Part shown: positions 1 through 64,000 of the stretch, piece after piece | Position numbering within the stretch: position 1 is the first letter of the stretch | Layout of the letters: each line of letters starts with the position of its first letter | Source: Cellvibrionaceae bacterium 1162T.S.0a.05 | GTDB lineage: Bacteria > Pseudomonadota > Gammaproteobacteria > Pseudomonadales > Cellvibrionaceae | NCBI GenBank assembly: GCA_000964245.1 | Contig: LANB01000001.1 | Location: 3,785,501 to 3,849,500 of the forward strand | Length of the DNA: 64,000 bases | Reading direction: 5' to 3' | Made by a program: the position numbers and the translations under genes | The notes under the pieces: generated by a model | The model's database searches: none | What the model was told of the DNA's origin: nothing | The model's input: only the letters and a program-made list of their open reading frames with translations

Positions 1-2067
1 GACAATAATTTCTTCTTCAGCCTGTGCAAGTTCCGGGGCAAATAGTGCGAGAAATTCTCTTGCATCCTCGTCTGCAAGAATCAGTGATTCGCCCACAATA
101 CTGTTGCCACTCATACCCGTTCCCAAGGTGAGTGGGTGCGCCTCATCATCCATGTTTAGTCCTAAAATTGTTGCCATCGTCCTGCGCAACCGAAAATTCT
201 CAACGACAACAACACGTCCGTTTTGTACGCCGCCATCTGTAATAATGTCGAGAGCCAGATTCACTCCGGCAAGTGTGCCACGGTAGCGTTGTAAATCCCC
301 ACTGCAGGCCAACCAACGCCGCTGACGATGCACTGGCCATTCGGCAGGTAAGGAAACCCCAAAGGCTTCTGCCAACCAGGATAAATGCGCTGTGGGTGTT
401 GTAGCAGGATCTAGCAGCACTTCTGAACTGGCAACTTGTGTTTCTATCGGTGTTAACGCTCCTTCAAAAGCCGCGAGCATGCGTTCACGAACATCAGCAC
501 CGTTCGCGCCAAGTGCATCCAGATTTTCATCGACCTGATATTCCTGACGAAAATGTTCCGGTAAGTAAGCCTCTTGATAGGAGAAGCGCGGATAAACGAT
601 TTTCAATGCGTGAATTGCGGGTGTTGTTCGTCCGTCACCTTCAAGAACGATACGCAACTGTAAATAACGCCCATTTAAGCGGCGAACAGGTCCGCCCTCT
701 CGCTGTAGCAGCAATTCAAACAAACCCGCTTCATTGAATTTACTTTCCACCAGGCCGCGCCCGAACGCGAGGTCTGAACGATGCCTGCACCAAAGCCATT
801 CAGGTTGTTCTATAAAGGGCTTTTCGCTTCGCTCTTCATCACTGTTAAAGACTTTGGCATAGATCCGAATTTTGCATGAGGGTGGAATACAGCCTTCGAG
901 ATATAACCGATGCCAGATAGTATTGGGGTGACCTGAATCAAATGTTTTTAACAAGGTTGCCATTGCGGCGACATGGTATTGCGGGCGTTTAAGTGGAAGT
1001 AATTCACGTGGGTATGCAGTAAAACCCGCAGTGTGTTCGGCACTGCCCTGTTCTATTTGGCTTTGATATCGCAAGCGTTTATCTGCACTACTTGCAAAAC
1101 GTGCTTGTACCTGGGAGAGCATGGGATAGCGTTCGCGAACTAAAATCGCTGTGCCATCCGAAAGAATACCTTCACGCTGAACATTGCTCAGCTGAACAAC
1201 CGGACAATCACGCTTGTTAAACGCGCTATCGCCCGATTCAGCCGGTAATAGCAGAGCCAGTCTATTGGTTGACACCCGTTGCATATCAACGGCAAAAGGA
1301 AAATTTTCTTCCAGCGCAAAAACGGTCCATTCCCCTGCGGCGTTTTGAAGCGTCCTTTTAAGAATAAATTGTTGGCCTGAGCCATTGTGAGTTAGAACAT
1401 AAAGCGCATCACTATCGCTGCACAATGCAAGCCCAACAAAATTGATAGGGTAAGCACCATGAAAATAGGCATCGAATGCTTTTGGGTTAAGTGCGAGCGG
1501 CTCAAAACGCGTTGTATCTGGTGTATAGGTATGTGGCAAGGGCTTGCCCGCACATGCGGATAACATGGTCTCGCCCATGGCCCAAAGCGTTGCATTGTCG
1601 TCAACACAAACACGCAGACTTTTTTCGGGTACGGTACAGGCCGCGTACCAGCGTTGTGCCAAATGAAAGAGAATTACGCCATGTTGATCACTGTCATTGG
1701 AATAAGCGATGGCAAGGTATTCACCTTTCTCACCGCCAATGCTGATATCTGTGAATGTCCCTGCGGGTGGTGTGACGGCTTGTAACATGCCATCCAGTAG
1801 CGGCTGAAAACCACGACCCGCATTGATTTCTATACGGTCGCCACCTGCTGATATACGCGCGTGCTGCGAAAAGTTATCGACCACCAGGGCGTGTGCATTT
1901 TGCCAGGCCTGCAAGCCGGTTGCAGCATCGATTTCAGCTAAACGCAGGCTCTGATTTTGCGCAAGACACAAGGCTTTTCTTTCCGGGTGCCATAGCATGC
2001 GCGTGGATCGTTGATCAAACTCATCGGCTTCGCGTAAAAGAAAACTTGACTGGCCGTTTATATCCAT
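1..2067 (-). CDS. CIS tail/baseplate protein (phage tail protein I / TIGR02242-like), 3' end outside window
   Basis: An open reading frame starts at ATG 2067 and stays open to the left edge, giving about 689 codons with the C-terminus missing. The N-terminal two thirds (residues 1-500) look like a repetitive beta-rich or propeller-like domain. From about residue 520 the protein resembles phage tail protein P2 gpI / TIGR02242, the wedge protein that follows gpJ in contractile tails; a region near residue 590 reads PTAHLSWLAEAFGVSLP and is followed by an Arg-rich RQRRWL stretch. The start codon lies one base beyond the stop codon of the gpJ-like gene (TGA 2069-2071), so translation is probably coupled. 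Expected role: baseplate wedge or fibre attachment in the contractile injection particle. The family call rests on remembered motif patterns and synteny. The missing C-terminus could hold a fibre or effector-docking domain. Confidence 0.75.
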   Translation of the reverse strand, partial: MDINGQSSFLLREADEFDQRSTRMLWHPERKALCLAQNQSLRLAEIDAATGLQAWQNAHALVVDNFSQHARISAGGDRIEINAGRGFQPLLDGMLQAVTPPAGTFTDISIGGEKGEYLAIAYSNDSDQHGVILFHLAQRWYAACTVPEKSLRVCVDDNATLWAMGETMLSACAGKPLPHTYTPDTTRFEPLALNPKAFDAYFHGAYPINFVGLALCSDSDALYVLTHNGSGQQFILKRTLQNAAGEWTVFALEENFPFAVDMQRVSTNRLALLLPAESGDSAFNKRDCPVVQLSNVQREGILSDGTAILVRERYPMLSQVQARFASSADKRLRYQSQIEQGSAEHTAGFTAYPRELLPLKRPQYHVAAMATLLKTFDSGHPNTIWHRLYLEGCIPPSCKIRIYAKVFNSDEERSEKPFIEQPEWLWCRHRSDLAFGRGLVESKFNEAGLFELLLQREGGPVRRLNGRYLQLRIVLEGDGRTTPAIHALKIVYPRFSYQEAYLPEHFRQEYQVDENLDALGANGADVRERMLAAFEGALTPIETQVASSEVLLDPATTPTAHLSWLAEAFGVSLPAEWPVHRQRRWLACSGDLQRYRGTLAGVNLALDIITDGGVQNGRVVVVENFRLRRTMATILGLNMDDEAHPLTLGTGMSGNSIVGESLILADEDAREFLALFAPELAQAEEEIIV

Positions 2068-2068
2068 A

Positions 2069-4228
2069 TCAACAAACCTCGGGAATCACGGGCGCCGGTA
2101 CGCCACTGCCATCCCGCGCTTCAGCCTCAATACCGCGTGGGAAGTCTGGCTGACCACTACCCGTTCCAACACTGACCCCCATGAGCATCGGCAATTGATA
2201 TTTTCGAAGTTTCACTTCTTCATTCATTGGCAGGCGACGCCAATGGTTTGTGCTTTTCTCGAAAATATCGAGTGCATTGACTGCACGTACGCCATTGACG
2301 CGTGCCACCTGGGTTTGCAGTTCGCTTGATTTCACGTTGACGCCCATTCCCCAACCTTGACCAAGCGCTCCGCCCGGCGCGAGTGACCATAAATAGTTTA
2401 TTAGCGTGTTTTGTACAGCCTGGCGGGTTTGTTGTTCATTTTCAGGGTCGAGCACGTCGATTTTTACTCCCACCGCAATAGGAATAAATTCCGGGCTCAG
2501 CACATATAATTCGGTGCCGATTAATAAACGTTGCAGAAGGTATTCAAAAACGTCCTTTAACAAGCCCTTACTGGGTTTTGGCGTTTTACGTAACGCGGGG
2601 GTTGCGGGTTTCAATACAAAAACACTGACCACTCCCTGCACATTTTCGCGCGCTGCATTGATATTCGCACCAGGCAGAAACCCTTCAAACACTTCGGCTC
2701 GCGCGACTGGATTAACAGGGTTGTTTTCACTAAGGATTTTAAAGTCCTGTTTGGTAACCGCTCGATTGCGGTGTGTGAGATAAAGTGGAATGCGTTTTTC
2801 CGCCTGGGTAACGGACTCTGCATCAATACCTCCTTTACAAGGCCATTCATGACGGAGATACACACGACTCGAATTGACAACTTCCTTGATTTCACCTGCT
2901 TGTAGATTGGTCTGCGAGCCACCGCCATAAAGATAATTTGCAATCCGGATGCGTTTCCCTTGAGGCGGGCGACGCCCACCTTCCAAACCATCACCAAAAT
3001 ATACAACGCCTTCATTGGCGTCCAGGCGATACACTTTTGCCTCACCGCCCTGATCTACGAGAAAGTCAACACGTTGCCAGCTTACCCAGGCCCCGTCTTC
3101 CTCAACTTGCAGAACAAGCGATTCGGGTGCAATATTTTTATCAGGCAATTTTGCAATTTGCCCGGGATTACCATTGCCAACCGCAATCACCAAATCCTTT
3201 TTCAATCCCTGTCCACTAACATCAACGCCGTTGGCTCCGAGATAGCCCAGTGTTAAATCCGGTTCGTCTTCCGCACTGAGACGCAACCAAAATGCGACAC
3301 GTTCGTTGGTCAAGGGTGCAGGTAATTCTGGCGGCAATTTTCCGAGACCTGAAAACATTGGGTCATCGAGCGTCAGCGTGTCGAAAAGCTCTGTATTGTC
3401 CGGGAGCCTGAGACGTACCACGCCCATTTCCCTGCCTCCGCGAGAGGAATCTGCAATGATTTCAAGCGGTAAATTAAGTAAATTACCCTCATCATCCAAT
3501 GACATCAGTTCCCAATTGAGTTTGCGTGCTTCAAGACTGGAAATCTCTTCTGCGTCGATATCGTCAGCCGGTGCAATCGCAATATTGAATATAATGCCTG
3601 TGAGATTTTCGATAACTTGCGTGCGTTCGTTGACCAACGTTTTTGGCAAGGTGCAGGCAATATAAAAATATTTATCCAGACTCTCTGTCAGGGACAAATT
3701 TTCCTGGCCAAGCTTGAAATTTTTCGGTTCAAAGGGTTGCGGGTTTTCTCCGCGCTTGATGCCAAACTGTTGGCGAAGCTCTTCGTGAGTGAGCCCCGTC
3801 GCCGTTAATTCATCGTCGCTCAGGCTTCGTTTGATCGAAACACTGAGCCCCAGCGGAGTTGGCTGTACCTCTCCGTGAGCGGTGAAGTGCTGGGAACTTG
3901 CCTTCAGTTGCGCGCCGTCGCGAATAAACCCTGGCAGGTTAACACTGCGCGGTCCGGAATCGATACAAACCAGCCCACGTGAGGGCTTTGCCATGCGCTG
4001 CGGAATTTGCAGTAAATTCATTACCGCACGACGCTGGCGTTCCGGAATTAAATTCATTCGGTAGAGAATGTTTTCTGTGAGATAGGCGAACAAATCGACC
4101 ATCGCATGAGCGGGATCACCGGGTGCAATTTGTGTTAGCTCCGGTAAATGCTTCTTGAGACGTTCGCGACCCTCTTCACTCAGGTCTTTAAAACGTCGAT
4201 CATCGAGGTTGGGAATCGGTAGTACCAT
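2069..4228 (-). CDS. putative baseplate assembly protein, gpJ/gp47-like (TIGR02243 type)
   Basis: This 719-aa protein starts at ATG 4228. Its N-terminus (LDDRRFKDLSEEGRERL, then PGDPAHAMVDLFAYLTENIL) is typical of the TIGR02243 putative baseplate assembly family, related to P2 gpJ and T4 gp6. It forms the wedge ring that joins hub and sheath and triggers contraction. The C-terminal half carries a gpJ-like pattern around residues 480-690 (LTHRNRAVTKQDFKIL, later a VNVKSSELQTQVARVNGVRAV stretch). It sits 15 nt after the gp25-like gene and ends just before the tail-protein gene, the usual gp25-gpJ-gpI order. No signal peptide or membrane segment is visible. Length fits the CIS version, which is longer than P2 gpJ. 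Confidence 0.9.
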   Translation of the reverse strand: MVLPIPNLDDRRFKDLSEEGRERLKKHLPELTQIAPGDPAHAMVDLFAYLTENILYRMNLIPERQRRAVMNLLQIPQRMAKPSRGLVCIDSGPRSVNLPGFIRDGAQLKASSQHFTAHGEVQPTPLGLSVSIKRSLSDDELTATGLTHEELRQQFGIKRGENPQPFEPKNFKLGQENLSLTESLDKYFYIACTLPKTLVNERTQVIENLTGIIFNIAIAPADDIDAEEISSLEARKLNWELMSLDDEGNLLNLPLEIIADSSRGGREMGVVRLRLPDNTELFDTLTLDDPMFSGLGKLPPELPAPLTNERVAFWLRLSAEDEPDLTLGYLGANGVDVSGQGLKKDLVIAVGNGNPGQIAKLPDKNIAPESLVLQVEEDGAWVSWQRVDFLVDQGGEAKVYRLDANEGVVYFGDGLEGGRRPPQGKRIRIANYLYGGGSQTNLQAGEIKEVVNSSRVYLRHEWPCKGGIDAESVTQAEKRIPLYLTHRNRAVTKQDFKILSENNPVNPVARAEVFEGFLPGANINAARENVQGVVSVFVLKPATPALRKTPKPSKGLLKDVFEYLLQRLLIGTELYVLSPEFIPIAVGVKIDVLDPENEQQTRQAVQNTLINYLWSLAPGGALGQGWGMGVNVKSSELQTQVARVNGVRAVNALDIFEKSTNHWRRLPMNEEVKLRKYQLPMLMGVSVGTGSGQPDFPRGIEAEARDGSGVPAPVIPEVC

Positions 4229-4243
4229 AGTCTCGTCACTTTT

Positions 4244-4636
4244 TTAGAGCTGATTCAAATCCAGGCTAAGGGTCAATTGGTTTACCTTCCGTGTGTATCG
4301 CATCTGGTAACGAATAATGATGTGAACAGTTGAAAGACTTTCGTTATCTGCAAGTACATTCACGTTTTCCACCAGGACGCGTGTTTCCCATTGTTCTATC
4401 GCCTTTTTAACAACATTGGCAATAAGATTGCGTGTGGTGACATTGTTTGGTTGGTGGATAAAATCCAGCAATCCCGCACCAAATCGGCTTCGGCGAATGC
4501 GCTCTCCGGGGCGTGTCAATAAAATATTACGAATGACTTCGCGTACGCTTTCATCATCGTTTGCATAGTCAAACCGCCCTTCCGGGCTGATACCGCCGAG
4601 AGGCCAACTCATTACTTTTGGTACCGGTACATTCAT
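4244..4636 (-). CDS. GPW/gp25-like baseplate wedge protein
   Basis: A 130-aa protein of the T4 gp25 / P2 gpW lysozyme-like baseplate family. Visible family features are the early WPL segment, DDESVREVIRNILLTRPGER and the FGAGLLDFIHQP stretch; the usual gp25 sequence is TRPGER-RP-FG. In contractile tails this protein starts sheath polymerisation and links the wedge to the first sheath ring. I chose ATG 4636 (MNVPVPK), 5 nt after the stop of the preceding gene, because an earlier in-frame ATG at 4669 would overlap that gene by 28 nt and adds residues not expected in the family. It lies directly upstream of the gpJ-like gene, as expected for a tail-baseplate operon. Confidence 0.9.
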   Translation of the reverse strand: MNVPVPKVMSWPLGGISPEGRFDYANDDESVREVIRNILLTRPGERIRRSRFGAGLLDFIHQPNNVTTRNLIANVVKKAIEQWETRVLVENVNVLADNESLSTVHIIIRYQMRYTRKVNQLTLSLDLNQL

Positions 4637-4641
4637 AGTTG

Positions 4642-6291
4642 TCACTTGATTTTTGGAAAAGGTAAACAAATTTTTATCCAGGGCAGCCAGAAGAAAATGA
4701 TGTTCAAGAGGGAGATCATAATCATTAATAAAATCATGGCGACCAGGGTGATTACCGGCAAACTAAAGGAGCAAATCCATTGAATACCGATACCACTGGG
4801 TTCTTCTTCCGGCAACACATCTTCACTTGCCCCTTTTTTTAAGTTCAGCGCATTCAGCAGATTAAAGGTATCGGGCGGTGTGATCATACCTACACCTTTC
4901 GCCAATCCGGAGCGCAAATCTTTCAAGGACGGCATTTGTATGGCCGAGGGTCGGCTGGCATTGGGATCAAAGGGGCCTGCGACACGAAACAATTCACTAC
5001 GCACATCTTCGCCACCCCAATAAATCCGCTCTTTCCCGTTGTCGTCTTTGGCTCGAACAAAAGGTACGATTTGATACAGATCCTCTTTCTCCTGGCGAAA
5101 CTTTGGAATCGGCATCTCATTGGCAAGTGCTGTTGCATTGCTGAGCACACGGTCATTGAGCAGAGAGCGAAATTCCCGTGCGTCGCTGGGACTAATAAAA
5201 AGTGAATAGGTTAATGCATTACCTTTGCGGTCAGGAAGATTACTGAACGTCACCGAATTGATACTGCCAGCTTTGTCAATTTCTTTTTCCTGTAACGCAA
5301 GCCACTCAATGAGTGGATTCGAGTCATTGTCGAAGTTTGCTTGCAACCAGGACCATAAAGAGTATTTTTGATATTGTTTGTAATACTGCTTACTTTCATC
5401 GCTAAAATTAGTGATTAGCTGCTGCTCGACAGCTGCGCCTGCATGATAGAAATAGACTGTACGTGCGAGTTCTTCGAGCTCTTTATTTTCGTTTATCCCC
5501 TGCTCTCCCAAGTGATAACGATTCAACAATAAGCGTAACAATTCAAAAAACTCTCTGGAGGGTTTGCCATCTTCTACGGGCCTGGCGTAGCGCGTCAACC
5601 AGGCTTTTTTGCCGCTGTCACGGAGTCCATAGGGCCAGGGTAAATGCTTTTTCGCCGCACTTTTAAATTCCTGCAACGAATTGGAATCAAACGGCGAAGC
5701 GCTATCTTTCCTGCGTATATAGGTACCACCGAGTGGAATAAAACCATACAAAATGGTTTTACGTTTTCCATTCTCGTCAACAGCCGCTTGCTTGTGCAAA
5801 GGATGCGTCTTTTCGCCCGTATAGGTCGGCACATTCTCACGCGGATGCAACACGCCATTTCGACACATCCGCCGGTGCACATCAGGATCACGTAAACCTG
5901 TTGCGCTTTCTTCCCAACCGAGTGCTTCATCGTTTTCGAGCATCCAGCTGTATTCCTTACCTGAGTGCCGTTTACGTATCACAAAGCCTGCACTAGTGAT
6001 TTTACTTTCGTCCAGTGCCGGCATCCCCAGGCGGCGACACACGACTTCACAACTAAATAGATAAAAAGTTCGGTGCATAGGGAGACGCAGTACAAGATTT
6101 TTGTCATGGCGACTAAAACGGTCTTCACTCTGCCAGCCAAGTGCATCGTTGGTATCCAGTAAATGGGATTGCAAATCCTGCTGAAAACGGCCGATAAAAT
6201 CAGGAATAAGATAACGATGAAGCTGACCGCCTGTTTTTTTATAGTAGGGTGCTTGTAGTTTTACATCGTGAAAGGGAACAGGCATATTCAT
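4642..6291 (-). CDS. CIS-associated protein of unknown function with C-terminal membrane segment
   Basis: A 549-aa protein whose family I do not recognise. Residues 1-480 are hydrophilic and look globular, with aromatic-rich patches (YSLWSWLQANFDND) and no catalytic motif I can name. Near the C-terminus (about residues 500-540) there is a long hydrophobic stretch, ICSFSLPVITLVAMILLM followed by IMISLLNIIFFWLPW, which reads as one or two transmembrane helices, ending in a short basic tail. The gene lies between spike and gp25, where phage tails have no membrane protein. It could anchor the baseplate to the inner membrane, be a membrane-targeted cargo, or act like the membrane protein CisA reported in Streptomyces CIS clusters; only position supports these ideas. 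Confidence 0.6.
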   Translation of the reverse strand: MNMPVPFHDVKLQAPYYKKTGGQLHRYLIPDFIGRFQQDLQSHLLDTNDALGWQSEDRFSRHDKNLVLRLPMHRTFYLFSCEVVCRRLGMPALDESKITSAGFVIRKRHSGKEYSWMLENDEALGWEESATGLRDPDVHRRMCRNGVLHPRENVPTYTGEKTHPLHKQAAVDENGKRKTILYGFIPLGGTYIRRKDSASPFDSNSLQEFKSAAKKHLPWPYGLRDSGKKAWLTRYARPVEDGKPSREFFELLRLLLNRYHLGEQGINENKELEELARTVYFYHAGAAVEQQLITNFSDESKQYYKQYQKYSLWSWLQANFDNDSNPLIEWLALQEKEIDKAGSINSVTFSNLPDRKGNALTYSLFISPSDAREFRSLLNDRVLSNATALANEMPIPKFRQEKEDLYQIVPFVRAKDDNGKERIYWGGEDVRSELFRVAGPFDPNASRPSAIQMPSLKDLRSGLAKGVGMITPPDTFNLLNALNLKKGASEDVLPEEEPSGIGIQWICSFSLPVITLVAMILLMIMISLLNIIFFWLPWIKICLPFPKIK

Positions 6292-6343
6292 TTAACTTGC
6301 TCCGTTTTCATTTGCCTACCGGCTTTGTATTGCGTCCTGATGG

Positions 6344-6991
6344 TTACCATATGTTGCCCGCTCCCGGTGTGTAGGAAGTGCCGACAACGGCATTGGAGAT
6401 ATCGGTATCAGATTGGATTACCCCGCTAAACTGTGAAATACCTGCATTCGCTTTAATTTGCGCGGCGTTCATTTCAATATTGGTTGCATCGAGTACAATT
6501 TTGCTGCCGCTAAGCTTTACTTCCGAGCTATCCATTTTGATGCTCTGATTAGCACGTTTAATTTCGATTTCGCCACCGTTACTGTCGTTGATTGTGAGGC
6601 TATAACCACTCGGTGTGCGGATTTCTAACTTGGGTCCATCCGCGTCATCAAACTCCATGACGGTTCCAGCAGGTGTTCGTACAACATAGTGATCCTCGTG
6701 CGCATCAGCATCTTCCGGGACGGAATTCTGGCCTGCCCAGATACTTCCCAGAACCAACGCCTGGTCCTGAGTTACAAAGGTCACTACGACAATTTCCTCA
6801 ATACGCGGGATGCAACAAACTCCATAATTTTGTCCGGCAGACGGCACAATCAAGCTTGCCCAAATTTCCAGATCATTGGCATATAAGCGAACTTTTATAC
6901 GGCCGCGGCCTTCACTATCGACGTTGTCAACCACTTGCCCAAGTTGCACGGCGTGGAACTGACCCAAGGTGTGCGATGTTAAAATACTCAT
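6344..6991 (-). CDS. baseplate spike protein, gpV/VgrG-tip-like
   Basis: A 215-aa spike protein. Residues 10-100 form the gpV-type OB-fold (LGQVVDNVDSEGRGRIKVRL, then a GYGV/EEIVVVTF-like pattern and VLGSIWAG). The rest (about 105-200) is short repeating beta-strands (KLEIRTPSGYSLTIND, GGEIEIKRANQSIKMD), typical of a triple-stranded beta-helix needle. In CIS it trimerises on the hub and pierces the target membrane. There is no PAAR domain at the C-terminus, so a separate tip protein would be needed. Its ATG overlaps the hub stop codon by 4 nt. The glycine-rich end (YTPGAGNIW) may be the blunt tip. Confidence 0.88.
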   Translation of the reverse strand: MSILTSHTLGQFHAVQLGQVVDNVDSEGRGRIKVRLYANDLEIWASLIVPSAGQNYGVCCIPRIEEIVVVTFVTQDQALVLGSIWAGQNSVPEDADAHEDHYVVRTPAGTVMEFDDADGPKLEIRTPSGYSLTINDSNGGEIEIKRANQSIKMDSSEVKLSGSKIVLDATNIEMNAAQIKANAGISQFSGVIQSDTDISNAVVGTSYTPGAGNIW

Positions 6992-8034
6992 GCCTGCCCC
7001 ACTGCCCTATTCACCTTAAGTTGCGTTTCATAGCCATTACTGGCGTCAAAGCAATGCGCGCAATGCACAATTTGATAGTTGCCTTCCATTCGTGAAGACA
7101 CACCCGTTAGACAAATTTCACGACCGCTTTTAAGCTCCGGTTCGCCAACACAGGAAATGTCGCCACTAATAAAACGACGCGCGTTGCGATCAAAATGTGC
7201 GCGTGCATATTTTCCGGCTTCATCCTGATCGCGTGGTACAGGTTGCGGAACAATATTGTCTCCAGGCCAACTCAATTCATCTGCAAGGTTTTTTGCAGTC
7301 GTCCCCTCTCCAGGGTTTTCGAGCGCGTCTACTTCTTCCAGCAAATCCTCATTTGTTGAAATATTAAATCCTTTCACCGTCACCTTGAGCGGTTGATGAT
7401 TCAGGTCCGCAATAAGGCGAACTTTTTTGGCGCTATCACGTGCGCTTAATTCAAGGGGCGCGGAATCAGGTTCTTCAGGTTTTGCACGCAGGCTACCGTT
7501 GTCGATACGTAAGGCACAGCCGTGCGCATGTAAGAGGCGTGAAAGAAATGCGAGATTGCTTTCATTCATTTGATAATAAGTGGATACCGCAGAAGACACG
7601 TTAACATCAGGATTTAATCCGACTTCGCCGGCTATTGTGTTAACAATATCGTCAATGGACTGGTCTTCGAATACCCGGCTCTCCCGCTGGCGGGCGAGAA
7701 TATGCATTTTATCCTGAAGTAATAAAATGATTTGTGGTGCGCTATTGCCGTAGCGTTCCTCCACAGCGGTAATATCACCACTGAATATCGGAATATCCTG
7801 ATTTTCTCCCATTAAAAGCTCAATTTTTTTTCCGAAACCGAGGCCTTGAAAACCAAAACCTGATTCAGCCGCTTCACCGGACTGTATCCAATTACTTGCT
7901 GTTAACTCGCCGTGAGCCATGCCCGACAACGGAAGATTAATAACAAATGAACTGAGCGCTTGCCTTAGGTCGTCATTCTCTTCGTCATCAATTTTGATGA
8001 GAGGCTTGATGTCTATAAAAGAATCCTGAGTCAT
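6988..8034 (-). CDS. tail hub protein, phage late control gpD / gp27-like
   Basis: A 348-aa hub protein of the phage late control D family. It forms the trimeric adaptor between the inner tube and the spike. Signs of the family are the beta-barrel N-terminus (ELTASNWIQSGEA, ending GDITAVEERYG), the segment QSIDDIVNTIAGEVGL, and YYQMNESNLAFLSRLLHAHGCALRID, which resembles the conserved gpD/VgrG segment with Gln-x-Asn-Glu-Ser and Phe-Leu-x-Arg-Leu. The C-terminal part has SRMEGNYQIVHCAHCFD. It is followed by the spike with a 4-nt overlap, the usual gpD-gpV pairing. Start ATG 8034 is the first available in frame after the preceding small gene. Confidence 0.88.
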   Translation of the reverse strand: MTQDSFIDIKPLIKIDDEENDDLRQALSSFVINLPLSGMAHGELTASNWIQSGEAAESGFGFQGLGFGKKIELLMGENQDIPIFSGDITAVEERYGNSAPQIILLLQDKMHILARQRESRVFEDQSIDDIVNTIAGEVGLNPDVNVSSAVSTYYQMNESNLAFLSRLLHAHGCALRIDNGSLRAKPEEPDSAPLELSARDSAKKVRLIADLNHQPLKVTVKGFNISTNEDLLEEVDALENPGEGTTAKNLADELSWPGDNIVPQPVPRDQDEAGKYARAHFDRNARRFISGDISCVGEPELKSGREICLTGVSSRMEGNYQIVHCAHCFDASNGYETQLKVNRAVGQA

Positions 8035-8049
8035 ATCCTGATTGCCTTC

Positions 8050-8217
8050 CTAATCAAATTCCAGTCGTTGGCGTCGTTCTTCAATTAAATTTAGGGTTTG
8101 CAGTAATTGGTATTCAGGTTCGGTAACAGGCATACGCTCCTGAATCGGTTTCGATTGCACATCAGCAACAGGAGCTTGTGGGACTTCTGCGGTAACTTCA
8201 TTAATAAATACAGGCAT
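8050..8217 (-). CDS. 55-aa CIS-associated small protein (DUF5908-like)
   Basis: A short open frame from ATG 8217 to TAG 8050 encodes 55 residues beginning MPVFINEVTAEV and ending in a charged helix (YQLLQTLNLIEERRQRLEFD). It fills the gap between the tube-domain protein and the hub, so it sits inside the operon. Short proteins with a MPxxIxE-type start and this location in CIS loci are grouped as DUF5908; I assign that only by resemblance. Its function is unknown. The C-terminal helix with a Leu/Arg pattern could bind the hub or spike during assembly. It is too short for coding statistics, so support comes from position, good start context and absence of another gene here. Confidence 0.6.
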   Translation of the reverse strand: MPVFINEVTAEVPQAPVADVQSKPIQERMPVTEPEYQLLQTLNLIEERRQRLEFD

Positions 8218-8239
8218 CTTTTTTTCCGTCGTTACTCAA

Positions 8240-9517
8240 TTAATCAAATCCGAGACTGGCGTTGGCCGACGCGGAAGCACTCGCATTGAGCCCGCTGCCA
8301 CTGGCTTCACTGGTAAAGCTTGAACTTGCTGTCGCTGACGCAAAACCGGTACTGCTCTGACCTTCACGCAAACTCAAACCACCTGAAGCTAATGCGCCTG
8401 CCTTTAGGCCAGAGCCGGTTTTAAAATCAGCTGAAAATGCGCCGGGTATACTCGTACCAATTGACGCCGAAGCACCAAAATTAAATGCAGGCGGTGTAAC
8501 AGAGACCGAACTCGATAAGCCGCCGCCAAGGCTTGCCCCGGCTGATAAATTTGCACCGATTCCAGCGCCGAGACTTGCTCCTGCGCCAAGCTCCAAACCC
8601 GCTCCAGCACTCAAGCCAGCGCCTGCGCTCAAGCCGGCACTTGCACCTAAACTTACTCCCGCACTCAGGCCTGCGCCTGCACTGAAGCTTGCTCCCAAAC
8701 CCGCACCAAACCCACCAGCGGCACCGATACCAACACCTGCTGATGCTGAAGCTTTAAGACTCGCGGCTGCACTGGCACTGGGAATGGATAAGCCCCCACC
8801 ACCAGGGGAACGTAATGATTCGGTTCCGTTATAGGCACCTACCGCGCGCGAATTGACAGCGCCGTTGTCGTCCTCAGAACCGTCGCCACCTTCACCACCG
8901 CCCTTATCATCTTTATTGCCACTGCCAATTGGATCGCTGCTGCTGTCATAACTTGGTGTTTCACGGTCAGCTGCTTTTGCATCAGAGTTGAGAAATTGGA
9001 AGCGACTTTCACTGAGCTTCAGGGACACCGTTGCTCGTAGTGGAATCCCCTCGGGAGAGAAAAAGTCGAGAGTTTCTTCCATACTCTCCATGATGCCGAC
9101 AAAATTAAATGCGCCCCAGGCGAACAGGCACCGGTTGGGTTTGGCTTTTTTCCCGCTCTTTGCTTTTGCCGTCATAAAGTTTTCGGCAATTTTTTTCACA
9201 AGGAGACGAACGTCCGTGTCCTGTTTGTCCTCGGTGGCGTTCGGATTTTGTTCTGTAGGTGCGGGAACAACGTAGGAGTCTGTGGTATCAAATATAAGTT
9301 CAACAGTTAAACTTGATGAACTCTTATCAATATACTGAGCAGCGCGCTCACTTTGATCGCGTTCATTTTCTTTTAAGGAATTCGACAGAGATACCTGTAA
9401 GGTTGCGGGGTTGAACTGCACCTCAATGGCTGGATCACCCGTTCTCGCTTTTTCCAAATCTTCAGGGCGATCAAGCGGGCCACTGACGCTGAATAATTTT
9501 GCTTTTTCAATAGCCAT
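8240..9517 (-). CDS. CIS tube-domain protein (Afp7/LysM-type position) with Ala/Gly/Ser-rich C-terminal tail
   Basis: A 425-aa protein. Residues 1-175 match the CIS tube N-terminal domain (PF19266 type): DPAIEVQFNPATLQVSLSNS, LTVELIFDTTDSY and RCLFAWGAFNFVGIMESMEE. In Afp/PVC-type systems this protein is fused to LysM and joins the tube to the hub. Here no LysM motif is seen. From about residue 235 to the end the sequence is dominated by Ala, Gly, Ser and Leu in loose repeats such as GAGLSAGAGLSAG and LGASLGAG, preceded by an acidic Gly/Asp linker (residues 195-225). The ATG overlaps the previous stop codon by one base (TGATG). The tail could be a flexible linker, a hydrophobic surface-interaction region or a cargo-holding segment; its job is unknown. 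Confidence 0.82.
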   Translation of the reverse strand: MAIEKAKLFSVSGPLDRPEDLEKARTGDPAIEVQFNPATLQVSLSNSLKENERDQSERAAQYIDKSSSSLTVELIFDTTDSYVVPAPTEQNPNATEDKQDTDVRLLVKKIAENFMTAKAKSGKKAKPNRCLFAWGAFNFVGIMESMEETLDFFSPEGIPLRATVSLKLSESRFQFLNSDAKAADRETPSYDSSSDPIGSGNKDDKGGGEGGDGSEDDNGAVNSRAVGAYNGTESLRSPGGGGLSIPSASAAASLKASASAGVGIGAAGGFGAGLGASFSAGAGLSAGVSLGASAGLSAGAGLSAGAGLELGAGASLGAGIGANLSAGASLGGGLSSSVSVTPPAFNFGASASIGTSIPGAFSADFKTGSGLKAGALASGGLSLREGQSSTGFASATASSSFTSEASGSGLNASASASANASLGFD

Positions 9518-10011
9518 CAGGGACGCTCCATCGTTAGATTTTCGACAACGAGTGTGACCTCTTCCAGCGCAACCTGATTGGCGACGGAGGACAAGTCGGG
9601 ACCTTTAAATCGTGTGGGTAGAACGCCGTTTAACCTCCAGATAAGTAAGGTATCGCGTTCGGGTGGCGGACTATTCTCATCTGCATCAGGGTTTGCCACC
9701 GGTATTTTTGAGTCGAGAACTCGAATTTCACCTTCGAGGCGATAACCGTAATTCGCGCCCTTGGTGGTGGCTTGAAACCAGGCCCACAAGTCATTCACTT
9801 TGGTGACCCCGCGCTTTAATACAATGGGCGAAAATTTTGTGATACCCACACGCTGCACTTCACCATAATTCTGGCCACCCACTTGTATCGCGCGCGGTTC
9901 CATTGTCACTTCCAGGCCCTGCACTTCACTGAACAAGGCTTCGCAAAGCATTTTATTTGAACCGCTTTCATAGAGGTGTACTTTGAAATTAAAGGGTACA
10001 AACTCAGACAT
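9517..10011 (-). CDS. tail tube protein, gp19/Afp1-5 family (second tube paralogue)
   Basis: A 164-aa inner-tube protein. Family signs are an N-terminus FKVHLYESGSNKMLCEALF, SEVQGLEVTMEP, PIVLKRGVTKVNDLWAWFQ (the conserved L-K-R-G-hydrophobic segment of tube proteins) and an ALEEVTLVVENL-like end. Tube proteins stack as hexamers inside the sheath; in Afp/PVC clusters the later copies occupy the hub-proximal end. ATG 10011 gives the expected N-terminus and an 8-nt overlap with the preceding gene; an earlier ATG at 10089 would add 26 unrelated residues inside that gene. The loop near residues 105-125 (Pro/Glu/Asp-rich, DADENSPPPERD) is longer than in the 153-aa tube paralogue. Confidence 0.87.
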   Translation of the reverse strand: MSEFVPFNFKVHLYESGSNKMLCEALFSEVQGLEVTMEPRAIQVGGQNYGEVQRVGITKFSPIVLKRGVTKVNDLWAWFQATTKGANYGYRLEGEIRVLDSKIPVANPDADENSPPPERDTLLIWRLNGVLPTRFKGPDLSSVANQVALEEVTLVVENLTMERP

Positions 10012-11485
10012 TGTTGGCCTCCGAATACCAATTGCCATCACGATTGACCAATGTGAGCTCAATACGATCAATCGGATAAGCCGGGGCAATTTCTATGTCT
10101 ACTGCAATAACACCTTCAGCGGGAAAACTTTGATGGAGTCGGTAAGCTTCCTGTGCAACACGCCCACGCAAGGCGCCCTGTTCATACAAGGCGTTAAAAA
10201 ATTTCTCCAGAAGTAAGCGTGGTCTTGGGTCGCGGTAATCAGTGTCGAAGATTAATTTTTCTCCCAGTTCTCGCAGCTGACGAATCAGAAAACCAATAAA
10301 TCGAACAACTTCACCCGAACGTAAACCATTAAGTTTTTTACCATATTCACCGGGGCTATAGTCATTTTTAAAAATGGCGGGTACTGCGATGCGTTCATCA
10401 TCGAGAAAGACTACGGCATTTTTACGGGTAAGCACGCCCATTCCCGGTGATTCCCGCAACGTGATTCTTTCCACCTGACTGAGTTCAGGGTAAGGCTGGC
10501 CATCTGTTACGAAAGGTTGGTGCGCGATGGAGCGCCATATTCCGCGTGAGCGAGCAGAATTTGCCAGCAATCCTGAAACCAGACCTACAGGACTGTAGAG
10601 TGCAAGCCTTTCGTTTCGAAGATAAGGAAAAAGTATTTGTACCTGGCGCAACAAATGCGCGCCATTCTGCTTGCGAGCTTGTTCCAGCTCAGTGATTGCG
10701 AGTGGATCGACTGCGGGGCTCCCCAGCGTTTCAGACCATGCGAGTGGTAAGGTAAACAGACACTGTATGTCTGGTCGGTGCTTGTGCGTAAATGCGAGAA
10801 TTTTTTTCAACAATTCAATGCAGTTCATCGGTTCAACATTCAGAGGGATTTCATGTGAATGTCGGCGTTCTCGATGTCCATCGTCATAAACCGTTGAACA
10901 GGGGCTGAATTCAGGTTGCGGGTTGAGCAAACGTAAACGTGGAATGTCTTCAAGTTGCGCCGCTATTTGAATTCGTTCGAGATCAGGCATGGCAATCACG
11001 CCGACACGATTCAGTACCAGCACACTTGCAATACCGAGTAAGTTATCCACGTCATAGAGTGGCGTATCAAAATGCGGTAAAAACCCGTTCACATGTGCCT
11101 CTTCAGGCACCTGTACGACCCACAGTTTTTCTCCGCCATTACTGAAAAAATCCTCGACGGCTTGAGGCAACCAGGCTTGTTCACCGGCCAAACGACTTTT
11201 ATAACGCGTCTTTTCCTGCGCTGCGTCCGGGAAGATATCTTCAAATTCTGCGTAAGAGTGTAAAGGGAGTGGCAAGTGATACAAATGAGCCTGTTCTTCA
11301 ATGCGCTGATCCAGGCGAGCGCCAAAACCTAATTCGCGAATTTCCTGCATTGTTTCGGATAAGGCAAGCAAGCGTTCAAAGCGAATGCGCCCTGGACAGT
11401 GACCCAACATGGCCACTTCCAGCTCAATGTCCTTCCTTTGAGCTGGCCGTGGGTTGAGCTTGATACGCGCACCGAGAAACTCCAT
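10004..11485 (-). CDS. divergent tail-sheath-like protein
   Basis: This 493-aa protein is weakly related to tail sheaths. Support: WLPQAVEDFFSNGGEKLWVV (residues 105-125) resembles the sheath segment in which a helix with A-V-x-x-F-F-x-N-G-G precedes a buried strand, and the C-terminus RFIGFLIRQLRELGEKLIFD, LLEKFFNALYEQGALRG resembles the conserved sheath C-terminal domain. It lies between the two tube genes, where Afp/PVC clusters carry second and third sheath genes. The middle is not recognisable. It probably makes a specialised sheath ring near the baseplate or cap, but could be a decayed paralogue with a new role. The start ATG 11485 has a short 17-nt gap from the tube gene. Confidence 0.7.
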   Translation of the reverse strand: MEFLGARIKLNPRPAQRKDIELEVAMLGHCPGRIRFERLLALSETMQEIRELGFGARLDQRIEEQAHLYHLPLPLHSYAEFEDIFPDAAQEKTRYKSRLAGEQAWLPQAVEDFFSNGGEKLWVVQVPEEAHVNGFLPHFDTPLYDVDNLLGIASVLVLNRVGVIAMPDLERIQIAAQLEDIPRLRLLNPQPEFSPCSTVYDDGHRERRHSHEIPLNVEPMNCIELLKKILAFTHKHRPDIQCLFTLPLAWSETLGSPAVDPLAITELEQARKQNGAHLLRQVQILFPYLRNERLALYSPVGLVSGLLANSARSRGIWRSIAHQPFVTDGQPYPELSQVERITLRESPGMGVLTRKNAVVFLDDERIAVPAIFKNDYSPGEYGKKLNGLRSGEVVRFIGFLIRQLRELGEKLIFDTDYRDPRPRLLLEKFFNALYEQGALRGRVAQEAYRLHQSFPAEGVIAVDIEIAPAYPIDRIELTLVNRDGNWYSEANNV

Positions 11486-11502
11486 ACCCTTTAATGACTC
11501 CC

Positions 11503-11964
11503 TTAGCCTTGCGTAATAAATTCAGGGCTTAACGTGATTGATTCGATAGCGACATCCGTTCCACCCTTGGCAGTCAGCGTGGGACCTTCCCACTTAAGCG
11601 GGATCGCATTGGTTAAGGTCCAGGTCACCACAGCCGCTGGGCTGGAGGGATTCTCACTTAGCAAAGTAATTACTACGGTACGCTTCGCATTCACATCGCC
11701 GTTGCGAATTTCTTCAAACCAGTCGTAAATTTTTTGCGAGCCAATCACACCACGTTTAAGTGTGACATCCCCCGCTTTGTGAATTGCCGGTATTTTGGTG
11801 ACGTAGTTGGTTTTCGCATTGCCGTTACGATATTCGGCAAGCGTAATTTCCATTCCCAAGCCGGATACTTCTGAAAAGCCGCCTTCAATACTGCCTTCAG
11901 TTCCGTCACCGATATTGACCATGTAATTAAATACGCTATAAGGTGTTTCGCGTAATTCAGCCAT
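11503..11964 (-). CDS. tail tube protein, gp19/Afp1-like
   Basis: A 153-aa inner tube protein of the phage-tail tube family. It has the family's N-terminal YSVFNYMVNIG and EGGFSEVSGLGMEITLAEYR (the Phe-x-Glu-Val-x-Gly-Leu segment), DVTLKRGVIGSQKIYDWFEE and an AIPLKWEGPTLTA segment near residues 118-130. It is placed right after the sheath gene, the standard sheath-tube pair. It would form the bulk of the inner tube in which effectors are loaded. Spacing to the sheath is 46 nt. Length is typical for the family. Confidence 0.93.
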   Translation of the reverse strand: MAELRETPYSVFNYMVNIGDGTEGSIEGGFSEVSGLGMEITLAEYRNGNAKTNYVTKIPAIHKAGDVTLKRGVIGSQKIYDWFEEIRNGDVNAKRTVVITLLSENPSSPAAVVTWTLTNAIPLKWEGPTLTAKGGTDVAIESITLSPEFITQG

Positions 11965-12010
11965 TATGTTCTTCCTCTATTTAATTCGTTAACTTAGTCG
12001 CGCGCTGTTA

Positions 12011-14218
12011 TCAGGCATCAGCTGTTTTCTGGCCAATGCGGAAGATGACAAACTCAGCGGGTTTCAATGCGGCCACGCCGATTTCGCAAACCAGGCGACC
12101 ATTATCCAGGTCGTTTTGAGTCATGGTGCTGCGGTCGCAACGAACGAAATAGGCATGCTTGGGTGTTGGCCCCAGTAAACGGCCGTTAAACCATTCGTTG
12201 TAAAGAAAATCTTCAACGGTTGATTTCACATTGGCCCACAAGCGTTCGCCATTTGGTTCGAATACCACCCACTGTGTCGATTTTTCGATTGAACGTTCGA
12301 GATAAAGAAAATAACGGCGAACATTGATGTATTTCCATTCAGGGTCGCTGGACAAGGTTCGGCCGCCCCAAACACGATGGCCTCGACCGGGAAAGGAACG
12401 AAGGCAATTGATACCGTCGGGGTTCAGTAATTCCTGTTGGAAACGATTGATATCCTGAGCGAAACGTAATGCACCAATAACCGGTTCATTTGCAGGCGGC
12501 TTATGCACGCCGCGAGTGACATCCGTATTGGCATACACGCCTGCAATAAAGCCCGAAGGCGGCACACTGATACTTGTGCGGGCACCCGTCGGATCAGCCG
12601 TTACAACCCAGGGGTAATAAAGAGCCAGTCTTGAATCGTCAAAATTGGAACGGAAATTTCTGATTTCAGAGAGCGCCATGCCTTCACGCGCATCGACAAT
12701 ACCGACGCGATAACGCATTTTTCGGCAGTGCTTTTGCACTTCCGCAACAATCGCCTGGTGTGCACTTTCATCTGTTGATGCGGCGGGTGTTAGCACTATA
12801 GAAATATCTTCAATATCTTCAAATGCTGCCAGCCCGGTATTACCGTTGACTTCATCGACTTCACCGCCATAGTCAATTGCTGCAGGCGCATCACCGTCCA
12901 CACCACCCGCGAGCGTAATAAGATAGCGCGGACCTTCTACTGAAGTAGGTGGTGGCGATAACGCAGCAGAGTCGAACATCTCATAGAGTGCCGCAATAAT
13001 TTCTGCTCCAGTAACAGGATCATCTAGAACACAAGCCACAGGACTTGTTAAGGCATCCATACGCTTCGCTGGCTCGGACTGCATGACATTTGGCAAACTA
13101 TTATCTGCTTCCGGCGAGGAGGAAATGTTGCCGTAGCTATATATGACTTCGCCATTGGCGCCACCACTGCGCACATCAATATCAAAATTGCGTTGCGCCA
13201 TAATGCCTGCTGCACTTGAAGCATTTGCTGCGAGCGCAGGGAGTGGAATAACAATCGGGGCTGCGATGCCGGCATTCAAGCCACTGCCATCAACAGTAAA
13301 TTCACTGCCTCCGGCATTAAGCGTTCCACGCAGTGTTGTCAGCGTGCCCCAGTGAGTGGCGCCGGTAAAGTTTGACAGGTCAGTCTCAGCGGTAAACTTC
13401 AAGGTCGCAAAGGTTCCATCTGCAAGCGCGCCGCTGGTGGGGTTTTTTGCATGAACCCGCGTATAGTTGACCGTCACGCCAGCTCCGTTAACCAATCCGG
13501 CGACCATTAGAATTCCTTCATCACCGGGGTCACCATCACTGGGTCTAAACTCAGTTCCCGTCATTGCGGTCTCATCAGCCGCACTAATTTCACAGCGATT
13601 ATTGACGATGACAAAATGGTCACCCTCTCGACGCACCAGTGCACGAATATCCATAGGGAAGCGTGCAGGAGGAACCTGACCGGAAATTCCTGTTGTTCGC
13701 ACAGCTGAAGTCAAACCTGTCGCTTCAAGAAAAACGACTTCGCCGTCTTCCGGCGCTGAGGTCATTTCACTTTTCAAAAGGTTTTCACTATCACGCCAAA
13801 TCAGCTCGAGCGTGAGGTTTCCACTTGCACCAGGAAAGCGAGAGTTAAAGGTGACGTCGGTATTGGTGTCGGTGCGTGTTGCGAAACTGGCACTACTGCC
13901 GACGCTTTCAGAATTAGTACTGTTGACTCCAGACACAACGCGCGCAGCAAATAACTTCGTACCACCATTATCAAAAAACGCTTTTGCTGCTATCGCAGTG
14001 TGGTTAAGTACCGCATTCCCACCAATGACCAAATCATTCGCATCACCGTAAATTCTCACGAAATCAGCAAAGCTTGTAAGCAGTTCAGGTCTGCCACGTA
14101 AGGGTCCTGTGCGTGTCGGGCCGACAATTCCGGCAACGCTGGTGCCAACACCTTCGATGGACTTAGACCGATAACTGACTTCTTCAACAAAGACGCCGGG
14201 GGCCAAATACTCAGGCAT
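12011..14218 (-). CDS. tail sheath protein with large central insertion
   Basis: A 735-aa contractile sheath subunit. Start: MPEYLAPGVFVEEV, the canonical sheath N-terminus with the sheath handshake strand; residues 60-95 include AFFDNGGTKLFAARVV. The C-terminal domain (about 480-735) has LRSFPGRGHRVWGGRTLSS, YINVRRYFLYLERSIEKST and the ending GVAALKPAEFVIFRIGQ, which match sheath family hallmarks. Usual CIS sheaths are roughly 350-530 residues, so residues about 100-370 form an extra surface domain. A strong ribosome site (AGGAGAACATC before ATG) supports high expression. Sheath contraction drives the tube and spike through the target envelope. Confidence 0.95.
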   Translation of the reverse strand: MPEYLAPGVFVEEVSYRSKSIEGVGTSVAGIVGPTRTGPLRGRPELLTSFADFVRIYGDANDLVIGGNAVLNHTAIAAKAFFDNGGTKLFAARVVSGVNSTNSESVGSSASFATRTDTNTDVTFNSRFPGASGNLTLELIWRDSENLLKSEMTSAPEDGEVVFLEATGLTSAVRTTGISGQVPPARFPMDIRALVRREGDHFVIVNNRCEISAADETAMTGTEFRPSDGDPGDEGILMVAGLVNGAGVTVNYTRVHAKNPTSGALADGTFATLKFTAETDLSNFTGATHWGTLTTLRGTLNAGGSEFTVDGSGLNAGIAAPIVIPLPALAANASSAAGIMAQRNFDIDVRSGGANGEVIYSYGNISSSPEADNSLPNVMQSEPAKRMDALTSPVACVLDDPVTGAEIIAALYEMFDSAALSPPPTSVEGPRYLITLAGGVDGDAPAAIDYGGEVDEVNGNTGLAAFEDIEDISIVLTPAASTDESAHQAIVAEVQKHCRKMRYRVGIVDAREGMALSEIRNFRSNFDDSRLALYYPWVVTADPTGARTSISVPPSGFIAGVYANTDVTRGVHKPPANEPVIGALRFAQDINRFQQELLNPDGINCLRSFPGRGHRVWGGRTLSSDPEWKYINVRRYFLYLERSIEKSTQWVVFEPNGERLWANVKSTVEDFLYNEWFNGRLLGPTPKHAYFVRCDRSTMTQNDLDNGRLVCEIGVAALKPAEFVIFRIGQKTADA

Positions 14219-14257
14219 GATGTTCTCCTATTCTTAAAACAAAAAATTAATGTCGTA

Positions 14258-15073
14258 TTAACTCGCTTGCGCTGCCAGATACTCTTTACCGTTCGAGTTA
14301 ATACGGCTGTTCATACCCGGTATTACAGCCAGGCTTAGTTCAAGGTTAAAAGTGCTACTGCTTGTTATGGATTCCAATTCAAAATCTGTATAGGTATTTA
14401 AATCAGGTGCATTGGCTATGTCGTTCGTCAGGTTGCCATTAAGGCGCAACACAGCACTGTAGTTCGTCACTGCATCCGGCAAGGGCGGTAAGCGATTCAA
14501 AGCAATGACAAAATCGCCCTTACTGTCTGTTTGAGCACGATAGATTTGCGTAGCCGGACCCGGCAAGGTGACTTCGAGTTCCAGTAGCCCCCAGATAATT
14601 GGTGCCTGGTTAGAGTCAAGTAAAATGCTCCCAAATACGGTGCCGCCACTTTGCCTGGCGGTTCCAAGAGGTGTAGGGTAGATAACAACTGTTTCGCCGT
14701 TGCCAGCACCTAAAGTGAGATTGAAGCGCGCCGGGTTAAACCTTCCTTGCTTATCGTAGACTTCGCCTGTAAAACTGTAGGTAGTTTGCGCCGGTCGTGT
14801 TCGTTGCGCTTCGCTTGCATAACCTTCCACGATATCCAGTTGCGGTTTGCGTAAAATCGCCGTTTTTCCCCGGCTGTTTACCAACTTTGCATCACGAGGT
14901 TTATTTTCTAACTGAAGTACCAGATCAACATTAACTTGTTGCATATCTTCTTCATTTTCTGCCGATGCCGCGTTTAACCAATAAACGACGTCGCTTGCAT
15001 GCAACACATTGGTTTCGTGAACTTGCACGAATGCAGCTTCTGCAAATTCCTTTTCTTTTTCTTCTTCAGCCAT
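14258..15073 (-). CDS. CIS-associated protein of unknown function, beta-rich
   Basis: A 271-aa protein with no family I can name. The first 20 residues are Glu/Lys/Ala rich (MAEEEKEKEFAEAAF). The rest is mostly predicted beta-strand with Thr, Val, Leu and small residues; two segments (about 90-150 and 140-205) look like Ig or carboxypeptidase-regulatory-like sandwiches (TYSFTGEVYDKQGRF, GSILLDSNQAPIIW, YRAQTDSKGDFVIAL). No signal peptide or membrane segment appears. It lies between the cap protein gene and the sheath gene, 13 nt from the former, so it is probably a structural or assembly component of the particle. Its position resembles that of accessory structural genes in CIS clusters; a decoration or cargo-adaptor role is possible but only inferred. 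Confidence 0.55.
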   Translation of the reverse strand: MAEEEKEKEFAEAAFVQVHETNVLHASDVVYWLNAASAENEEDMQQVNVDLVLQLENKPRDAKLVNSRGKTAILRKPQLDIVEGYASEAQRTRPAQTTYSFTGEVYDKQGRFNPARFNLTLGAGNGETVVIYPTPLGTARQSGGTVFGSILLDSNQAPIIWGLLELEVTLPGPATQIYRAQTDSKGDFVIALNRLPPLPDAVTNYSAVLRLNGNLTNDIANAPDLNTYTDFELESITSSSTFNLELSLAVIPGMNSRINSNGKEYLAAQAS

Positions 15074-15085
15074 GGATAAGTGCTC

Positions 15086-15706
15086 TTATTCCGTTCCCGT
15101 TGCCTCAGTACGAGTTGCACGAGCGGTTCCGTGTGGAAAAACGCGGGTAATAACCGGCGGGCCGACAGACTCAACACTTTGTAAACGCAAGCGAATCGTT
15201 TTAACGATATAGGGAACGCTGTTGGTATAGGGCGTATCGAGGGCATCCCAAATTCGCATTAAATCTTCATTACTCATTTCCGCTGGTGTAACGGTAAGAA
15301 TTTCTTTTTCGGTCCAGCTGTCATCATTTTCTGCCATATGAGAGATATCAAGATGACACTCATTGGCGAGCTGAATCATGGCCCATGCCATAATATTGGC
15401 TTCAATCGTCGCGCTGCTTGCTGATGCAATTAAAAGTAGGTGTAAATTAATGGGAAGTTCGCGTGTTTCAGTGGCCGAATTAGCACCTTGAGGTGAAAAA
15501 AATCGTGAGCGTCCATGAGGGTCTATCTCGATACGGTGTAAGTAGATGCCGAGCACATTGCCGCTAAGCGGGTCTCCGATATCAGCACTACCAAGAAGTT
15601 CAACCCGGGCATTCACCGGTCCAGCAGACAGTGCAGCAGGCATTCTGCTGGTAAAAAACTGTTCCAGCGCTAACAACACACCATTAATTGCGGTATAACT
15701 GGCCAT
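15086..15706 (-). CDS. tail terminator/cap protein, Pvc16 N-terminal domain (DUF4255)
   Basis: A 206-aa protein of the Pvc16_N / DUF4255 family. Recognisable parts are AINGVLLALEQFFTSRMPAA, GIYLHRIEIDPHGRS, ELPINLHLLLIA (the L-x-L-H-Y/L-L-L strand) and the late segment WDALDTPYTNSVPYIVKTIRL. In Afp/PVC particles Afp16/Pvc16 caps the distal end of tube and sheath and sets length. The protein here is near the size of the N-terminal domain alone. It sits at the start of the operon. RBS context before ATG 15706 (AAAGGATAAGTC) supports this start. Confidence 0.88.
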   Translation of the reverse strand: MASYTAINGVLLALEQFFTSRMPAALSAGPVNARVELLGSADIGDPLSGNVLGIYLHRIEIDPHGRSRFFSPQGANSATETRELPINLHLLLIASASSATIEANIMAWAMIQLANECHLDISHMAENDDSWTEKEILTVTPAEMSNEDLMRIWDALDTPYTNSVPYIVKTIRLRLQSVESVGPPVITRVFPHGTARATRTEATGTE

Positions 15707-15757
15707 GACTTATCCTTTTTTCAGAGGTTCCCTAACAATGTAAATACAACTTTATTT

Positions 15758-16036
15758 TTACAACCGCTTGTCGCTTTTCGTTCCCTGCCCTTTTGGAGAA
15801 AAATATATTTCCGTGCCATCCGTCAGTGTTTTTGTTTCCAGTTTTCCTTCTTTTTGCAACCAGCAAAGTGCTTGCTTCACAAGCTCTTCCGCTTCGATAT
15901 ATTGTTGTTTGGCTAACCACCACTTGATAACACCCTCAAGCGTATCTGCGGCCCCGCCTTGTTGAACGAGGTATGCATCAATCATCAAGGCAATATTTTT
16001 TATTTGCTCATCAAGCGCAGTGTCTCGTTCGTTCAT
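15758..16036 (-). CDS. small unknown protein, first gene of CIS operon
   Basis: A 92-aa protein with no recognised family. It is mostly helical, with Trp-Trp and Leu repeats (EGVIKWWLAKQQYIEAEELV) then a strand pair around DGTEIYFSPKG, which loosely resembles a small winged-helix shape. The ending is basic. It precedes the cap gene by about 50 nt. The ATG at 16036 is preceded by TAA and no Shine-Dalgarno sequence, and the predicted sigma-54 start site falls almost on this ATG. Translation may be leaderless or begin at an internal Met (codon 18). It could be a regulator, chaperone or minor component; none is supported directly. Confidence 0.55.
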   Translation of the reverse strand: MNERDTALDEQIKNIALMIDAYLVQQGGAADTLEGVIKWWLAKQQYIEAEELVKQALCWLQKEGKLETKTLTDGTEIYFSPKGQGTKSDKRL

Positions 16037-16047
16037 TTATGTTTGGG

Positions 16048-16063
16048 AGCAAAGCCTGTGCCA
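16048..16063 (-). promoter_or_regulatory. candidate sigma-54 (-24/-12) promoter for the CIS operon
   Basis: On the minus strand the sequence reads TTGGCACAGGCTTTGCTC, matching the RpoN consensus TGGCAC-N5-TTGC with the diagnostic GG and GC exactly ten bases apart. It points into the CIS operon and lies directly in front of its first gene. The divergent neighbour is a sigma-54 activator, which makes a chance match unlikely. The transcription start would be about 12 nt downstream of the GC, near 16037. Confidence 0.8.
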
Positions 16064-16124
16064 AGCCGCCACCATCGTGTAAGCCCATGAAATATAAGAA
16101 TATTTATTTTTCTAGCAAGAATGT

Positions 16125-16146
16125 TGCGGGTAAAAAACGACCCGCA
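16125..16146. promoter_or_regulatory. candidate enhancer site 1 (inverted repeat) for the sigma-54 activator
   Basis: A 7-bp perfect inverted repeat, TGCGGGT-N8-ACCCGCA, with an A-rich spacer. Its core is GGG-N10-CCC. The centre is about 86 bp upstream of the -12 element of the CIS promoter, in the usual range for upstream activator sites bound by sigma-54 activators. No T-run follows either arm, which argues against a terminator. Confidence 0.5.
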
Positions 16147-16218
16147 CTTTAAGCGCCATAATTTGCTCTGAGGCTTGTAAACCCTGATGAATGAGAATGC
16201 GTGGCGCCAATAAAAACA

Positions 16219-16234
16219 GGGCTAAAAATGACCC
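16219..16234. promoter_or_regulatory. candidate enhancer site 2, same GGG-N10-CCC core
   Basis: The sequence GGG-CTAAAAATGA-CCC repeats the core of site 1 (GGG-TAAAAAACGA-CCC) with the same ten-base spacer and seven of its ten bases. Its centre is 91 bp from the first site, further upstream of the CIS promoter. Two matching sites in one intergenic region fit cooperative binding of the divergent activator. Confidence 0.4.
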
Positions 16235-16615
16235 GGCGCGAAACCACTCAGCGACACAACAGCACGGCTATAAATACTTTATTTGGGAATTATTACCATT
16301 GATTTTTAAAGGCGATTTGTTAATCTAGCCTGGCGTTTGTGGTAGAAATAAAAGATAAATAAAAGATAAATATTTGACAGTGAAACACGCTGTGAAATAC
16401 AGCTGAATGAAAGACCAAAAATAAAACGGCGATATTAAAATACCACAGATCGAACCAGATATATAAAATGGATTCTGCGCGCTATTTTCTCTCTTGCTAC
16501 AAAACACCTGCAACAGAGAAGTTTTAATAGCAGACTGATATCTGGTCGATTTCAATGCGCGTCCAATGCACAAGGCAAACTAACAGATTAATGGATTTAG
16601 TGAGAGACCTTGACA

Positions 16616-18058
16616 ATGTCTACAATCGATTTGATTAGCTGTTCTTCGAATGTATCAAGAAAAAATGGATATTTTTACCACTCCTACCTGCAATCTTTAA
16701 TTGAAAAATCAAAACCCCATATTGATATCAATTATATTGGTGAGATAAAACACGACGCGTTAACTACCGATCATGCGATATTTTATTTTGATGATCCTGA
16801 CTGCTTTGCTTCTCGCTCAACGGAACAACACATACACAGAATTTGTACGCAACAAGAAAAGCTCCAAAAAATAGCCCTTATTAACTTCGAGCTGCCAAAA
16901 ATACTTCCTTCGGTTGTGTCACGATTTGAAGAAATTATTGAATGTTGCAATCTCTCTCTTGAGCAAGCCCTTGATAAAATTACACACTTCTGTCGAAATG
17001 ATTATTCTGACGACGCACCTTGTCGCCATGTGTTCGAGACATTTTTTCTTTTAAACTTCGTTGGAAAATCTAATGCCTGGCAAAACGTCGTCAAGAAGGT
17101 CGATAAGATTTCGCGGTGTGAGGCTCCGGTACTGATTCAGGGAGAGACTGGAACCGGCAAAGAGGTGATTGCACGTTCGGTCCATTATCTTGGCCCACAA
17201 AACCAACGTGGATTTATCCCTATTAATTGTGCTGCAATTCCTGATAGCCTGTTTGAAAGCGAGCTCTTCGGCCATGAAAAAGGGGCGTTCACCGACGCGC
17301 AACAGCGCCATGAGGGAATTATTGCACTTGCGGAAGGCGGAACGCTGTTTCTCGATGAAGTCGATTCGCTTTCCATGAAGGCCCAGTCGGCCTTGCTGCG
17401 TTTTCTACAAACGGGGGAATATCGTTCGGTTGGCAGTAACAAGATAAAACAAGCCAATGTGCGGATCGTTTCAGCGACCAATGCAAATCTCAGCGATTGT
17501 GTACAGCAAGGCAAATTCCGTGAAGATCTGTACTTCAGGTTAAATGTACTCAAGATACACATCCCTCCCCTTCGTGACCGCCTGGACGATATCGAGGTGA
17601 TCTCCCAGTATCTTCTCGATAAGTTTGAAAAGCAGCACAAGCGTGGGCGCAAAATCATTCACAGCGACTCCATTGCCTGGCTAAAACACCAATCCTGGGA
17701 CGGGAATGTCAGGGAGTTGGAAAATTTTCTGCTACGCGAGTACCTATTAAACGACGGTACGGTTATCAAACTGGCTGCTGCTGCGGAACCCGCAGTTCCA
17801 AACTATAGAACCTCTTTCCTCTCGGAAAATATGGCTGAATTATTCCTGGATAATATCGAAAAAGCGAGTTTTAACGAGGCTAAAAACGACATGATTCATC
17901 GTTTTTCCTGCCAGTATATTTCCAGTTTACTCAAGCTGACATCCGGCAATGTCACTGAAGCGGCTCGCATCGCTGGCAAGGAGCGTCGCGCCTTCGGCAA
18001 ACTCATCAAAAGATACAATATCGACAAGCAGCAGTTTATTCAGGAATGTCTTGATTAG
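16616..18058 (+). CDS. sigma-54-dependent transcriptional activator (AAA+, Fis-type HTH)
   Basis: A 480-aa enhancer-binding protein. Residues about 1-140 form an N-terminal domain that resembles a degenerate response-receiver fold but lacks an obvious phosphoacceptor pattern. The AAA+ domain spans about 150-385: Walker A GETGTGKE (176-183), the sigma-54 contact loop GAFTDA (223-228), Walker B GGTLFLDEVD and arginine-finger region FREDLYFRLNVL. A Fis-type helix-turn-helix is at the C-terminus (GNVTEAARIAGKERRAFGKL). I prefer ATG 16616 with GAGAGA 8 nt upstream over the in-frame TTG at 16610. It is divergent from the CIS operon, whose promoter has a -24/-12 element, so it very likely controls the CIS, as VasH does for some T6SS. 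Its 3' end overlaps the convergent GH127 gene by 23 nt. Confidence 0.93.
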   Translation: MSTIDLISCSSNVSRKNGYFYHSYLQSLIEKSKPHIDINYIGEIKHDALTTDHAIFYFDDPDCFASRSTEQHIHRICTQQEKLQKIALINFELPKILPSVVSRFEEIIECCNLSLEQALDKITHFCRNDYSDDAPCRHVFETFFLLNFVGKSNAWQNVVKKVDKISRCEAPVLIQGETGTGKEVIARSVHYLGPQNQRGFIPINCAAIPDSLFESELFGHEKGAFTDAQQRHEGIIALAEGGTLFLDEVDSLSMKAQSALLRFLQTGEYRSVGSNKIKQANVRIVSATNANLSDCVQQGKFREDLYFRLNVLKIHIPPLRDRLDDIEVISQYLLDKFEKQHKRGRKIIHSDSIAWLKHQSWDGNVRELENFLLREYLLNDGTVIKLAAAAEPAVPNYRTSFLSENMAELFLDNIEKASFNEAKNDMIHRFSCQYISSLLKLTSGNVTEAARIAGKERRAFGKLIKRYNIDKQQFIQECLD

Positions 18059-20411
18059 CCTGCTCGCCTTTGAGTAAGCGAATTTCAAATATACCGCCTG
18101 CCATAGAATGCTCGTGGGCTCTAAAGACGATATGCAGGGTTTTATCGCGCTGCAGTGCTTCGGGAAGCGGGAAGTCTCGCTCGATGAAAACCGGTCCGGC
18201 GGAGCCATCTGAATGAATTGTTGCGATGTTGATGTCATTGACAACAATGTCGAAAACGCGGCCGCTATCTTCGCCATTCAAGGTAAGCCGCAAGGCACGT
18301 GCTTCCAGGTTCGGGTTTTTTAAGTCGTAAGCGAACCAGTCGTAAGCATGACGCCAGTGCCGGCCGCGGTGAACTCCAGACTCCGTTTTTCCGCCGCGAA
18401 AATTGTGTTCTACTTCTGGCTGCTGCTGGCCAGGCACAACGCTGTCTACCGTTTTTTCAGCCAACGCGATTTTTAACGCTTCAATGGATTCACGCTCTTT
18501 CCGCAAGGCCGTTAAACCCTCGCGGCTTGTCAGGCGCCAGTAAAGCATATAGCGGCTTTCGTGAACCCGAAAGAAAGGAACAAGTGCTTCAACATGTTCC
18601 GCATTATGTGCGATGTCGGGAACCGCGAAGCGCAGTGGTTCTGTGGGTATACGCTTGATTTTTTTCGCGATATCGCGGTCCTCACTCACAAAGACTGGCG
18701 CATCGTAAATTGAACATTGCGGTCCTGCTGCGACGTGAGCCATACGACTTGAATCTGCGAAATATTGAAGTGGATCTTCCTGCTTATTTACCGGTGCAGC
18801 CAGCACGACAGGCCCATGTAGTACAGCGTAATAGTGGCTAGCATCTGGTAAGGCTTCAACACGGGTAGCCATAGGCAGCTTGACTCGCAGTGTATCCCCG
18901 GCTTGCCAGTTGCGGGAAATTTTGACAAAACCATTATGCGTTGGTGCATTGATAACCTTGCCGTTTAGCACCAGGGTCATTGCCGACTTCAACCAGACTG
19001 GGTGTCGGATATTCAAACTGAAGCTGCCGCCCTTTTCTATCGTAAAGAGGCTTTCTTCGTTATCCGGTATGCGGTTTTCCTGTTTAATAATGACGTCTTT
19101 ACGCCGCCATTCCAGGCGTGAGGGAATAAATAAATTGACGTATAAGTTGTTGTCACTGTGGCTATAGATAAACTCGGTGTATTTCACATGATTTTCTATA
19201 CCAGAACCCACGCAACACCACATCGACGTATCGACCTGAGAATACACGCGGTAATGTTGCGGACGCATAGGTGTGAAATACACCAGACCACCCGTTTGTG
19301 GATGCTGCGAGGACAGAATGTGGTTGTAGAGCGCCCTCTCGTAATAGTCAATGTAGGCACTGGAGGGATGTTGCTGATGCAGCAGCTTGCTCAGCTTTAG
19401 CATGTTATAGGTATTACAGGTTTCTGGCCCCTGAATACCTTCTATCATTGACGAAAAATCGTGTTTGTCATGAAAGTGCTCGCTGACACTGTTGCCGCCA
19501 ATTGCAACGCTACGTTGATTGACCACGGCATCCCAGAAAAAATGTGAAGCCTTAAACCACTTTGGTTTATCAGCAAGTTGAGCTATACGTGCAAAACCAA
19601 CAACTTTCGGGATTTGCGTGTTGGCATGCAGACCGTCAAGCCTATCCTCCGAATTGAGCAGCGGCTTTAAAATGGCGTGATGCGAGAATTTCTCAGCGAG
19701 TTCAAGAAAGTCAGTTTCACCTGTTATCGCATAGTAATCCGCGAATACTTCGTTCAGCCCACCATGTTCACTGATTAACAGATCTTGTATTTGTTCTTGT
19801 GTCAGTGCGCCAAAGGTGTTTTGGGTCCAAGTCATTAGCGCGGTGAGTAACTTGAGAGCTTTTTTGTTTTCAGCAATAAGGTAGGCATCGCGCAAACCGG
19901 CATAGACCTTGTGGAGGTTATAGAGGGGGACCCATTTGTTGTTGAGACTAAAATTCCCGGCACGTATTTTACCCTCAGAAACTTCCAGCCAAAGCGCTCG
20001 GGAGCCAGGTATGCCGCCAATATAACCACTCTTTCCAGCTTGCTGAGCCCTCTCCAACTCGTTGATAAAATATTCCAGACGTTCCTTGATTTGTGTATCG
20101 CCAGTGCTGGCATACGCCAGGCTCAGTGCAGACAGGTAGTGGCCACCAATGTGTCCATCCAAACCGCTACTCTCCCAATTACCGTAACTTTTCCGTTTAG
20201 GTTTCAGTCCGGCTTCGCGTAAATAAGGTGCAAGTAAGGCATTGGCGTCCAGTTGAAGTAGATACTGAAGATTTCTGTCCTGGGCATGTAGAAAGGGACT
20301 TTCCAGCAGGCGAAGGTCTTTTAAGGGGAAATATTCGAGTTCGTCAGCGACGCTCAAGTTATGGACCAACAAATGGGAAAAGATCGCCGCTATTAAAAAA
20401 TATTGCTTCAT
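18036..20411 (-). CDS. GH127/GH146-type beta-L-arabinofuranosidase (DUF1680)
   Basis: A 791-aa secreted enzyme. A signal peptide (MKQYFLIAAIFSHLLVHNLSVA) leads into the DUF1680 alpha/alpha barrel. The zinc/nucleophile set is visible: Glu330 and Cys332 in GPETCNTYNMLKL, and Cys399-Cys400 in SMWCCVGSG, matching the Glu-Cys-Cys-Cys site of HypBA1. The middle has the beta-sandwich typical of the family, and residues about 650-790 form an additional C-terminal domain (RHAYDWFAYDL, then NGEDSGRVFDIVVND), often present in longer GH146-type enzymes. Function: removal of beta-linked L-arabinofuranose from plant arabinan, arabinoxylan side chains or glycoproteins. ATG 20411 is chosen over GTG 20414. 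It is the last gene of the receptor/halogenase/GH30 cluster. Confidence 0.9.
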   Translation of the reverse strand: MKQYFLIAAIFSHLLVHNLSVADELEYFPLKDLRLLESPFLHAQDRNLQYLLQLDANALLAPYLREAGLKPKRKSYGNWESSGLDGHIGGHYLSALSLAYASTGDTQIKERLEYFINELERAQQAGKSGYIGGIPGSRALWLEVSEGKIRAGNFSLNNKWVPLYNLHKVYAGLRDAYLIAENKKALKLLTALMTWTQNTFGALTQEQIQDLLISEHGGLNEVFADYYAITGETDFLELAEKFSHHAILKPLLNSEDRLDGLHANTQIPKVVGFARIAQLADKPKWFKASHFFWDAVVNQRSVAIGGNSVSEHFHDKHDFSSMIEGIQGPETCNTYNMLKLSKLLHQQHPSSAYIDYYERALYNHILSSQHPQTGGLVYFTPMRPQHYRVYSQVDTSMWCCVGSGIENHVKYTEFIYSHSDNNLYVNLFIPSRLEWRRKDVIIKQENRIPDNEESLFTIEKGGSFSLNIRHPVWLKSAMTLVLNGKVINAPTHNGFVKISRNWQAGDTLRVKLPMATRVEALPDASHYYAVLHGPVVLAAPVNKQEDPLQYFADSSRMAHVAAGPQCSIYDAPVFVSEDRDIAKKIKRIPTEPLRFAVPDIAHNAEHVEALVPFFRVHESRYMLYWRLTSREGLTALRKERESIEALKIALAEKTVDSVVPGQQQPEVEHNFRGGKTESGVHRGRHWRHAYDWFAYDLKNPNLEARALRLTLNGEDSGRVFDIVVNDINIATIHSDGSAGPVFIERDFPLPEALQRDKTLHIVFRAHEHSMAGGIFEIRLLKGEQANQDIPE

Positions 20412-20510
20412 CACCTACTCTACTGAAAAACGCTGTAGTCAATTTTAGTGGGGCCTGGAAAAAACCTTACTCTTTCTGCAAGTACAGGTAGGATATTAAG
20501 CATTACCGAC

Positions 20511-21941
20511 TCAAAAATTTCCAGTAAATTCCACGGTGACAACACTTCGTGACTTTAGCTCAGGAAGTGAGTAATCAGTATCAAGCTGATTGATTGCAAG
20601 CGCTTCGCGGTTTTGTGTTTGCGAAGTGATATAAGCGCGGGCATCTGTAAGGGCATCTGAAATATCGAAGCTTACATTTTGATAAGTCTGATCAGAATGA
20701 TTTAACATCACTATGACAAGCCCGGTTGTACTGGTATAGGCTGTAACCGACACATTCTCCAGAGAGGTTTGCGCGGCAACCCGTGTTGCGCCGGGTCGAA
20801 CAAATTTAGCGTAATGCGAGAAAGCCCAACCGCGTTTTAGGATTTGCTCTCGCATCGTGCCGGTATTTTCATCACCATCACCGATAAAAGAGTAAAAACG
20901 ACGCGCCCACCACCAAATATAGGCGTTCCAGTGTATTTCCATGGATTGGTGCACCGATGCAAGTACGACATCCAGAGTTTCGTTCCAGACAGCGAGATTG
21001 TCGTCTCCCCAAATCGGCGCAACGCGATCATTTTCTCCCAGTAAATCGTCGTCGGCTTCGTGCGTTAACCATTCCGTCATCCAACGCTTTTTATTTTTTT
21101 GCTCAGCCAACGGGTAGGCAACAAAGGTTCCCGAATTTTGGGCGCTATAAAGATGACCACCGACATATTCAAAATTCGCCAGTGCCAAGTCATCATTGAG
21201 GCTTGGGTCAGTGTAGGCGCGATCAAAGCGCAGGGATTCACCCACAAGCAAATCTGCCTGAATAAACTGACCGTGATCACGCACGAAGTTTCTCAACTCC
21301 TCGCCCGTCCAGTCACAGGATTCATACGATGGGTGCCAATCGGGTTCATTTTGAATTGAGACAATGTCAATCGTTACGCCTTGCGATGCCATATAACTGA
21401 CATAGTCGTTGAGATGAGTTGCGTAATCATCATAGTATTCAACCAGCAGCTTGCCACCGTTGATCAGCTCCCTGGTATCTTTCATTTCCGCTGGTGGCGT
21501 CCACGGACTGGCGAGTATTGTGAGCTCCTCGCTATGCGTCCTGGCTTCCAGTAAATTATTTACAGCGCGGGGCCAACCTGCACTGTCCGGGCGAATTATG
21601 GTGCGCAATATACTGAGCCCGAGTTCACCTTCGCCCTGACCGACTAGCAACTGAACTTCTGCACTCGACAAAAAGTTTTCTGTCCACATCGGTAAAGCTG
21701 CACCGAAACCATCAATTGTTTGGTAGCGGGTTTGGGTATCAATACTGACGCTATTGTTGGTGACTGTGCCGCTGGAACTTGCGGCGCTACTTGAGCTCGA
21801 CGAATTGCTGCTCGAAGAACTGCTGCTTGAAGCGGAGCTATTATTTCCGTTGCCGGAACCTCCACCACAGCCGCCAAGCAATACAGCACACACTAGCAAA
21901 GCACAAAGTGGTAGGGAATTCTTGTAAAGAGGCAAAATCAT
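20511..21941 (-). CDS. GH30-family glycosidase (xylanase-like), lipoprotein with poly-Ser linker
   Basis: A 476-aa lipoprotein. The signal ends at LLGGC (Cys25), followed by a Gly/Asn/Ser linker with long serine runs (about residues 35-57), a linker type common in Cellvibrio, Saccharophagus and Teredinibacter enzymes. The catalytic domain has the GH30 pattern: QTIDGFGAALPMWTENFL, ILASPWTPPAEMKD, acid/base Glu199 in SIQNEPDW, nucleophile Glu290 in RWMTEWLTH. The C-terminal beta domain ends the protein; no carbohydrate-binding module is present. Likely substrate is (glucurono/arabino)xylan; the subfamily cannot be fixed by eye. Start ATG 21941 has GGAG 8 nt upstream, better than GTG 21950. Gene lies downstream of two halogenase-like genes and the TonB receptor. 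Confidence 0.88.
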   Translation of the reverse strand: MILPLYKNSLPLCALLVCAVLLGGCGGGSGNGNNSSASSSSSSSSNSSSSSSAASSSGTVTNNSVSIDTQTRYQTIDGFGAALPMWTENFLSSAEVQLLVGQGEGELGLSILRTIIRPDSAGWPRAVNNLLEARTHSEELTILASPWTPPAEMKDTRELINGGKLLVEYYDDYATHLNDYVSYMASQGVTIDIVSIQNEPDWHPSYESCDWTGEELRNFVRDHGQFIQADLLVGESLRFDRAYTDPSLNDDLALANFEYVGGHLYSAQNSGTFVAYPLAEQKNKKRWMTEWLTHEADDDLLGENDRVAPIWGDDNLAVWNETLDVVLASVHQSMEIHWNAYIWWWARRFYSFIGDGDENTGTMREQILKRGWAFSHYAKFVRPGATRVAAQTSLENVSVTAYTSTTGLVIVMLNHSDQTYQNVSFDISDALTDARAYITSQTQNREALAINQLDTDYSLPELKSRSVVTVEFTGNF

Positions 21942-22013
21942 ATTAATCACTCCAAAATATCTTAAGGCTTGCCGTTTCAGTTCACTGATTAATTTGCCTA
22001 AAGAATTAAGCTT

Positions 22014-23594
22014 CTATGATGTGACTGCGCAATAACGCGTCAGGTATTCCTGATGGCTCGGCAAGGACGCAGCTGTTTTCTGAACGGCATTTTTTAATAA
22101 CTGCATATTGTGCTGTAGGGTTTCTTCGGGCACTCGATCGACCAGTGCATCATAAGTATGTGGTTCAATGCCCTGCCCGAGCATAACGGCCAACCAACTG
22201 TGTACTGTAAACAGATCTTCGGGTGAGGGAATGATCCGACCAACGCCGCGAAAAATATCCAGTTTTTCCACGAGCGTATCTGGTACAGACATGTTGCTGA
22301 CGTAACGCCAAAAATTGCTGTCTTCGCGTTGGGTGGCATTGTAATGCAGGACAATAAAATCGCGCAGGCGCTCGTAATCTGCGGTCATTAAACGATTATA
22401 GTGAGCGATCTCGGCGGGGTTAAAACCGCGCCCTGGCCATAAATTAATAAGGCGTTGAATACCCATTTGCGCCAGATGAATACTGGTGGACTCCAGCGGC
22501 TCAATAAATCCGCCAGCGAGGCCAATGGCAATACAATTCTTGCTCCAGAAATGTTGACGATGACCTGTACGAAAGCGCAAAGGGAGGGGGTCTGCCAGCG
22601 CCTCGCCGTCTATTCCCGCGAGCAAACACTGCAGAGCGACTTCCTGTGACATAAATTCCGAAGAATAAACATGGCCATTACCCGTTCTTTGCTGCAAGGG
22701 TATGCGCCATCGCCATCCGGCAAGGTCTGCAGTTGCACGGGTTTTAGGTTCGGGTTCTGCGGTTTGGCTGCTTGGTATTGCAATAGCGCGATCACAGGGT
22801 AAGTAGTGACGCCAATCAATAAATTTACTTTGTAAGGTGCCTTCAATCAACAAGGATTTAAAACCACTGCAATCAATAAAAACATCGCCCTCAATCTTGC
22901 TGCCGTTTTCCAGGTTAAGAGCCTGGATAAAGCCGCTATCGTGATCCTGTATGACACTCTGAACCAAACCTTCTATGCGTTGGACACCTTTTTCTTCCGC
23001 ATAGCGTCGTAGCATTTTCCCATAGCGTATCGAGTCGAAATGATATGCGTGGCGCATAGTCGACAAGATAGTATCTCCTCCGCCCTGCGCAGAGGCGAAA
23101 CGCCCAAGCTTTGCGGCCACAGCGCACAGATTATATTCGCTAATATCGCCGGCGAGACATTGCCCGCTCTGTTTGTTTTGTGCGCTTTTTCGCAAGCGTA
23201 ACCACAGCTGGTGAAAGGGAAATTCCGGCGTGTCGCGCCCGAAAAAACCAAAGGGGTGAAAATAGGTTTCGCCTTTCTTATACCAATCTACGAAATCTAT
23301 GCCGAGCTTGAAGGTGCCCTCACATTCCCGCAACACATCATTTTCTTTCAAGCCCAGGAAATCGTTAAATTCAATAAGTGTGGGAATCGTTGCTTCGCCG
23401 ACACCTATAATGCCAATGTCTTCTGATTCGATTAAATTAATTGTGGTAGCCGGTGCAGCGATACGCGCAATGGCGGCCGCACACATCCAACCCGAAGTGC
23501 CACCACCGACAATAACGATACGATTTATATTTGCGTTTTCGTTTGATCTGATGTTACCGCGTTGCAAGCCAGGCGCTCCATTCGAGGAAGTCAT
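22014..23594 (-). CDS. tryptophan-halogenase-like FAD-dependent protein (copy 1)
   Basis: A 526-aa flavoprotein of the tryptophan halogenase family. It has the FAD Rossmann motif VIVGGGTSGW (27-36), GVGEATIP, Lys96 in CEGTFKLGIDF (the position of PrnA Lys79, which holds the halogen), the family signature WRWRIP (294-299) and GGFIEPLEST (361-370). The motifs suggest an active enzyme or close relative; substrate is not indicated. Genes of this family beside TonB-dependent receptors are frequent in polysaccharide-utilising Gammaproteobacteria and Caulobacter, mostly with unknown roles. ATG overlaps the stop of copy 2 by 4 nt (ATGA), so the pair is translationally coupled. The first 22 residues are a low-complexity extension before the FAD motif. 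Confidence 0.92.
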   Translation of the reverse strand: MTSSNGAPGLQRGNIRSNENANINRIVIVGGGTSGWMCAAAIARIAAPATTINLIESEDIGIIGVGEATIPTLIEFNDFLGLKENDVLRECEGTFKLGIDFVDWYKKGETYFHPFGFFGRDTPEFPFHQLWLRLRKSAQNKQSGQCLAGDISEYNLCAVAAKLGRFASAQGGGDTILSTMRHAYHFDSIRYGKMLRRYAEEKGVQRIEGLVQSVIQDHDSGFIQALNLENGSKIEGDVFIDCSGFKSLLIEGTLQSKFIDWRHYLPCDRAIAIPSSQTAEPEPKTRATADLAGWRWRIPLQQRTGNGHVYSSEFMSQEVALQCLLAGIDGEALADPLPLRFRTGHRQHFWSKNCIAIGLAGGFIEPLESTSIHLAQMGIQRLINLWPGRGFNPAEIAHYNRLMTADYERLRDFIVLHYNATQREDSNFWRYVSNMSVPDTLVEKLDIFRGVGRIIPSPEDLFTVHSWLAVMLGQGIEPHTYDALVDRVPEETLQHNMQLLKNAVQKTAASLPSHQEYLTRYCAVTS

Positions 23595-25147
23595 ACTTGC
23601 TTACGTCTCTTTGGCCGAAAGCCGTTCTTTACGACTTCCGTAATCAGCTCACGGTGGGTTGGAACGGCACTCATGGCATTCTGGCTTTGTTGGCGGATGC
23701 TTGAAAATTCACGTTTGGCATCATCATAGAATCGCAAGGCACCGGCACGCGCAGAGATGTCAGTTTTAAAATCCATTCCATAAAGAATATATTGCCAGCT
23801 GTTTTCATCAAAAATATCATGGCTTGCGTCAATATCGACAAAAGACGGCGGCCGGTAACGCCATTGTTCCAGCTTGCCCAATAAATAATCCGAAGCTGAT
23901 GAACTCTCACGATTGTCTCGCCAGAATTCACTGTCGTTTCGCTGGCTCAGAAAATAGTGCAGCTTGATAAAGTCGATAACGTGTTCAAAGCGTTTTGTCA
24001 TGGCGTCATTAAACTGTTTGGCAGAGCGTTCATAATCTCCGGACCAGGGAAAAAGATTACAAAGAATTAATGAGGCGACTTCGGCAAAACTGATTCCGGT
24101 TGCTTCCAGAGGTTCAATAAAACCCACTGAGAGCCCAATACCGATACAGTTTTTATGCCATTGAATTTTTCTGAACCCTGCCTCAAAAGATAACTGACGA
24201 TGCTGAACATTCTCTGCCGCAGGGCCAATATAACGTTTCAATGTTTGCAGTGCATCTTGATCACTGCAATGATCAGAAGAGTAAACGTAACCAATACCAC
24301 GACGTTCGTGCAAGCCAATATCCCAGGTCCAGCCTGCGTGCTGAGCGGACGCGTAGGTGCACGAGGGAATGGGCGCATTTTTATCTGCGTAAGGTACTTG
24401 CATGGCGACGGCGCGATTACAGAAAAGTTGATTGCGATAGGATGTAAATTCTGAACCCAGGGTTTCCCCGATTAAGCGGGCGCGAAAACCAGTGCAGTCG
24501 ATGTAAAGATCGGCTTTGAATTCGCCATGGTTACGACCGACAACCGTAGCAATTGCACCGTGTTCGTCGGTTTTCACTTCATCAATGGTATCTATTACAC
24601 GTTTAACCCCCATCTGCTGCGCACGACGACTTATTAGCTGCGCTAATTTTCCGGCATCAAAATGGTAGGCATAATTGAGAGGGGCATCATAGTTGGGATG
24701 GGTAACCAGTTTGGGAGCCAGTGCGGCATCGACGACACGTTCTTGCACAGTAGACACTTCCGCCCAGGGGTGGTCACCGGCAACACCGAGCAGCCAATAG
24801 GGCAAAAGATCCATATCCGTATGTTGTGAAGCCACTTGGAAGGGATGGAAATAGCTATCACTCGCCTGGTTACCGGGATTTTTTTTCCAGTTATTAAATC
24901 GAATACCCTGTTTGAATGTCGCATCGGCATCGCGAACAAGATCGCTTTCGTCCAGTCCGATGCGAGCGAGTGTTTTACGAATAATGGGAAAGGTACCCTC
25001 CCCTACACCCAGGATACCGATCTCATCGGATTCAACTAAAGTGATAGACACACCGCCGGGCTTGTCTGTGGCCAGCATACGCGCCATATAGGCCGCGCTT
25101 ATCCAGCCGGCGGTGCCGCCTCCCACAATCAGGACGCTCTTGCTCAT
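23591..25147 (-). CDS. tryptophan-halogenase-like FAD-dependent protein (copy 2)
   Basis: A 518-aa paralogue of the next gene. FAD motif VLIVGGGTAGW at the N-terminus, GVGEGTFP, Lys79 in DATFKQGIRF exactly at the PrnA position, GWTWDIGLHERRG (a WxWxIG variant of WxWxIP), and GFIEPLEATGISF. The change of Pro to Gly in the signature motif may matter because WxWxIP is thought to keep the flavin from acting as a monooxygenase. It follows the TonB-dependent receptor by 49 nt. Identity to copy 1 looks low outside motifs, so the two probably have different substrates or form a hetero-pair. Confidence 0.92.
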   Translation of the reverse strand: MSKSVLIVGGGTAGWISAAYMARMLATDKPGGVSITLVESDEIGILGVGEGTFPIIRKTLARIGLDESDLVRDADATFKQGIRFNNWKKNPGNQASDSYFHPFQVASQHTDMDLLPYWLLGVAGDHPWAEVSTVQERVVDAALAPKLVTHPNYDAPLNYAYHFDAGKLAQLISRRAQQMGVKRVIDTIDEVKTDEHGAIATVVGRNHGEFKADLYIDCTGFRARLIGETLGSEFTSYRNQLFCNRAVAMQVPYADKNAPIPSCTYASAQHAGWTWDIGLHERRGIGYVYSSDHCSDQDALQTLKRYIGPAAENVQHRQLSFEAGFRKIQWHKNCIGIGLSVGFIEPLEATGISFAEVASLILCNLFPWSGDYERSAKQFNDAMTKRFEHVIDFIKLHYFLSQRNDSEFWRDNRESSSASDYLLGKLEQWRYRPPSFVDIDASHDIFDENSWQYILYGMDFKTDISARAGALRFYDDAKREFSSIRQQSQNAMSAVPTHRELITEVVKNGFRPKRRKQV

Positions 25148-25196
25148 ACTCGTACCTCTTTAACCAAGTTTGTTTTAGAACGTCCCAATACTGCGT

Positions 25197-28100
25197 TTAG
25201 AAATCAAAACCAAAATGCAAGCTGATACGACGATCTGTGACGAAAACTGCACGGTCAACAAAGCGTCCTTCCAGAATTTCCATTTCTGTTCGCTGATCCT
25301 CATCCGTGAGATTTTGAATGTTAAGTTTCACATTCATTGAATCGCTTAACTGATAAGAAACACTGGCATCCAGCCTGCCTGACGCTGCAGCGTAGACCGG
25401 TAAGCCTATCTGGATTTGATCACCGGTAAAGGGGTCGTTATATGTACGCGTGGTGCCTGAATCATTTGTGGTTGTGAGATAACGATCTCGCCAGTTATAG
25501 GCGAGGCGCGCACTAATTTTATCCATGTCATACAGTAAAGTTGTCGAATAAGCCCACTCGGATAAACCAATAACAGGCACATTCAGTTCGTCGCCATTGA
25601 TGTCAAGAGCAAAGGCATCGGGCGCATCGTTGTTAATGTAAGTCACATTGGCATCGACACCGAAGCCACTCATCCAGCCAGGTAAAGAATCGAAATAGGT
25701 TCTTCCGCCAAGTTCAAAACCACTGACAATCGTATCATCTTCTGCATTAAAATTTGTACGACTGGAAACGGGTCCGTCGAGGAAGCCGCCGCCCCCACTC
25801 CCGTCCACAAAATTTGATTGCGGTTGGTCTGCTGCTGAAAAGAACTCGCTTGCCGGTGCAGAAAAATTATTGAAGTTAATATAATTTTCTATGGTTTTAT
25901 GAAACAGCGAAAGGTGAACAGTTGACCCTTTGTGTGGATACCATTCGATGGAAATATCGTGATTCAATGATAATTCAGGCTCAAGGAAAGGGTTCCCTGT
26001 GGTGTTCGTATATCCTGCAAAAATTGCGGGGATTGATACATCGTCATCGGGATACTCTGCATCCAGATCGGTATTTATCGGGTTTTCTGTAGTTTGTACT
26101 TCGGCAGTACCCTGAGCTCGAATATCAGGGTATCGCGGTGTTGTCAGTGTTTTTGTCAATGCATATCGAACTACCCACTCTTCAGCTGGCTCAAATTTCA
26201 CATTTAATGACGGTAAAATGTAATCCTTGGCAAAACTACCCTGTCTAAGGTTTTCGTACCCGACGCTCTCACGAGTCAGTGGAGGTTGCGAACCATCATT
26301 ATCTGTTTGCCAGGCAAGGACATTTTCGATCCCTCCCATGGCTTCTACAGACGCTTCGGCATCTGCCTGGCTTGCGTAGTAGCGAGCACCGCCAGCGAAT
26401 GTAAAGTTCCCTTCGCTTTCGATATCGTAATTCACCCAGCGTAAGCCGAAGTTACCGCTAAAATTCAGGAAGGGTGAATCACTGATATTTTCGAATCCAA
26501 CCATTGCATAGGCTGATTGGGTTTTATGATTTGTTTCGTAGTAGGATGGCAATTGATCAAAGTTGCGATTACGTAACGGGCCTCCTTCCTGAGCATACAA
26601 ATATGTCGTTGCTGATGGGTCACCGCACTGATAGTGGAGCTCGGGTCCGCACGCGAGATATGTGTCATAGACGCGATCAAATTGCTCCGAAGCGTTTACC
26701 TGACGTGAGCCAACCCAAACACTACCCAAAGGCTCAACATCGCCTTTAAAGAAATCTGAAAATTCCTCCAGATAAAAATCACCATCAGGCGCGGTATCAA
26801 CTGATGCGCGCGGAACACCGTTCCAGTTACGTCCAGTTGCAGACCACCAGGTTCCAACAAAGCTATCAGATTCCTCGCGATCTGCCACACGACCACCGAT
26901 AGCCACTTTCTTAAAGAAATTCCCGTCAAGATCAAAACTTGCATCAAGTTGTACTGCCTTGGCTTCGCCTTCATTTTCCATATCCAGCCAATTGATGCGA
27001 GAAAGCAACGAGTCTTCCGGGGCTGTTGATAGCGGTGTTTCGAAACTGATATCAGGTCGACTTCCACCCATGTCCATGTTCGTTTGTACTATATTACCGC
27101 TAACCGCTCCGCCAAGACTGTATTTGCCGGAACGTGATTCCGCTTTCACTAACTGGAAACTACCACTTAAATCCCAGCCTTCTCCTTCGAAGTTAAAACC
27201 GGTACTGTGATCTGTGGTCTTACTGAATGAAGGGGTGTAACTTGAGTTCATCCCTACGGCCTGTCCGGCTGTCAGATTGGTGCTGGAAATCGCTCCTTCG
27301 ATAAAAATGCCGTCGTTAAATCTCGCACCGTCAAAAATACCAACGGGAGCGTTGGGCTCCATGGATAAAATTTGACTATCCCGGTTACTTTCTCTCTGGG
27401 AAATAAATGTTGTGTGGAAAACTTCCAGATTTTCATTTGGCATCCATTGAATCGCGCCGTAATACCCTTTTCTTACACGTTCAAATTGGTCTTGCGTATA
27501 ACGCACACCACCGGGCGCATACACGCGCTCGTCGTTGTAGTTAGTCGCAAAATAAGGCGGAATAATAATATTACTGTCGTGCGACGCGATTTTTGAATAG
27601 GCAAGGTCAAGCAGGACACCAATCTCACCTATTCCGGTGTCATAGCGGTTCGATACCATCCCCGAAATTGCGGGCGTTAGCTCTTCAGAAAAATCTCCGT
27701 AGTCTGCCGCTATAGCCGCATTGGCTTTTAATCCTTCGAAATCGAAAGGCATATGGGTTTCGAGATTCACTGTACCGGAGACACCACCTTCAATTAAATC
27801 AGCACGGCTGGCTTTGTAGACGGTCACAGCCTTTAATAGCTCAGGACCCACATCAGCCCAGCTCAAACCTGAGCCACCATTGGCAGAAAAGACTTCGCGA
27901 CCATTGATAAGTGTTTTGGTTTTGTTCAAGCCGCGAACCTGAATGCCTGATCCTTCAAAAGCAAATCCGTCGGGTGAACCTTCACTGCCTGCGCGTATGC
28001 GGTTCATGGTGACACCTGGCGAACGCTCAAGTATTTCCAGCAATGAGGTACTGGGAACCTTACCCGCTTCATCAAGCACAATCGAATCCCCTATCGTGTC

Positions 28101-28334
28101 AGAGGCGCGCTTTAATTCAACGGCCGTCTCAAGCGAGCGTCGCTGGCCTGTAACGATGATTTCTTCGACGGCGTCCAGGGATTGTGTAGACGATGTTGAG
28201 TCATTCTCCTGTGAAATTGCGTGTGCTGATAGCACACCGGAGATTGCAAGTGCTAATGCATAGCTCTGCTTACGCTTCCAAATAGCATCCGGGCTTTGCT
28301 CTACCGAAGCAGTTGGTCTTATTTCTTTTGGCAT
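25197..28334 (-). CDS. TonB-dependent receptor (oligosaccharide-type)
   Basis: A 1045-aa outer-membrane receptor. An N-terminal signal-like segment (about residues 22-42, ending SAHAISQ) follows a rather long basic start. The TonB box reads EEIIVTGQRRSLE (about 57-69). The plug domain includes VPSTSLLEILERSPGVTMNR, IQVRGLNKTKTLINGREVF and GVSGTVNLETHMPFDFEG, and the long beta-barrel ends in LHFGFDF with a terminal Phe, as required for BAM recognition. Size and Caulobacter/Cellvibrio-type plug suggest saccharide import. Downstream are halogenases, GH30 and GH127 genes, so the transported ligand is probably a xylo- or arabino-oligosaccharide. The AraC-type regulator divergent at 28954 is the likely controller. 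The energy would come from a TonB system such as that at 61670-64000. Confidence 0.93.
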   Translation of the reverse strand: MPKEIRPTASVEQSPDAIWKRKQSYALALAISGVLSAHAISQENDSTSSTQSLDAVEEIIVTGQRRSLETAVELKRASDTIGDSIVLDEAGKVPSTSLLEILERSPGVTMNRIRAGSEGSPDGFAFEGSGIQVRGLNKTKTLINGREVFSANGGSGLSWADVGPELLKAVTVYKASRADLIEGGVSGTVNLETHMPFDFEGLKANAAIAADYGDFSEELTPAISGMVSNRYDTGIGEIGVLLDLAYSKIASHDSNIIIPPYFATNYNDERVYAPGGVRYTQDQFERVRKGYYGAIQWMPNENLEVFHTTFISQRESNRDSQILSMEPNAPVGIFDGARFNDGIFIEGAISSTNLTAGQAVGMNSSYTPSFSKTTDHSTGFNFEGEGWDLSGSFQLVKAESRSGKYSLGGAVSGNIVQTNMDMGGSRPDISFETPLSTAPEDSLLSRINWLDMENEGEAKAVQLDASFDLDGNFFKKVAIGGRVADREESDSFVGTWWSATGRNWNGVPRASVDTAPDGDFYLEEFSDFFKGDVEPLGSVWVGSRQVNASEQFDRVYDTYLACGPELHYQCGDPSATTYLYAQEGGPLRNRNFDQLPSYYETNHKTQSAYAMVGFENISDSPFLNFSGNFGLRWVNYDIESEGNFTFAGGARYYASQADAEASVEAMGGIENVLAWQTDNDGSQPPLTRESVGYENLRQGSFAKDYILPSLNVKFEPAEEWVVRYALTKTLTTPRYPDIRAQGTAEVQTTENPINTDLDAEYPDDDVSIPAIFAGYTNTTGNPFLEPELSLNHDISIEWYPHKGSTVHLSLFHKTIENYINFNNFSAPASEFFSAADQPQSNFVDGSGGGGFLDGPVSSRTNFNAEDDTIVSGFELGGRTYFDSLPGWMSGFGVDANVTYINNDAPDAFALDINGDELNVPVIGLSEWAYSTTLLYDMDKISARLAYNWRDRYLTTTNDSGTTRTYNDPFTGDQIQIGLPVYAAASGRLDASVSYQLSDSMNVKLNIQNLTDEDQRTEMEILEGRFVDRAVFVTDRRISLHFGFDF

Positions 28335-28953
28335 ACTCTATTCACCCTGTCTTAGTAAAAGTTTCGTTATGTCTTTTCATTCAGTAAGAGAATCCAGCCG
28401 GATAGTAAGGTTTATCCAGACGGCATCACTGGCGAGGTTTCGATTCGGGAAAGATTGTTCAAGTAAATTCAGATGGGCAAAGCAAGTACCCCTGTCGTCA
28501 AGTGAAACGTGACTTCGATACATTTTGGTAAGATCTTCGTCACCATTGATAAGAGCGTGGTGAGAAGCCCCCGAAACCAGGTCGTTCATATTGCTTTTTC
28601 TTTATTTTCGTTATTGTCTGTTTACGCTCTTTACTGCCAGATCAGTTGAGACCCCAAAGCAGATAAAATTGTTTATCTACTTACGTTCCTCCGCTAGCAT
28701 GTATACAAGGGCGACATTAATATTGAAGGGCCTGCTAATGTTTGAATTTTTGGCGAAATCAATTGGAAACTGCAGATTTTTTATTTATTTCTGCAATATT
28801 TTTACTTTTATGGGTGACGAGCTAAAGGCTGGCTTGTGTGGGGTTTGACGCTCACTGAGCGGAAATGACACAAAGTGATTGCTTTTTGTTTTTTGCGGCG
28901 GAACGCAGACGAGCCCTACACCCTGATGTAACGTTGAGTGCTGTAGCATTAAT
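28335..28953. other. divergent intergenic region between TonB receptor and AraC-type regulator
   Basis: About 620 bp with no gene I can support. A 70-codon minus-strand frame at 28377-28589 and an 85-codon plus-strand frame at 28591-28848 have no recognisable sequence and no ribosome sites. The region probably holds the promoters of both flanking genes and regulator sites, but no consensus boxes could be picked with confidence. AT-rich around 28770-28810. Confidence 0.5.
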
Positions 28954-30105
28954 ATGATTCGATTTTACAGAAACACCCTCTTGGCCAGCATTTTGCTGCT
29001 GACACTCAGTCTTCTTTTGATTTTGGGCGCCTTGAAGTTGTCGCACTTTTCACACAACTTATACCCTAACCCTACAACCGAACTCAGCTGGCATCGCTCA
29101 ATTGAACCACGCTCGCCCCTGGAAAATCATCTGTTACGTGTAGACAAGGAACTGGGCGCTATTAGTTATGAGTTTGTCCTTGATCCGGAGAGAAGGTACC
29201 CCTACACCCACTACGCCCTGTATTTTGGAAGCTCCGAGGAGCCAAACAAACGCGTAGATTTAACCGAATACGACCGCATTCGTTTCACGATCAAGTGTGA
29301 GCCCGATAACATCCTAGGCTTGGTGATGTTTTCTTTTGACGAAAAAGTTACGGATTTTACAGATATGAAATCACGACGTGTTTCTTCAAGCCCGTTTTCA
29401 TGTACATCACCCGCACAAGAGACAACGGTAATGTTTTCCGAGTTGAATACTCCTCTATGGTGGCTGGATCGCTATAGCTTGAGCCATATTGAGAAGGGCT
29501 TTGCTCTGGATAAGGTTCTTGGTTTTGCTTTTGTGAATTCGAGCCAAAGTCCCGTTGATACCATATCGCGCGTTACTATCACCAATATCGCGATTGCCGG
29601 GAAACGACCACAGGTAATCGTACTTGCTACGCTAATGTGTATTGTTATTTGGGCGCTGGGAATTGCCTGGTTAATACGTAATTATATTCAAATCTTAACG
29701 GCAAATTTAAAAGAAAGGTTACTACAAGACCGACCAATAATGGCTTATAAAAAATTGAGCATAGAACCTCAAAAAGCACGAGATAAAGATTTGCTAATGC
29801 GCCATCTCGCCACGAATTATAATGATCCTGAGCTTAGCCTTGAGTCCACAGCAAGTGTGTTAGGCGTTAACCGAACGAAAATAAATGAAATTCTGAAGGA
29901 GGAATTAGGTTATACCTTTACGAGCTATTTGAATAAGCTGAGGCTAACAGAAGCAGCGAGATTGTTGTCCGAAAACAATACCTTGAGCGTTTCCGAGATT
30001 GCTTACACTGTTGGCTACAACAATGCCTCTTATTTTAATAAATTATTTAAACAGGAATATGGCTGCACACCAAAACGGTTTAAGGACCTTGCATCTACGC
30101 GCTAA
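28954..30105 (+). CDS. membrane-anchored AraC-family sensor-regulator
   Basis: A 383-aa one-component regulator with a membrane-spanning layout. TM1 is about residues 7-29 (LLASILLLTLSLLLILGAL), a periplasmic beta-rich domain runs from about 35 to 215 (carbohydrate-binding-like, with Trp/Tyr-rich strands), TM2 is about 221-241 (VIVLATLMCIVIWALGIAWL) and the cytoplasmic C-terminus (276-383) is a double helix-turn-helix AraC domain with SLESTASVLGVNRTKINEIL and the signature SEIAYTVGYNNASYFNKLFK. It probably senses a periplasmic sugar directly and switches the divergent TonB-receptor operon. The ATG lacks a strong ribosome site. A plus-strand terminator lies 260 nt after the gene. Confidence 0.9.
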   Translation: MIRFYRNTLLASILLLTLSLLLILGALKLSHFSHNLYPNPTTELSWHRSIEPRSPLENHLLRVDKELGAISYEFVLDPERRYPYTHYALYFGSSEEPNKRVDLTEYDRIRFTIKCEPDNILGLVMFSFDEKVTDFTDMKSRRVSSSPFSCTSPAQETTVMFSELNTPLWWLDRYSLSHIEKGFALDKVLGFAFVNSSQSPVDTISRVTITNIAIAGKRPQVIVLATLMCIVIWALGIAWLIRNYIQILTANLKERLLQDRPIMAYKKLSIEPQKARDKDLLMRHLATNYNDPELSLESTASVLGVNRTKINEILKEELGYTFTSYLNKLRLTEAARLLSENNTLSVSEIAYTVGYNNASYFNKLFKQEYGCTPKRFKDLASTR

Positions 30106-30433
30106 CATTAATAATCAGGCAAAAGAAAAATAACAAGAATCGCAATTATCTATAGTAATATTTACAGAGTTCAATCACTTCAACCAGAAATACAAGAAGT
30201 TGCTCGCGTCCAAAGTTATTCTCTCGTGTCGTAATGCTTTTCAAAATATGCATATACGACTTCTCTTTGATGATTTCTCAATCATTATTTGAACAGATAG
30301 CTTATTCGTTGGTTTGAATGTTAGATAGTTTTAAAGCTAGATAAAAAGACACACAATGAGCGTTAGGGGAGTACCGCTTAGCCGTGGTACTCCCTTTTTT
30401 TATAGCTTTTGTAACGCGAGTGTTTATACAGAA
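30106..30433. other. convergent intergenic region
   Basis: About 330 bp between the AraC-type regulator (+) and the universal stress protein (-). No gene is seen. It contains the terminator hairpin at 30367-30401 and AT-rich spacer before it. The distance from the regulator stop codon to the hairpin (about 260 nt) leaves room for a long 3' UTR or a small RNA, without direct support. Confidence 0.5.
30367..30401 (+). terminator. rho-independent terminator, plus strand
   Basis: A perfect 9-bp stem GGGAGTACC / GGTACTCCC with a 10-base loop is followed directly by seven T residues on the plus strand. There is no matching T-run on the minus-strand side. It would end transcripts from the AraC-type gene or from something starting in the spacer. 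Confidence 0.85.
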
Positions 30434-31291
30434 TTAGTTATGGTAAGCAAAAAGCGGAATATTGGCTTTCTGCAACATAAAGTCCGTAACCCCACCAAAC
30501 AATCGCTGGCGCAGTCGACTATGACTGTAGGCTCCCATTATCAGCAAATCGGAATTAGCCTTTTTATAAGCCTGCAATATTGCCTTGGCGTCATCCTTAC
30601 CAGTGCCTTTGGCAACTTGTGCCTTGACTCCCCAGTGGGCGAGATAAGTAACCAGCTGTTTTGCTTTTGGTCCAAGGCCAACCTCCGGGCCCTGGGTAAT
30701 AATTTGCACATGTTCGGCGTGTTGCAATAAAGGCAAGGCAGCAGTAACGGCTTTTGCTGCTTCAGCGCTTTGGTTCCAGGCAATACTGATTCGTTTTGCT
30801 ACGGTTTTCTGTTTGCTTTGGGGTAAAACCAAAACGGGTCGTGCTGATTGAAAAAGAGCCGCGTTGAGGAACAATTGTGCGACACGGCCATTTTTCTCAG
30901 GCCGGGAGACGATGACCAGATCAGAAAGTGGCCCCATGATTGAGAGAACCTTATCGGGCGAGCCTGTGCGCTCGCTCCAGTAGGCCCCGGGTGTTGCGCG
31001 TGGTTTTTTCAGCACACTGTAATCCTGTTTGCCTGCGCAACTTTCAAACATTGCGGCCGCTTGCGTTAGCGATTTTTTACTGCTTTTGTTTTTTGAAAGT
31101 AATTCCCACTCAGCTGCCTCTGGTACTAAAACAACCATTTCTCCGGCAGGAATAGCAATATCGCTGTATTTATGTGGTCTAACATGACAGCCGTATACGT
31201 TTGCCCCCACTTGTTTCGCCAATTGAAATCCATAATCCAGGGCCTGGACGCACTCTGGACGGTCGGCAACGGGTAATAAAATAACACGCAT
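30434..31291 (-). CDS. universal stress protein with two tandem Usp domains
   Basis: A 285-aa tandem UspA-family protein. Domain 1 begins MRVILLPVADRPECVQALDYG and has a degenerate end; domain 2 begins KRISIAWNQSAEAAKAVTAA and ends with the full ATP-binding-type pattern LIMGAYSHSRLRQRLFGGVTDFML (G-2x-G-9x-G/S-like). Proteins of this type bind adenine nucleotides and act in starvation, redox or low-oxygen stress. ATG 31291 is preceded by AAGGAG, so the upstream in-frame start is rejected. It is 49 nt after the V-ATPase A gene and may be the last gene of that operon. Confidence 0.92.
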   Translation of the reverse strand: MRVILLPVADRPECVQALDYGFQLAKQVGANVYGCHVRPHKYSDIAIPAGEMVVLVPEAAEWELLSKNKSSKKSLTQAAAMFESCAGKQDYSVLKKPRATPGAYWSERTGSPDKVLSIMGPLSDLVIVSRPEKNGRVAQLFLNAALFQSARPVLVLPQSKQKTVAKRISIAWNQSAEAAKAVTAALPLLQHAEHVQIITQGPEVGLGPKAKQLVTYLAHWGVKAQVAKGTGKDDAKAILQAYKKANSDLLIMGAYSHSRLRQRLFGGVTDFMLQKANIPLFAYHN

Positions 31292-31339
31292 AGTTTTCTC
31301 CTTCGGATTACCTGCAGCACGCATAGCTTATACAGGTAT

Positions 31340-33226
31340 CTAATCGTTTACGCTTTCTTCTGTTTGTACACTGTTTTGCGCTAGTAAGGCTTTAATTTCG
31401 TCAACCAGGTTTGCATATTCACTGCTCCCTGTAGCAGCATAGTTGAAATTTTTCAGTAAGCCGGTTTGTTTCATAAAATAGTCATGTGCGCTTTTTTGGT
31501 CTTTAAAGTCATACCCCGCCTGTACAATATCGTTAACAAGATCAAAACTAAAGGCCTGTCGCTCAAGCGATACACTGGCATCTACCGGGTCAAAGGCGTC
31601 TTGTTGTAAATAGACCATGTCCACAAAGAGCGCTTTCTCATACACTAGATAGTCTTCAAGTGAAATGCCCTCTTCGCCTGAAACCTGCATCATTTTTTGA
31701 ACGGCATCGCCGCGATTCAGTAATTGCTTAAGCGCCTGAACCTTGGGAACCCAGCTTTTACCAAAGCGTTCTGTCAGCCAGGGGGTAAGTTGATCAAGAT
31801 AGCGCGACCAGGAAATCAGCGGGTCAATCGCCGGATAGAAGCGCTTATACGCTCTGTCGTAGCTTAATCCAAGAAAATTCTTGACCGTGTTGAGTGTCGA
31901 TTGTGTAACGGGTTCTTCGAAACTCCCGCCAGCGGGGGATACCGTGCCAATCATTGTGAGGCTGCCCTCTTCTCCATCACTGTTTTTTATTACCCCGGCA
32001 CGTTCGTAAATGTTACGAATATTGGAGTCGAGATAGGCGGGAAAAGCTTCATCACCCGGAATTTCTTCAAGCCGACCGGATGTTTCGCGCATTGCCTGGG
32101 CCCAACGTGAGGTAGAATCGGCAAGCAGTAATACATTAAAGCCCATTTGACGATAGTACTCCCCCAGTGTCACACCGGTGTACATGGAAGCTTCACGTGC
32201 GGCAACAGGCATTGAGGATGTGTTACAAATAATAATTGTACGATCTATTAGCGCGCCGCCTGTGCGTGGATCTTTTAAATGCGGAAATTCTGTAATCGTT
32301 TCAACCACTTCACCGGCGCGTTCACCACAGGCAACCACGATAACGATATCTACCGTGGAATGTTTCGCGATAATATGTTGTAAAACGGTTTTCCCGGAAC
32401 CGAAGGGCCCGGGGATGCAACCTGTTCCGCCAAGGGCCAGTGGAAAAAAGGTATCAACCAGGCGAATAGTTGTGCTCATTGGTGTATGGGGAAATACCCG
32501 TTCACTGGTCGCCGCGCGCAAGAGGTCATCGGCAAGAGCCTTACGTACGGGCCATCGTTGTTCGAGTTGTACTTCATGCACTTCTCCCGCTTGATCCTTT
32601 AAGCGTGCGACAGGCATGTTTACGGTGACACTGCCTTCCTGAATCCAGGTGACTTCGACTGGCCCTTGAAGATTAAAGGGCACCATAATTTTGTGTTTAA
32701 AGGCGCCTTCTGCTACTTCCCCCAGTGTCGCGCCTGCTTGTAGCTGCGCATGTTGCTGAACACAGGGAACGAAGGACCATTTTTTGTTTTGATCGAGTGC
32801 AGGTATATCGATTCCACGCGGTAGGAAGGTTCCATGCGTTTGCGCAATATCTTCCAGAGGGTTTTGTAAGCCGTCATACACTTTACCCAATAAACCTGGC
32901 CCGAGACTCACTGAGAGAAGCTCACCACTTTGTTCAACCGGGTCACCGATGGCAACGCCGCGGGTATCTTCGAATACCTGAACATCGGCATACTCGCCAT
33001 TGATGCGTAAAATTTCAGCCTTAAGCTTTTCCTCACGACCTTCGCGCTGACTGCGTTGCGGCACAATAAAAACCACTTCGTTTTTCAAAAGTGCTTGTGC
33101 TTTTCCGTCTTTTTTCGCCGCGCGTATACGCACCAAACTTTCCTGCACGGCAGTCACATAAGCCGGTGCGTTCTGAGCTGAGTCAGTGTTTTGTGAACCT
33201 GTATTCTGAGAGAGTGGGCTCGACAT
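31340..33226 (-). CDS. ntpA: V-type ATPase catalytic subunit A
   Basis: A 628-aa catalytic A subunit of a bacterial V-type (A/V-type) rotary ATPase. Walker A is GPFGSGKTV (in CIPGPFGSGKTVLQH), with VACGERAGEVVETITEFPHL and DSTSRWAQAMRETSGRLEEIPGDE as conserved nucleotide-binding and catalytic segments. The non-homologous A-subunit region (about 110-200) is present (PRGIDIPAL-type). ATG 33226 has GGAG nine nt upstream; an upstream in-frame ATG at 33241 would overlap the preceding gene. The first 25 residues are a Ser/Gln/Asn-rich extension. It hydrolyses or makes ATP in V1 with the B subunit. Here it is the last V-ATPase gene, whereas the common bacterial order is E-x-A-B-D-I-K. Confidence 0.95.
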   Translation of the reverse strand: MSSPLSQNTGSQNTDSAQNAPAYVTAVQESLVRIRAAKKDGKAQALLKNEVVFIVPQRSQREGREEKLKAEILRINGEYADVQVFEDTRGVAIGDPVEQSGELLSVSLGPGLLGKVYDGLQNPLEDIAQTHGTFLPRGIDIPALDQNKKWSFVPCVQQHAQLQAGATLGEVAEGAFKHKIMVPFNLQGPVEVTWIQEGSVTVNMPVARLKDQAGEVHEVQLEQRWPVRKALADDLLRAATSERVFPHTPMSTTIRLVDTFFPLALGGTGCIPGPFGSGKTVLQHIIAKHSTVDIVIVVACGERAGEVVETITEFPHLKDPRTGGALIDRTIIICNTSSMPVAAREASMYTGVTLGEYYRQMGFNVLLLADSTSRWAQAMRETSGRLEEIPGDEAFPAYLDSNIRNIYERAGVIKNSDGEEGSLTMIGTVSPAGGSFEEPVTQSTLNTVKNFLGLSYDRAYKRFYPAIDPLISWSRYLDQLTPWLTERFGKSWVPKVQALKQLLNRGDAVQKMMQVSGEEGISLEDYLVYEKALFVDMVYLQQDAFDPVDASVSLERQAFSFDLVNDIVQAGYDFKDQKSAHDYFMKQTGLLKNFNYAATGSSEYANLVDEIKALLAQNSVQTEESVND

Positions 33227-33228
33227 AA

Positions 33229-33909
33229 TTAAATACTCCAATCCAGCTGCATATCAAGTTTTTGCGTCGCGTTTTCCAGTAATTGTGTCAGTCGCGGCGC
33301 AGCCTCCTCTTCCTTGTAGCTTGTCCAGCGGTTTACCAGGTCCCAACGCATGCGATAAATGGCAACCGCCTCCAGGTCAAACTCATGGCCGAGAGAAATT
33401 TTTTCCAGCCATTGCCACACCTGGTTAAGTATGAGTTTTTCAAGCTGTAAGGCATTCTCATTGTCAAGGAGATGCTCAGCCTCGGCCAGCCACGGTAATT
33501 GCTTTTCAAGCCCAAAAGCGGGCTCATGCCAATGCCGCTCAATAAGGCTTTCATAATGGCAAAAACCCGAACGCAAAAAACTCCGCTTCTCCTTTTTAAG
33601 ACGCAAAGCGACTATCAGGGTTCTAAAACTTAAGCGCCAGCGAATCCATTCCTGAATATTTTCATTGGCCACCTTGTCGAGTTGTTTTTTAACTGTGCCA
33701 ATAAATGCTTCGTCACTGTAATCCAGTTTTTGATTAAACCACTCTATGGTACTCACCAGGATGGCAATGTCTTTTGCGTCCTGTTCGTCAAGGTTTTTCA
33801 AAAGTGTGTCGAGCCGAATACGCGACAGGGGCGGCAAACTGGATTGAAACAAGGCTTCTACTTTTGGAAGCATATTGATCAGACTGACGTATTGATAGCG
33901 TTTATCCAT
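33229..33909 (-). CDS. V-ATPase operon protein, DUF2764-like (subunit C equivalent)
   Basis: A 226-aa mostly helical protein between the E and A genes, the place held by DUF2764 proteins in bacterial V-ATPase operons (Chlamydia, Bacteroides). Its sequence is divergent: SLINMLPKVEALFQSSLPPL near the start, NQKLDYSDEAFIGTV, then many Trp/Leu/Arg-rich helices (WIRWRLSFRTLIVAL, RMRWDLVNRWTSYKEEE). It probably connects the peripheral stalk or rotor to the membrane domain, like subunit C/d. The assignment rests on position, length and fold character. The stop codon and the next start are 2 nt apart, so the genes are coupled. Confidence 0.72.
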   Translation of the reverse strand: MDKRYQYVSLINMLPKVEALFQSSLPPLSRIRLDTLLKNLDEQDAKDIAILVSTIEWFNQKLDYSDEAFIGTVKKQLDKVANENIQEWIRWRLSFRTLIVALRLKKEKRSFLRSGFCHYESLIERHWHEPAFGLEKQLPWLAEAEHLLDNENALQLEKLILNQVWQWLEKISLGHEFDLEAVAIYRMRWDLVNRWTSYKEEEAAPRLTQLLENATQKLDMQLDWSI

Positions 33910-33934
33910 GATATTTTCGAGTTCGTCGTTAACC

Positions 33935-34624
33935 TTACTTTACTGTTCCTTCGAGCATTGCCCTGAAGCGCGGTTGTAAATGGTCCAGCAGTATTTCCGC
34001 GATACGCTCATCGCTCAGATCGATAATCATCTGTTGATCTTTAAGGTAAATATGTATGCCGTTTTTTACCCGATCTGATTCGCCAAAACTGACGCCTTGC
34101 TGCAAAACTTCTTCAGCAACTTTTAAAATAAAATGCGACAGACTTCCCTCTTCTAACTCAAGAGGATGTTCCCGTAATTGTTCGAGACCCACGGTTTCTC
34201 TGGGAAGGAGAATGTCTATCTGCTGTTCACGGGCCAGCATGGCTTCACTGCGCGCGCGTGCAGCGATTTCGAGAATCAGTTGTTGCAAAAAATTATGACT
34301 CGCGAGTTCTGCCGATATAAGCTTGCGTAAACTTTCACTGATGGCATCGTTTAGCTTGACCTTCAGCCCCAGGACTGTATCGCGCATGGCAATTTTTAAA
34401 TCCTGCTCTACGTTGTTACGGAGCTTGTCTGCTTCTGACTGCGCCTGTTCCAGTATTTGCTGGGCTTCGTTGCGAGCGTTTTCCAATACTTTTTTCGCCT
34501 GCAACTCCGCCGCATGCAGTTTTTTTTCTGCTTCCTGTTTACCCGCTGTCACACCCTCTTCACGTAAACGTGAAATCAAGGCTTCAATGCCGGAAGAAAC
34601 GCCTTGCTGTTCCTGTTTTTCCAC
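33935..34624 (-). CDS. ntpE: V-type ATPase subunit E (peripheral stalk)
   Basis: A 229-aa peripheral-stalk subunit. The N-terminal 110 residues form a long Glu/Lys/Ala-rich coiled coil (EAEKKLHAAELQAKKVLENA, AQQILEQAQSEADKLRNNV). The C-terminal globular domain has the end LSDERIAEILLDHLQPRFRAMLEG, typical of bacterial E subunits (IDLSDEAIAELLLEHLLPRFRALL pattern). The start is a GTG at 34624 with AGGAG six nt upstream. It tethers V1 to the membrane sector through subunit I. No separate G or F subunit was found in the window, as in other bacterial operons of this kind. Confidence 0.9.
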   Translation of the reverse strand: MEKQEQQGVSSGIEALISRLREEGVTAGKQEAEKKLHAAELQAKKVLENARNEAQQILEQAQSEADKLRNNVEQDLKIAMRDTVLGLKVKLNDAISESLRKLISAELASHNFLQQLILEIAARARSEAMLAREQQIDILLPRETVGLEQLREHPLELEEGSLSHFILKVAEEVLQQGVSFGESDRVKNGIHIYLKDQQMIIDLSDERIAEILLDHLQPRFRAMLEGTVK

Positions 34625-34645
34625 AGTTCACTCCTCTTTTTTCAA

Positions 34646-35092
34646 TCAGGCCGGGATATTTCCGGCGGCGACCAGGGCAAAAACAAACGCGAAGACCGCG
34701 AAGCCTTCAACAATTGCAGCGGGTGCCAGACTCAAACCAAAAATTTCCGGTTTGGTTTTGCTTGCATGAATCGCTGAAGCACAGGCCTGGCCCTGTTTAA
34801 TGCCTGAAAGCATTAACGCCAGGCCGGCCATAATGCCAATACCGGCGAAGGCTGGCGCATTCTTAATGGTGATTTCACCTTGCAAGGTGAACATGACAAC
34901 AATGCCGTAAATGACCTGCGATGACGGCATCACAGAGACACCGATAAAACGCCCATATCCGGATTCACTGTCTACCATGGCTCCAATGGCAGCCTGCCCG
35001 GCCACACCGCAACCGATAATACTGCCAATTGCGCCCAGAGCCATCACGCCATACATCCCCGCCCAACCGAGTGCTATGACCAATTCATTCAT
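34646..35092 (-). CDS. ntpK: V-type ATPase proteolipid subunit K (c ring)
   Basis: A 148-aa four-helix proteolipid. Met1 at 35092 (MNELVIALGW) overlaps the subunit I stop by 4 nt (ATGA); an earlier ATG at 35152 lies in the I gene. Two hairpins are visible, with GAIGSIIGCGVAGQAAIGAM and FAGIGIMAGLALMLSGIKQG. The ion-binding carboxylate is Glu129 in IVEGFAVFA. Met55-Pro-Ser-Ser58-Gln59 and Gln100 correspond to Leu61, Thr64, Gln65 and Gln110 of the Enterococcus hirae Na+ NtpK, so a Na+ site is plausible. Residue comparison is from memory and needs alignment. Confidence 0.93.
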   Translation of the reverse strand: MNELVIALGWAGMYGVMALGAIGSIIGCGVAGQAAIGAMVDSESGYGRFIGVSVMPSSQVIYGIVVMFTLQGEITIKNAPAFAGIGIMAGLALMLSGIKQGQACASAIHASKTKPEIFGLSLAPAAIVEGFAVFAFVFALVAAGNIPA

Positions 35093-36873
35093 CGTGTGTA
35101 CTCCTCTTTTTTGAAGGCAGTAAAGGGCCGGCCTTCGCCGTCCAGTGCCCATTTATTAAATTCAATAAAATTCAAGCGCAAGCCATGCACCACACCGCTC
35201 ACCACAGCAAGAAATATATTTAATACATGTCCAATAAAAAGTATGAGGATGGCAGACAATAAACCCAAACCAGTACTCTTTTGCAGTGCACTTTGTGCAA
35301 GGTCATTAAAAGTCATTGCCAACGAGGCCGATGCCAGGCCTAATGCAAATAAACGCAGATAGGACAAGACATCACCGAAGGCATTGCTGATATTACTCAA
35401 TGATTTAAGCCCTTGAAGTAAACGCAAAAGTAAACCTTTAATACCGCGGCTCTCGCCTGTTCCGGCTCCGATAAACACTGCAAGTAAACCGCTAATAAAA
35501 AGGCCTTTTGAGAGCGCATTGAGCCCTTGTTCCAGGGTGACGACTGCGCCTCCTGAAAGGACAAGCAACCACCCGATATGATTTAAAACACGCAAGGAAT
35601 GTCGCCATAACCATGCTTGTTGCAAATTGGCAAGGCCGATATGCAGGAGACCAAATAAAATGGAGATCTTCATCATTTGGTCAAAATTTTGAATGCTGAG
35701 TATCTGCAAGACTGAAAGAAAACTTCCTTCGGGAGGCGCCAAACCAAAATAACTGCCGACCATTACCCCCCAAACCAGCGAACACAAACATAAAGACACC
35801 AACAAGGGGCGTAAATTACGCAGTATTTTGGAGCGTGTAAGCAGAGGCCATGTGATTATGAGTGCTGAACTCAGTATGGCGGCATACGCGGCGTCTGCGA
35901 GAATCATTGCAAAAAACAGGGAGAAAGAGGTAAACAAAACAATTGAAGGGTCCCAACTGCGGTAGGATGGTGTTTGATAAAAGTGCACCAATTGCTCGCC
36001 ACCCGCAAAGGTTTCCGGGTTCCGGAGTAAACTGGGTACATCATCCTCTTCATTGGCATCTTCAAAATACGCGGCGGCGGTATATTCCTTCAGAATAGGT
36101 TCAAGGGCTTGACGCTGATCCGCTGCAAGCCAGGCTTGTAAGTAAAAAATACTGTCACTCTCCTGGCAGGCATTCACAGTTTCGTGAAAATGTGTTTGGT
36201 CTTTTGCACGTGCACGCATGCGTTTTAAAAAGTGTAAGTGTCGTGTGAGCTTAAGTCGCTCGAATTCGAGATCTTCCAGTTGCAGCTCCAGATCTCTAAC
36301 CTGCGCTCTAACTGCCTCCAGGGGTTCCTTACCCGTGTGAATCCGTTCCACGGGTAAGAGATTGGTCGCGGGTTCGTTTTCGGCCAGCACCACCACCCAC
36401 ATTTGCCGGTGATCACTGTGAACAATGCTCCAGGGGTATTCGATTTCTTGCAAATGCTTTTTGTATTTTAACGGCAGGATGTAAAACCAGAATCGTTGAT
36501 CGCCTATCTCGAGTAAGGGTGGGAACTCAAAATTGCCCCAGGGGCTGAGGTCGGCTTCCCGCTGTTGAACCTTTTCCAATTTATCACCGAGCAAACGGCG
36601 TTGATTGGCATTGTGCTGCACCGCTTTTATCAGTTCGCCGAGATCAGTTCCAGCTGCTGGGCTACGTTGAGTACTGCGCGCGCCACTGCTCTCCAGATAA
36701 CGGATAGATTTATTCAGGGCCTCGCTCAGTTTCAAGCCTTTCAGGTCGTCGTTCCCAAGCACGCGCTGTTGGATAATATGCAGTCGACCAAAAGCCTGTA
36801 GCGCCTTGATTAGCGCCTGCTTGTCTTCGACACGACCAAAGAGCGTGAGCTTGTTTAGCCTTACAATGCTCAT
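35089..36873 (-). CDS. ntpI: V-type ATPase subunit I (membrane stator)
   Basis: A 594-aa subunit I/a homologue. The N-terminal ~270 residues are cytosolic and partly coiled coil (HIIQQRVLGND, LEDLEFERLKLTRHLHFLKRMRA). The C-terminal half has about seven or eight membrane helices, including IVLFTSFSLFFAMILADAAYA, GVMVGSYFGL (a conserved segment) and DVLSYLRLFALGLASASLA, which carries the Arg that interacts with the c-ring carboxylate. It forms the ion half-channels. Overlap with D upstream (4 nt) and K downstream (4 nt) shows tight coupling. Confidence 0.93.
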   Translation of the reverse strand: MSIVRLNKLTLFGRVEDKQALIKALQAFGRLHIIQQRVLGNDDLKGLKLSEALNKSIRYLESSGARSTQRSPAAGTDLGELIKAVQHNANQRRLLGDKLEKVQQREADLSPWGNFEFPPLLEIGDQRFWFYILPLKYKKHLQEIEYPWSIVHSDHRQMWVVVLAENEPATNLLPVERIHTGKEPLEAVRAQVRDLELQLEDLEFERLKLTRHLHFLKRMRARAKDQTHFHETVNACQESDSIFYLQAWLAADQRQALEPILKEYTAAAYFEDANEEDDVPSLLRNPETFAGGEQLVHFYQTPSYRSWDPSIVLFTSFSLFFAMILADAAYAAILSSALIITWPLLTRSKILRNLRPLLVSLCLCSLVWGVMVGSYFGLAPPEGSFLSVLQILSIQNFDQMMKISILFGLLHIGLANLQQAWLWRHSLRVLNHIGWLLVLSGGAVVTLEQGLNALSKGLFISGLLAVFIGAGTGESRGIKGLLLRLLQGLKSLSNISNAFGDVLSYLRLFALGLASASLAMTFNDLAQSALQKSTGLGLLSAILILFIGHVLNIFLAVVSGVVHGLRLNFIEFNKWALDGEGRPFTAFKKEEYTR

Positions 36874-37478
36874 TCGCTTACCTCGCTGAGGCGACGTTTA
36901 TTCTTGGCGATTTTTGAGCGGACAACTGCGCTTCTTTCATTATCAGAAAGAAATATTTGTATTTTTCGAATGTTATTTCTCGATTCAGGGATTAGCACTT
37001 TGGAAACAAGGTTGACACGCTGTGTCGCTTTGCGCGAAGCATAGCCAAGAATGTCAACGCGCTTTTTTGCATTCAGGATATGGATCTTCAAGCTCAGTAT
37101 TTCCCGCATGCGTTTTAAGCAAAGGTCGACCCAGTGCGGCTTGGAATACAAACCGTAAACTTTTTCAGCAAAGTGGATGGCCTCGACGCTCGGAAGAATT
37201 AAACCGAGGGCATTTTCTTCCTTGTAATCGACAGCCTCCACTTCCAAAAGCCCGGCATAATCCAGCTCCTGGTTGCCAAGCATGGGAATATCATGCGTTG
37301 TTTTTTTAAACAACTCGTGCAATTGGTCTTGCAGCACCAGGCAGGCCTCGTCCGCTTTTTTCTTTTCTGCAAGAAGTTGTTTACGTTTCAGGTCCAGAGA
37401 GGGCAAATATTTTTCATAGCTCTCCAGCTTTCTTGTCTCCTTAAGAAAGGTCGATTTATTTAAGGTGAGCTTGGCCAT
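36870..37478 (-). CDS. ntpD: V-type ATPase subunit D (central rotor shaft)
   Basis: A 202-aa subunit D, a long antiparallel coiled-coil that turns inside the A3B3 head. Visible family parts: LNKSTFLKETRKLESYEKYLPSLDLKRKQL at the N-terminus and the C-terminal helix RVNLVSKVLIPESRNNIRKIQIFL with ERSAVVRSKIAKNKR. Length is typical. Six nt separate it from subunit B. The middle region carries the short globular loop (PMLGNQELDYAGLLEVEAVD) seen in bacterial versions. Confidence 0.92.
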   Translation of the reverse strand: MAKLTLNKSTFLKETRKLESYEKYLPSLDLKRKQLLAEKKKADEACLVLQDQLHELFKKTTHDIPMLGNQELDYAGLLEVEAVDYKEENALGLILPSVEAIHFAEKVYGLYSKPHWVDLCLKRMREILSLKIHILNAKKRVDILGYASRKATQRVNLVSKVLIPESRNNIRKIQIFLSDNERSAVVRSKIAKNKRRLSEVSE

Positions 37479-37484
37479 AGCGAT

Positions 37485-38858
37485 TTAACCAGGGTTTTTT
37501 TCTGTACTGGCAGGTTTAGGCGCTCCAGGAAAATATTTGTCGACAAGCTGCTTTTTCATCAGCAATTCATCGGCGCTAAAACAAGCGGCAAGCGTTTTCC
37601 AGGCGAGATCCAAAGCGTCTTCCAAAGGCGTATTGACTTCAATATTCATGAATCGCTCGCGAAATAAACCGCCAAAACGTAACGCGCGCTTGTCAAAATC
37701 ACTTAAATCAAAAGCCATGGCTTGTTTTTGTTCTGCTTCACGGGCGGCAGAGTAAAAGCGAATCATGGTATTCATGATTTGGCTGTGGTCTTCCCGTGTG
37801 AGCTTGCCAATCACGTGTTGTTTTAATCGAGATAAGGAGCCGAAAGGGTCGAGCACACCATCGTGGAGATAAAATTGGCCTTCGGTGATATAACCGGTAT
37901 TGTCGGGAACGGGGTGTGTGACATCATCACCTGGCATGGTGGTAACTGTAAGCACGGTTACCGAACCGCCTTTTTTATAATCGGCGGCTTTTTCGTAACG
38001 CCTTGCTAGTTGTGAATAAAGATCGCCCATGTAACCGCGATTTGAGGGGACATTTTCCATGGCGATACCGATTTCTTTCATTGCATCAGCGTAGGTCGTC
38101 ATGTCTGTCAGCAACACCAAGACACGTTTGCCCTCTTCCACGGCAAATTTTTCTGCAACCGCCAGACACATATCCGGAACCAGTAAACGTTCAACCACAG
38201 GGTCAGCGGCTTGATTAACAAACATGACGGTGCGAGAAACGACACCGGCATCTTCAAACTGCTGGCGGAACATATGGAAATCGTCAAAGATCAAACCCAA
38301 GCCGCCAAAAACGACAATATCCGCATCTGCCTGAATACCAATACGCGCTAACAATTTGTTGTAAGGCTCACCGGCGACTGAGAATATAGGAATTTTCTGA
38401 CTCTCAACCAGGGTATTAAACACATCAATCATGGGGATATTCGTACGAATCATTTTCGATGCGAGTTCACGCCGGGCTGGATTCACGGAAGGCCCATCAA
38501 TATCGATTTTGTTTTCCTGACTTAGATCGGGGCCTTTATCTGCGGGACTGCCATCCCCTTTAAAAATTCTTCCAAGAATATTGTCCGAGCAGCTGACCTT
38601 GAACGGGGCGCCTAGAAAAGTCACCGTTGCTTCGGTCGATAAACCCTTGGTTCCGGAAAACACTTGCAGTGAAGCATCATTGACTGTGAGCTTAATCACA
38701 CGAGCCAGAGAACTGTAGCCATTGCGATCTTCAATTCGCGCCATGTCGCCGAGGGCGACGCTATTTTGTGTTGAACTGGATAAATGCTTGACGCTGACTT
38801 TGAGAATATCGCCAACAATTTCCAGAATTTGATAATAACGGGTTAAACTTTGCGCCAT
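37485..38858 (-). CDS. ntpB: V-type ATPase regulatory subunit B
   Basis: A 457-aa non-catalytic B subunit. Instead of a Walker A loop it has FSVAGEPYNKLLARIG, typical for B (no GKT). Other hallmarks are GLGLIFDDFHMFRQQFEDAG, the stretch MTTYADAMKEIGIAMENVPSNRGYMGDLYSQL and VTTMPGDDVTHPVPDNTGYITEGQ. It begins 5 nt after the hydrogenase maturation protease, so the V-ATPase follows the hydrogenase operon with no visible terminator. It is the first V-ATPase gene here, giving the permuted order B-D-I-K-E-C-A. Confidence 0.95.
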   Translation of the reverse strand: MAQSLTRYYQILEIVGDILKVSVKHLSSSTQNSVALGDMARIEDRNGYSSLARVIKLTVNDASLQVFSGTKGLSTEATVTFLGAPFKVSCSDNILGRIFKGDGSPADKGPDLSQENKIDIDGPSVNPARRELASKMIRTNIPMIDVFNTLVESQKIPIFSVAGEPYNKLLARIGIQADADIVVFGGLGLIFDDFHMFRQQFEDAGVVSRTVMFVNQAADPVVERLLVPDMCLAVAEKFAVEEGKRVLVLLTDMTTYADAMKEIGIAMENVPSNRGYMGDLYSQLARRYEKAADYKKGGSVTVLTVTTMPGDDVTHPVPDNTGYITEGQFYLHDGVLDPFGSLSRLKQHVIGKLTREDHSQIMNTMIRFYSAAREAEQKQAMAFDLSDFDKRALRFGGLFRERFMNIEVNTPLEDALDLAWKTLAACFSADELLMKKQLVDKYFPGAPKPASTEKNPG

Positions 38859-38863
38859 AGTGC

Positions 38864-39319
38864 CTAGCTCAGGTATTTTTTTTCAATTTCATTGATTATA
38901 TCTTTACATCCTGCCAGTACTTCATCACTCAAGCCTTCTCCAAACCCAAAGTCCTTACCTTCTACTGCGTAAATTTCGACGTTTGCGGGCAAGGTTTCCA
39001 TTGTGCGTGCAAGCTCAATAGCTTCAGCCAAACCAAAAGCATGACTTGAATATTTAAAAAAATCAGATGGGACAAGGTCTTTTGTCGCATCAAGATGCCA
39101 ACGTTTTCCCGGCTCACCGTTTGCACGACAGGCATCGAAAATAATGCCATGTTCATAGTCCTGCCATAAGTCCATGATGGTCAGACCTTCACCGGGAGAG
39201 GAAACAAAGGTATGTGGCGTAATTGTCTGTAATCGCTTTTTGAGTTCAGCAACGATAAAAGGGCCGATGCCGTCATCGCGACGTAACGCATTACCGATAC
39301 CAAGAAACAGCGTTTTCAT
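38864..39319 (-). CDS. [NiFe] hydrogenase maturation protease
   Basis: A 151-aa HybD/HoxW/HycI-type endopeptidase. It starts LFLGIGNALRRDDGIG (GxGN and Asp for Ni recognition), then FDACRANGEPGKR (metal-binding Asp) and SSHAFGLAEAIELAR with the conserved His. It removes the C-terminal peptide of the large subunit after nickel insertion. Its ATG shares one base with the large-subunit stop codon (TAATG), so the pair is coupled. It lies just upstream of the V-ATPase genes. Confidence 0.93.
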   Translation of the reverse strand: MKTLFLGIGNALRRDDGIGPFIVAELKKRLQTITPHTFVSSPGEGLTIMDLWQDYEHGIIFDACRANGEPGKRWHLDATKDLVPSDFFKYSSHAFGLAEAIELARTMETLPANVEIYAVEGKDFGFGEGLSDEVLAGCKDIINEIEKKYLS

Positions 39320-40614
39320 TATGAGCGCTCCACGGTCAACTTTAGGAAGTGGGCTGAACAGGAAATACAGGGATCATAATTACGTATGGCTTGCTCACAT
39401 TGGTGTCTTAGCTCATCTTCAGAAAGATCCAGTCTCGGCGGAATAAAATGCAGAAGATCTTTCTCCATCGACGCTTGATTAACTGATGTGGGCGCAACGA
39501 TTTTTGCATCAGTAACCAAGCCCTGATCATCAATGGAATAACGGTGATAACAAATACCTCGAGGCGCTTCTGTGGCTGCAAAACCTGTACCGGCACGGGG
39601 CTTGACGTCTATCGCGCATTTTTCAGGTGGCTCATAGTGTTGAATGATGTTCAGTGCTTCTTCGCAGCAATGTGTCACCTCAAGTGCACGTGCAACAATG
39701 TTTTTGAAAGGATTATTCTCGGTATCCTGCCAACCGATTAACTCAGCTGCGGCTTGCGCACGACCAGAGAGCTGGTCACGATTATTATTCACACGCGCCA
39801 GGGGCCCCATAAAAACATTGTTGCCGTTTTTGGTAAGGGTTTGAAGCGCCGTCGAGTGAGCAACATGCTGTTCTTTCAGGTAGTCGTCATAACCGTGGGG
39901 AACCTCGACATCAAGGCCTTTGTTTGAAACAAGCCGACCTTCATTGAACGGGTATTCATGGGGATGGCGTAAGGAAACAAACTCGTAGTCCTGTTCAAAA
40001 TCCGGAAAATCCAGACCCGCCGTAAATTCGACAGTGGCCACAGCGGTCTCTAGCGCCCATTTCAGTTCGTCTTCAAGTTTGCCAAGTTCGGCTTTCGTTG
40101 GGCAGCGATAAAAACCACCCACACGCAAATTTACGGGGTGGATTTCCCGGCCCCCTATAATTTTCATTAGTTCATTGCCACAACGTTTCAAGCGCAAGGC
40201 ATTTTCAACCAGCTGGCGATGATCCTTCGCCATGCTAATTGCATCGTGATAACCGAGAAAGTCGGGCGCGTGCAACATATAAATATGGAGAACATGGCTT
40301 TCAATCCATTCGCCCATATAAATTAATTTTCGCAAGTCGCGAATGGCGCCCTCGGGCCAATTTACGCCGCAGGCCATTTCCATCGCGTGCGCCGCGCCAT
40401 TCATATAGGCGATGGGGCAAATGCCACAAATACGTGCTGTAAGATCGGGCACTTCCCGAAAATCCCGACCGCGAAGAAAGGCTTCGAAAAAGCGCGGCGG
40501 CTCGAAAATTCTTAACTCAACCTGTTCGACCTTGTCATTTTCGATCTTGACATAAAGCGCGCCCTCGCCTTCTACGCGCGCGAGGTAATTAACATCAATG
40601 ATTCGCGTTTTCAT
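39319..40614 (-). CDS. hydA: [NiFe] hydrogenase large subunit, group 3b type
   Basis: A 431-aa large subunit. The four Ni ligands are visible in RICGIC (61-66: Cys63, Cys66) and DPCISCSAH (414-422: Cys416, Cys419). His422 marks the cleavage site, leaving a 9-residue C-terminal peptide FLKLTVERS for the neighbouring protease. Length and the ARVEGEGAL start fit the cytosolic bidirectional NAD(P)-linked (group 3b, sulfhydrogenase-type) enzymes rather than membrane uptake types. Gene order B-cNMP-G-D-A supports this. It overlaps the small-subunit gene by 20 nt. Subgroup assignment is from neighbours and motifs, not phylogeny. Confidence 0.94.
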
Positions 40615-41392
40615 GGTCTTCCTTCGCTTTTTTGAAATCCAGCGCGGCGGTGTTAAAGGTACTGTAAAGCCGCGCTAGCTGATCGTGCGTGGCGCCGTTC
40701 GCCAGTAGCGTTTTGCCGAGTGCTTCGGTATTAGCATTTTCCGCAGGACCAAAACACCCGTAACACCCGCGACCGTATGCCGGACATATTGCGCCGCACC
40801 CCGCTTGTGTGACAGGACCAAGACAAGATTCGCCTTTAGCAACGAGTACGCAGACATTATTACGGCGTTTACATTCTTCACACACGCTGTGCTTTGGAAT
40901 ATGTGCAGCACGGCGATTTAAAAAAGCATTCAAGACCTCAAGCAACTGATCCTTGTTAATGGGGCAGCCCCGTAATTCCAGATCAACCTTAACGTGGTCG
41001 GCAATGGGCGTAGAGGTCTCGAGGGCGTCAATAAATTCAGGATGAGCGTAAACGGTACGGATAAATTCATCGACATCACGATAGTTTTTTAAGGCTTGGA
41101 CGCCACCGGCCGTTGCGCAAGCGCCGATGGTAATAAGCACTCTGGAAAGGCGTCTGACATCGCGTATGCGTTGCACATCGTGGGCAACAGATATTGAACC
41201 TTCCACCAGGGAGATATCGTAGGGGCCTTCGCCGTAATTTGAACTGGCTTCAGGAAAGTAAGCAATTTCAATATGTTCTGACAGTGCCAGTAACTCGTCT
41301 TCACAATCCAGCAAGCTTAATTGACAGCCGTCGCAACTCGAAAATTTCCAGACGGCGATACGGGGTTTGTGTTTGGCGCGGGCAATTAACAT
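40595..41392 (-). CDS. hydD: [NiFe] hydrogenase small subunit, group 3b type
   Basis: A 265-aa small subunit with no Tat signal, so cytosolic. Proximal-cluster cysteines are in [32 protein letters not shown] and [11 protein letters not shown]; later Cys-rich parts ([36 protein letters not shown]) bind further 4Fe-4S clusters. It passes electrons from the Ni-Fe site to HydB/HydG. It starts 3 nt after hydG and overlaps hydA. The acidic/basic C-terminal tail ([12 protein letters not shown]) is short. Confidence 0.94.
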
Positions 41393-41395
41393 GAG

Positions 41396-42253
41396 TCAGA
41401 GCTCCCGAACATTAAAGCGTTGTGCAATATCTGCAAAGCGGTACACGGGGCCGTCTTTACAAACGAAGTCTGCGCCCCACTGACAGTGACCACAATGCCC
41501 CAGCGCGCACTTCATACTGCGCTCCATGGAAACAAAAATACGGCCATCGTCGACGCCGTGGCGATTAAGTGCAAGACGCCCGTAGTGCATCATTATTTCG
41601 GGGCCACAGAGCATGGCCACGGCATTCTCGCGATTAAACTCAATCTGATCCAGCAAGGAAGGCACCACACCAATAGGACCATCCCACTGCCCTTCTTTTT
41701 TGTCAACAGTGACCTTTACCTGAATGACTTTTTCATGTTGAAGTTTTTCAAGTTCAGTTTTATAGACTATTTCTAATGGGCTACGCGCACCGTAAAGTAA
41801 AAATACATTCCCGAATTTTTTTCGATGATTGAGAACATAGTAGATAAGCGGACGTAAAGGCGGCAGGCCCATACCACCGCACATAATTACCAGGTCGCGA
41901 TTTTCTGCTTCTTTTACAGGCCAGCCCCGACCAAAGGGGCCACGCAATCCAATCACATCATTAAGTTTAACGTCCTGCATCGCACGTGTAACGGAACCCA
42001 CTGCACGTGTTGTGTGAATCAATTTTCCACTCTCGGAATCCGAAGAAATGGAGATCGGCACTTCTCCCACGCCATGCAAATACAGCATGTTGAATTGCCC
42101 CGGTGAAAAATAAAAGGCTTCGCCGCTTTCTGCTGCCAGTTCCCAGGTGTAGATATCCCCGGCACCGGTTTCCCAAATGAGGTCTTTTACCCGAAAAGCG
42201 CGTGGCAACATCAAATTATCGATTTCGGTCATCTCTTCCTTATGTTTAATCAT
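41396..42253 (-). CDS. hydG: hydrogenase FAD/NAD(P)-binding subunit gamma
   Basis: A 285-aa flavoprotein of the ferredoxin-NADP reductase type used as HydG/HyhG in group 3b hydrogenases. The FAD domain has FSPGQFNMLYLHGVGEVPIS; the nucleotide domain has MCGGMGLPPLRPLIYYVL. The C-terminal four-Cys segment CALGHCGHCQWGADFVC binds a 2Fe-2S cluster (as in PyrK). It moves electrons between NAD(P)H and the hydrogenase. ATG 42253 overlaps the previous stop (ATGA); Met8 at 42232, preceded by AAGGAAGAG, is a good alternative. Confidence 0.92.
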   Translation of the reverse strand: MIKHKEEMTEIDNLMLPRAFRVKDLIWETGAGDIYTWELAAESGEAFYFSPGQFNMLYLHGVGEVPISISSDSESGKLIHTTRAVGSVTRAMQDVKLNDVIGLRGPFGRGWPVKEAENRDLVIMCGGMGLPPLRPLIYYVLNHRKKFGNVFLLYGARSPLEIVYKTELEKLQHEKVIQVKVTVDKKEGQWDGPIGVVPSLLDQIEFNRENAVAMLCGPEIMMHYGRLALNRHGVDDGRIFVSMERSMKCALGHCGHCQWGADFVCKDGPVYRFADIAQRFNVREL

Positions 42254-42735
42254 GACTGCGGTACCTGATAAACATCCAGATTTTGTAAACGCACGGCTTG
42301 TAATCGGTGCACAATAATTTCGACAAATTTCTCATAGAGCTTCAAACCCAAAGCGACGTCTTTTTTCATTGCCGTACGCAATTGTTCGACGTCAATGCGA
42401 TGTGCAAGGACACATGTATTCGCTTCGGCATCAAAATGCCAGAGATAAGGTGCCATCAGCCAGGACCACCCCAATACGGACGGCGCCGATAAAGTTTCCA
42501 ATGGGCGGGTTGAGGATCGACTAATATGATTGAATAAACACACCTGCCCGTACTCCAGCAAATAAAAACAATTCGCTGGCGCTTGAAATTGTAAAATGCG
42601 GCTGTGCTTTTCAAATTCTACAAATGACGCGCAGGCCTTGATGATTTCACACTCCTGCTCACTAAAACCCTGTAAAAAGGGATGTTTATTCAATGCTTCA
42701 GCTGAATGCTGCTTGACGTGGTCAGAGTTTTTCAT
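42250..42735 (-). CDS. cyclic-nucleotide-binding-domain protein in hydrogenase operon
   Basis: A 161-aa protein made of a single CRP-type cNMP-binding domain (about residues 15-140): QECEIIKACASFVEF, FQAPANCFYLLEYGQVCLF, then LSAPSVLGWSWLMAPYLWHF. There is no helix-turn-helix and the residues that bind phosphate in CRP (RxA after a GE pair) are not evident, so it may bind another ligand or none. Similar proteins occur between hydB and hydG genes in other group 3b operons. It probably modulates the hydrogenase post-translationally. TGA/ATG overlap with hydG. Confidence 0.82.
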   Translation of the reverse strand: MKNSDHVKQHSAEALNKHPFLQGFSEQECEIIKACASFVEFEKHSRILQFQAPANCFYLLEYGQVCLFNHISRSSTRPLETLSAPSVLGWSWLMAPYLWHFDAEANTCVLAHRIDVEQLRTAMKKDVALGLKLYEKFVEIIVHRLQAVRLQNLDVYQVPQS

Positions 42736-42737
42736 AC

Positions 42738-43859
42738 TTATGCTCCAGCCTCCTTCGCCTTAACTGCCGCATGTACGCGATCAGCTTCTGCAGTGATGTC
42801 GATACCGACTGGACACCAGCTGATGCAACGACCACACCCTGTGCAGCCAGAGGTAGCAAATTGATCGTGCCAGCTAGACAATTTATGCGAAAACCATTGG
42901 CGGTAACGCGCGAAGCGATGCTCACGATGTTCACCGCCGGCCATGTGTGAATGTGCAGAATTAAAGCAGGAATCCCAAATGCGGACACGCGCCGAATTTT
43001 CGCCGTTAAGCTCACTTTGCTCAACGGTATCGGAACAAAAGCAGCTTGGACACACTATCGTGCAATTTGCACAAGCGAGGCAGCGGTCGGCAAGATCCAA
43101 CCAAAAGGCCTCTTCGTTTAGCATACTTTGAATATTTTCTTTGAGCTTGTGGGTTTCCAGCCTTTTTTGCTGTTGGGAAGCTTGCCCCTTAACGTTTTCG
43201 TAAGCCTGGAGGTGTTCTTGACTGGCCTCCTGCAATGCAAGCTTATCGGCTATGGCCTTACCTGCTTCGCTGCCGACTTCAAGTAAAAAATAATATTCCT
43301 CGGCCGTTTCAACTTCTGTTAGCAGCAAATCGTAGACAGCGTTAACAAAGGGCCCTGTATCCAGGGATGTACAAAAGCACATTTCGCCCGAACGCGAGCA
43401 ATTGACAGCAATAAACAGCTTGTTTTTGCGTCGAGACGCATAGTGACTATCCACAAAATCACTGCCAAGAAAAACCTTGTCCTGGATCTGGATTGCATGG
43501 AGATCGCAAGAGCGCATACCAAGATAAGCAAGTTTGCGGCTTTCTGACGAAGCACTGCGGAAAATGACTGCGTCATCGCGCGTCTCGCTAACAAAAAGGG
43601 TTTCCTCTTTGGCGAAGAATTGTGGCTTCCAGCTTTGTGGGCCAACGACATGTGCGAAAGCACTGCGCTTGTTGGTGGTATGTAATCGGTAGTGTCCGGG
43701 GGCTTGTTCATCCACTACCCCGACGGGCAAATCAGCTTTGCTACTGATTTCACTGAGGGTGATGGCGTCCTGATCAACTTTAGGACCGATAATAGAAAAG
43801 CCTTCTGCCTGTACTTCTCCAAGTAAATCATCCAGATCCTGTAAAAGATATTTGGTCAA
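42738..43859 (-). CDS. hydB: hydrogenase iron-sulfur subunit beta
   Basis: A 373-aa iron-sulfur protein, related to HydB and to anaerobic sulfite reductase subunit A. The C-terminal third has two ferredoxin-type motifs, CLACANCTIVCPSCFC and CTGCGRCISWCPVGID. The N-terminal part (KLAYLGMRSCDLHAI, FIAVNCSRSGEMCFC) is family-typical. It starts with TTG at 43859, overlapping the previous stop codon by 4 nt (TTGA), with GGAG 8 nt upstream. The last residues (VHAAVKAKEAGA) are basic and Ala-rich. It carries electrons between HydD and HydG. Confidence 0.92.
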   Translation of the reverse strand: MTKYLLQDLDDLLGEVQAEGFSIIGPKVDQDAITLSEISSKADLPVGVVDEQAPGHYRLHTTNKRSAFAHVVGPQSWKPQFFAKEETLFVSETRDDAVIFRSASSESRKLAYLGMRSCDLHAIQIQDKVFLGSDFVDSHYASRRKNKLFIAVNCSRSGEMCFCTSLDTGPFVNAVYDLLLTEVETAEEYYFLLEVGSEAGKAIADKLALQEASQEHLQAYENVKGQASQQQKRLETHKLKENIQSMLNEEAFWLDLADRCLACANCTIVCPSCFCSDTVEQSELNGENSARVRIWDSCFNSAHSHMAGGEHREHRFARYRQWFSHKLSSWHDQFATSGCTGCGRCISWCPVGIDITAEADRVHAAVKAKEAGA

Positions 43860-45412
43860 CGACTTAACTCCAATGCATAGTGTTGTTCGTCACTTTTGAG
43901 TGCTTCCTGTTGTTCTTTCTGGCGATACATTACTGCCACATCCGCTTCGGATACGTCTTTCCCCGCTGCGTGTCGCGCCCCAAGCCGACGAAGCAATTCC
44001 TGTTCCTTTACCTCGCAAACCAGAATTCTAAAATTTGCATGAGATTCTTTCGAAAGTCGGTAGAAGGCATGCCGCTGTTGATAAAGCAAAAACGTCGCGT
44101 CAACAATAACAGAATACCCCCAACTTAATAACTGTTTGGAAAGGGATAACAAATGTGCATAGACTTTTTCCGTTGCAGTTGATGAATAGCGTGCATCATC
44201 AGGGTGCTTGTATAGCCGTTTGCGCTCCACATCGGAACGCAACCACACAGCGTCTTCTGTCATCGCTTTTTGCATACTGTGTGTTGATTTACCGGAACCT
44301 GAGAGCCCTCTGGTGATACTCAAACACACATTCTGTATTTTTGTATAACGCTCAGCCAAGCCCAGGTATTCAAGAAAAACCTCACGTTGTTCGCTGTGCC
44401 CCTGCTGGAAGGTCAAGGCGGCTACTTTTGCGCGAACCATCGCGCGATATATCTTGAATAAGCGAAGAAGTGGGAGCCCTTGATAATCGCCACTGAGGTG
44501 TAGCCATTTATTCAGTAAATAGTTCGCATAGCCTGGCGCTTTATCGGCATGAACCTCCAAATCCATAATAATGAAAGCCAATTCGGATATCGGATCCACA
44601 CGGCGTAATGTATCACTAAATTCAATGCCATCAAAAAATTGTACCTGGTTGTCCAGGAGCACAATATTGTTTAAATGCAAATCACCATGCCCATCATAAA
44701 CGCGACCTTCATCAAATCGGCTTGTTAATAAGTCTGCAAGTTCCTGTAATAAGATTTTACTGTGTGACTCAATATGCTTTAGCCGTTCCGTCTCATCCCG
44801 CGTCAAGACCATAGTCTCGCGAATAGTAATAAAATTATTCAAAATGGCTTGCGTCTGGTCTTGTAAATAACACTCGGCATTGCTCATTTTAGAGTCTAAT
44901 ACTCCTTTGTTTGAGAGCCTTACCCGCTGCGCTTGCTGTGTTTCTTGAAAGTCGCAAAGCCGGTAGCACAGTTTATCCATATCATCCAAACATAATTGCT
45001 GTGATTGAAGGCGCGCAAAAAGAATATCTTCCTGGGGAAATCGACGCATGCATACTGCATAATCCAGTGTTTTACCCTTGCCATCAATTTCCGCTCGGCC
45101 TTGATTGTCGGTGATTCGTGTCAGCCCCAGATAAAGCCCACTGGAATAACGCGCGTTTAACTGGATTTCATCTTCACAGAATTTTTTTCGTTTAGCCAGT
45201 TGGCTGTAATCCAGAAAATCGTTTTTTAGTGCTTTTTTTATTTTATACGCTTTATCATCGACCAGCAGTATCCACGAAATGTGGGTTTCCAGTAAGCGAG
45301 TATTCTCCAGACAAAAAAAGTCGGAAATGATCTGGCGCTGAAAGGCCAGATCACTTCTCTCCTTGTTCAGGTCGTATTCCAATTGCTTGCGTGGATCATG
45401 CAGGGCATTCAC
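43856..45412 (-). CDS. bifunctional kinase-like protein: APH domain plus P-loop domain
   Basis: A 518-aa fusion. Residues 1-340 form an aminoglycoside-phosphotransferase-like kinase domain with VYDGHGDLHLNNIVL (catalytic loop, HGDxHxxN) and FFDGIEFSD (metal-binding loop). Residues 350-518 form a small P-loop kinase domain with LSGSGKSTHSMQKA (Walker A), LRSDVERKRL and VIVDATFLLYQQRHAF. Proteins of this layout are widespread and uncharacterised. The GTG start at 45412 overlaps the PEP synthase stop by 17 nt and its stop overlaps hydB, so it is embedded in the redox operon. A regulatory or small-metabolite kinase role is possible; antibiotic resistance is unlikely from context. Confidence 0.85.
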   Translation of the reverse strand: MNALHDPRKQLEYDLNKERSDLAFQRQIISDFFCLENTRLLETHISWILLVDDKAYKIKKALKNDFLDYSQLAKRKKFCEDEIQLNARYSSGLYLGLTRITDNQGRAEIDGKGKTLDYAVCMRRFPQEDILFARLQSQQLCLDDMDKLCYRLCDFQETQQAQRVRLSNKGVLDSKMSNAECYLQDQTQAILNNFITIRETMVLTRDETERLKHIESHSKILLQELADLLTSRFDEGRVYDGHGDLHLNNIVLLDNQVQFFDGIEFSDTLRRVDPISELAFIIMDLEVHADKAPGYANYLLNKWLHLSGDYQGLPLLRLFKIYRAMVRAKVAALTFQQGHSEQREVFLEYLGLAERYTKIQNVCLSITRGLSGSGKSTHSMQKAMTEDAVWLRSDVERKRLYKHPDDARYSSTATEKVYAHLLSLSKQLLSWGYSVIVDATFLLYQQRHAFYRLSKESHANFRILVCEVKEQELLRRLGARHAAGKDVSEADVAVMYRQKEQQEALKSDEQHYALELSR

Positions 45413-47822
45413 TTTTTTGTGCTCTTAAGCTCTTTTCCGCATTGGCTATGTATTGACTGCCGCGAACAACGGAATCCGGGTTAAGTGAAATGGTATCGAT
45501 ACCACACTCAACAAGAAAAGCAGCAAATTCAGGGTGGTCAGAAGGTGCCTGACCACAAATACCCACTTTGCGTTTGTATTTGTGTGCGACCTCGATTACC
45601 TGAGCAACCATACGTTTTACAGCTTCATCGCGCGCGTCAAAGAGATAACGCAATTCCGAGGAGTCGCGGTCGATACCCAATACAAGTTGAGTCAGGTCAT
45701 TACTGCCAATAGAGAAACCGTCAAAACGTTCGCAAAATTGTTCGGCAAGAATAACGTTGGCAGGAATTTCACACATCACATAGACCTGCAAGCCGTTTTC
45801 ACCTTTTACAAGCCCGGCTTCAGCCATAACTTGCAAAACTCTATCTGCCTCTCCTGGGGTACGGCAAAATGGAATCATCACAATAACGTTATCGAAGCCC
45901 ATGAGTTCGCGCGCGCGTTTCAGTGCTTTACATTCCAGTTGAAACGCTTCCCGATAATTCTTGTGATAGTAACGAGAGGCACCCCGCAAGCCCAGCATTG
46001 GATTGTCTTCTTCCAATTCAAAAAATTCACCACCCAGTAAACCGCGATACTCATTGGATTTGAGGTCGGATAAACGCACAATTGCAGGGTGTGGATAACA
46101 AGACGCTGCGATTTTCGCAATGCCGGTGGCTAATTTATCCACGAAGACTTCTTCCATTGAGTCGTAGCCTTCGGTTAACTTTTTGATTTTGGCCATCACG
46201 TTATTGCTTTTGACCTTGTCGGGATGCAAAAGCGCCATCGGGTGAATGCCAATTTGACTGGAAATAATAAATTCGATTCGCGCAAGCCCGATACCTGCGG
46301 TAGGCAATTGCCACCAGTGAATCGCACCATCAGGCATGGCTACGTTAATCATAACGCCAGTTTGGGTTTTGGAAATTTGGTCAATATGAATATCTTCGGT
46401 TTCAAAACTTAATTCACCTTCGAACACATTTGCCACTGCACCTTCTGAACAGTCAATAGTGACTTCCATGCCCTCCTTCAACACCTCTGTTCCATTGCCA
46501 GTGCCGACAATGGCAGGGACTTTAAGTTCGCGACTGACAATGGCAGCGTGACTGGTTGCACCACCACTATTGGTAATAATACCGGCGGCTTTACGCATCA
46601 CGGGTACCCAATCAGGGTCGGTGCGTTCGGTGACAAGAATGGCGCCTTCGGGGAAGCGTTCGCTTTCCTGTGGATGATCCAACCTGCACACCTTACCGCT
46701 TGCAACCGCAGCCCCCACACTGGAGCCCTGAATCAAGACGCTGGATCTTTCTTTCAAATGGTAAGTACGCAAAATAGTTGCATTTTTTTGTGACTCAATG
46801 GTTTCCGGCCGCGCTTGTACAATATAGAGTTCACCGTTCACACCATCCTTTGCCCATTCAATATCCATCGGGCGTTTATAGTGCGCTTCAATTTTGACGC
46901 CCCAACGAGCCAACTGCAGCACTTCATCATCATTAAGCACCAGGCTTTTTTGTTCTTCGTCTGAAGTGGGTACAACAACAGTCGCTTCATCAGTATGGGA
47001 ATGATGTTCGTCTGATGCGTAAATCATTTTTTCCAATTTACTGCCACAAGTTCTCTCAAGAATCGGACTTAGAGAAAGATTTTTTGTGAAAGGTTTGTAC
47101 ACCATAAACCTATCGGGATTGACACTGCCCTTCACGACGGTTTCACCCAGCCCCCAGGAGCCATTAATCAGCACGGCATCCGGGAACCCACTTTCGGTAT
47201 CCAGGGTAAACATCACACCTGCGCAACCGATATCGGAGCGCACCATGTTTTGCACACCGACGGACAGCGCAACTTGCTCATGTGCAAAGCCACGCTCTTC
47301 GCGATAGGCAATTGCGCGGTTGGTGTAAAGCGATGAAAGGCAGAGACGCACCGCCTCCAGTAGATTGTCGAGGCCGGAGATATTCAGGTAGCTCTCTTGC
47401 TGACCTGCGAAACTGGCTTCAGGTAAATCCTCGGCTGTGGCGGAACTGCGCACGGCAACGTCACCGTTGGTTTTGCCGGTTTTACGGCTCAGTTCCTCAT
47501 AGGCTACCTTGATATCCTGGATTTGTTCCGCTGTGTATTCGCCGGCACGTATCATCCTGCGAATCGCCGATCCGCATTCGGCGAGGGTGATTTTATTGTC
47601 TGCCAGCTGCTTTAAATTCGAACGGATATGCGGTTCTAACTGGTTGTGCGCGATGAAATCGCGATAAACCCTGGCACTGATAGCAAACCCGGGTGGCACC
47701 GGAATTCCCTCTTTTGCCAGGGTTTGGGTAATCTCCCCCAAACTGGCGTTTTTTCCACCCACCAAGGGCACATCACTGATTTTAAGTTCGTCAAACCAAA
47801 GGATATTCTTGCCACTGATCAT
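45396..47822 (-). CDS. ppsA: phosphoenolpyruvate synthase
   Basis: An 808-aa PEP synthase (pyruvate, water dikinase). The N-terminal ATP-grasp domain has VGGKNASLGEI and RSSATAEDLPEASFAGQQES; the swivel His domain has TNSGGATSHAAIVSREL (catalytic His); the PEP-binding barrel has LGLRGASRYYH, MIPFCRTPGEADRVL and FSIGSNDLTQLVLGIDRDS with the terminal Cys-containing RKVGICGQAPSDHPE. It turns pyruvate plus ATP into PEP. ATG 47822 with GGAG upstream is chosen over a more upstream start at 47867. With the neighbouring pyruvate:ferredoxin oxidoreductase it could feed carbon from acetyl-CoA/pyruvate to gluconeogenesis. Confidence 0.95.
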   Translation of the reverse strand: MISGKNILWFDELKISDVPLVGGKNASLGEITQTLAKEGIPVPPGFAISARVYRDFIAHNQLEPHIRSNLKQLADNKITLAECGSAIRRMIRAGEYTAEQIQDIKVAYEELSRKTGKTNGDVAVRSSATAEDLPEASFAGQQESYLNISGLDNLLEAVRLCLSSLYTNRAIAYREERGFAHEQVALSVGVQNMVRSDIGCAGVMFTLDTESGFPDAVLINGSWGLGETVVKGSVNPDRFMVYKPFTKNLSLSPILERTCGSKLEKMIYASDEHHSHTDEATVVVPTSDEEQKSLVLNDDEVLQLARWGVKIEAHYKRPMDIEWAKDGVNGELYIVQARPETIESQKNATILRTYHLKERSSVLIQGSSVGAAVASGKVCRLDHPQESERFPEGAILVTERTDPDWVPVMRKAAGIITNSGGATSHAAIVSRELKVPAIVGTGNGTEVLKEGMEVTIDCSEGAVANVFEGELSFETEDIHIDQISKTQTGVMINVAMPDGAIHWWQLPTAGIGLARIEFIISSQIGIHPMALLHPDKVKSNNVMAKIKKLTEGYDSMEEVFVDKLATGIAKIAASCYPHPAIVRLSDLKSNEYRGLLGGEFFELEEDNPMLGLRGASRYYHKNYREAFQLECKALKRARELMGFDNVIVMIPFCRTPGEADRVLQVMAEAGLVKGENGLQVYVMCEIPANVILAEQFCERFDGFSIGSNDLTQLVLGIDRDSSELRYLFDARDEAVKRMVAQVIEVAHKYKRKVGICGQAPSDHPEFAAFLVECGIDTISLNPDSVVRGSQYIANAEKSLRAQKSECPA

Positions 47823-47979
47823 TTGCGTTCTCCAGATATTGGGATAATGCCTTTCTACTATCAGCATATGTGTTCCCCGGGCTGAAAATATTGTCCTGGA
47901 TCAGATCTTTATTCGAAAAGCGGCTCCTGATTAACAAGGGAGACTTTGAAGGGATTTTGCGAATTTGTGGCGACGTGTT

Positions 47980-49035
47980 TCAGCGAAAATTGGCACCAAA
48001 ATCATAGGCTTGCAAGGTCTCTATGTATTGCGCACGTTGATAATTGTCGTTTTGTGGGCAGCGAGCAAGGCTCAAGGCACCACGCATACCGGCAACAGTC
48101 TCATAGCCCTTGCTATCGAGCCAATCGCTGAGCCCTTGTTTGAGTTTTTGCATGTAAGCAGGCCCATGCCGCAATAAGGCTGAAGTTGTCATCACGACAT
48201 CGGCGCCGGCCAGCAAGTATTTGACTACTTCGTCTGAGCTTTCCACTCCTGTTGTCGCGGCGAGCGAGAACCCAAAGCGTTGGTACATCATGCCGATCCA
48301 GGTGAGTGGCAGGCGTAATTCCTGGGCATGACTGAGTTTGAGTTCCCGTGTAATTTGCAATGTGTTGATATCAAAATCCGGCTGATAAAAGCGGTTGAAC
48401 ATCACCAGCGCATCGACCGCTTTGGCATCATCAAGCCGTTTGGCAAAGTGCCCAAAGGAGGTATAAAACGCAGAGGTTTTTAACGCGATCGGGATGTTTA
48501 TTTTTTGTTTAAGCGTTTGCAACAAGGCACAAAGTTCTGCCTCAATACTTTCCGCACTTTGATTGAAATCTTTCGGAATGGAATAGACATTGAGTTCCAG
48601 TGCTTGTGCGCCAGCGGCTTCGATGGCCTGCGAGAAATCCAACCAACCGGAAGGGCTACAACCATTTAAACTGGCAATAATCGGGACTTCACAGCGTTGA
48701 ACGCAATCTTCAATGAGTTGTAAATAACTCTCCTGGGTATTTTGATAGGCGTGATCAATATTGAAATACGCACCTGTTTCTGCAGAGGCGAAGGTATCGT
48801 CACTCAATTGACTGAGAGCTGCCTGTTCCTCATTAAATTGTTCCTCGAACAAGGAAGGTAAAACAATTGCGGCAGCACCTGCGCGTTCAAGGGCGAGGAC
48901 GCCATGCAAGTTTTTTGCGAGCGGCGATGCCGATGCGACGATGGGGTGAGCCAATTCCAGGCCCATGTAGTGGGTGCTTAGCTTATTCATAGTCGATGTG
49001 CTTACCGGGCTTGTTTGTGTAGAAACTCTATTCAC
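47980..49035 (-). CDS. dihydroorotate-dehydrogenase-like flavoprotein
   Basis: A 351-aa (beta/alpha)8 flavoprotein of the DHOD-like class found next to pyruvate:ferredoxin oxidoreductases. Recognisable parts: HPIVASASPLAKNLHGV, IIASLNGCSPSGWLDFS, AQALELNVYSIP (true DHODs have LNLSCPN, so the catalytic loop differs), LRLPLTWIGMM and ADVVMTTSALLRHG. It is probably an FMN enzyme of the PFOR set, not a pyrimidine enzyme. Start is uncertain: GTG 49035 (with AGGAG five nt upstream, inside a tandem repeat) or ATG 48990. The C-terminal Cys-containing end (ARCPQNDNYQRAQYIETLQAY) is characteristic of this group. Confidence 0.85.
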   Translation of the reverse strand: MNRVSTQTSPVSTSTMNKLSTHYMGLELAHPIVASASPLAKNLHGVLALERAGAAAIVLPSLFEEQFNEEQAALSQLSDDTFASAETGAYFNIDHAYQNTQESYLQLIEDCVQRCEVPIIASLNGCSPSGWLDFSQAIEAAGAQALELNVYSIPKDFNQSAESIEAELCALLQTLKQKINIPIALKTSAFYTSFGHFAKRLDDAKAVDALVMFNRFYQPDFDINTLQITRELKLSHAQELRLPLTWIGMMYQRFGFSLAATTGVESSDEVVKYLLAGADVVMTTSALLRHGPAYMQKLKQGLSDWLDSKGYETVAGMRGALSLARCPQNDNYQRAQYIETLQAYDFGANFR

Positions 49036-49086
49036 TGTCTCTCCTCACTGTCTCTCCTCACTGTCTCTCCTCACTGTCTCTGTCCT
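49033..49086. repeat. 13-bp tandem repeat at the start of the DHOD-like gene
   Basis: Three perfect copies of CACTGTCTCTCCT (plus strand) at 49033-49045, 49046-49058 and 49059-49071 are followed by a fourth copy with a 2-nt insertion. Read on the coding strand each unit is AGGAGAGACAGTG-like, holding a Shine-Dalgarno sequence (AGGAG) five bases before a GTG. Only the GTG nearest the gene is in frame with it. The block lies between the nifJ stop and the DHOD-like gene. Confidence 0.95.
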
Positions 49087-49100
49087 CACTATATTTGCGC

Positions 49101-52100
49101 TCATACGTTCAGATCCCGCGTGTTTTGTGCATTTTTATTCGTATGAGAGGCAACAGGTGCACGCTCGAACTGCTGTGGATTGCGACTGGCCATTTCTTCA
49201 TAAACTGCCCAACGGTGCGAAAGATTTTGCTCAGCCAACTGCATAAGATGTTCAGCTTCATCAGCATCGACACGGGTTAACATTTTGTATCGCAATTCGT
49301 TATAGGCGAAATCCCGTAGGGATATCCGTGGACGTTGAGAATCCAGAATAAAGGGGTTGGTGTTGGCCTGGCCATCATGTTCGGCAACTAAAGGATTAAA
49401 ACGCATCAAGGGCCAATAGCCACTTTCCACGGCCAGTTTTTGTTGCTGAACCCCCCGGCGCATATCGATCCCGTGAGCAATACAGTGGCTGTAAGCCAAT
49501 ATGATTGAGGTGCCCGGATAGGCTTCCGCTTCGCGCATTGCCATTAAACTTTGTTGAGGGTTTGCACCGAGTGCAATACGTGCAACATACACATTGCCAT
49601 AGGCGATAGCTTGCAATGCCAGATCTTTTTTACCGATGCTTTTTCCTTTTGCAGCGAATTTTGCGACCGCTCCCAAAGGCGTGGCTTTGGACATCTGGCC
49701 GCCAGTATTGGAATACACTTCGGTATCCATAACCAGAATATTGACATTACGGCCACTCGCTAGCACATGATCCAGCCCACCCGCGCCAATATCGTAGGCC
49801 CAACCGTCACCACCAATAATCCAGATACTGCGTCTGACGAAATGTTCGCAGAGTGATAACAAGCGTGTCGCGTTGTCGCTCTTCAGTTTTTCAAGTGCGT
49901 TCCGCAAGCGATCGACCGCCTTGCGTTGCGTGTTGATTTCAGACTCCAGTTTTTGCGGATTATTCAGAAGAGCGTGAATAAAATGGGTGTCGATATCTGA
50001 ATCAACACCGGCTAATTCTTTTTGAAGCATGCGTAATAAATTGATAGCTGCTTGTTCATGGCTATCACAACTCAAGCGGTAACCAAGGCCAAATTCCGCA
50101 TTGTCCTCGAACAGGGAATTACACCATGCGGGGCCTCGGCCCTCTGCATTTTGCGACCACGGCGTGGTGGGTAAATTACCACCGTAAATTGAAGAGCAGC
50201 CTGTGGCGTTGGCAATTAACATACGATCGCCAAAGAGCTGACTGGCGAGTTTAAGGTAAGGTGTTTCACCACAACCGGCACAGGCACCCGGGAATTCAAA
50301 GAGGGGTTGAAGGTATTGCAAGCCTTTCACTGTGGTGAAGTTCACATCGTCGCGTTGTGGCTGAGGCAGCTTTTCGAAAAACGTGAGATTTTCTTTTTCC
50401 TGCCAAAGAATATCGCTTTTATCTTCCATATTGATCGCTTTCTTACCCGGCTCTATGGGGTCTTGTGCGGGGCAAACTTCAACGCACAGTCCGCAAGATG
50501 TGCAATCTTCGGGGAAAATCTGCAAGCTGTATTTAACTTCTGGAAAACCTCTGGCATCGATATCTGCGATTTTAAACCCGGCTGGCGCTTGCTCAAGATA
50601 ATCCTTATGATAAAACTTTGCGCGAATCACACTGTGTGGGCAAATTACACTGCAGTTGCCGCACTGCACACACAAACTAGCATTCCACACAGGGATGGTA
50701 TCGGCGATATTGCGTTTTTCCCATTTAGCCGTCGCAGTAGGCCAGGTACCATCCACAGGCACCTGGCTAACAGGGATCAATTCACCCTGCCCTGCCATTA
50801 ATCGGGCAGTGACACTTTTTACAAAATCCGGAGCAGCATCAGGAAGGCTTTGCATCAAGTGAGTGTCACTACTCAATTTTTGAGGGTACACAACTTCCTG
50901 TATATTTTCCAGCGCGAGGTCAATCGCGCGGTAGTTCATTTCAACAACGTTGCGCCCTTTTTTCTGATAAGTTTTGTCAACATGTTCCTTGATCTTTTGC
51001 ACCGCGATTTCTGCCGGAAGCACCCCTGAGATACCAAAAAAGCAGGTTTGCATAATGGTATTCGTGCGCTTGCCCAGGCCGACTTTTTGTGCCGTTTTAT
51101 TCGCATCGATCACATAAAAGCGTATTTTTTTATCAAGGATCGTTTGCTGTAATTCGACAGGAAGACGATGCCACACTTCGTCGGCTTCATAGCGTGTATT
51201 CAGCAGGAATACCGCTTTGTCCGCCGCCTTCTCTAAAACCGGAATACGTTTGATAAAGTCAAAATGATGGCAGGCAATAAATTGTGCGGATTGAATCAAA
51301 TAACTGGAGCGTATCGGTTTTGGGCCAAAACGCAGATGCGATACCGTTTGTGACCCGGATTTCTTGGAGTCGTAAACAAAATACGCCTGAATATAAGTTT
51401 TGGGGTCTTCGCCAATTATCTTGATGGTGTTTTTGTTGGCTCCGACGGTGCCGTCAGACCCAAGACCGTAAAATATCGCGCGAAAATCCTCGCTGCTTTC
51501 GCTGGAAAAACCCGCAGCAGGTTCAAGGTTTTTATTACTGAGGTCATCTATTAAACCGAGGGTAAAATGGTTTTTTGCTTTTTCTTTTGAAAGTTCATCA
51601 AACACAGCTTTGACCAACGGAGGATGGAACTCTCTGGAAGAGAGTCCGTAACGCCCGCCAATGATGCGAGGTAAGGTTTTGCCCTTCCACAGATTTTCTG
51701 CCTGAGCTTCCACCAGCGCGTTGACAACATCCTGATAGAGAGGCTCGCCAATGCTGCCGGGTTCCTTGGTGCGATCCAACACCGCGAGTGACTGACAAGA
51801 CGCGGGCAACGCACTGATAAAATGTGTTAAGGAAAAGGGACGGTATAAGTGCACTTGCAGGACACCGACCTTTTCATTTTGTGTGCGAGTAAGGTAGTCC
51901 ACCACTTCGCATACGGTTTCGGCACCGGAGCCCATCACTACAATAACGCGCTCGGCTTGCGGGTGCCCGAAGTAATCAAAAAGACGATATTGCCTGCCTG
52001 TTAATGCAGCAAACTTGTCCATGTTTGCTTGCACAATATCCGGAGTCGCTGTGTATAAATTATTTGCCGCTTCGCGGCCCTGAAAATACATATCGGGATT

Positions 52101-52763
52101 TTGTGCAGTACCGCGAATAACCGGCCGATCAGGAGACAGACTGCGTTGTCGATGCGCTAACACCCATTCGTCCTTAATCATGGCGCGTATACTGGATTCT
52201 TCGATGAGTTCAACCCGATTAATTTCATGTGAGGTTCGGAAACCATCGAAAAAGTGTACGAATGGAATACGACTTTCCAGGGTCGATGCGTGTGCAATTA
52301 GCGCAAGATCGTGTGCTTGTTGTGGAGAATTGGAACAAAGAAAGGCAAAACCACTGCTGCGCGTTGCCATCACATCGGAATGGTCACCAAAAATCGACAA
52401 GCCTTGCGCCGCCAGCGATCGCGCAGCAACATGCATAACAAACGGGCTGAGTTCACCCGCTATTTTGTACATGTTGGGAATCATTAGCAGCAAACCTTGT
52501 GAAGCGGTAAAGGTTGTTGCCAGCGCGCCGGTTTGCAGCGCACCATGAATCGCTCCCGCGACACCACCTTCACTTTGCATCTCGTAAACCAGGGGTACTT
52601 CGCCCCAAAGGTTTTTTTGTTGTGCAGAAGACCAATTGTCTGCGTGTTCGCCCATCGGTGATGACGGTGTAATCGGGTAAATACTGCAAACTTCGCTGAG
52701 CTTATAAGCAATCAGCGCGGCGGCTTCATTACCATCAATACTGAGAACGGTTTTATCATTCAT
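49101..52763 (-). CDS. nifJ: pyruvate:ferredoxin (flavodoxin) oxidoreductase
   Basis: A 1220-aa single-chain PFOR. The order is domain I (pyruvate binding, SIYPITPSSPMGEHAD), domain II with TRSSGFAFLCSNS, III-IV gamma-type region (FYGLGSDGTVGANKNTIK), then the two ferredoxin motifs CVQCGNCSVICPHSV and CTSCGLCVEVCPAQD, the CAGCGETPYLKLASQLFG segment for the proximal cluster, and the TPP domain GDGWAYDIGAGGLDHVL ... MDTEVYSNTGGQMSKATPLG. It oxidises pyruvate to acetyl-CoA with ferredoxin, or runs in reverse. It overlaps the GltD-like gene by 8 nt. Length is near the upper end of the family. Confidence 0.96.
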   Translation of the reverse strand: MNDKTVLSIDGNEAAALIAYKLSEVCSIYPITPSSPMGEHADNWSSAQQKNLWGEVPLVYEMQSEGGVAGAIHGALQTGALATTFTASQGLLLMIPNMYKIAGELSPFVMHVAARSLAAQGLSIFGDHSDVMATRSSGFAFLCSNSPQQAHDLALIAHASTLESRIPFVHFFDGFRTSHEINRVELIEESSIRAMIKDEWVLAHRQRSLSPDRPVIRGTAQNPDMYFQGREAANNLYTATPDIVQANMDKFAALTGRQYRLFDYFGHPQAERVIVVMGSGAETVCEVVDYLTRTQNEKVGVLQVHLYRPFSLTHFISALPASCQSLAVLDRTKEPGSIGEPLYQDVVNALVEAQAENLWKGKTLPRIIGGRYGLSSREFHPPLVKAVFDELSKEKAKNHFTLGLIDDLSNKNLEPAAGFSSESSEDFRAIFYGLGSDGTVGANKNTIKIIGEDPKTYIQAYFVYDSKKSGSQTVSHLRFGPKPIRSSYLIQSAQFIACHHFDFIKRIPVLEKAADKAVFLLNTRYEADEVWHRLPVELQQTILDKKIRFYVIDANKTAQKVGLGKRTNTIMQTCFFGISGVLPAEIAVQKIKEHVDKTYQKKGRNVVEMNYRAIDLALENIQEVVYPQKLSSDTHLMQSLPDAAPDFVKSVTARLMAGQGELIPVSQVPVDGTWPTATAKWEKRNIADTIPVWNASLCVQCGNCSVICPHSVIRAKFYHKDYLEQAPAGFKIADIDARGFPEVKYSLQIFPEDCTSCGLCVEVCPAQDPIEPGKKAINMEDKSDILWQEKENLTFFEKLPQPQRDDVNFTTVKGLQYLQPLFEFPGACAGCGETPYLKLASQLFGDRMLIANATGCSSIYGGNLPTTPWSQNAEGRGPAWCNSLFEDNAEFGLGYRLSCDSHEQAAINLLRMLQKELAGVDSDIDTHFIHALLNNPQKLESEINTQRKAVDRLRNALEKLKSDNATRLLSLCEHFVRRSIWIIGGDGWAYDIGAGGLDHVLASGRNVNILVMDTEVYSNTGGQMSKATPLGAVAKFAAKGKSIGKKDLALQAIAYGNVYVARIALGANPQQSLMAMREAEAYPGTSIILAYSHCIAHGIDMRRGVQQQKLAVESGYWPLMRFNPLVAEHDGQANTNPFILDSQRPRISLRDFAYNELRYKMLTRVDADEAEHLMQLAEQNLSHRWAVYEEMASRNPQQFERAPVASHTNKNAQNTRDLNV

Positions 52764-54375
52764 GGTCGATCATTTCCATCGCGTTAGCGGGGCATTGATT
52801 AACGCAAATGCTGCAACCAACACATTTATCATAATCAACTTCATAGCCCCTGCCCTGGCCATTTTTTGTGATGGCATACTGCGGACAGGCCGCCATACAG
52901 CCATCACACTCAAAACAATTTCCGCAGGAAAAACACCGTTTGGATTCATAAAGGGCTTGTTCACGTGTCAAACCTTTTACGACTTCTGTGAATCCGTTTT
53001 GCCTGGCGAATTTATCGATGTGTGCTTGTGAGCTTGCTGGCGCAACCACCCGGTAAGCAAGGTTGAGCGTGTGATAGTGCGCGAGTGTGGTTTTTTCTCG
53101 CGGGCGGTATTTTTCTCTTCTTAGCCAGGCGTCAATACAACGTGCTGCGTGTTTACCGTGTCCAAAGGCATGCGTCGCGGTACGTTCTCCGTGAATCATA
53201 TCGCCGCCTGCAAAGATACCTTCCTGGCCTGTCATCAATTGGCGATCTACAAGAATACTGCCATCATAATCGAGCTTGATTCCCGGGTTTTGTTCAACCA
53301 GTTTGCCATCGACGTTTTGACCTATAGCGAGAATTAAGGCGTCAGCCGCAATATGTTCGGTTTTCCCACTGGCTTCCAACTCGCCTTGCTCATTCACTTG
53401 CATGACATCGACAACAATCTCATCGCCCTGCATTTCACGAATACGACGCAACCAATGCACATGAATATCTTCATTCAAGGCATCCTGTAATTCGGAATCG
53501 TGTGCAGACATGTGTTGTTGGTCATTGCGATAGATAACAACGGTTTCTTCTGCACCCATTCGTTGAGCAGTTCGAGCCACGTCCATGGCGGTATTCCCAC
53601 CGCCGTATACCGCAACCCGGCGTCCTATTTTGATATTCTTTTGTGCATCTGCATCGTGGAGAAACTGTAAGGCGTCGTGAATTTTTTTCGCGTCACCGCC
53701 GGGGATATCTATACGCCTGCTGATCGCCGCCCCTGTGGCCAGCAACACGGCATCAAAACGCCCTTCACGTTTCAGGTTATTAATATTTTCAATTTTTTGT
53801 TGGAGATGGAATTGTATGCCGAGGCTTTCGAGGCGTTTAATTTCGGCTTCCAGTATGTAACGCGGCAGCCGGTATGCGGGAATGCCATAGCGCATCATTC
53901 CGCCCAATTCGGCTTCGGCATCATAGACTTCCACTTCATGGCATTTTTGCGCGAGATGATAAGCCGCAGACAAGCCACAGGGCCCGGCACCGACAACAAG
54001 AATTCGTTTGCCACTGCGATGCAGCGGTTTTACAAAAGACCAGTTATTTTCTATGGCGAGATCACCGAGAAAACGTTCAACTGCATGAATGTTTACCGCG
54101 CGATCCACTTCCATGCGGTTACAGGCGTCTTCACATTTGTGGTAGCAAATACGGCCGCTGATTGCCGGGAAAGGGTTATTTTGAATCAGCGACATCCAGG
54201 CACGATTAAACTCGCCATTTTGTGCAAATGATAACCATTCCTGAATGTTTTCACCGGTAGGACAGGCATGGTTACAGGGTGGCATATGGTTTTGATAAAC
54301 CGGCTTGAGCAGTGGAAATGGCCCGGTGTCATGTTCGTGCTCCAGATCCGGAGCCTGGGTCATATCCTTGTTCAT
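52756..54375 (-). CDS. GltD-like NAD(P)H oxidoreductase with C-terminal ferredoxin domain
   Basis: A 539-aa flavoprotein. The N-terminal Cys region (PPCNHACPTGENIQEW, GRICYHKCEDACNRM) binds 4Fe-4S clusters as in GltD/PreT. The FAD motif is ILVVGAGPCGLSAAYHLAQK, the NAD(P) motif VAVYGGGNTAMDVARTAQRMG, and the late FAD site EGIFAGGDMIHGERTATHAFGHGKHAA. The C-terminus adds two ferredoxin clusters (CFSCGNCFECDGCMAACP, CVGCSICVNQCPANAM). It can move electrons between ferredoxin/PFOR and NAD(P). It starts the nifJ group, 127 nt after hypF, and overlaps nifJ by 8 nt. I see no glutamate synthase large subunit, so a glutamate role is unlikely. Confidence 0.88.
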   Translation of the reverse strand: MNKDMTQAPDLEHEHDTGPFPLLKPVYQNHMPPCNHACPTGENIQEWLSFAQNGEFNRAWMSLIQNNPFPAISGRICYHKCEDACNRMEVDRAVNIHAVERFLGDLAIENNWSFVKPLHRSGKRILVVGAGPCGLSAAYHLAQKCHEVEVYDAEAELGGMMRYGIPAYRLPRYILEAEIKRLESLGIQFHLQQKIENINNLKREGRFDAVLLATGAAISRRIDIPGGDAKKIHDALQFLHDADAQKNIKIGRRVAVYGGGNTAMDVARTAQRMGAEETVVIYRNDQQHMSAHDSELQDALNEDIHVHWLRRIREMQGDEIVVDVMQVNEQGELEASGKTEHIAADALILAIGQNVDGKLVEQNPGIKLDYDGSILVDRQLMTGQEGIFAGGDMIHGERTATHAFGHGKHAARCIDAWLRREKYRPREKTTLAHYHTLNLAYRVVAPASSQAHIDKFARQNGFTEVVKGLTREQALYESKRCFSCGNCFECDGCMAACPQYAITKNGQGRGYEVDYDKCVGCSICVNQCPANAMEMIDHE

Positions 54376-54502
54376 AGGCGCGCCCCAATTAAAATTGCTT
54401 ACAGCTAAAGACTAAACCAGTCGCCAAATTAATTATTGAGTTAGAACAAGTTTTTAAAGGATTTCATTTAAACTTCGCCATCCCGAAACACATTAATAGG
54501 CA

Positions 54503-56953
54503 CTAATGAGTGAGTTGTGACCAGGCGACTGCTGCCTGGCCAGCGGAAATGCCTCCATCATTGGCAGGGAGTTGCCGATGACAAAGTACCCGATAGCCGG
54601 CGGCTTCCAGTTTCTCTTGCAGACCTTCGAGCAAAAGCGCATTTTGAAATACACCACCGCTGAGTGCGATGGCTTTGGCAGGATAGTGTTTTAACAACTC
54701 ACGCGTAAGTGCGTAAATCCCCGCGATCAAGGTCCGGTGAAAACGCGCTGCAATAACAGAACGACTCAGGCCTGCCGCAAGATCATCGAAGAGCGCGGGC
54801 CACATTGGGTGCCAATCAAGTTCCCTCGACGAGCAAGTAAAAGAATAAACCTTTTTTTCCTCTGCAAAAGCAGAGTATGCCAGGCTTTCTAACTCCATGG
54901 CCGCCTGGCCTTCGTAGCTTTGCTCTTCAAAACACAGATCGAGCGCGGCCGCGACTGCATCGAACAGGCGCCCGGCCGAACTTGCCAAAGGGCAAGCAAT
55001 ATTTTTTTCCAGCATGACTTGAAGCGCTTGCAGCGGCTTGTCTTTTAATTTCTCGATAGCCATTTGTGTTGAATATTTTTCAAGAAAATCATTCATATTC
55101 GCTGCGTTCAAATAAGAAAAAAGCATACGCCAGGGTTGCCGACTGGCAAGGTCGCCACCGGGTAATGGTATGGTTTTAAAATGAGCGAGTCGTTCAACGC
55201 ACTGGTAAGAACCGAATAACCATTCGGCACCCCAGCTTGTGTTATCTTCTCCGTAACCACTGCCATCAAGCACAATACCTAAATAATTGTCTTCGTCATT
55301 CGCGATGCCATTTTCCAGAAGACAAGATGCCATATGCGCATGATGGTGTTGCACGGATAACAATGTCAGCCCGGATTCTTTTGCCAGTTCCTGGCCATAT
55401 TGAGTGGACGCATAATCGGGATGCTTATCCACAATGAGGTAATCGGCCTGAACCTTGTGTAAGTCACTAAAAGCCTTGAGCTGTTGGCAGTAGTCCTGAT
55501 ATTGCTGGTAATTTTTTAAATCTCCGAGGTAACCCGACACAACGACTCCACTCTCATTCAATAAACTGAAGCTGCTGCTGGTTTCTGCACCGAGAGCCAG
55601 GATATTCAGAGACAGTTTTTCGGATTTGTTTTCGGCTTGCTCAAGAACATTCGGGGAGGTGTCCAGCTCGTGAATTTGATTTTTTGATACAGGCAAAGGA
55701 ACGGAAGACGGAACTACGCCTCGGGCACGTCTGAAAAAGACCAGTTCCCTGCCGACTTTTTTTAGAACGCTGTCATCACAGCGATGCTGGATTTTCCTGT
55801 TATGTCCAACAATTATCCCGACCTTGTTTTTAAATAAAAGCGCTGCTTGGGCGTCTTCGTAGCATTGCGCTTCACCTGGACCATTAGCGGAAGTAAATAC
55901 CAGTGGTGTATCGAACTCAGACATCAACATATGATGCAAGCCCGTATAAGCAAGACAAAAGCCAAGATGGCTTTGCCCTGGCGCAATCAAAGGGGAAAGC
56001 GTTTTGCATTGTTTTGAACGTTTCGATGGTTTGGAAAGCAACACGATTGGTGCCAGCGCAGATTCGAGCTCGACTTCTTCATTTGCATTCACCGTGGCAT
56101 ATGCCCTTACCATGGTGACATCTTTGGCAAGCAGCGCCAGTGCCTTGTGGGGGCGTCTTTTTAATTGTCGAATGGCGTTGACGGCCTGGTCATTCCCTGC
56201 ATCAGCCAATAGATGAAATCCTCCAAGACCCTTTACACACGCAAGCTCGCCACGTTTAAGTACTTTTACAAGTGCTTGCACGCATGCATAATCATTTGAA
56301 ACGTTGCCTTTCGCGTTGATCTCGCTTAAAGGCTGATTGCTTGTATTTTCTTGCACGCCCTTTTCGCAATGCGCATAGAGTAAAGGCCCGCATTTTTCGC
56401 ATGCGATGGTCTCTGCATGAAATCGCCGATTCTCTACCTCACTGAATTCTCGCTGGCAATATTCGCAGAGCGTAAACGTGTGCATGCTCGTATTGCGACG
56501 ATCGTAAGGTGCCGTATTGAGTATGCTGAAACGTGGGCCACATTGAGCGCAGCTGATCGCTGCGTAGTGATTGCGCGTATTGCCTTGCTGGCTTAATTCA
56601 GATTTGCAAGACTCACAAATAGCCAAATCCGGCGGTAGCGGAGACCTGACACAGCCCGCCCTACTTTCAAGAATTTTGAAACCCTCTGTAAATTTTTTTT
56701 CAGCCGGGTTTGGGGGAAAGCTTAATTGAAAACGCTGATAGAAAGCCTGGGGCGGTGGACTGTGTTCCAGATTTTTACTGAATGCACTTATATTGGACTT
56801 CTCTGCAAACAGCTCAATTTCCACGCCTGCTGCGGTATTTGCCACCGAGCCACTCAGTCCATAACGCTGAGCCAATTTAAAAACGTAAGGGCGAAAACCA
56901 ATGCCCTGAACAAGTCCGGTAATCAGAATTTTGGCATAAACGAATTGAGACAC
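54503..56953 (-). CDS. hypF: carbamoyltransferase HypF
   Basis: An 816-aa HypF. Domains: acylphosphatase at 1-95 (ITGLVQGIGFRPYVFKLAQR), two zinc fingers (CESCKSEL ... CAQCGPRF; CEYCQREF ... CEKCGPLL), a YrdC-like domain (about 220-420, LKRGELACVKGLGGFHLLADA and HHMLMSEFDTPLVFTSAN) and a Kae1-like C-terminal domain with QHHHAHMASCLLENG, GSGYGEDNTSWGAE and ALSGGVFQNALLLEGL. It makes the thiocyanate-type carbamoyl adduct on HypE for CN ligands of the hydrogenase. The start is GTG 56953; there is little ribosome-site signal. It follows hypE with a gap of 3 nt. Confidence 0.95.
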   Translation of the reverse strand: MSQFVYAKILITGLVQGIGFRPYVFKLAQRYGLSGSVANTAAGVEIELFAEKSNISAFSKNLEHSPPPQAFYQRFQLSFPPNPAEKKFTEGFKILESRAGCVRSPLPPDLAICESCKSELSQQGNTRNHYAAISCAQCGPRFSILNTAPYDRRNTSMHTFTLCEYCQREFSEVENRRFHAETIACEKCGPLLYAHCEKGVQENTSNQPLSEINAKGNVSNDYACVQALVKVLKRGELACVKGLGGFHLLADAGNDQAVNAIRQLKRRPHKALALLAKDVTMVRAYATVNANEEVELESALAPIVLLSKPSKRSKQCKTLSPLIAPGQSHLGFCLAYTGLHHMLMSEFDTPLVFTSANGPGEAQCYEDAQAALLFKNKVGIIVGHNRKIQHRCDDSVLKKVGRELVFFRRARGVVPSSVPLPVSKNQIHELDTSPNVLEQAENKSEKLSLNILALGAETSSSFSLLNESGVVVSGYLGDLKNYQQYQDYCQQLKAFSDLHKVQADYLIVDKHPDYASTQYGQELAKESGLTLLSVQHHHAHMASCLLENGIANDEDNYLGIVLDGSGYGEDNTSWGAEWLFGSYQCVERLAHFKTIPLPGGDLASRQPWRMLFSYLNAANMNDFLEKYSTQMAIEKLKDKPLQALQVMLEKNIACPLASSAGRLFDAVAAALDLCFEEQSYEGQAAMELESLAYSAFAEEKKVYSFTCSSRELDWHPMWPALFDDLAAGLSRSVIAARFHRTLIAGIYALTRELLKHYPAKAIALSGGVFQNALLLEGLQEKLEAAGYRVLCHRQLPANDGGISAGQAAVAWSQLTH

Positions 56954-56956
56954 AAC

Positions 56957-57976
56957 TTAACAAATTCGAGGCAGTGCTTCGCCGCTCAACATCTCCAGGC
57001 GCCGACGGGTACCCAGTGTGGTTTGCAACTGCACGCCCGGTTCTGCAAGCACTTCACCTATAATCGCCGCATCACGTCCATGCGGGTGCTTACGCATTTT
57101 CGCGAGTAAGGCTTCAGCCTGTTCCTCTGCTACAAAACACACTAGTTTACCTTCGTTGGCAATGTAGGCCGGGTCCAGCCCTAATAATTCACAGGCTGCG
57201 CGTACAGACTCTTTCAGCGGAATTGCGGCTTCGTATATCCTGAACCCTTTGTCGGCTTGTTCGGAAAGTTCATTCAATGCTGATGCGATTCCACCGCGTG
57301 TGGGGTCACGCATACAGTGAATTGCGTGCTTGAAATGCTGCATCATATTGTCTACCAAATCATTCAGCGCGCAGGAGTCTGATAAGAGCGCGGTATCAAA
57401 TTGCAGCCCTTCACGTGCAGACATGACTGCAATACCGTGATCACCAATACTGCCGCTTAAAATGATTTTGTCGCCCACTTTTATCTGCTCAGCACCTAAA
57501 CTGACATCGTGGTCGCACAGGCCGACGCCACTGGTGGTGATAAACACACCATCACCCTTGCCTTTCTCAACAACTTTTGTATCGCCACTGACAATATTGA
57601 CCCCCGCTTCCTTTGCAGCGAGAGCCATACTTTTCACCAAGGATTTCAAGGTGGAAATCTTAAAGCCCTCTTCCAATATAAAGGCAGCAGTGAGCGCGAG
57701 AGGTCGGGCACCCGCCATTGAAAGGTCATTAATTGTTCCGTGGACAGCGAGGGAGCCGATATCGCCTCCTGGAAAAAACAGGGGAGAAATAACATGTGCG
57801 TCAATCGTGGTGACAATGTGACTGGTTTGCACATTCAGGCGGGCGGCATCGTTTTTTTTCGCGAGCTCTGTGTTGTTTGAATCAGCATTAAAATGATGGA
57901 TAAAAATCTCCTCAATTAAACGCGCCATCGCGCGCCCACCACTACCGTGATTCAACGTGATGAGTTCTTCTGTCAT
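56957..57976 (-). CDS. hypE: hydrogenase maturation protein HypE
   Basis: A 339-aa HypE. It opens ITLNHGSGGRAMARLIEEIF (ATP-binding of the PurM/ThiL fold), has SGDTKVVEKGKGDG and MRDPTRGGIASALNEL, and ends ALPRIC, where the terminal Cys takes the carbamoyl group and becomes the thiocyanate. All key residues are present. ATG 57976 overlaps the HypD stop codon (ATGA); a further upstream in-frame start at 58009 is inside hypD and is rejected. Confidence 0.96.
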   Translation of the reverse strand: MTEELITLNHGSGGRAMARLIEEIFIHHFNADSNNTELAKKNDAARLNVQTSHIVTTIDAHVISPLFFPGGDIGSLAVHGTINDLSMAGARPLALTAAFILEEGFKISTLKSLVKSMALAAKEAGVNIVSGDTKVVEKGKGDGVFITTSGVGLCDHDVSLGAEQIKVGDKIILSGSIGDHGIAVMSAREGLQFDTALLSDSCALNDLVDNMMQHFKHAIHCMRDPTRGGIASALNELSEQADKGFRIYEAAIPLKESVRAACELLGLDPAYIANEGKLVCFVAEEQAEALLAKMRKHPHGRDAAIIGEVLAEPGVQLQTTLGTRRRLEMLSGEALPRIC

Positions 57977-59136
57977 GCGTGACTCACTGCTGATCTTGCA
58001 TAATGCCAATAGGCGGAACAGGCGCCCTCTGAAGAAACCATGCAGGAACCAAGTGGGTTTTCCGGTGTGCAGGGTTTGCCAAATAATTTACAGTCAAGGG
58101 GTTTTATTGCACCACGCAATACGGCCGGGCACTCACAACCTTTATATTCCCGTGAAGGCACGACGTCGACGGAAAAAACCTGCTCTGCATCGAATACTTT
58201 ATATTCATCTTTTATTCGCAGCGCGCTGTCGGGAATAAAGCCCAGGCCGCGCCATTCGAATTTGTCCCTCAATGTAAAAATCGCCTGGGTCAATAACTGC
58301 GCCTTGGCATTACCTTGTGCGCTCACCGCACGATGATACTCATTCAAAACCCGCCATTCGCCCTTGTTAATCTGGTCGAGCAACATTGCCACGGCCTGAA
58401 GTACGTCTAGCGGTTCAAAGCCCGTGATAACCACCGGTTTTTTGTATCGCTCACAAATTTTTTCATAGGCGGCACTACCAATAATCGTACTGACATGAGA
58501 TGGCCCTAGAAAGCCGTCTATTAATACCGGGCTTACCTTTTCAGTAGCGTCATTTACACGACCATTTTCACTATCCTGCAATTCGCTCACCAATATGGCT
58601 TCAATGGCTGCAGGAGTGAGCACGTGATTGCAATAGACACTGAAGTTGCGCAATTGTTTTTCTTTGGCTTGTTGAATCACAAACGCCGTTGCAGGTGTGG
58701 TGGTTTCAAATCCGACTGCAAAAAAAATAACATGCTTGCTTGTTTCTTTTTCAGCAAGCGCCAGCGCATCCAAAGGTGAATACACCACACGCACATCTGC
58801 ACCTTGCGCCCGTGCGCTAAACAAACTGCGCTTGTGACTGGCAGGAACCCTAAGCATATCGCCATAGGAGCAAAAAATCACATCGGGTTGGGCTGCTAGC
58901 GCCAGGGCTTTGTCCAGGCGCGCGATAGGTAAAACACAGACGGGGCACCCGGGGCCGTGAATAAATTCTATGTTATCCGGCAACAATTGCTGTAAAGCAT
59001 GGCGAAAGATGACATGGGTATGCCCACCACAAAACTCCATTAATCTGTAGTGTTTATTCGAGTCATTCACCCCGGCAATCTTTTTGAGTAAGGTCTGTGC
59101 CAGATCGCTGGAGCGGAATTCATCTATAAACTTCAT
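57973..59136 (-). CDS. hypD: hydrogenase maturation protein HypD
   Basis: A 387-aa HypD. Family parts are LMEFCGGHTHVIFRHAL, IEFIHGPGCPVCVLP (cysteines used for Fe(CN)2CO transfer) and PVVITGFEPLDVL; the 4Fe-4S ligands occur in the C-terminal CECPAVLRGAIKPLDCKLFGKPC ... GSCMVSSEGACSAYWHY region. It assembles the Fe(CN)2CO group with HypC. Gap to hypC is 18 nt. Length is typical. Confidence 0.96.
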   Translation of the reverse strand: MKFIDEFRSSDLAQTLLKKIAGVNDSNKHYRLMEFCGGHTHVIFRHALQQLLPDNIEFIHGPGCPVCVLPIARLDKALALAAQPDVIFCSYGDMLRVPASHKRSLFSARAQGADVRVVYSPLDALALAEKETSKHVIFFAVGFETTTPATAFVIQQAKEKQLRNFSVYCNHVLTPAAIEAILVSELQDSENGRVNDATEKVSPVLIDGFLGPSHVSTIIGSAAYEKICERYKKPVVITGFEPLDVLQAVAMLLDQINKGEWRVLNEYHRAVSAQGNAKAQLLTQAIFTLRDKFEWRGLGFIPDSALRIKDEYKVFDAEQVFSVDVVPSREYKGCECPAVLRGAIKPLDCKLFGKPCTPENPLGSCMVSSEGACSAYWHYARSAVSHA

Positions 59137-59154
59137 AAGCAGTTGGGCCGTGGA

Positions 59155-59385
59155 TTAGCTTTTTTCGACAATGCCAGCTTCGGCAAACAGTGCCAGCGTT
59201 TTTTCTGCTTCTTTTTCGTCTATTTTGCTGAGCGCAAAACCTACGTGTACTAGCACATAGTCGCCTGGCTGCAAACCCTCTACCAGCGCGATAGAAATAG
59301 TCTTTTTGATATGCCCGAGGGAAACCACCGCAGATTGTTTAGTGTCATCAATGGTTTCAATTTGCGCAGGTACGGCTAGGCACAT
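59155..59385 (-). CDS. hypC: hydrogenase chaperone HypC
   Basis: A 76-aa HypC with the conserved start MCLAVPAQI (Cys2 binds the Fe(CN)2CO unit) and PGDYVLVHVGFALSKIDEKEA. It carries the iron group from HypD to the large subunit. Its start overlaps the end of hypB by 10 nt. Only one copy is visible, which would serve the one hydrogenase in the window. Confidence 0.95.
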   Translation of the reverse strand: MCLAVPAQIETIDDTKQSAVVSLGHIKKTISIALVEGLQPGDYVLVHVGFALSKIDEKEAEKTLALFAEAGIVEKS

Positions 59386-60095
59386 ACAGGAACCTGAAGT
59401 TGATCAAGCCAGCCCAACCATTCATTCAGGCCTTCCCCATTCAAGGTGGATAATTTGATAATTTTCAGGCAGCTGTTAATCTTCAATGCGTTTTCTATAC
59501 AGATGTCGAGATCAAAGGGCACGTACGGCAAAAGATCCATTTTGCTGATCAGCAAAAGATCTGCATGGGCAAACACTTCTGGATATTTAAGTGGTTTATC
59601 TTCGCCTTCGGTAACAGAAAGCAAGGCAACTCTTTTGGTTTCGCCAAGGTCGAACATGGCTGGGCAAATGAGGTTGCCCACATTCTCGACAAAAATCAGT
59701 GAACAGGTCTGCAAACGCGTGTCTTCAAGCGCGTGGTGAATACTGTGTGCATCCAGATGGCAATTTTTACCCGTATTGATTTGCAGCGCTTCAACGCCGT
59801 ATTTTTTCAAGCGTTGAGCATCATTGTCGGTGTATTGATCACCTTCAATCACACCTATGTGATTTTTTTCTGCACTGAGTTCGAGGGTTTTTTCCAAAAG
59901 AGAGGTTTTGCCAGAACCGGGGCTCGACAAAATATTAATACAAATACGATTCCCGCCTTGCAAAGCCCGACGGTTCTGTTCGGCATAATTTACATTTCTT
60001 TCAAGTACACGCCGGTTTAAATCTATTTTGACATAAGCTGGCTTGCCTGCATGACTTTCTGGCTTGCGTTCATCACAGCCACAGGTTCCACACAT
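59376..60095 (-). CDS. hypB: hydrogenase nickel-incorporation GTPase HypB
   Basis: A 239-aa HypB. It begins MCGTCGCDERK, the high-affinity nickel site (CxxCxC). The GTPase P-loop is ILSSPGSGKTSLLEKTL; others are IGVIEGDQYTDNDAQRL, LIFVENVGNLICPA (with Cys of the metal site) and LLISKMDLLPYVPFD (NKxD variant SKMD). It supplies nickel to the large subunit with HypA. ATG 60095 shares one base with the hypA stop (TGATG). No His-rich storage segment is seen. Confidence 0.96.
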   Translation of the reverse strand: MCGTCGCDERKPESHAGKPAYVKIDLNRRVLERNVNYAEQNRRALQGGNRICINILSSPGSGKTSLLEKTLELSAEKNHIGVIEGDQYTDNDAQRLKKYGVEALQINTGKNCHLDAHSIHHALEDTRLQTCSLIFVENVGNLICPAMFDLGETKRVALLSVTEGEDKPLKYPEVFAHADLLLISKMDLLPYVPFDLDICIENALKINSCLKIIKLSTLNGEGLNEWLGWLDQLQVPVCA

Positions 60096-60436
60096 CACTC
60101 TAACTCCATATTCACTAGATGAAATTCTTCTCCCGCAAGGACATCCCGGTCGAAGCTGCCACAATGCTCACAAGGGCTATACCATTCGCTCATGGGGTAA
60201 GATTCTCCACAAGCCCGACAATGCGCCCTGCCTGCAATATTTTCTATATTGAGTTTGATTTGTTGTAAGGCGGTACCGTGGCTGGCAAGTTCAAAGCCCA
60301 GTCGAAAGGCCTCGTGGTTCACTGCCAACAAATTACCCAGCTTTACCGTGACTGCGCGAGGTGTTGCAACTTGCCTCGCAGAGATTTCTTGCTCAACCAG
60401 ATCAAACAAATTTCGCGACAAGGCATACTCATGCAT
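60095..60436 (-). CDS. hypA: hydrogenase nickel chaperone HypA
   Basis: A 113-aa HypA. The N-terminus MHEYALSRNLFDLVE contains the nickel-binding His2. Zinc cysteines are in HCRACGESY and SPCEHCGS. ATG 60436 lies 2 nt after the TPR-protein stop codon, so hypA may be co-transcribed with the TonB-system genes; an earlier start at 60499 would overlap that gene. It hands nickel to HypB. Length is typical. Confidence 0.95.
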   Translation of the reverse strand: MHEYALSRNLFDLVEQEISARQVATPRAVTVKLGNLLAVNHEAFRLGFELASHGTALQQIKLNIENIAGRAHCRACGESYPMSEWYSPCEHCGSFDRDVLAGEEFHLVNMELE

Positions 60437-60438
60437 GA

Positions 60439-61677
60439 TTACTGAATCAGTCGCGCTGCCTCGTATTTCGCTTTTTCCTGATCGACGTAGCGAGTCCACT
60501 GGCGTGATAGATCAGCCGTTTTCTCGCCTCTTGCGGCTAGTTTAAAGGCTTTATGTGCATCATCAAAATTATTTTGATAGAAACGGACCATGCCAAGGAG
60601 GATATAGGTCTCCCCTTCATTTTCCAGCCCCCCGGCATTCAGGGCATCTTCGAGCGCCTTTTCAGCTTCCGACCAGCGATAAAGGTTAATATAAGCCTGC
60701 GCGACGCGCACATACATCTTGGCATTTTTTTCAAGTTTGGCTGCTTCAACCAGGTATTGTACAGAACGATCTTCCTCGGCTGCGAGTTGCCAGGCCTGGG
60801 CGAGCAATTCCAGATTGCGAATACTGCGCTCAACCTTTCCCTCTTCCAATGCTTTTTCAATCAGCACTGCGCCTTTGTAGGGAACTTTATGAAGCAGAAA
60901 TAATTGCGCGAGGTTGACCAGTTCTGATTCGTTTTTCAGTTTGCCTTGATCATAGAGCGGTTCCATAAGAACCAACTGTTTTTGTGTTTGCTCCGACTGC
61001 CCGTAGATCGCCGCAAGATTTTTAATGTAGGTTTCCTTGGGGTACAAGGCAATCAGTTCACGGAGAATTTCCGCCATTTTCACCAAATCATTTTTCGAGT
61101 AGTAAATGGCATTCATTACCAACAACCAGTTCTCCTTGATTTTGCGCCCGTTTGCGCGTTCCAGTTCGATCGCTCGCAAACCATTTTTCAAGGCTGAGTC
61201 AATGTCCTCTTTTTTATAGTAGATTTGTGAGAGCAACATATAGTTTTCGCCATCAGGCACTTCTGAAACGGCAATTAACTTATTGGCATACTGGAGTGCT
61301 TCGTCGTAACGGTCCTGCATGAACGCCAATTGCGTTGCAGTGCGCAGTGAAATTTGATGAAACCCTTCGGGGAGCTCATCAAAACTTAAGACATTACGAA
61401 ACGCCTCCAGTGCCAGATCAAAACGCTCCATATGGAAATAAACATTTCCGTGCATACTCCAGGTTTGTGCTTTCTCAAAGTTGTTCAGGCGCTTCATTTC
61501 AAGGATGCCGTTGAGCACGGCCGTTGCCTGGTTAAAGTTTTTTTGTTCAACCAGAAGTTGTGCCTCCTGCATTTTTTCATAGACATCCTGACCTATGGCA
61601 AGTTGCGCTTTTGCCTCTGTGGTGAGCGCGTGCAAGCTAAGGAATATGAAACATGCTGTGACTGCGAGCTTATTCAT
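60439..61677 (-). CDS. periplasmic TPR protein of TonB operon
   Basis: A 412-aa TPR-repeat protein. ATG 61677 gives a signal peptide (MNKLAVTACFIFLSLHALTTEAKA). About nine or ten degenerate TPR units follow, for example AQTWSMHGNVYFHMERFDLALEAF and WSEAEKALEDALNAGGLENEGE. The gene is last in the exbB-exbB-exbD-tonB-TPR set, as in the TtpC-like systems of Alteromonas/Vibrio relatives. It may organise the TonB complex or bind outer-membrane receptors. It starts 8 nt before the tonB stop. No lipobox is seen. Role is inferred from neighbours. Confidence 0.85.
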   Translation of the reverse strand: MNKLAVTACFIFLSLHALTTEAKAQLAIGQDVYEKMQEAQLLVEQKNFNQATAVLNGILEMKRLNNFEKAQTWSMHGNVYFHMERFDLALEAFRNVLSFDELPEGFHQISLRTATQLAFMQDRYDEALQYANKLIAVSEVPDGENYMLLSQIYYKKEDIDSALKNGLRAIELERANGRKIKENWLLVMNAIYYSKNDLVKMAEILRELIALYPKETYIKNLAAIYGQSEQTQKQLVLMEPLYDQGKLKNESELVNLAQLFLLHKVPYKGAVLIEKALEEGKVERSIRNLELLAQAWQLAAEEDRSVQYLVEAAKLEKNAKMYVRVAQAYINLYRWSEAEKALEDALNAGGLENEGETYILLGMVRFYQNNFDDAHKAFKLAARGEKTADLSRQWTRYVDQEKAKYEAARLIQ

Positions 61678-62329
61678 CTCTCGCCCCCTGGTTCTCAAGA
61701 ACATAGGTAAAGATATTTTGTACACGCTCTACTTCTACCGCCTCGCCGTTAATAATACGCGGCTTGTATTTAAATCTACTGGCGGCAGCAATAGAAGGAC
61801 GCCTAAAGGAGCTATGGTCACAACGCCCTTCTACGACAGAAATATTTCGAGTGGACCCGGTTGTTGTTACCGTGTACTCGACAACACAGATACCTTCTAT
61901 ACCACGAGAAGAAGCCGACACAGGATAAATGGGCGCGACTTTCACGATGGGCAGAAATTCGCCCTCCCCTGAGCCGAAGCCAAAACCATCGGTATCGACA
62001 TCCACGTTGCCATCGAGCGGGATATCACTGATCGCAAGGGCGTTCATATCAGAAGACAAGTCATTACTATCGGGCGCTTGCGGTACCGGCGGTGCTTTTT
62101 CGACTTCAGGTCGTTCTGGCTTGCGTTGTTTTCTTTCGGAACTTTCATTACGTTGTAAACGTACAAAATCAAGGATGTGAACACGTGCCGATTCATCCAT
62201 GCGCTGCTCACCGAATTGAATGAGTGCATACATAAACCAGGTAAGCAAACCAGCGATCGCACACCCTGCAAGAAACATTGCGACGACGCGCAAGAGGTAT
62301 CCACTGTCCTGGATATTTTGATCCTGCAT
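61670..62329 (-). CDS. tonB: energy transducer TonB
   Basis: A 219-aa TonB. The N-terminal anchor is at about residues 10-36 (YLLRVVAMFLAGCAIAGLLTWFMYAL). A short proline-poor linker with KPERPEVEKAPPVPQAPD follows. The C-terminal domain contains VAPIYPVSASSRGIEGICVVEY, SIAAASRFKYKPRIINGEAVEV and the TVTTTGSTRNISVVEG strand typical of TonB. It spans the periplasm and transfers proton-motive energy to TonB-dependent receptors such as that at 25197-28334. ATG 62329 follows exbD closely; longer starts run into exbD. Confidence 0.92.
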   Translation of the reverse strand: MQDQNIQDSGYLLRVVAMFLAGCAIAGLLTWFMYALIQFGEQRMDESARVHILDFVRLQRNESSERKQRKPERPEVEKAPPVPQAPDSNDLSSDMNALAISDIPLDGNVDVDTDGFGFGSGEGEFLPIVKVAPIYPVSASSRGIEGICVVEYTVTTTGSTRNISVVEGRCDHSSFRRPSIAAASRFKYKPRIINGEAVEVERVQNIFTYVLENQGARDE

Positions 62330-62336
62330 AACCTTG

Positions 62337-62744
62337 TTATTTGTCACGTGCAGCGATGGCAATGTCGTATACCCCGGCTTTTCTTGATGCATCCATGACT
62401 TGTACCAACACTTCATTTGTAGAGTTAGCATCTGCCTGCACTACAACAGACCCTTTGGGGTTTTCTGCGTGCAAACGTTCTATATTGGGTCTTAGCGCTC
62501 GGAAGTCGACCTCTCTACGGTTAATCCAGATTCTATTGTCTGCGTCAATCGCAATCAGGATGTTCGCTTTCTCCTGCACAACGGCAGTGGATGCCTGGGG
62601 CTGGTTTACTTCAATTCCAGCCTGTTTCACAAATGTGGCGGTCACAATGAAAAAGATCAACATGATAAATACCACGTCCATCATTGGTGTGATATCTACC
62701 GTGGCTTCCTGTTCATCTCCGTTATCACTTAAAAATCTACGCAT
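62337..62744 (-). CDS. exbD: biopolymer transport protein ExbD
   Basis: A 135-aa ExbD. The single membrane segment contains VDITPMMDVVFIMLIFFIVTATF, with the conserved Asp for proton movement. The periplasmic part ends NEVLVQVMDASRKAGVYDIAIAARDK. It works with ExbB and TonB. It starts 70 nt after the small exbB gene and its stop is 7 nt from the tonB start. Confidence 0.94.
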   Translation of the reverse strand: MRRFLSDNGDEQEATVDITPMMDVVFIMLIFFIVTATFVKQAGIEVNQPQASTAVVQEKANILIAIDADNRIWINRREVDFRALRPNIERLHAENPKGSVVVQADANSTNEVLVQVMDASRKAGVYDIAIAARDK

Positions 62745-62814
62745 TATTCGAGACCTTTTTTAATCCGTCAGATTGACGTCTACTGACCGTGTTTTAAAAA
62801 TTTTAAACTTATCG

Positions 62815-63342
62815 CTAGCCATCGAGCGGCATTTTCTCTGCAAGTCGCTCATTCTGTGCCGCGACATAACGGCTCAGATAACTCAATATTGGCAGAGCAG
62901 AGATCGCAACGACCATCCCGGCCATTGTAGTAATAATGGCTTTGGATACACCTCCGGCTGTTGCCCGCGGGTTGGTACCGCCGGTAATCGCCACCGCATC
63001 AAAAATTTCCAACATGCCGAGTACCGTGCCCAGCAAACCAAGTAGTGGGCAAAGTTTTACCAGGGTTTTTAACAGCGACAAATTACGCTGTAAAAACCGG
63101 TTCGACTGAAAAAGTAAATGGGTGCGATGTTGCTGCGCATGCCAGGAGCGTCTTTCCTCACGTTCTTGCCAGACTTGCAACCAACGATTGGTGAGCAAGG
63201 GGTAAACAAACGCCAGGAAATAAAAACGCTCGAGTAAAAGCGTCCACATCAGAGCCGCCAGCACAATAATCAGCAACAAAATATCACCGCCTAGGTCCAG
63301 CATATAGCCGAACCAGGGGAAGAGATTGTCAAACCAGATCAT
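62815..63342 (-). CDS. exbB: MotA/TolQ/ExbB proton channel protein (small ExbB)
   Basis: A 175-aa ExbB family protein with three hydrophobic segments (MLDLGGDILLLIIVLAALMW; CPLLGLLGTVLGMLEIFDAVAI; AIITTMAGMVVAISALPILSYL). The GLLGTVLGM and TAGGVSKAIITTMAGMVVAIS signatures of the MotA/TolQ/ExbB channel are clear. Its ATG (63342) overlaps the stop of the large ExbB-like gene by one base (TGATG). Together with that gene it forms a two-ExbB energising unit. Confidence 0.92.
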   Translation of the reverse strand: MIWFDNLFPWFGYMLDLGGDILLLIIVLAALMWTLLLERFYFLAFVYPLLTNRWLQVWQEREERRSWHAQQHRTHLLFQSNRFLQRNLSLLKTLVKLCPLLGLLGTVLGMLEIFDAVAITGGTNPRATAGGVSKAIITTMAGMVVAISALPILSYLSRYVAAQNERLAEKMPLDG

Positions 63343-64000
63343 CAAGCGACCTTACCTTTGTTGGCTTGTTTTTCCGCTTGCCGGGCAACAATGGCAACGG
63401 CTTCCTGTTCAAGCACATTGGTGATGGCTTTTGCCCGTGTTTGAACAAAGTTATGTAGCAGCAGTGTGGGAATCGCCACGGTCAAGCCCAGAACGGTTGT
63501 CACCAGCGCTTGTGAAATACCTCCCGCCATCATTTTCGGGTCACCTGCACCGAACAGTACAATAGCCTGGAAGGTAATGATCATGCCGGTTACGGTTCCG
63601 AGCAGCCCCATTAGTGGTGCGACTGCGGCAATGATTTTAAGGAAGCTTAAGCCGAGATTGATTCTGGGCACTTCGCGCATAACCGCTTCACCCATTTTCA
63701 GTTCCAGCGTTTCCAGATCCCGATCCTTGTGCGATGCATATTCGTCGAGAATACGCCCGAGGGGGTTGTCCTGAATGTTATCGGGCTGACGAATTTGTGC
63801 CTGAACCTTTTTGTTTATAAAGAAAAGGTGAACAAGCCGAGCAATAGCGACGCAAAGCGCGACAAAACCCAGAGAAAGAATCACGTAACCAATTACCCCA
63901 CCCTGGGCAACGCGCTCTTTCAAGTTGGGCGCGGCAACCATCAAGCTTAGTAATTGCCCGCGTGTTGGGTCCACTGTAAAGGGCACCACGCCGCTGGGGT
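63342..64000 (-). CDS. large MotA/TolQ/ExbB proton channel protein (TtpC-like), 5' end outside window
   Basis: The reading frame is open to the right edge, so only the C-terminal ~218 codons are present; an internal GTG at 63989 is not the true start. Visible parts: GGVIGYVILSLGFVALCVAIAR (membrane helix), APLMGLLGTVTGMIITFQAI and MMAGGISQALVTTVLGLTVAIPTLLLHNF, the classic ExbB channel signatures. The preceding linker (VPFTVDPTRGQLLSLM) and the likely long N-terminal part fit the large ExbB/TtpC-type protein that precedes a small ExbB in such operons. It probably forms the main proton channel with ExbD. Confidence 0.9.
   Translation of the reverse strand, partial: PSGVVPFTVDPTRGQLLSLMVAAPNLKERVAQGGVIGYVILSLGFVALCVAIARLVHLFFINKKVQAQIRQPDNIQDNPLGRILDEYASHKDRDLETLELKMGEAVMREVPRINLGLSFLKIIAAVAPLMGLLGTVTGMIITFQAIVLFGAGDPKMMAGGISQALVTTVLGLTVAIPTLLLHNFVQTRAKAITNVLEQEAVAIVARQAEKQANKGKVA

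Follow-up and report, generated by a model that had tools for sequence, protein, structure and literature searches.

Two σ54 activators of T6SS, VasH and Sfa2, are described in the passages available from a review (PMC10482370). For eCIS, the accessible text of Geller 2021 (PMC8213781) reports GerE/LuxR-type, BTAD, and RfaH regulators encoded beside the eCIS operons. A 2023 review (PMC10598620) states, in the part available, that regulation and the inducer remain unclear for eCIS loci without conserved regulatory genes. No report of σ54 control of a phage-tail-type contractile injection system (CIS) or eCIS was found among the matches listed in the open-licence literature, as judged from titles and the starts of abstracts. 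The first-pass annotation had called RpoN-controlled phage-tail-type CIS little described, with T6SS cases known, and the same titles and abstract starts agree with it.

The window is a 64-kb stretch (64,000 nucleotides) of the genome of Cellvibrionaceae bacterium 1162T.S.0a.05. It contains a CIS operon, a −24/−12 element ahead of it, and a divergent gene for a σ54 enhancer-binding protein (EBP) (Table 1). From the sequence, we consider it very probable that the element is a functional σ54 promoter of the CIS operon and is worked by the EBP via upstream dyads.

Table 1. Features of the CIS control region and operon (window positions)
Feature	Position	Strand	Basis
CIS genes	2069..15706	−	Pfam/ORF reading; run extends beyond window start to AAA ATPase
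wH92, 92-aa winged-helix-like protein, first gene of CIS operon	15758..16036	−	ORF, AlphaFold2, conservation
Predicted transcription start	16037	−	12 nt downstream of C −12 (16049); predicted from geometry
σ54-type −24/−12 element TGGCACAGGCTTTGCT	16048..16063	−	Exact pattern and matrix score
Upstream dyad 1, CGGGT-N8-ACCCG, centre ~−98	16127..16144		Sole exact GGGT-N8-ACCC in window; conserved
Upstream dyad 2, one mismatch, centre ~−189	16218..16235		Comparison with dyad consensus YGGGT-N8-ACCCR
σ54 EBP	16610..18058	+	GAFTDA loop, Walker A/B, C-terminal HTH, receiver-like N-terminus (low confidence)

The minus strand around the element reads TTGGCACAGGCTTTGCTC, with TGGCACAGGCTTTGCT at 16063-16048. 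Its GG and GC lie at the standard spacing of σ54-dependent promoters, and the letters confirm the annotated −24/−12 element with proper GG/GC spacing ahead of the CIS genes. The pattern TGGCACN5TTGCW occurs without mismatches only here in the window. With up to 2 mismatches it occurs 35 times versus 43.9 in shuffles, so loose matches are not enriched. The element has the top matrix score in the window (18.4 of 19.8; runner-up, 14.0), and this and all other matrix scores depend on a handmade σ54 matrix of consensus frequencies. The genome encodes rpoN, with a single Sigma54_DBD match (E 2e-69). It contains TGGCACN5TTGC 18 times in 4.4 Mb versus 5 times for the reversed pattern, so the element alone is suggestive and is no proof of function.

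The annotation had placed a CIS operon behind the element, and sheath, tube, and baseplate genes do follow on the minus strand from 16036 downward. The first half of the CIS genes encodes Pvc16_N, a 271-aa protein, the sheath, a tube, a 493-aa protein, and a second tube. The second half encodes CIS_tube, GPD, base V, a 549-aa protein, gp25, and baseplate J. Both tubes are gp19-type, and GPD is the hub. The cluster thus combines genes for sheath, gp19-type tube, CIS_tube, and baseplate with an AAA ATPase gene, the gene set of a phage-tail-type CIS/eCIS. No Pfam match to the T6SS membrane complex was found in the 19 operon proteins scanned, 9 of which had no family at all; the scan covered the run except for a 794-aa gene (−317..2067) and the gap at 8035-8239, which could contain a small gene. 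The cluster is a CIS, so the EBP is not encoded with T6SS genes as VasH-type activators are; some of its relatives are T6SS linked.

The EBP gene lies on the plus strand, divergent from the CIS genes, as had been annotated. Its first ATG is at codon 3 of the ORF. It encodes a Sigma54_activat domain with Walker A GETGTGKE and Walker B GGTLFLDEV, as AAA+ σ54 activators do. The structural model had a mean pLDDT of 79, lower at the N-terminus, which alternates strand and helix and may, with low confidence, be receiver-like. The best fold matches were NtrC-type activators and FleQ, with VpsR lower, and FleQ-FleN structures were among the matches. No GAF domain was found in the EBP by Pfam. Control by c-di-GMP, by analogy with FleQ and VpsR, was dropped for want of support. 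The motif LFRS, which we take to be that of FleQ, was looked for by eye at the matching place in the EBP and was absent. In eight relatives, Walker A is preceded by less than 60 residues, so the N-terminal domain looks dispensable. Adjoining the activator, 18036-28334 contains genes for a GH127-type arabinofuranosidase, a tandem pair of tryptophan-halogenase-family proteins, and a large protein that resembles, by eye, a TonB-dependent receptor.

The first gene of the operon encodes wH92. Its AlphaFold2 model (mean pLDDT 79) has the order helix-helix-helix-strand-strand. Sequence and fold matches were weak (no Foldseek E ≤ 0.001) and included many DNA-binding winged helices as well as unrelated proteins. 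No match to wH92 was found on plasmids.

We sought wH92 in 145 genomes, including the window's own (set A). It was present in 14 genomes at 15 places counting the window's, and reading of the 20-kb stretches gave one more in G077. At 12 of the 15 non-window loci, an EBP was encoded in the same 20-kb stretch. In G002 it was on another contig, and in G046 it was ~28 kb off. The remaining locus, G001, had a marginal wH92 match (E 4.5e-4), unrelated genes after wH92, and no EBP in the stretch; its genome match to the EBP was at generic level only. An element with a matrix score of ≥12 precedes wH92 at 14 of the 15 loci, the exception being G001. In one of these elements (G083a, locus L056), TGAA replaces TTGC.

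CIS genes follow wH92 at seven set A loci (G057, G063, G082, G078, G086, G046, and G077). T6SS genes follow it at six, five by Pfam (G007, G083a, G105, G051, and G126) and one by resemblance (G002). We thus find, by sequence, a conserved control module common to CIS and T6SS. All five T6SS clusters identified by Pfam (L055, L056, L059, L063, and L064) have VipA and VipB (TssB and TssC) domains fused in one ORF, and ORFs in L186 and L188 resemble this fusion. The second G083 locus, G083b (L057 1847-5414), combines an EBP, two exact dyads, an element, and wH92; neither CIS nor T6SS genes could be recognised along its 20 kb. The gene after wH92 there is chalcone-isomerase-like with a TonB C-terminus. 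This module is perhaps a remnant.

The predicted transcription start lies one base ahead of the wH92 ATG (16036-16034). A stop codon immediately precedes the ATG, so there is no earlier in-frame start. The CIS transcript may be leaderless, translation may begin further in, or the real start may be elsewhere. In most relatives, the wH92 start is ~30-100 nt from the −12 base; in G046 it is 14 nt. So short a predicted 5' leader in the window is unusual for a structural operon that is strongly expressed, and it would suit a promoter that is real and serves mainly wH92, with the CIS genes made without σ54 from further promoters. The module at G083b, with no CIS recognised in its 20-kb stretch, would also suit it. 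We consider this reading unlikely. The intergenic gaps in the CIS run are mostly tens of bases, with one of 205, 1-18200 shows no excess of terminator-like sites (18 versus 24.7), and the module stands ahead of CIS or T6SS genes at 13 of the 15 non-window set A loci.

CIS loci were also collected by the sheath (set B). A sheath-alignment search of genome contigs gave at least 518 matches, and the best 80 comprised 76 distinct named loci. These were picked by sheath and not by module, which removes bias towards the module. wH92 was present in 15 of the 76 loci from the best 80 of 518. We take these 15 to be from Gamma-, Beta-, and Alphaproteobacteria and one Kryptoniota bin. Co-occurrence was counted where the sequence extends 4.5 kb or more upstream of the sheath, which left 57 loci, with the EBP defined as a BLAST match of ≥100 bits to the window's. 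Among these 57 of the best 80 of 518, 13 had both EBP and wH92, 44 had neither, and none had one alone (Fisher p 4e-13, relatedness uncorrected). The remaining 19 include L078, with both genes, L093, where wH92 lies at a contig edge, and L145, whose EBP is generic by tree.

We read wH92 as part of the switch, since its occurrence tracks that of the EBP rather than the type of machine. Its first position in both CIS and T6SS clusters could instead mark a component of the contractile machines themselves, structural or for assembly. That wH92 is such a part and not a regulator is improbable, since 44 of the 57 close CIS relatives (best 80 of 518) lack a recognised wH92 and are the same ones that lack the EBP. 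Its predicted fold, a winged helix, and the many DNA-binding winged helices among its weak matches also argue for a regulator.

The element was kept in set B as well. Among the 15 loci that have wH92 (best 80 of 518), 12 have an element of ≥12 ahead of it. Two others scored below threshold (L078, 10.7; L102, 9.1), and L093 has almost no upstream sequence. The L148 element begins CGG. In CIS loci without wH92 (best 80 of 518), an element of ≥12 preceded Pvc16 in 1 of 48, in control regions that sit before Pvc16, possibly not the first gene there. The difference gave a Fisher p of 2e-9 (relatedness uncorrected). The one site, in L106, is good but has neither wH92 nor EBP beside it. The background in 470-nt windows of all 76 loci (best 80 of 518) was 2.1% of 5,732. 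The annotation had proposed a search of relatives for the −24/−12 element, and the site was found before wH92 in 14 of 15 set A and 12 of 15 set B loci. The plain pattern TGG-N9-TGC was set aside as too loose a test (26/31 versus 13% of control windows; 2/47 loci without wH92). On a sheath tree built by a quick method, the module label requires 9 changes, 5 of them forced by supported branches. We rejected these changes as a count of transfers; several "no" rows are short contigs, where absence is uncertain.

A wider sample of 398 genomes across the phylum (set C) gave wH92 matches in 5, the window's own among them and one marginal (G555, E 5.8e-4). The three strong new matches were read. G392 and G580 encode EBPs with GAFTDA and, by resemblance, T6SS genes. 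In G529, the neighbouring genes look CIS-like by eye, and the EBP is encoded on a different contig.

The EBP tree contained 42 EBPs, including as generic controls the 11 usable proteins from 14 loci tried. Thirty EBPs, those of the module plus G116 and G032, split from the 11 generic EBPs and L145 with support of 100/98. All six T6SS-linked EBPs group together (99/97), and next to this subclade are CIS-linked lines whose branching order the tree does not fix. Long branches were seen for L145, L148, and G046. L145 was rejected as a module-like EBP; the tree groups it with generic EBPs, and its locus, set aside by hand, is outside the 57.

The annotation had called both the Walker motifs and the loop intact. 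The Walker motifs are, but the loop reads GAFTDA and the canonical form is GAFTGA. Among the 28 wH92-associated EBPs read, 27 have G[AS][FY]TDA and one (G082) has GAFTGA. The G116 and G032 EBPs have GAFTGA, and the 11 generic controls have GAFTGA or GSFTGA. In the accessible part of a NorR study (PMC2941729), the G266D variant, whose loop is GAFTDA, is freed from its sensor domain yet can open a σ54 promoter, and its ATPase activity requires enhancer DNA. GAFTDA and GAYTDA are counted among variants expected to be functional in the part available of a Desulfovibrio study (PMC4641369). Single changes in the GAFTGA motif are said to be mostly harmful in the passage available from PMC3162934, and σ54 was not pulled down with VfmH, which has GAFTDA, according to the available part of PMC10714721. 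The loop equals that of the constitutive NorR mutant, so dependence on conditions might come from expression of the EBP or from wH92. It is plausible that the CIS particle is conditionally produced, as had been suggested.

The upstream dyad was defined by counting short dyads in the 300 nt upstream of 29 elements. This yielded GGGT-N8-ACCC at 14 of 29 promoters; no 4-base dyad exceeded 4 in ten simple base-shuffle sets. The exact form occurred in 5 of 1,798 control windows. With up to 1 mismatch, it occurred at 18 of 29 module promoters versus 147 of 1,798 control windows. YGGGT-N8-ACCCR was found in none of 47 CIS loci without wH92 (from the best 80 of 518 sheath matches). Seven promoters, including the window's, have two copies, one at about −98 to −112 and the other at about −177 to −204; some of these copies have one mismatch. 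Spacing differs elsewhere (−120/−140 in L075; −88/−309 in L085).

The exact dyad is absent from 15 of 29 module promoters, including four of the six set A T6SS-linked loci and five betaproteobacterial ERSRF loci. The other two T6SS-linked loci (L059 and L064) have it. Its absence partly tracks the HTH: five loci have ERSRF in the recognition region, and none has an exact dyad. For the ERSRF loci, GGCG-N4-CGCC came up as a candidate dyad of their own (5/5); it is G+C-rich, may be chance, and is not claimed. L056 has, by eye, three TGAGG-N8-CCTCA-like dyads upstream of its element, one imperfect, with the geometry of the main dyad and other bases.

Loci outside the dyad definition were also read. 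Two of the three set C loci (G392 and G529) contain both element and exact dyad. G580 (L188) has neither within 700 nt. Of two clade EBPs encoded next to other genes, that of G032 has both dyad and element, and that of G116 has no exact dyad. At G032 (L073 11797-19677), the clade EBP, exact dyad, and −24/−12 element lie ahead of a subtilase-led operon, a possible third cargo of the module. The proteins scanned after the subtilase had no Pfam, PADLOC, or NCBIfam match.

In the window's genome, dyad plus element 45-75 nt apart occurs at one place, this promoter, and the reversed control occurs at none. The dyad alone is not enriched there (17 versus 24 reversed). Of 392 related genomes, 259 match the loose dyad-plus-element pattern, and the reversed control also matches many times, so the pattern is not diagnostic in other genomes. 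We infer that the conserved dyads, at enhancer distance, are upstream sites for the cognate EBP. The single genome match fits the "dedicated" activator of the annotation.

Four lines support the annotated σ54 control by the divergent activator: element conservation, EBP-wH92 co-occurrence, the dyads, and the unique dyad plus element. They are partly interdependent, and the EBP clade stands beside them. That the −24/−12 match is chance, with a σ70-type promoter further upstream driving the CIS and the EBP regulating something else, is very improbable: the 18 core-pattern matches in the genome show that exact matches arise, and the minus strand has a σ70-like match (9 of 12) at each of 16118-16091 and 16396-16369, but σ70-like matches in 1-18200 are rarer than in shuffles (16 versus 22.6), and a conserved element, dyads, and partner genes are unexpected by chance. 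The first-pass annotation was right about the element, the CIS, and the activator. It overlooked wH92 as first gene, the dyads, the sharing with T6SS, and the missing 5' leader.

For the σ54 promoter, we propose the following mechanism. The EBP would bind the dyads near −98 and −189. EBPs oligomerise, and this one would do so and then use its GAFTDA loop to touch RNAP-σ54 poised at −24/−12. ATP use by the EBP would open the promoter. Transcription would run from wH92 into the sheath, tube, baseplate, and AAA ATPase genes. More speculatively, the EBP may be intrinsically active, with control via its own expression or via wH92 as a feedback partner. On the same speculative footing, wH92 may belong to the switch and not to the particle.

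A broader reading is tentative, and we hold it somewhat less likely than its opposite. The GAFTDA EBP, wH92, paired dyads, and element would form a portable cassette that is gained, lost, and exchanged between CIS and T6SS, and perhaps the subtilase-led operon. The EBP would be natively "escaped", wH92 would be its dedicated trans-acting brake or co-factor, and the EBP sensor domain would be dispensable.

For one subset of eCIS, the locus offers a testable answer, namely, σ54 with a named activator and named candidate binding sites. That CIS and T6SS share this switch suggests that control modules can pass from one kind of contractile machine to another. The strictness of the GAFTGA rule could be probed with a clade in which GAFTDA is the usual loop.

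The EBP shares with the matched FleQ and VpsR structures an N-terminal domain and an AAA+ domain. It differs in that its sequence and model give no sign of c-di-GMP binding. The activity of an EBP can be set by a partner protein, as in PspF/PspA and FleQ/FleN. wH92 would be such a partner but is, unlike those, winged-helix-like. As in NorR G266D, the second glycine of GAFTGA is replaced to give GAFTDA, and σ54 promoters are still activated by that mutant (PMC2941729, in the part available). That protein is a laboratory mutant escaping its GAF domain, whereas GAFTDA is native here in nearly all members read. The eCIS regulators of Geller 2021 differ in not being described as σ54 dependent; "sigma" occurs 0 times in the main text as accessed (PMC8213781). 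VasH and Sfa2 are parallels in role. The window's machine is a phage-tail-type CIS, and no wH92-like partner appears in the review passages available (PMC10482370). As with VasH and Sfa2, the EBP is encoded with an injection machine and would act with RpoN on its genes, and related modules of this EBP clade head T6SS clusters.
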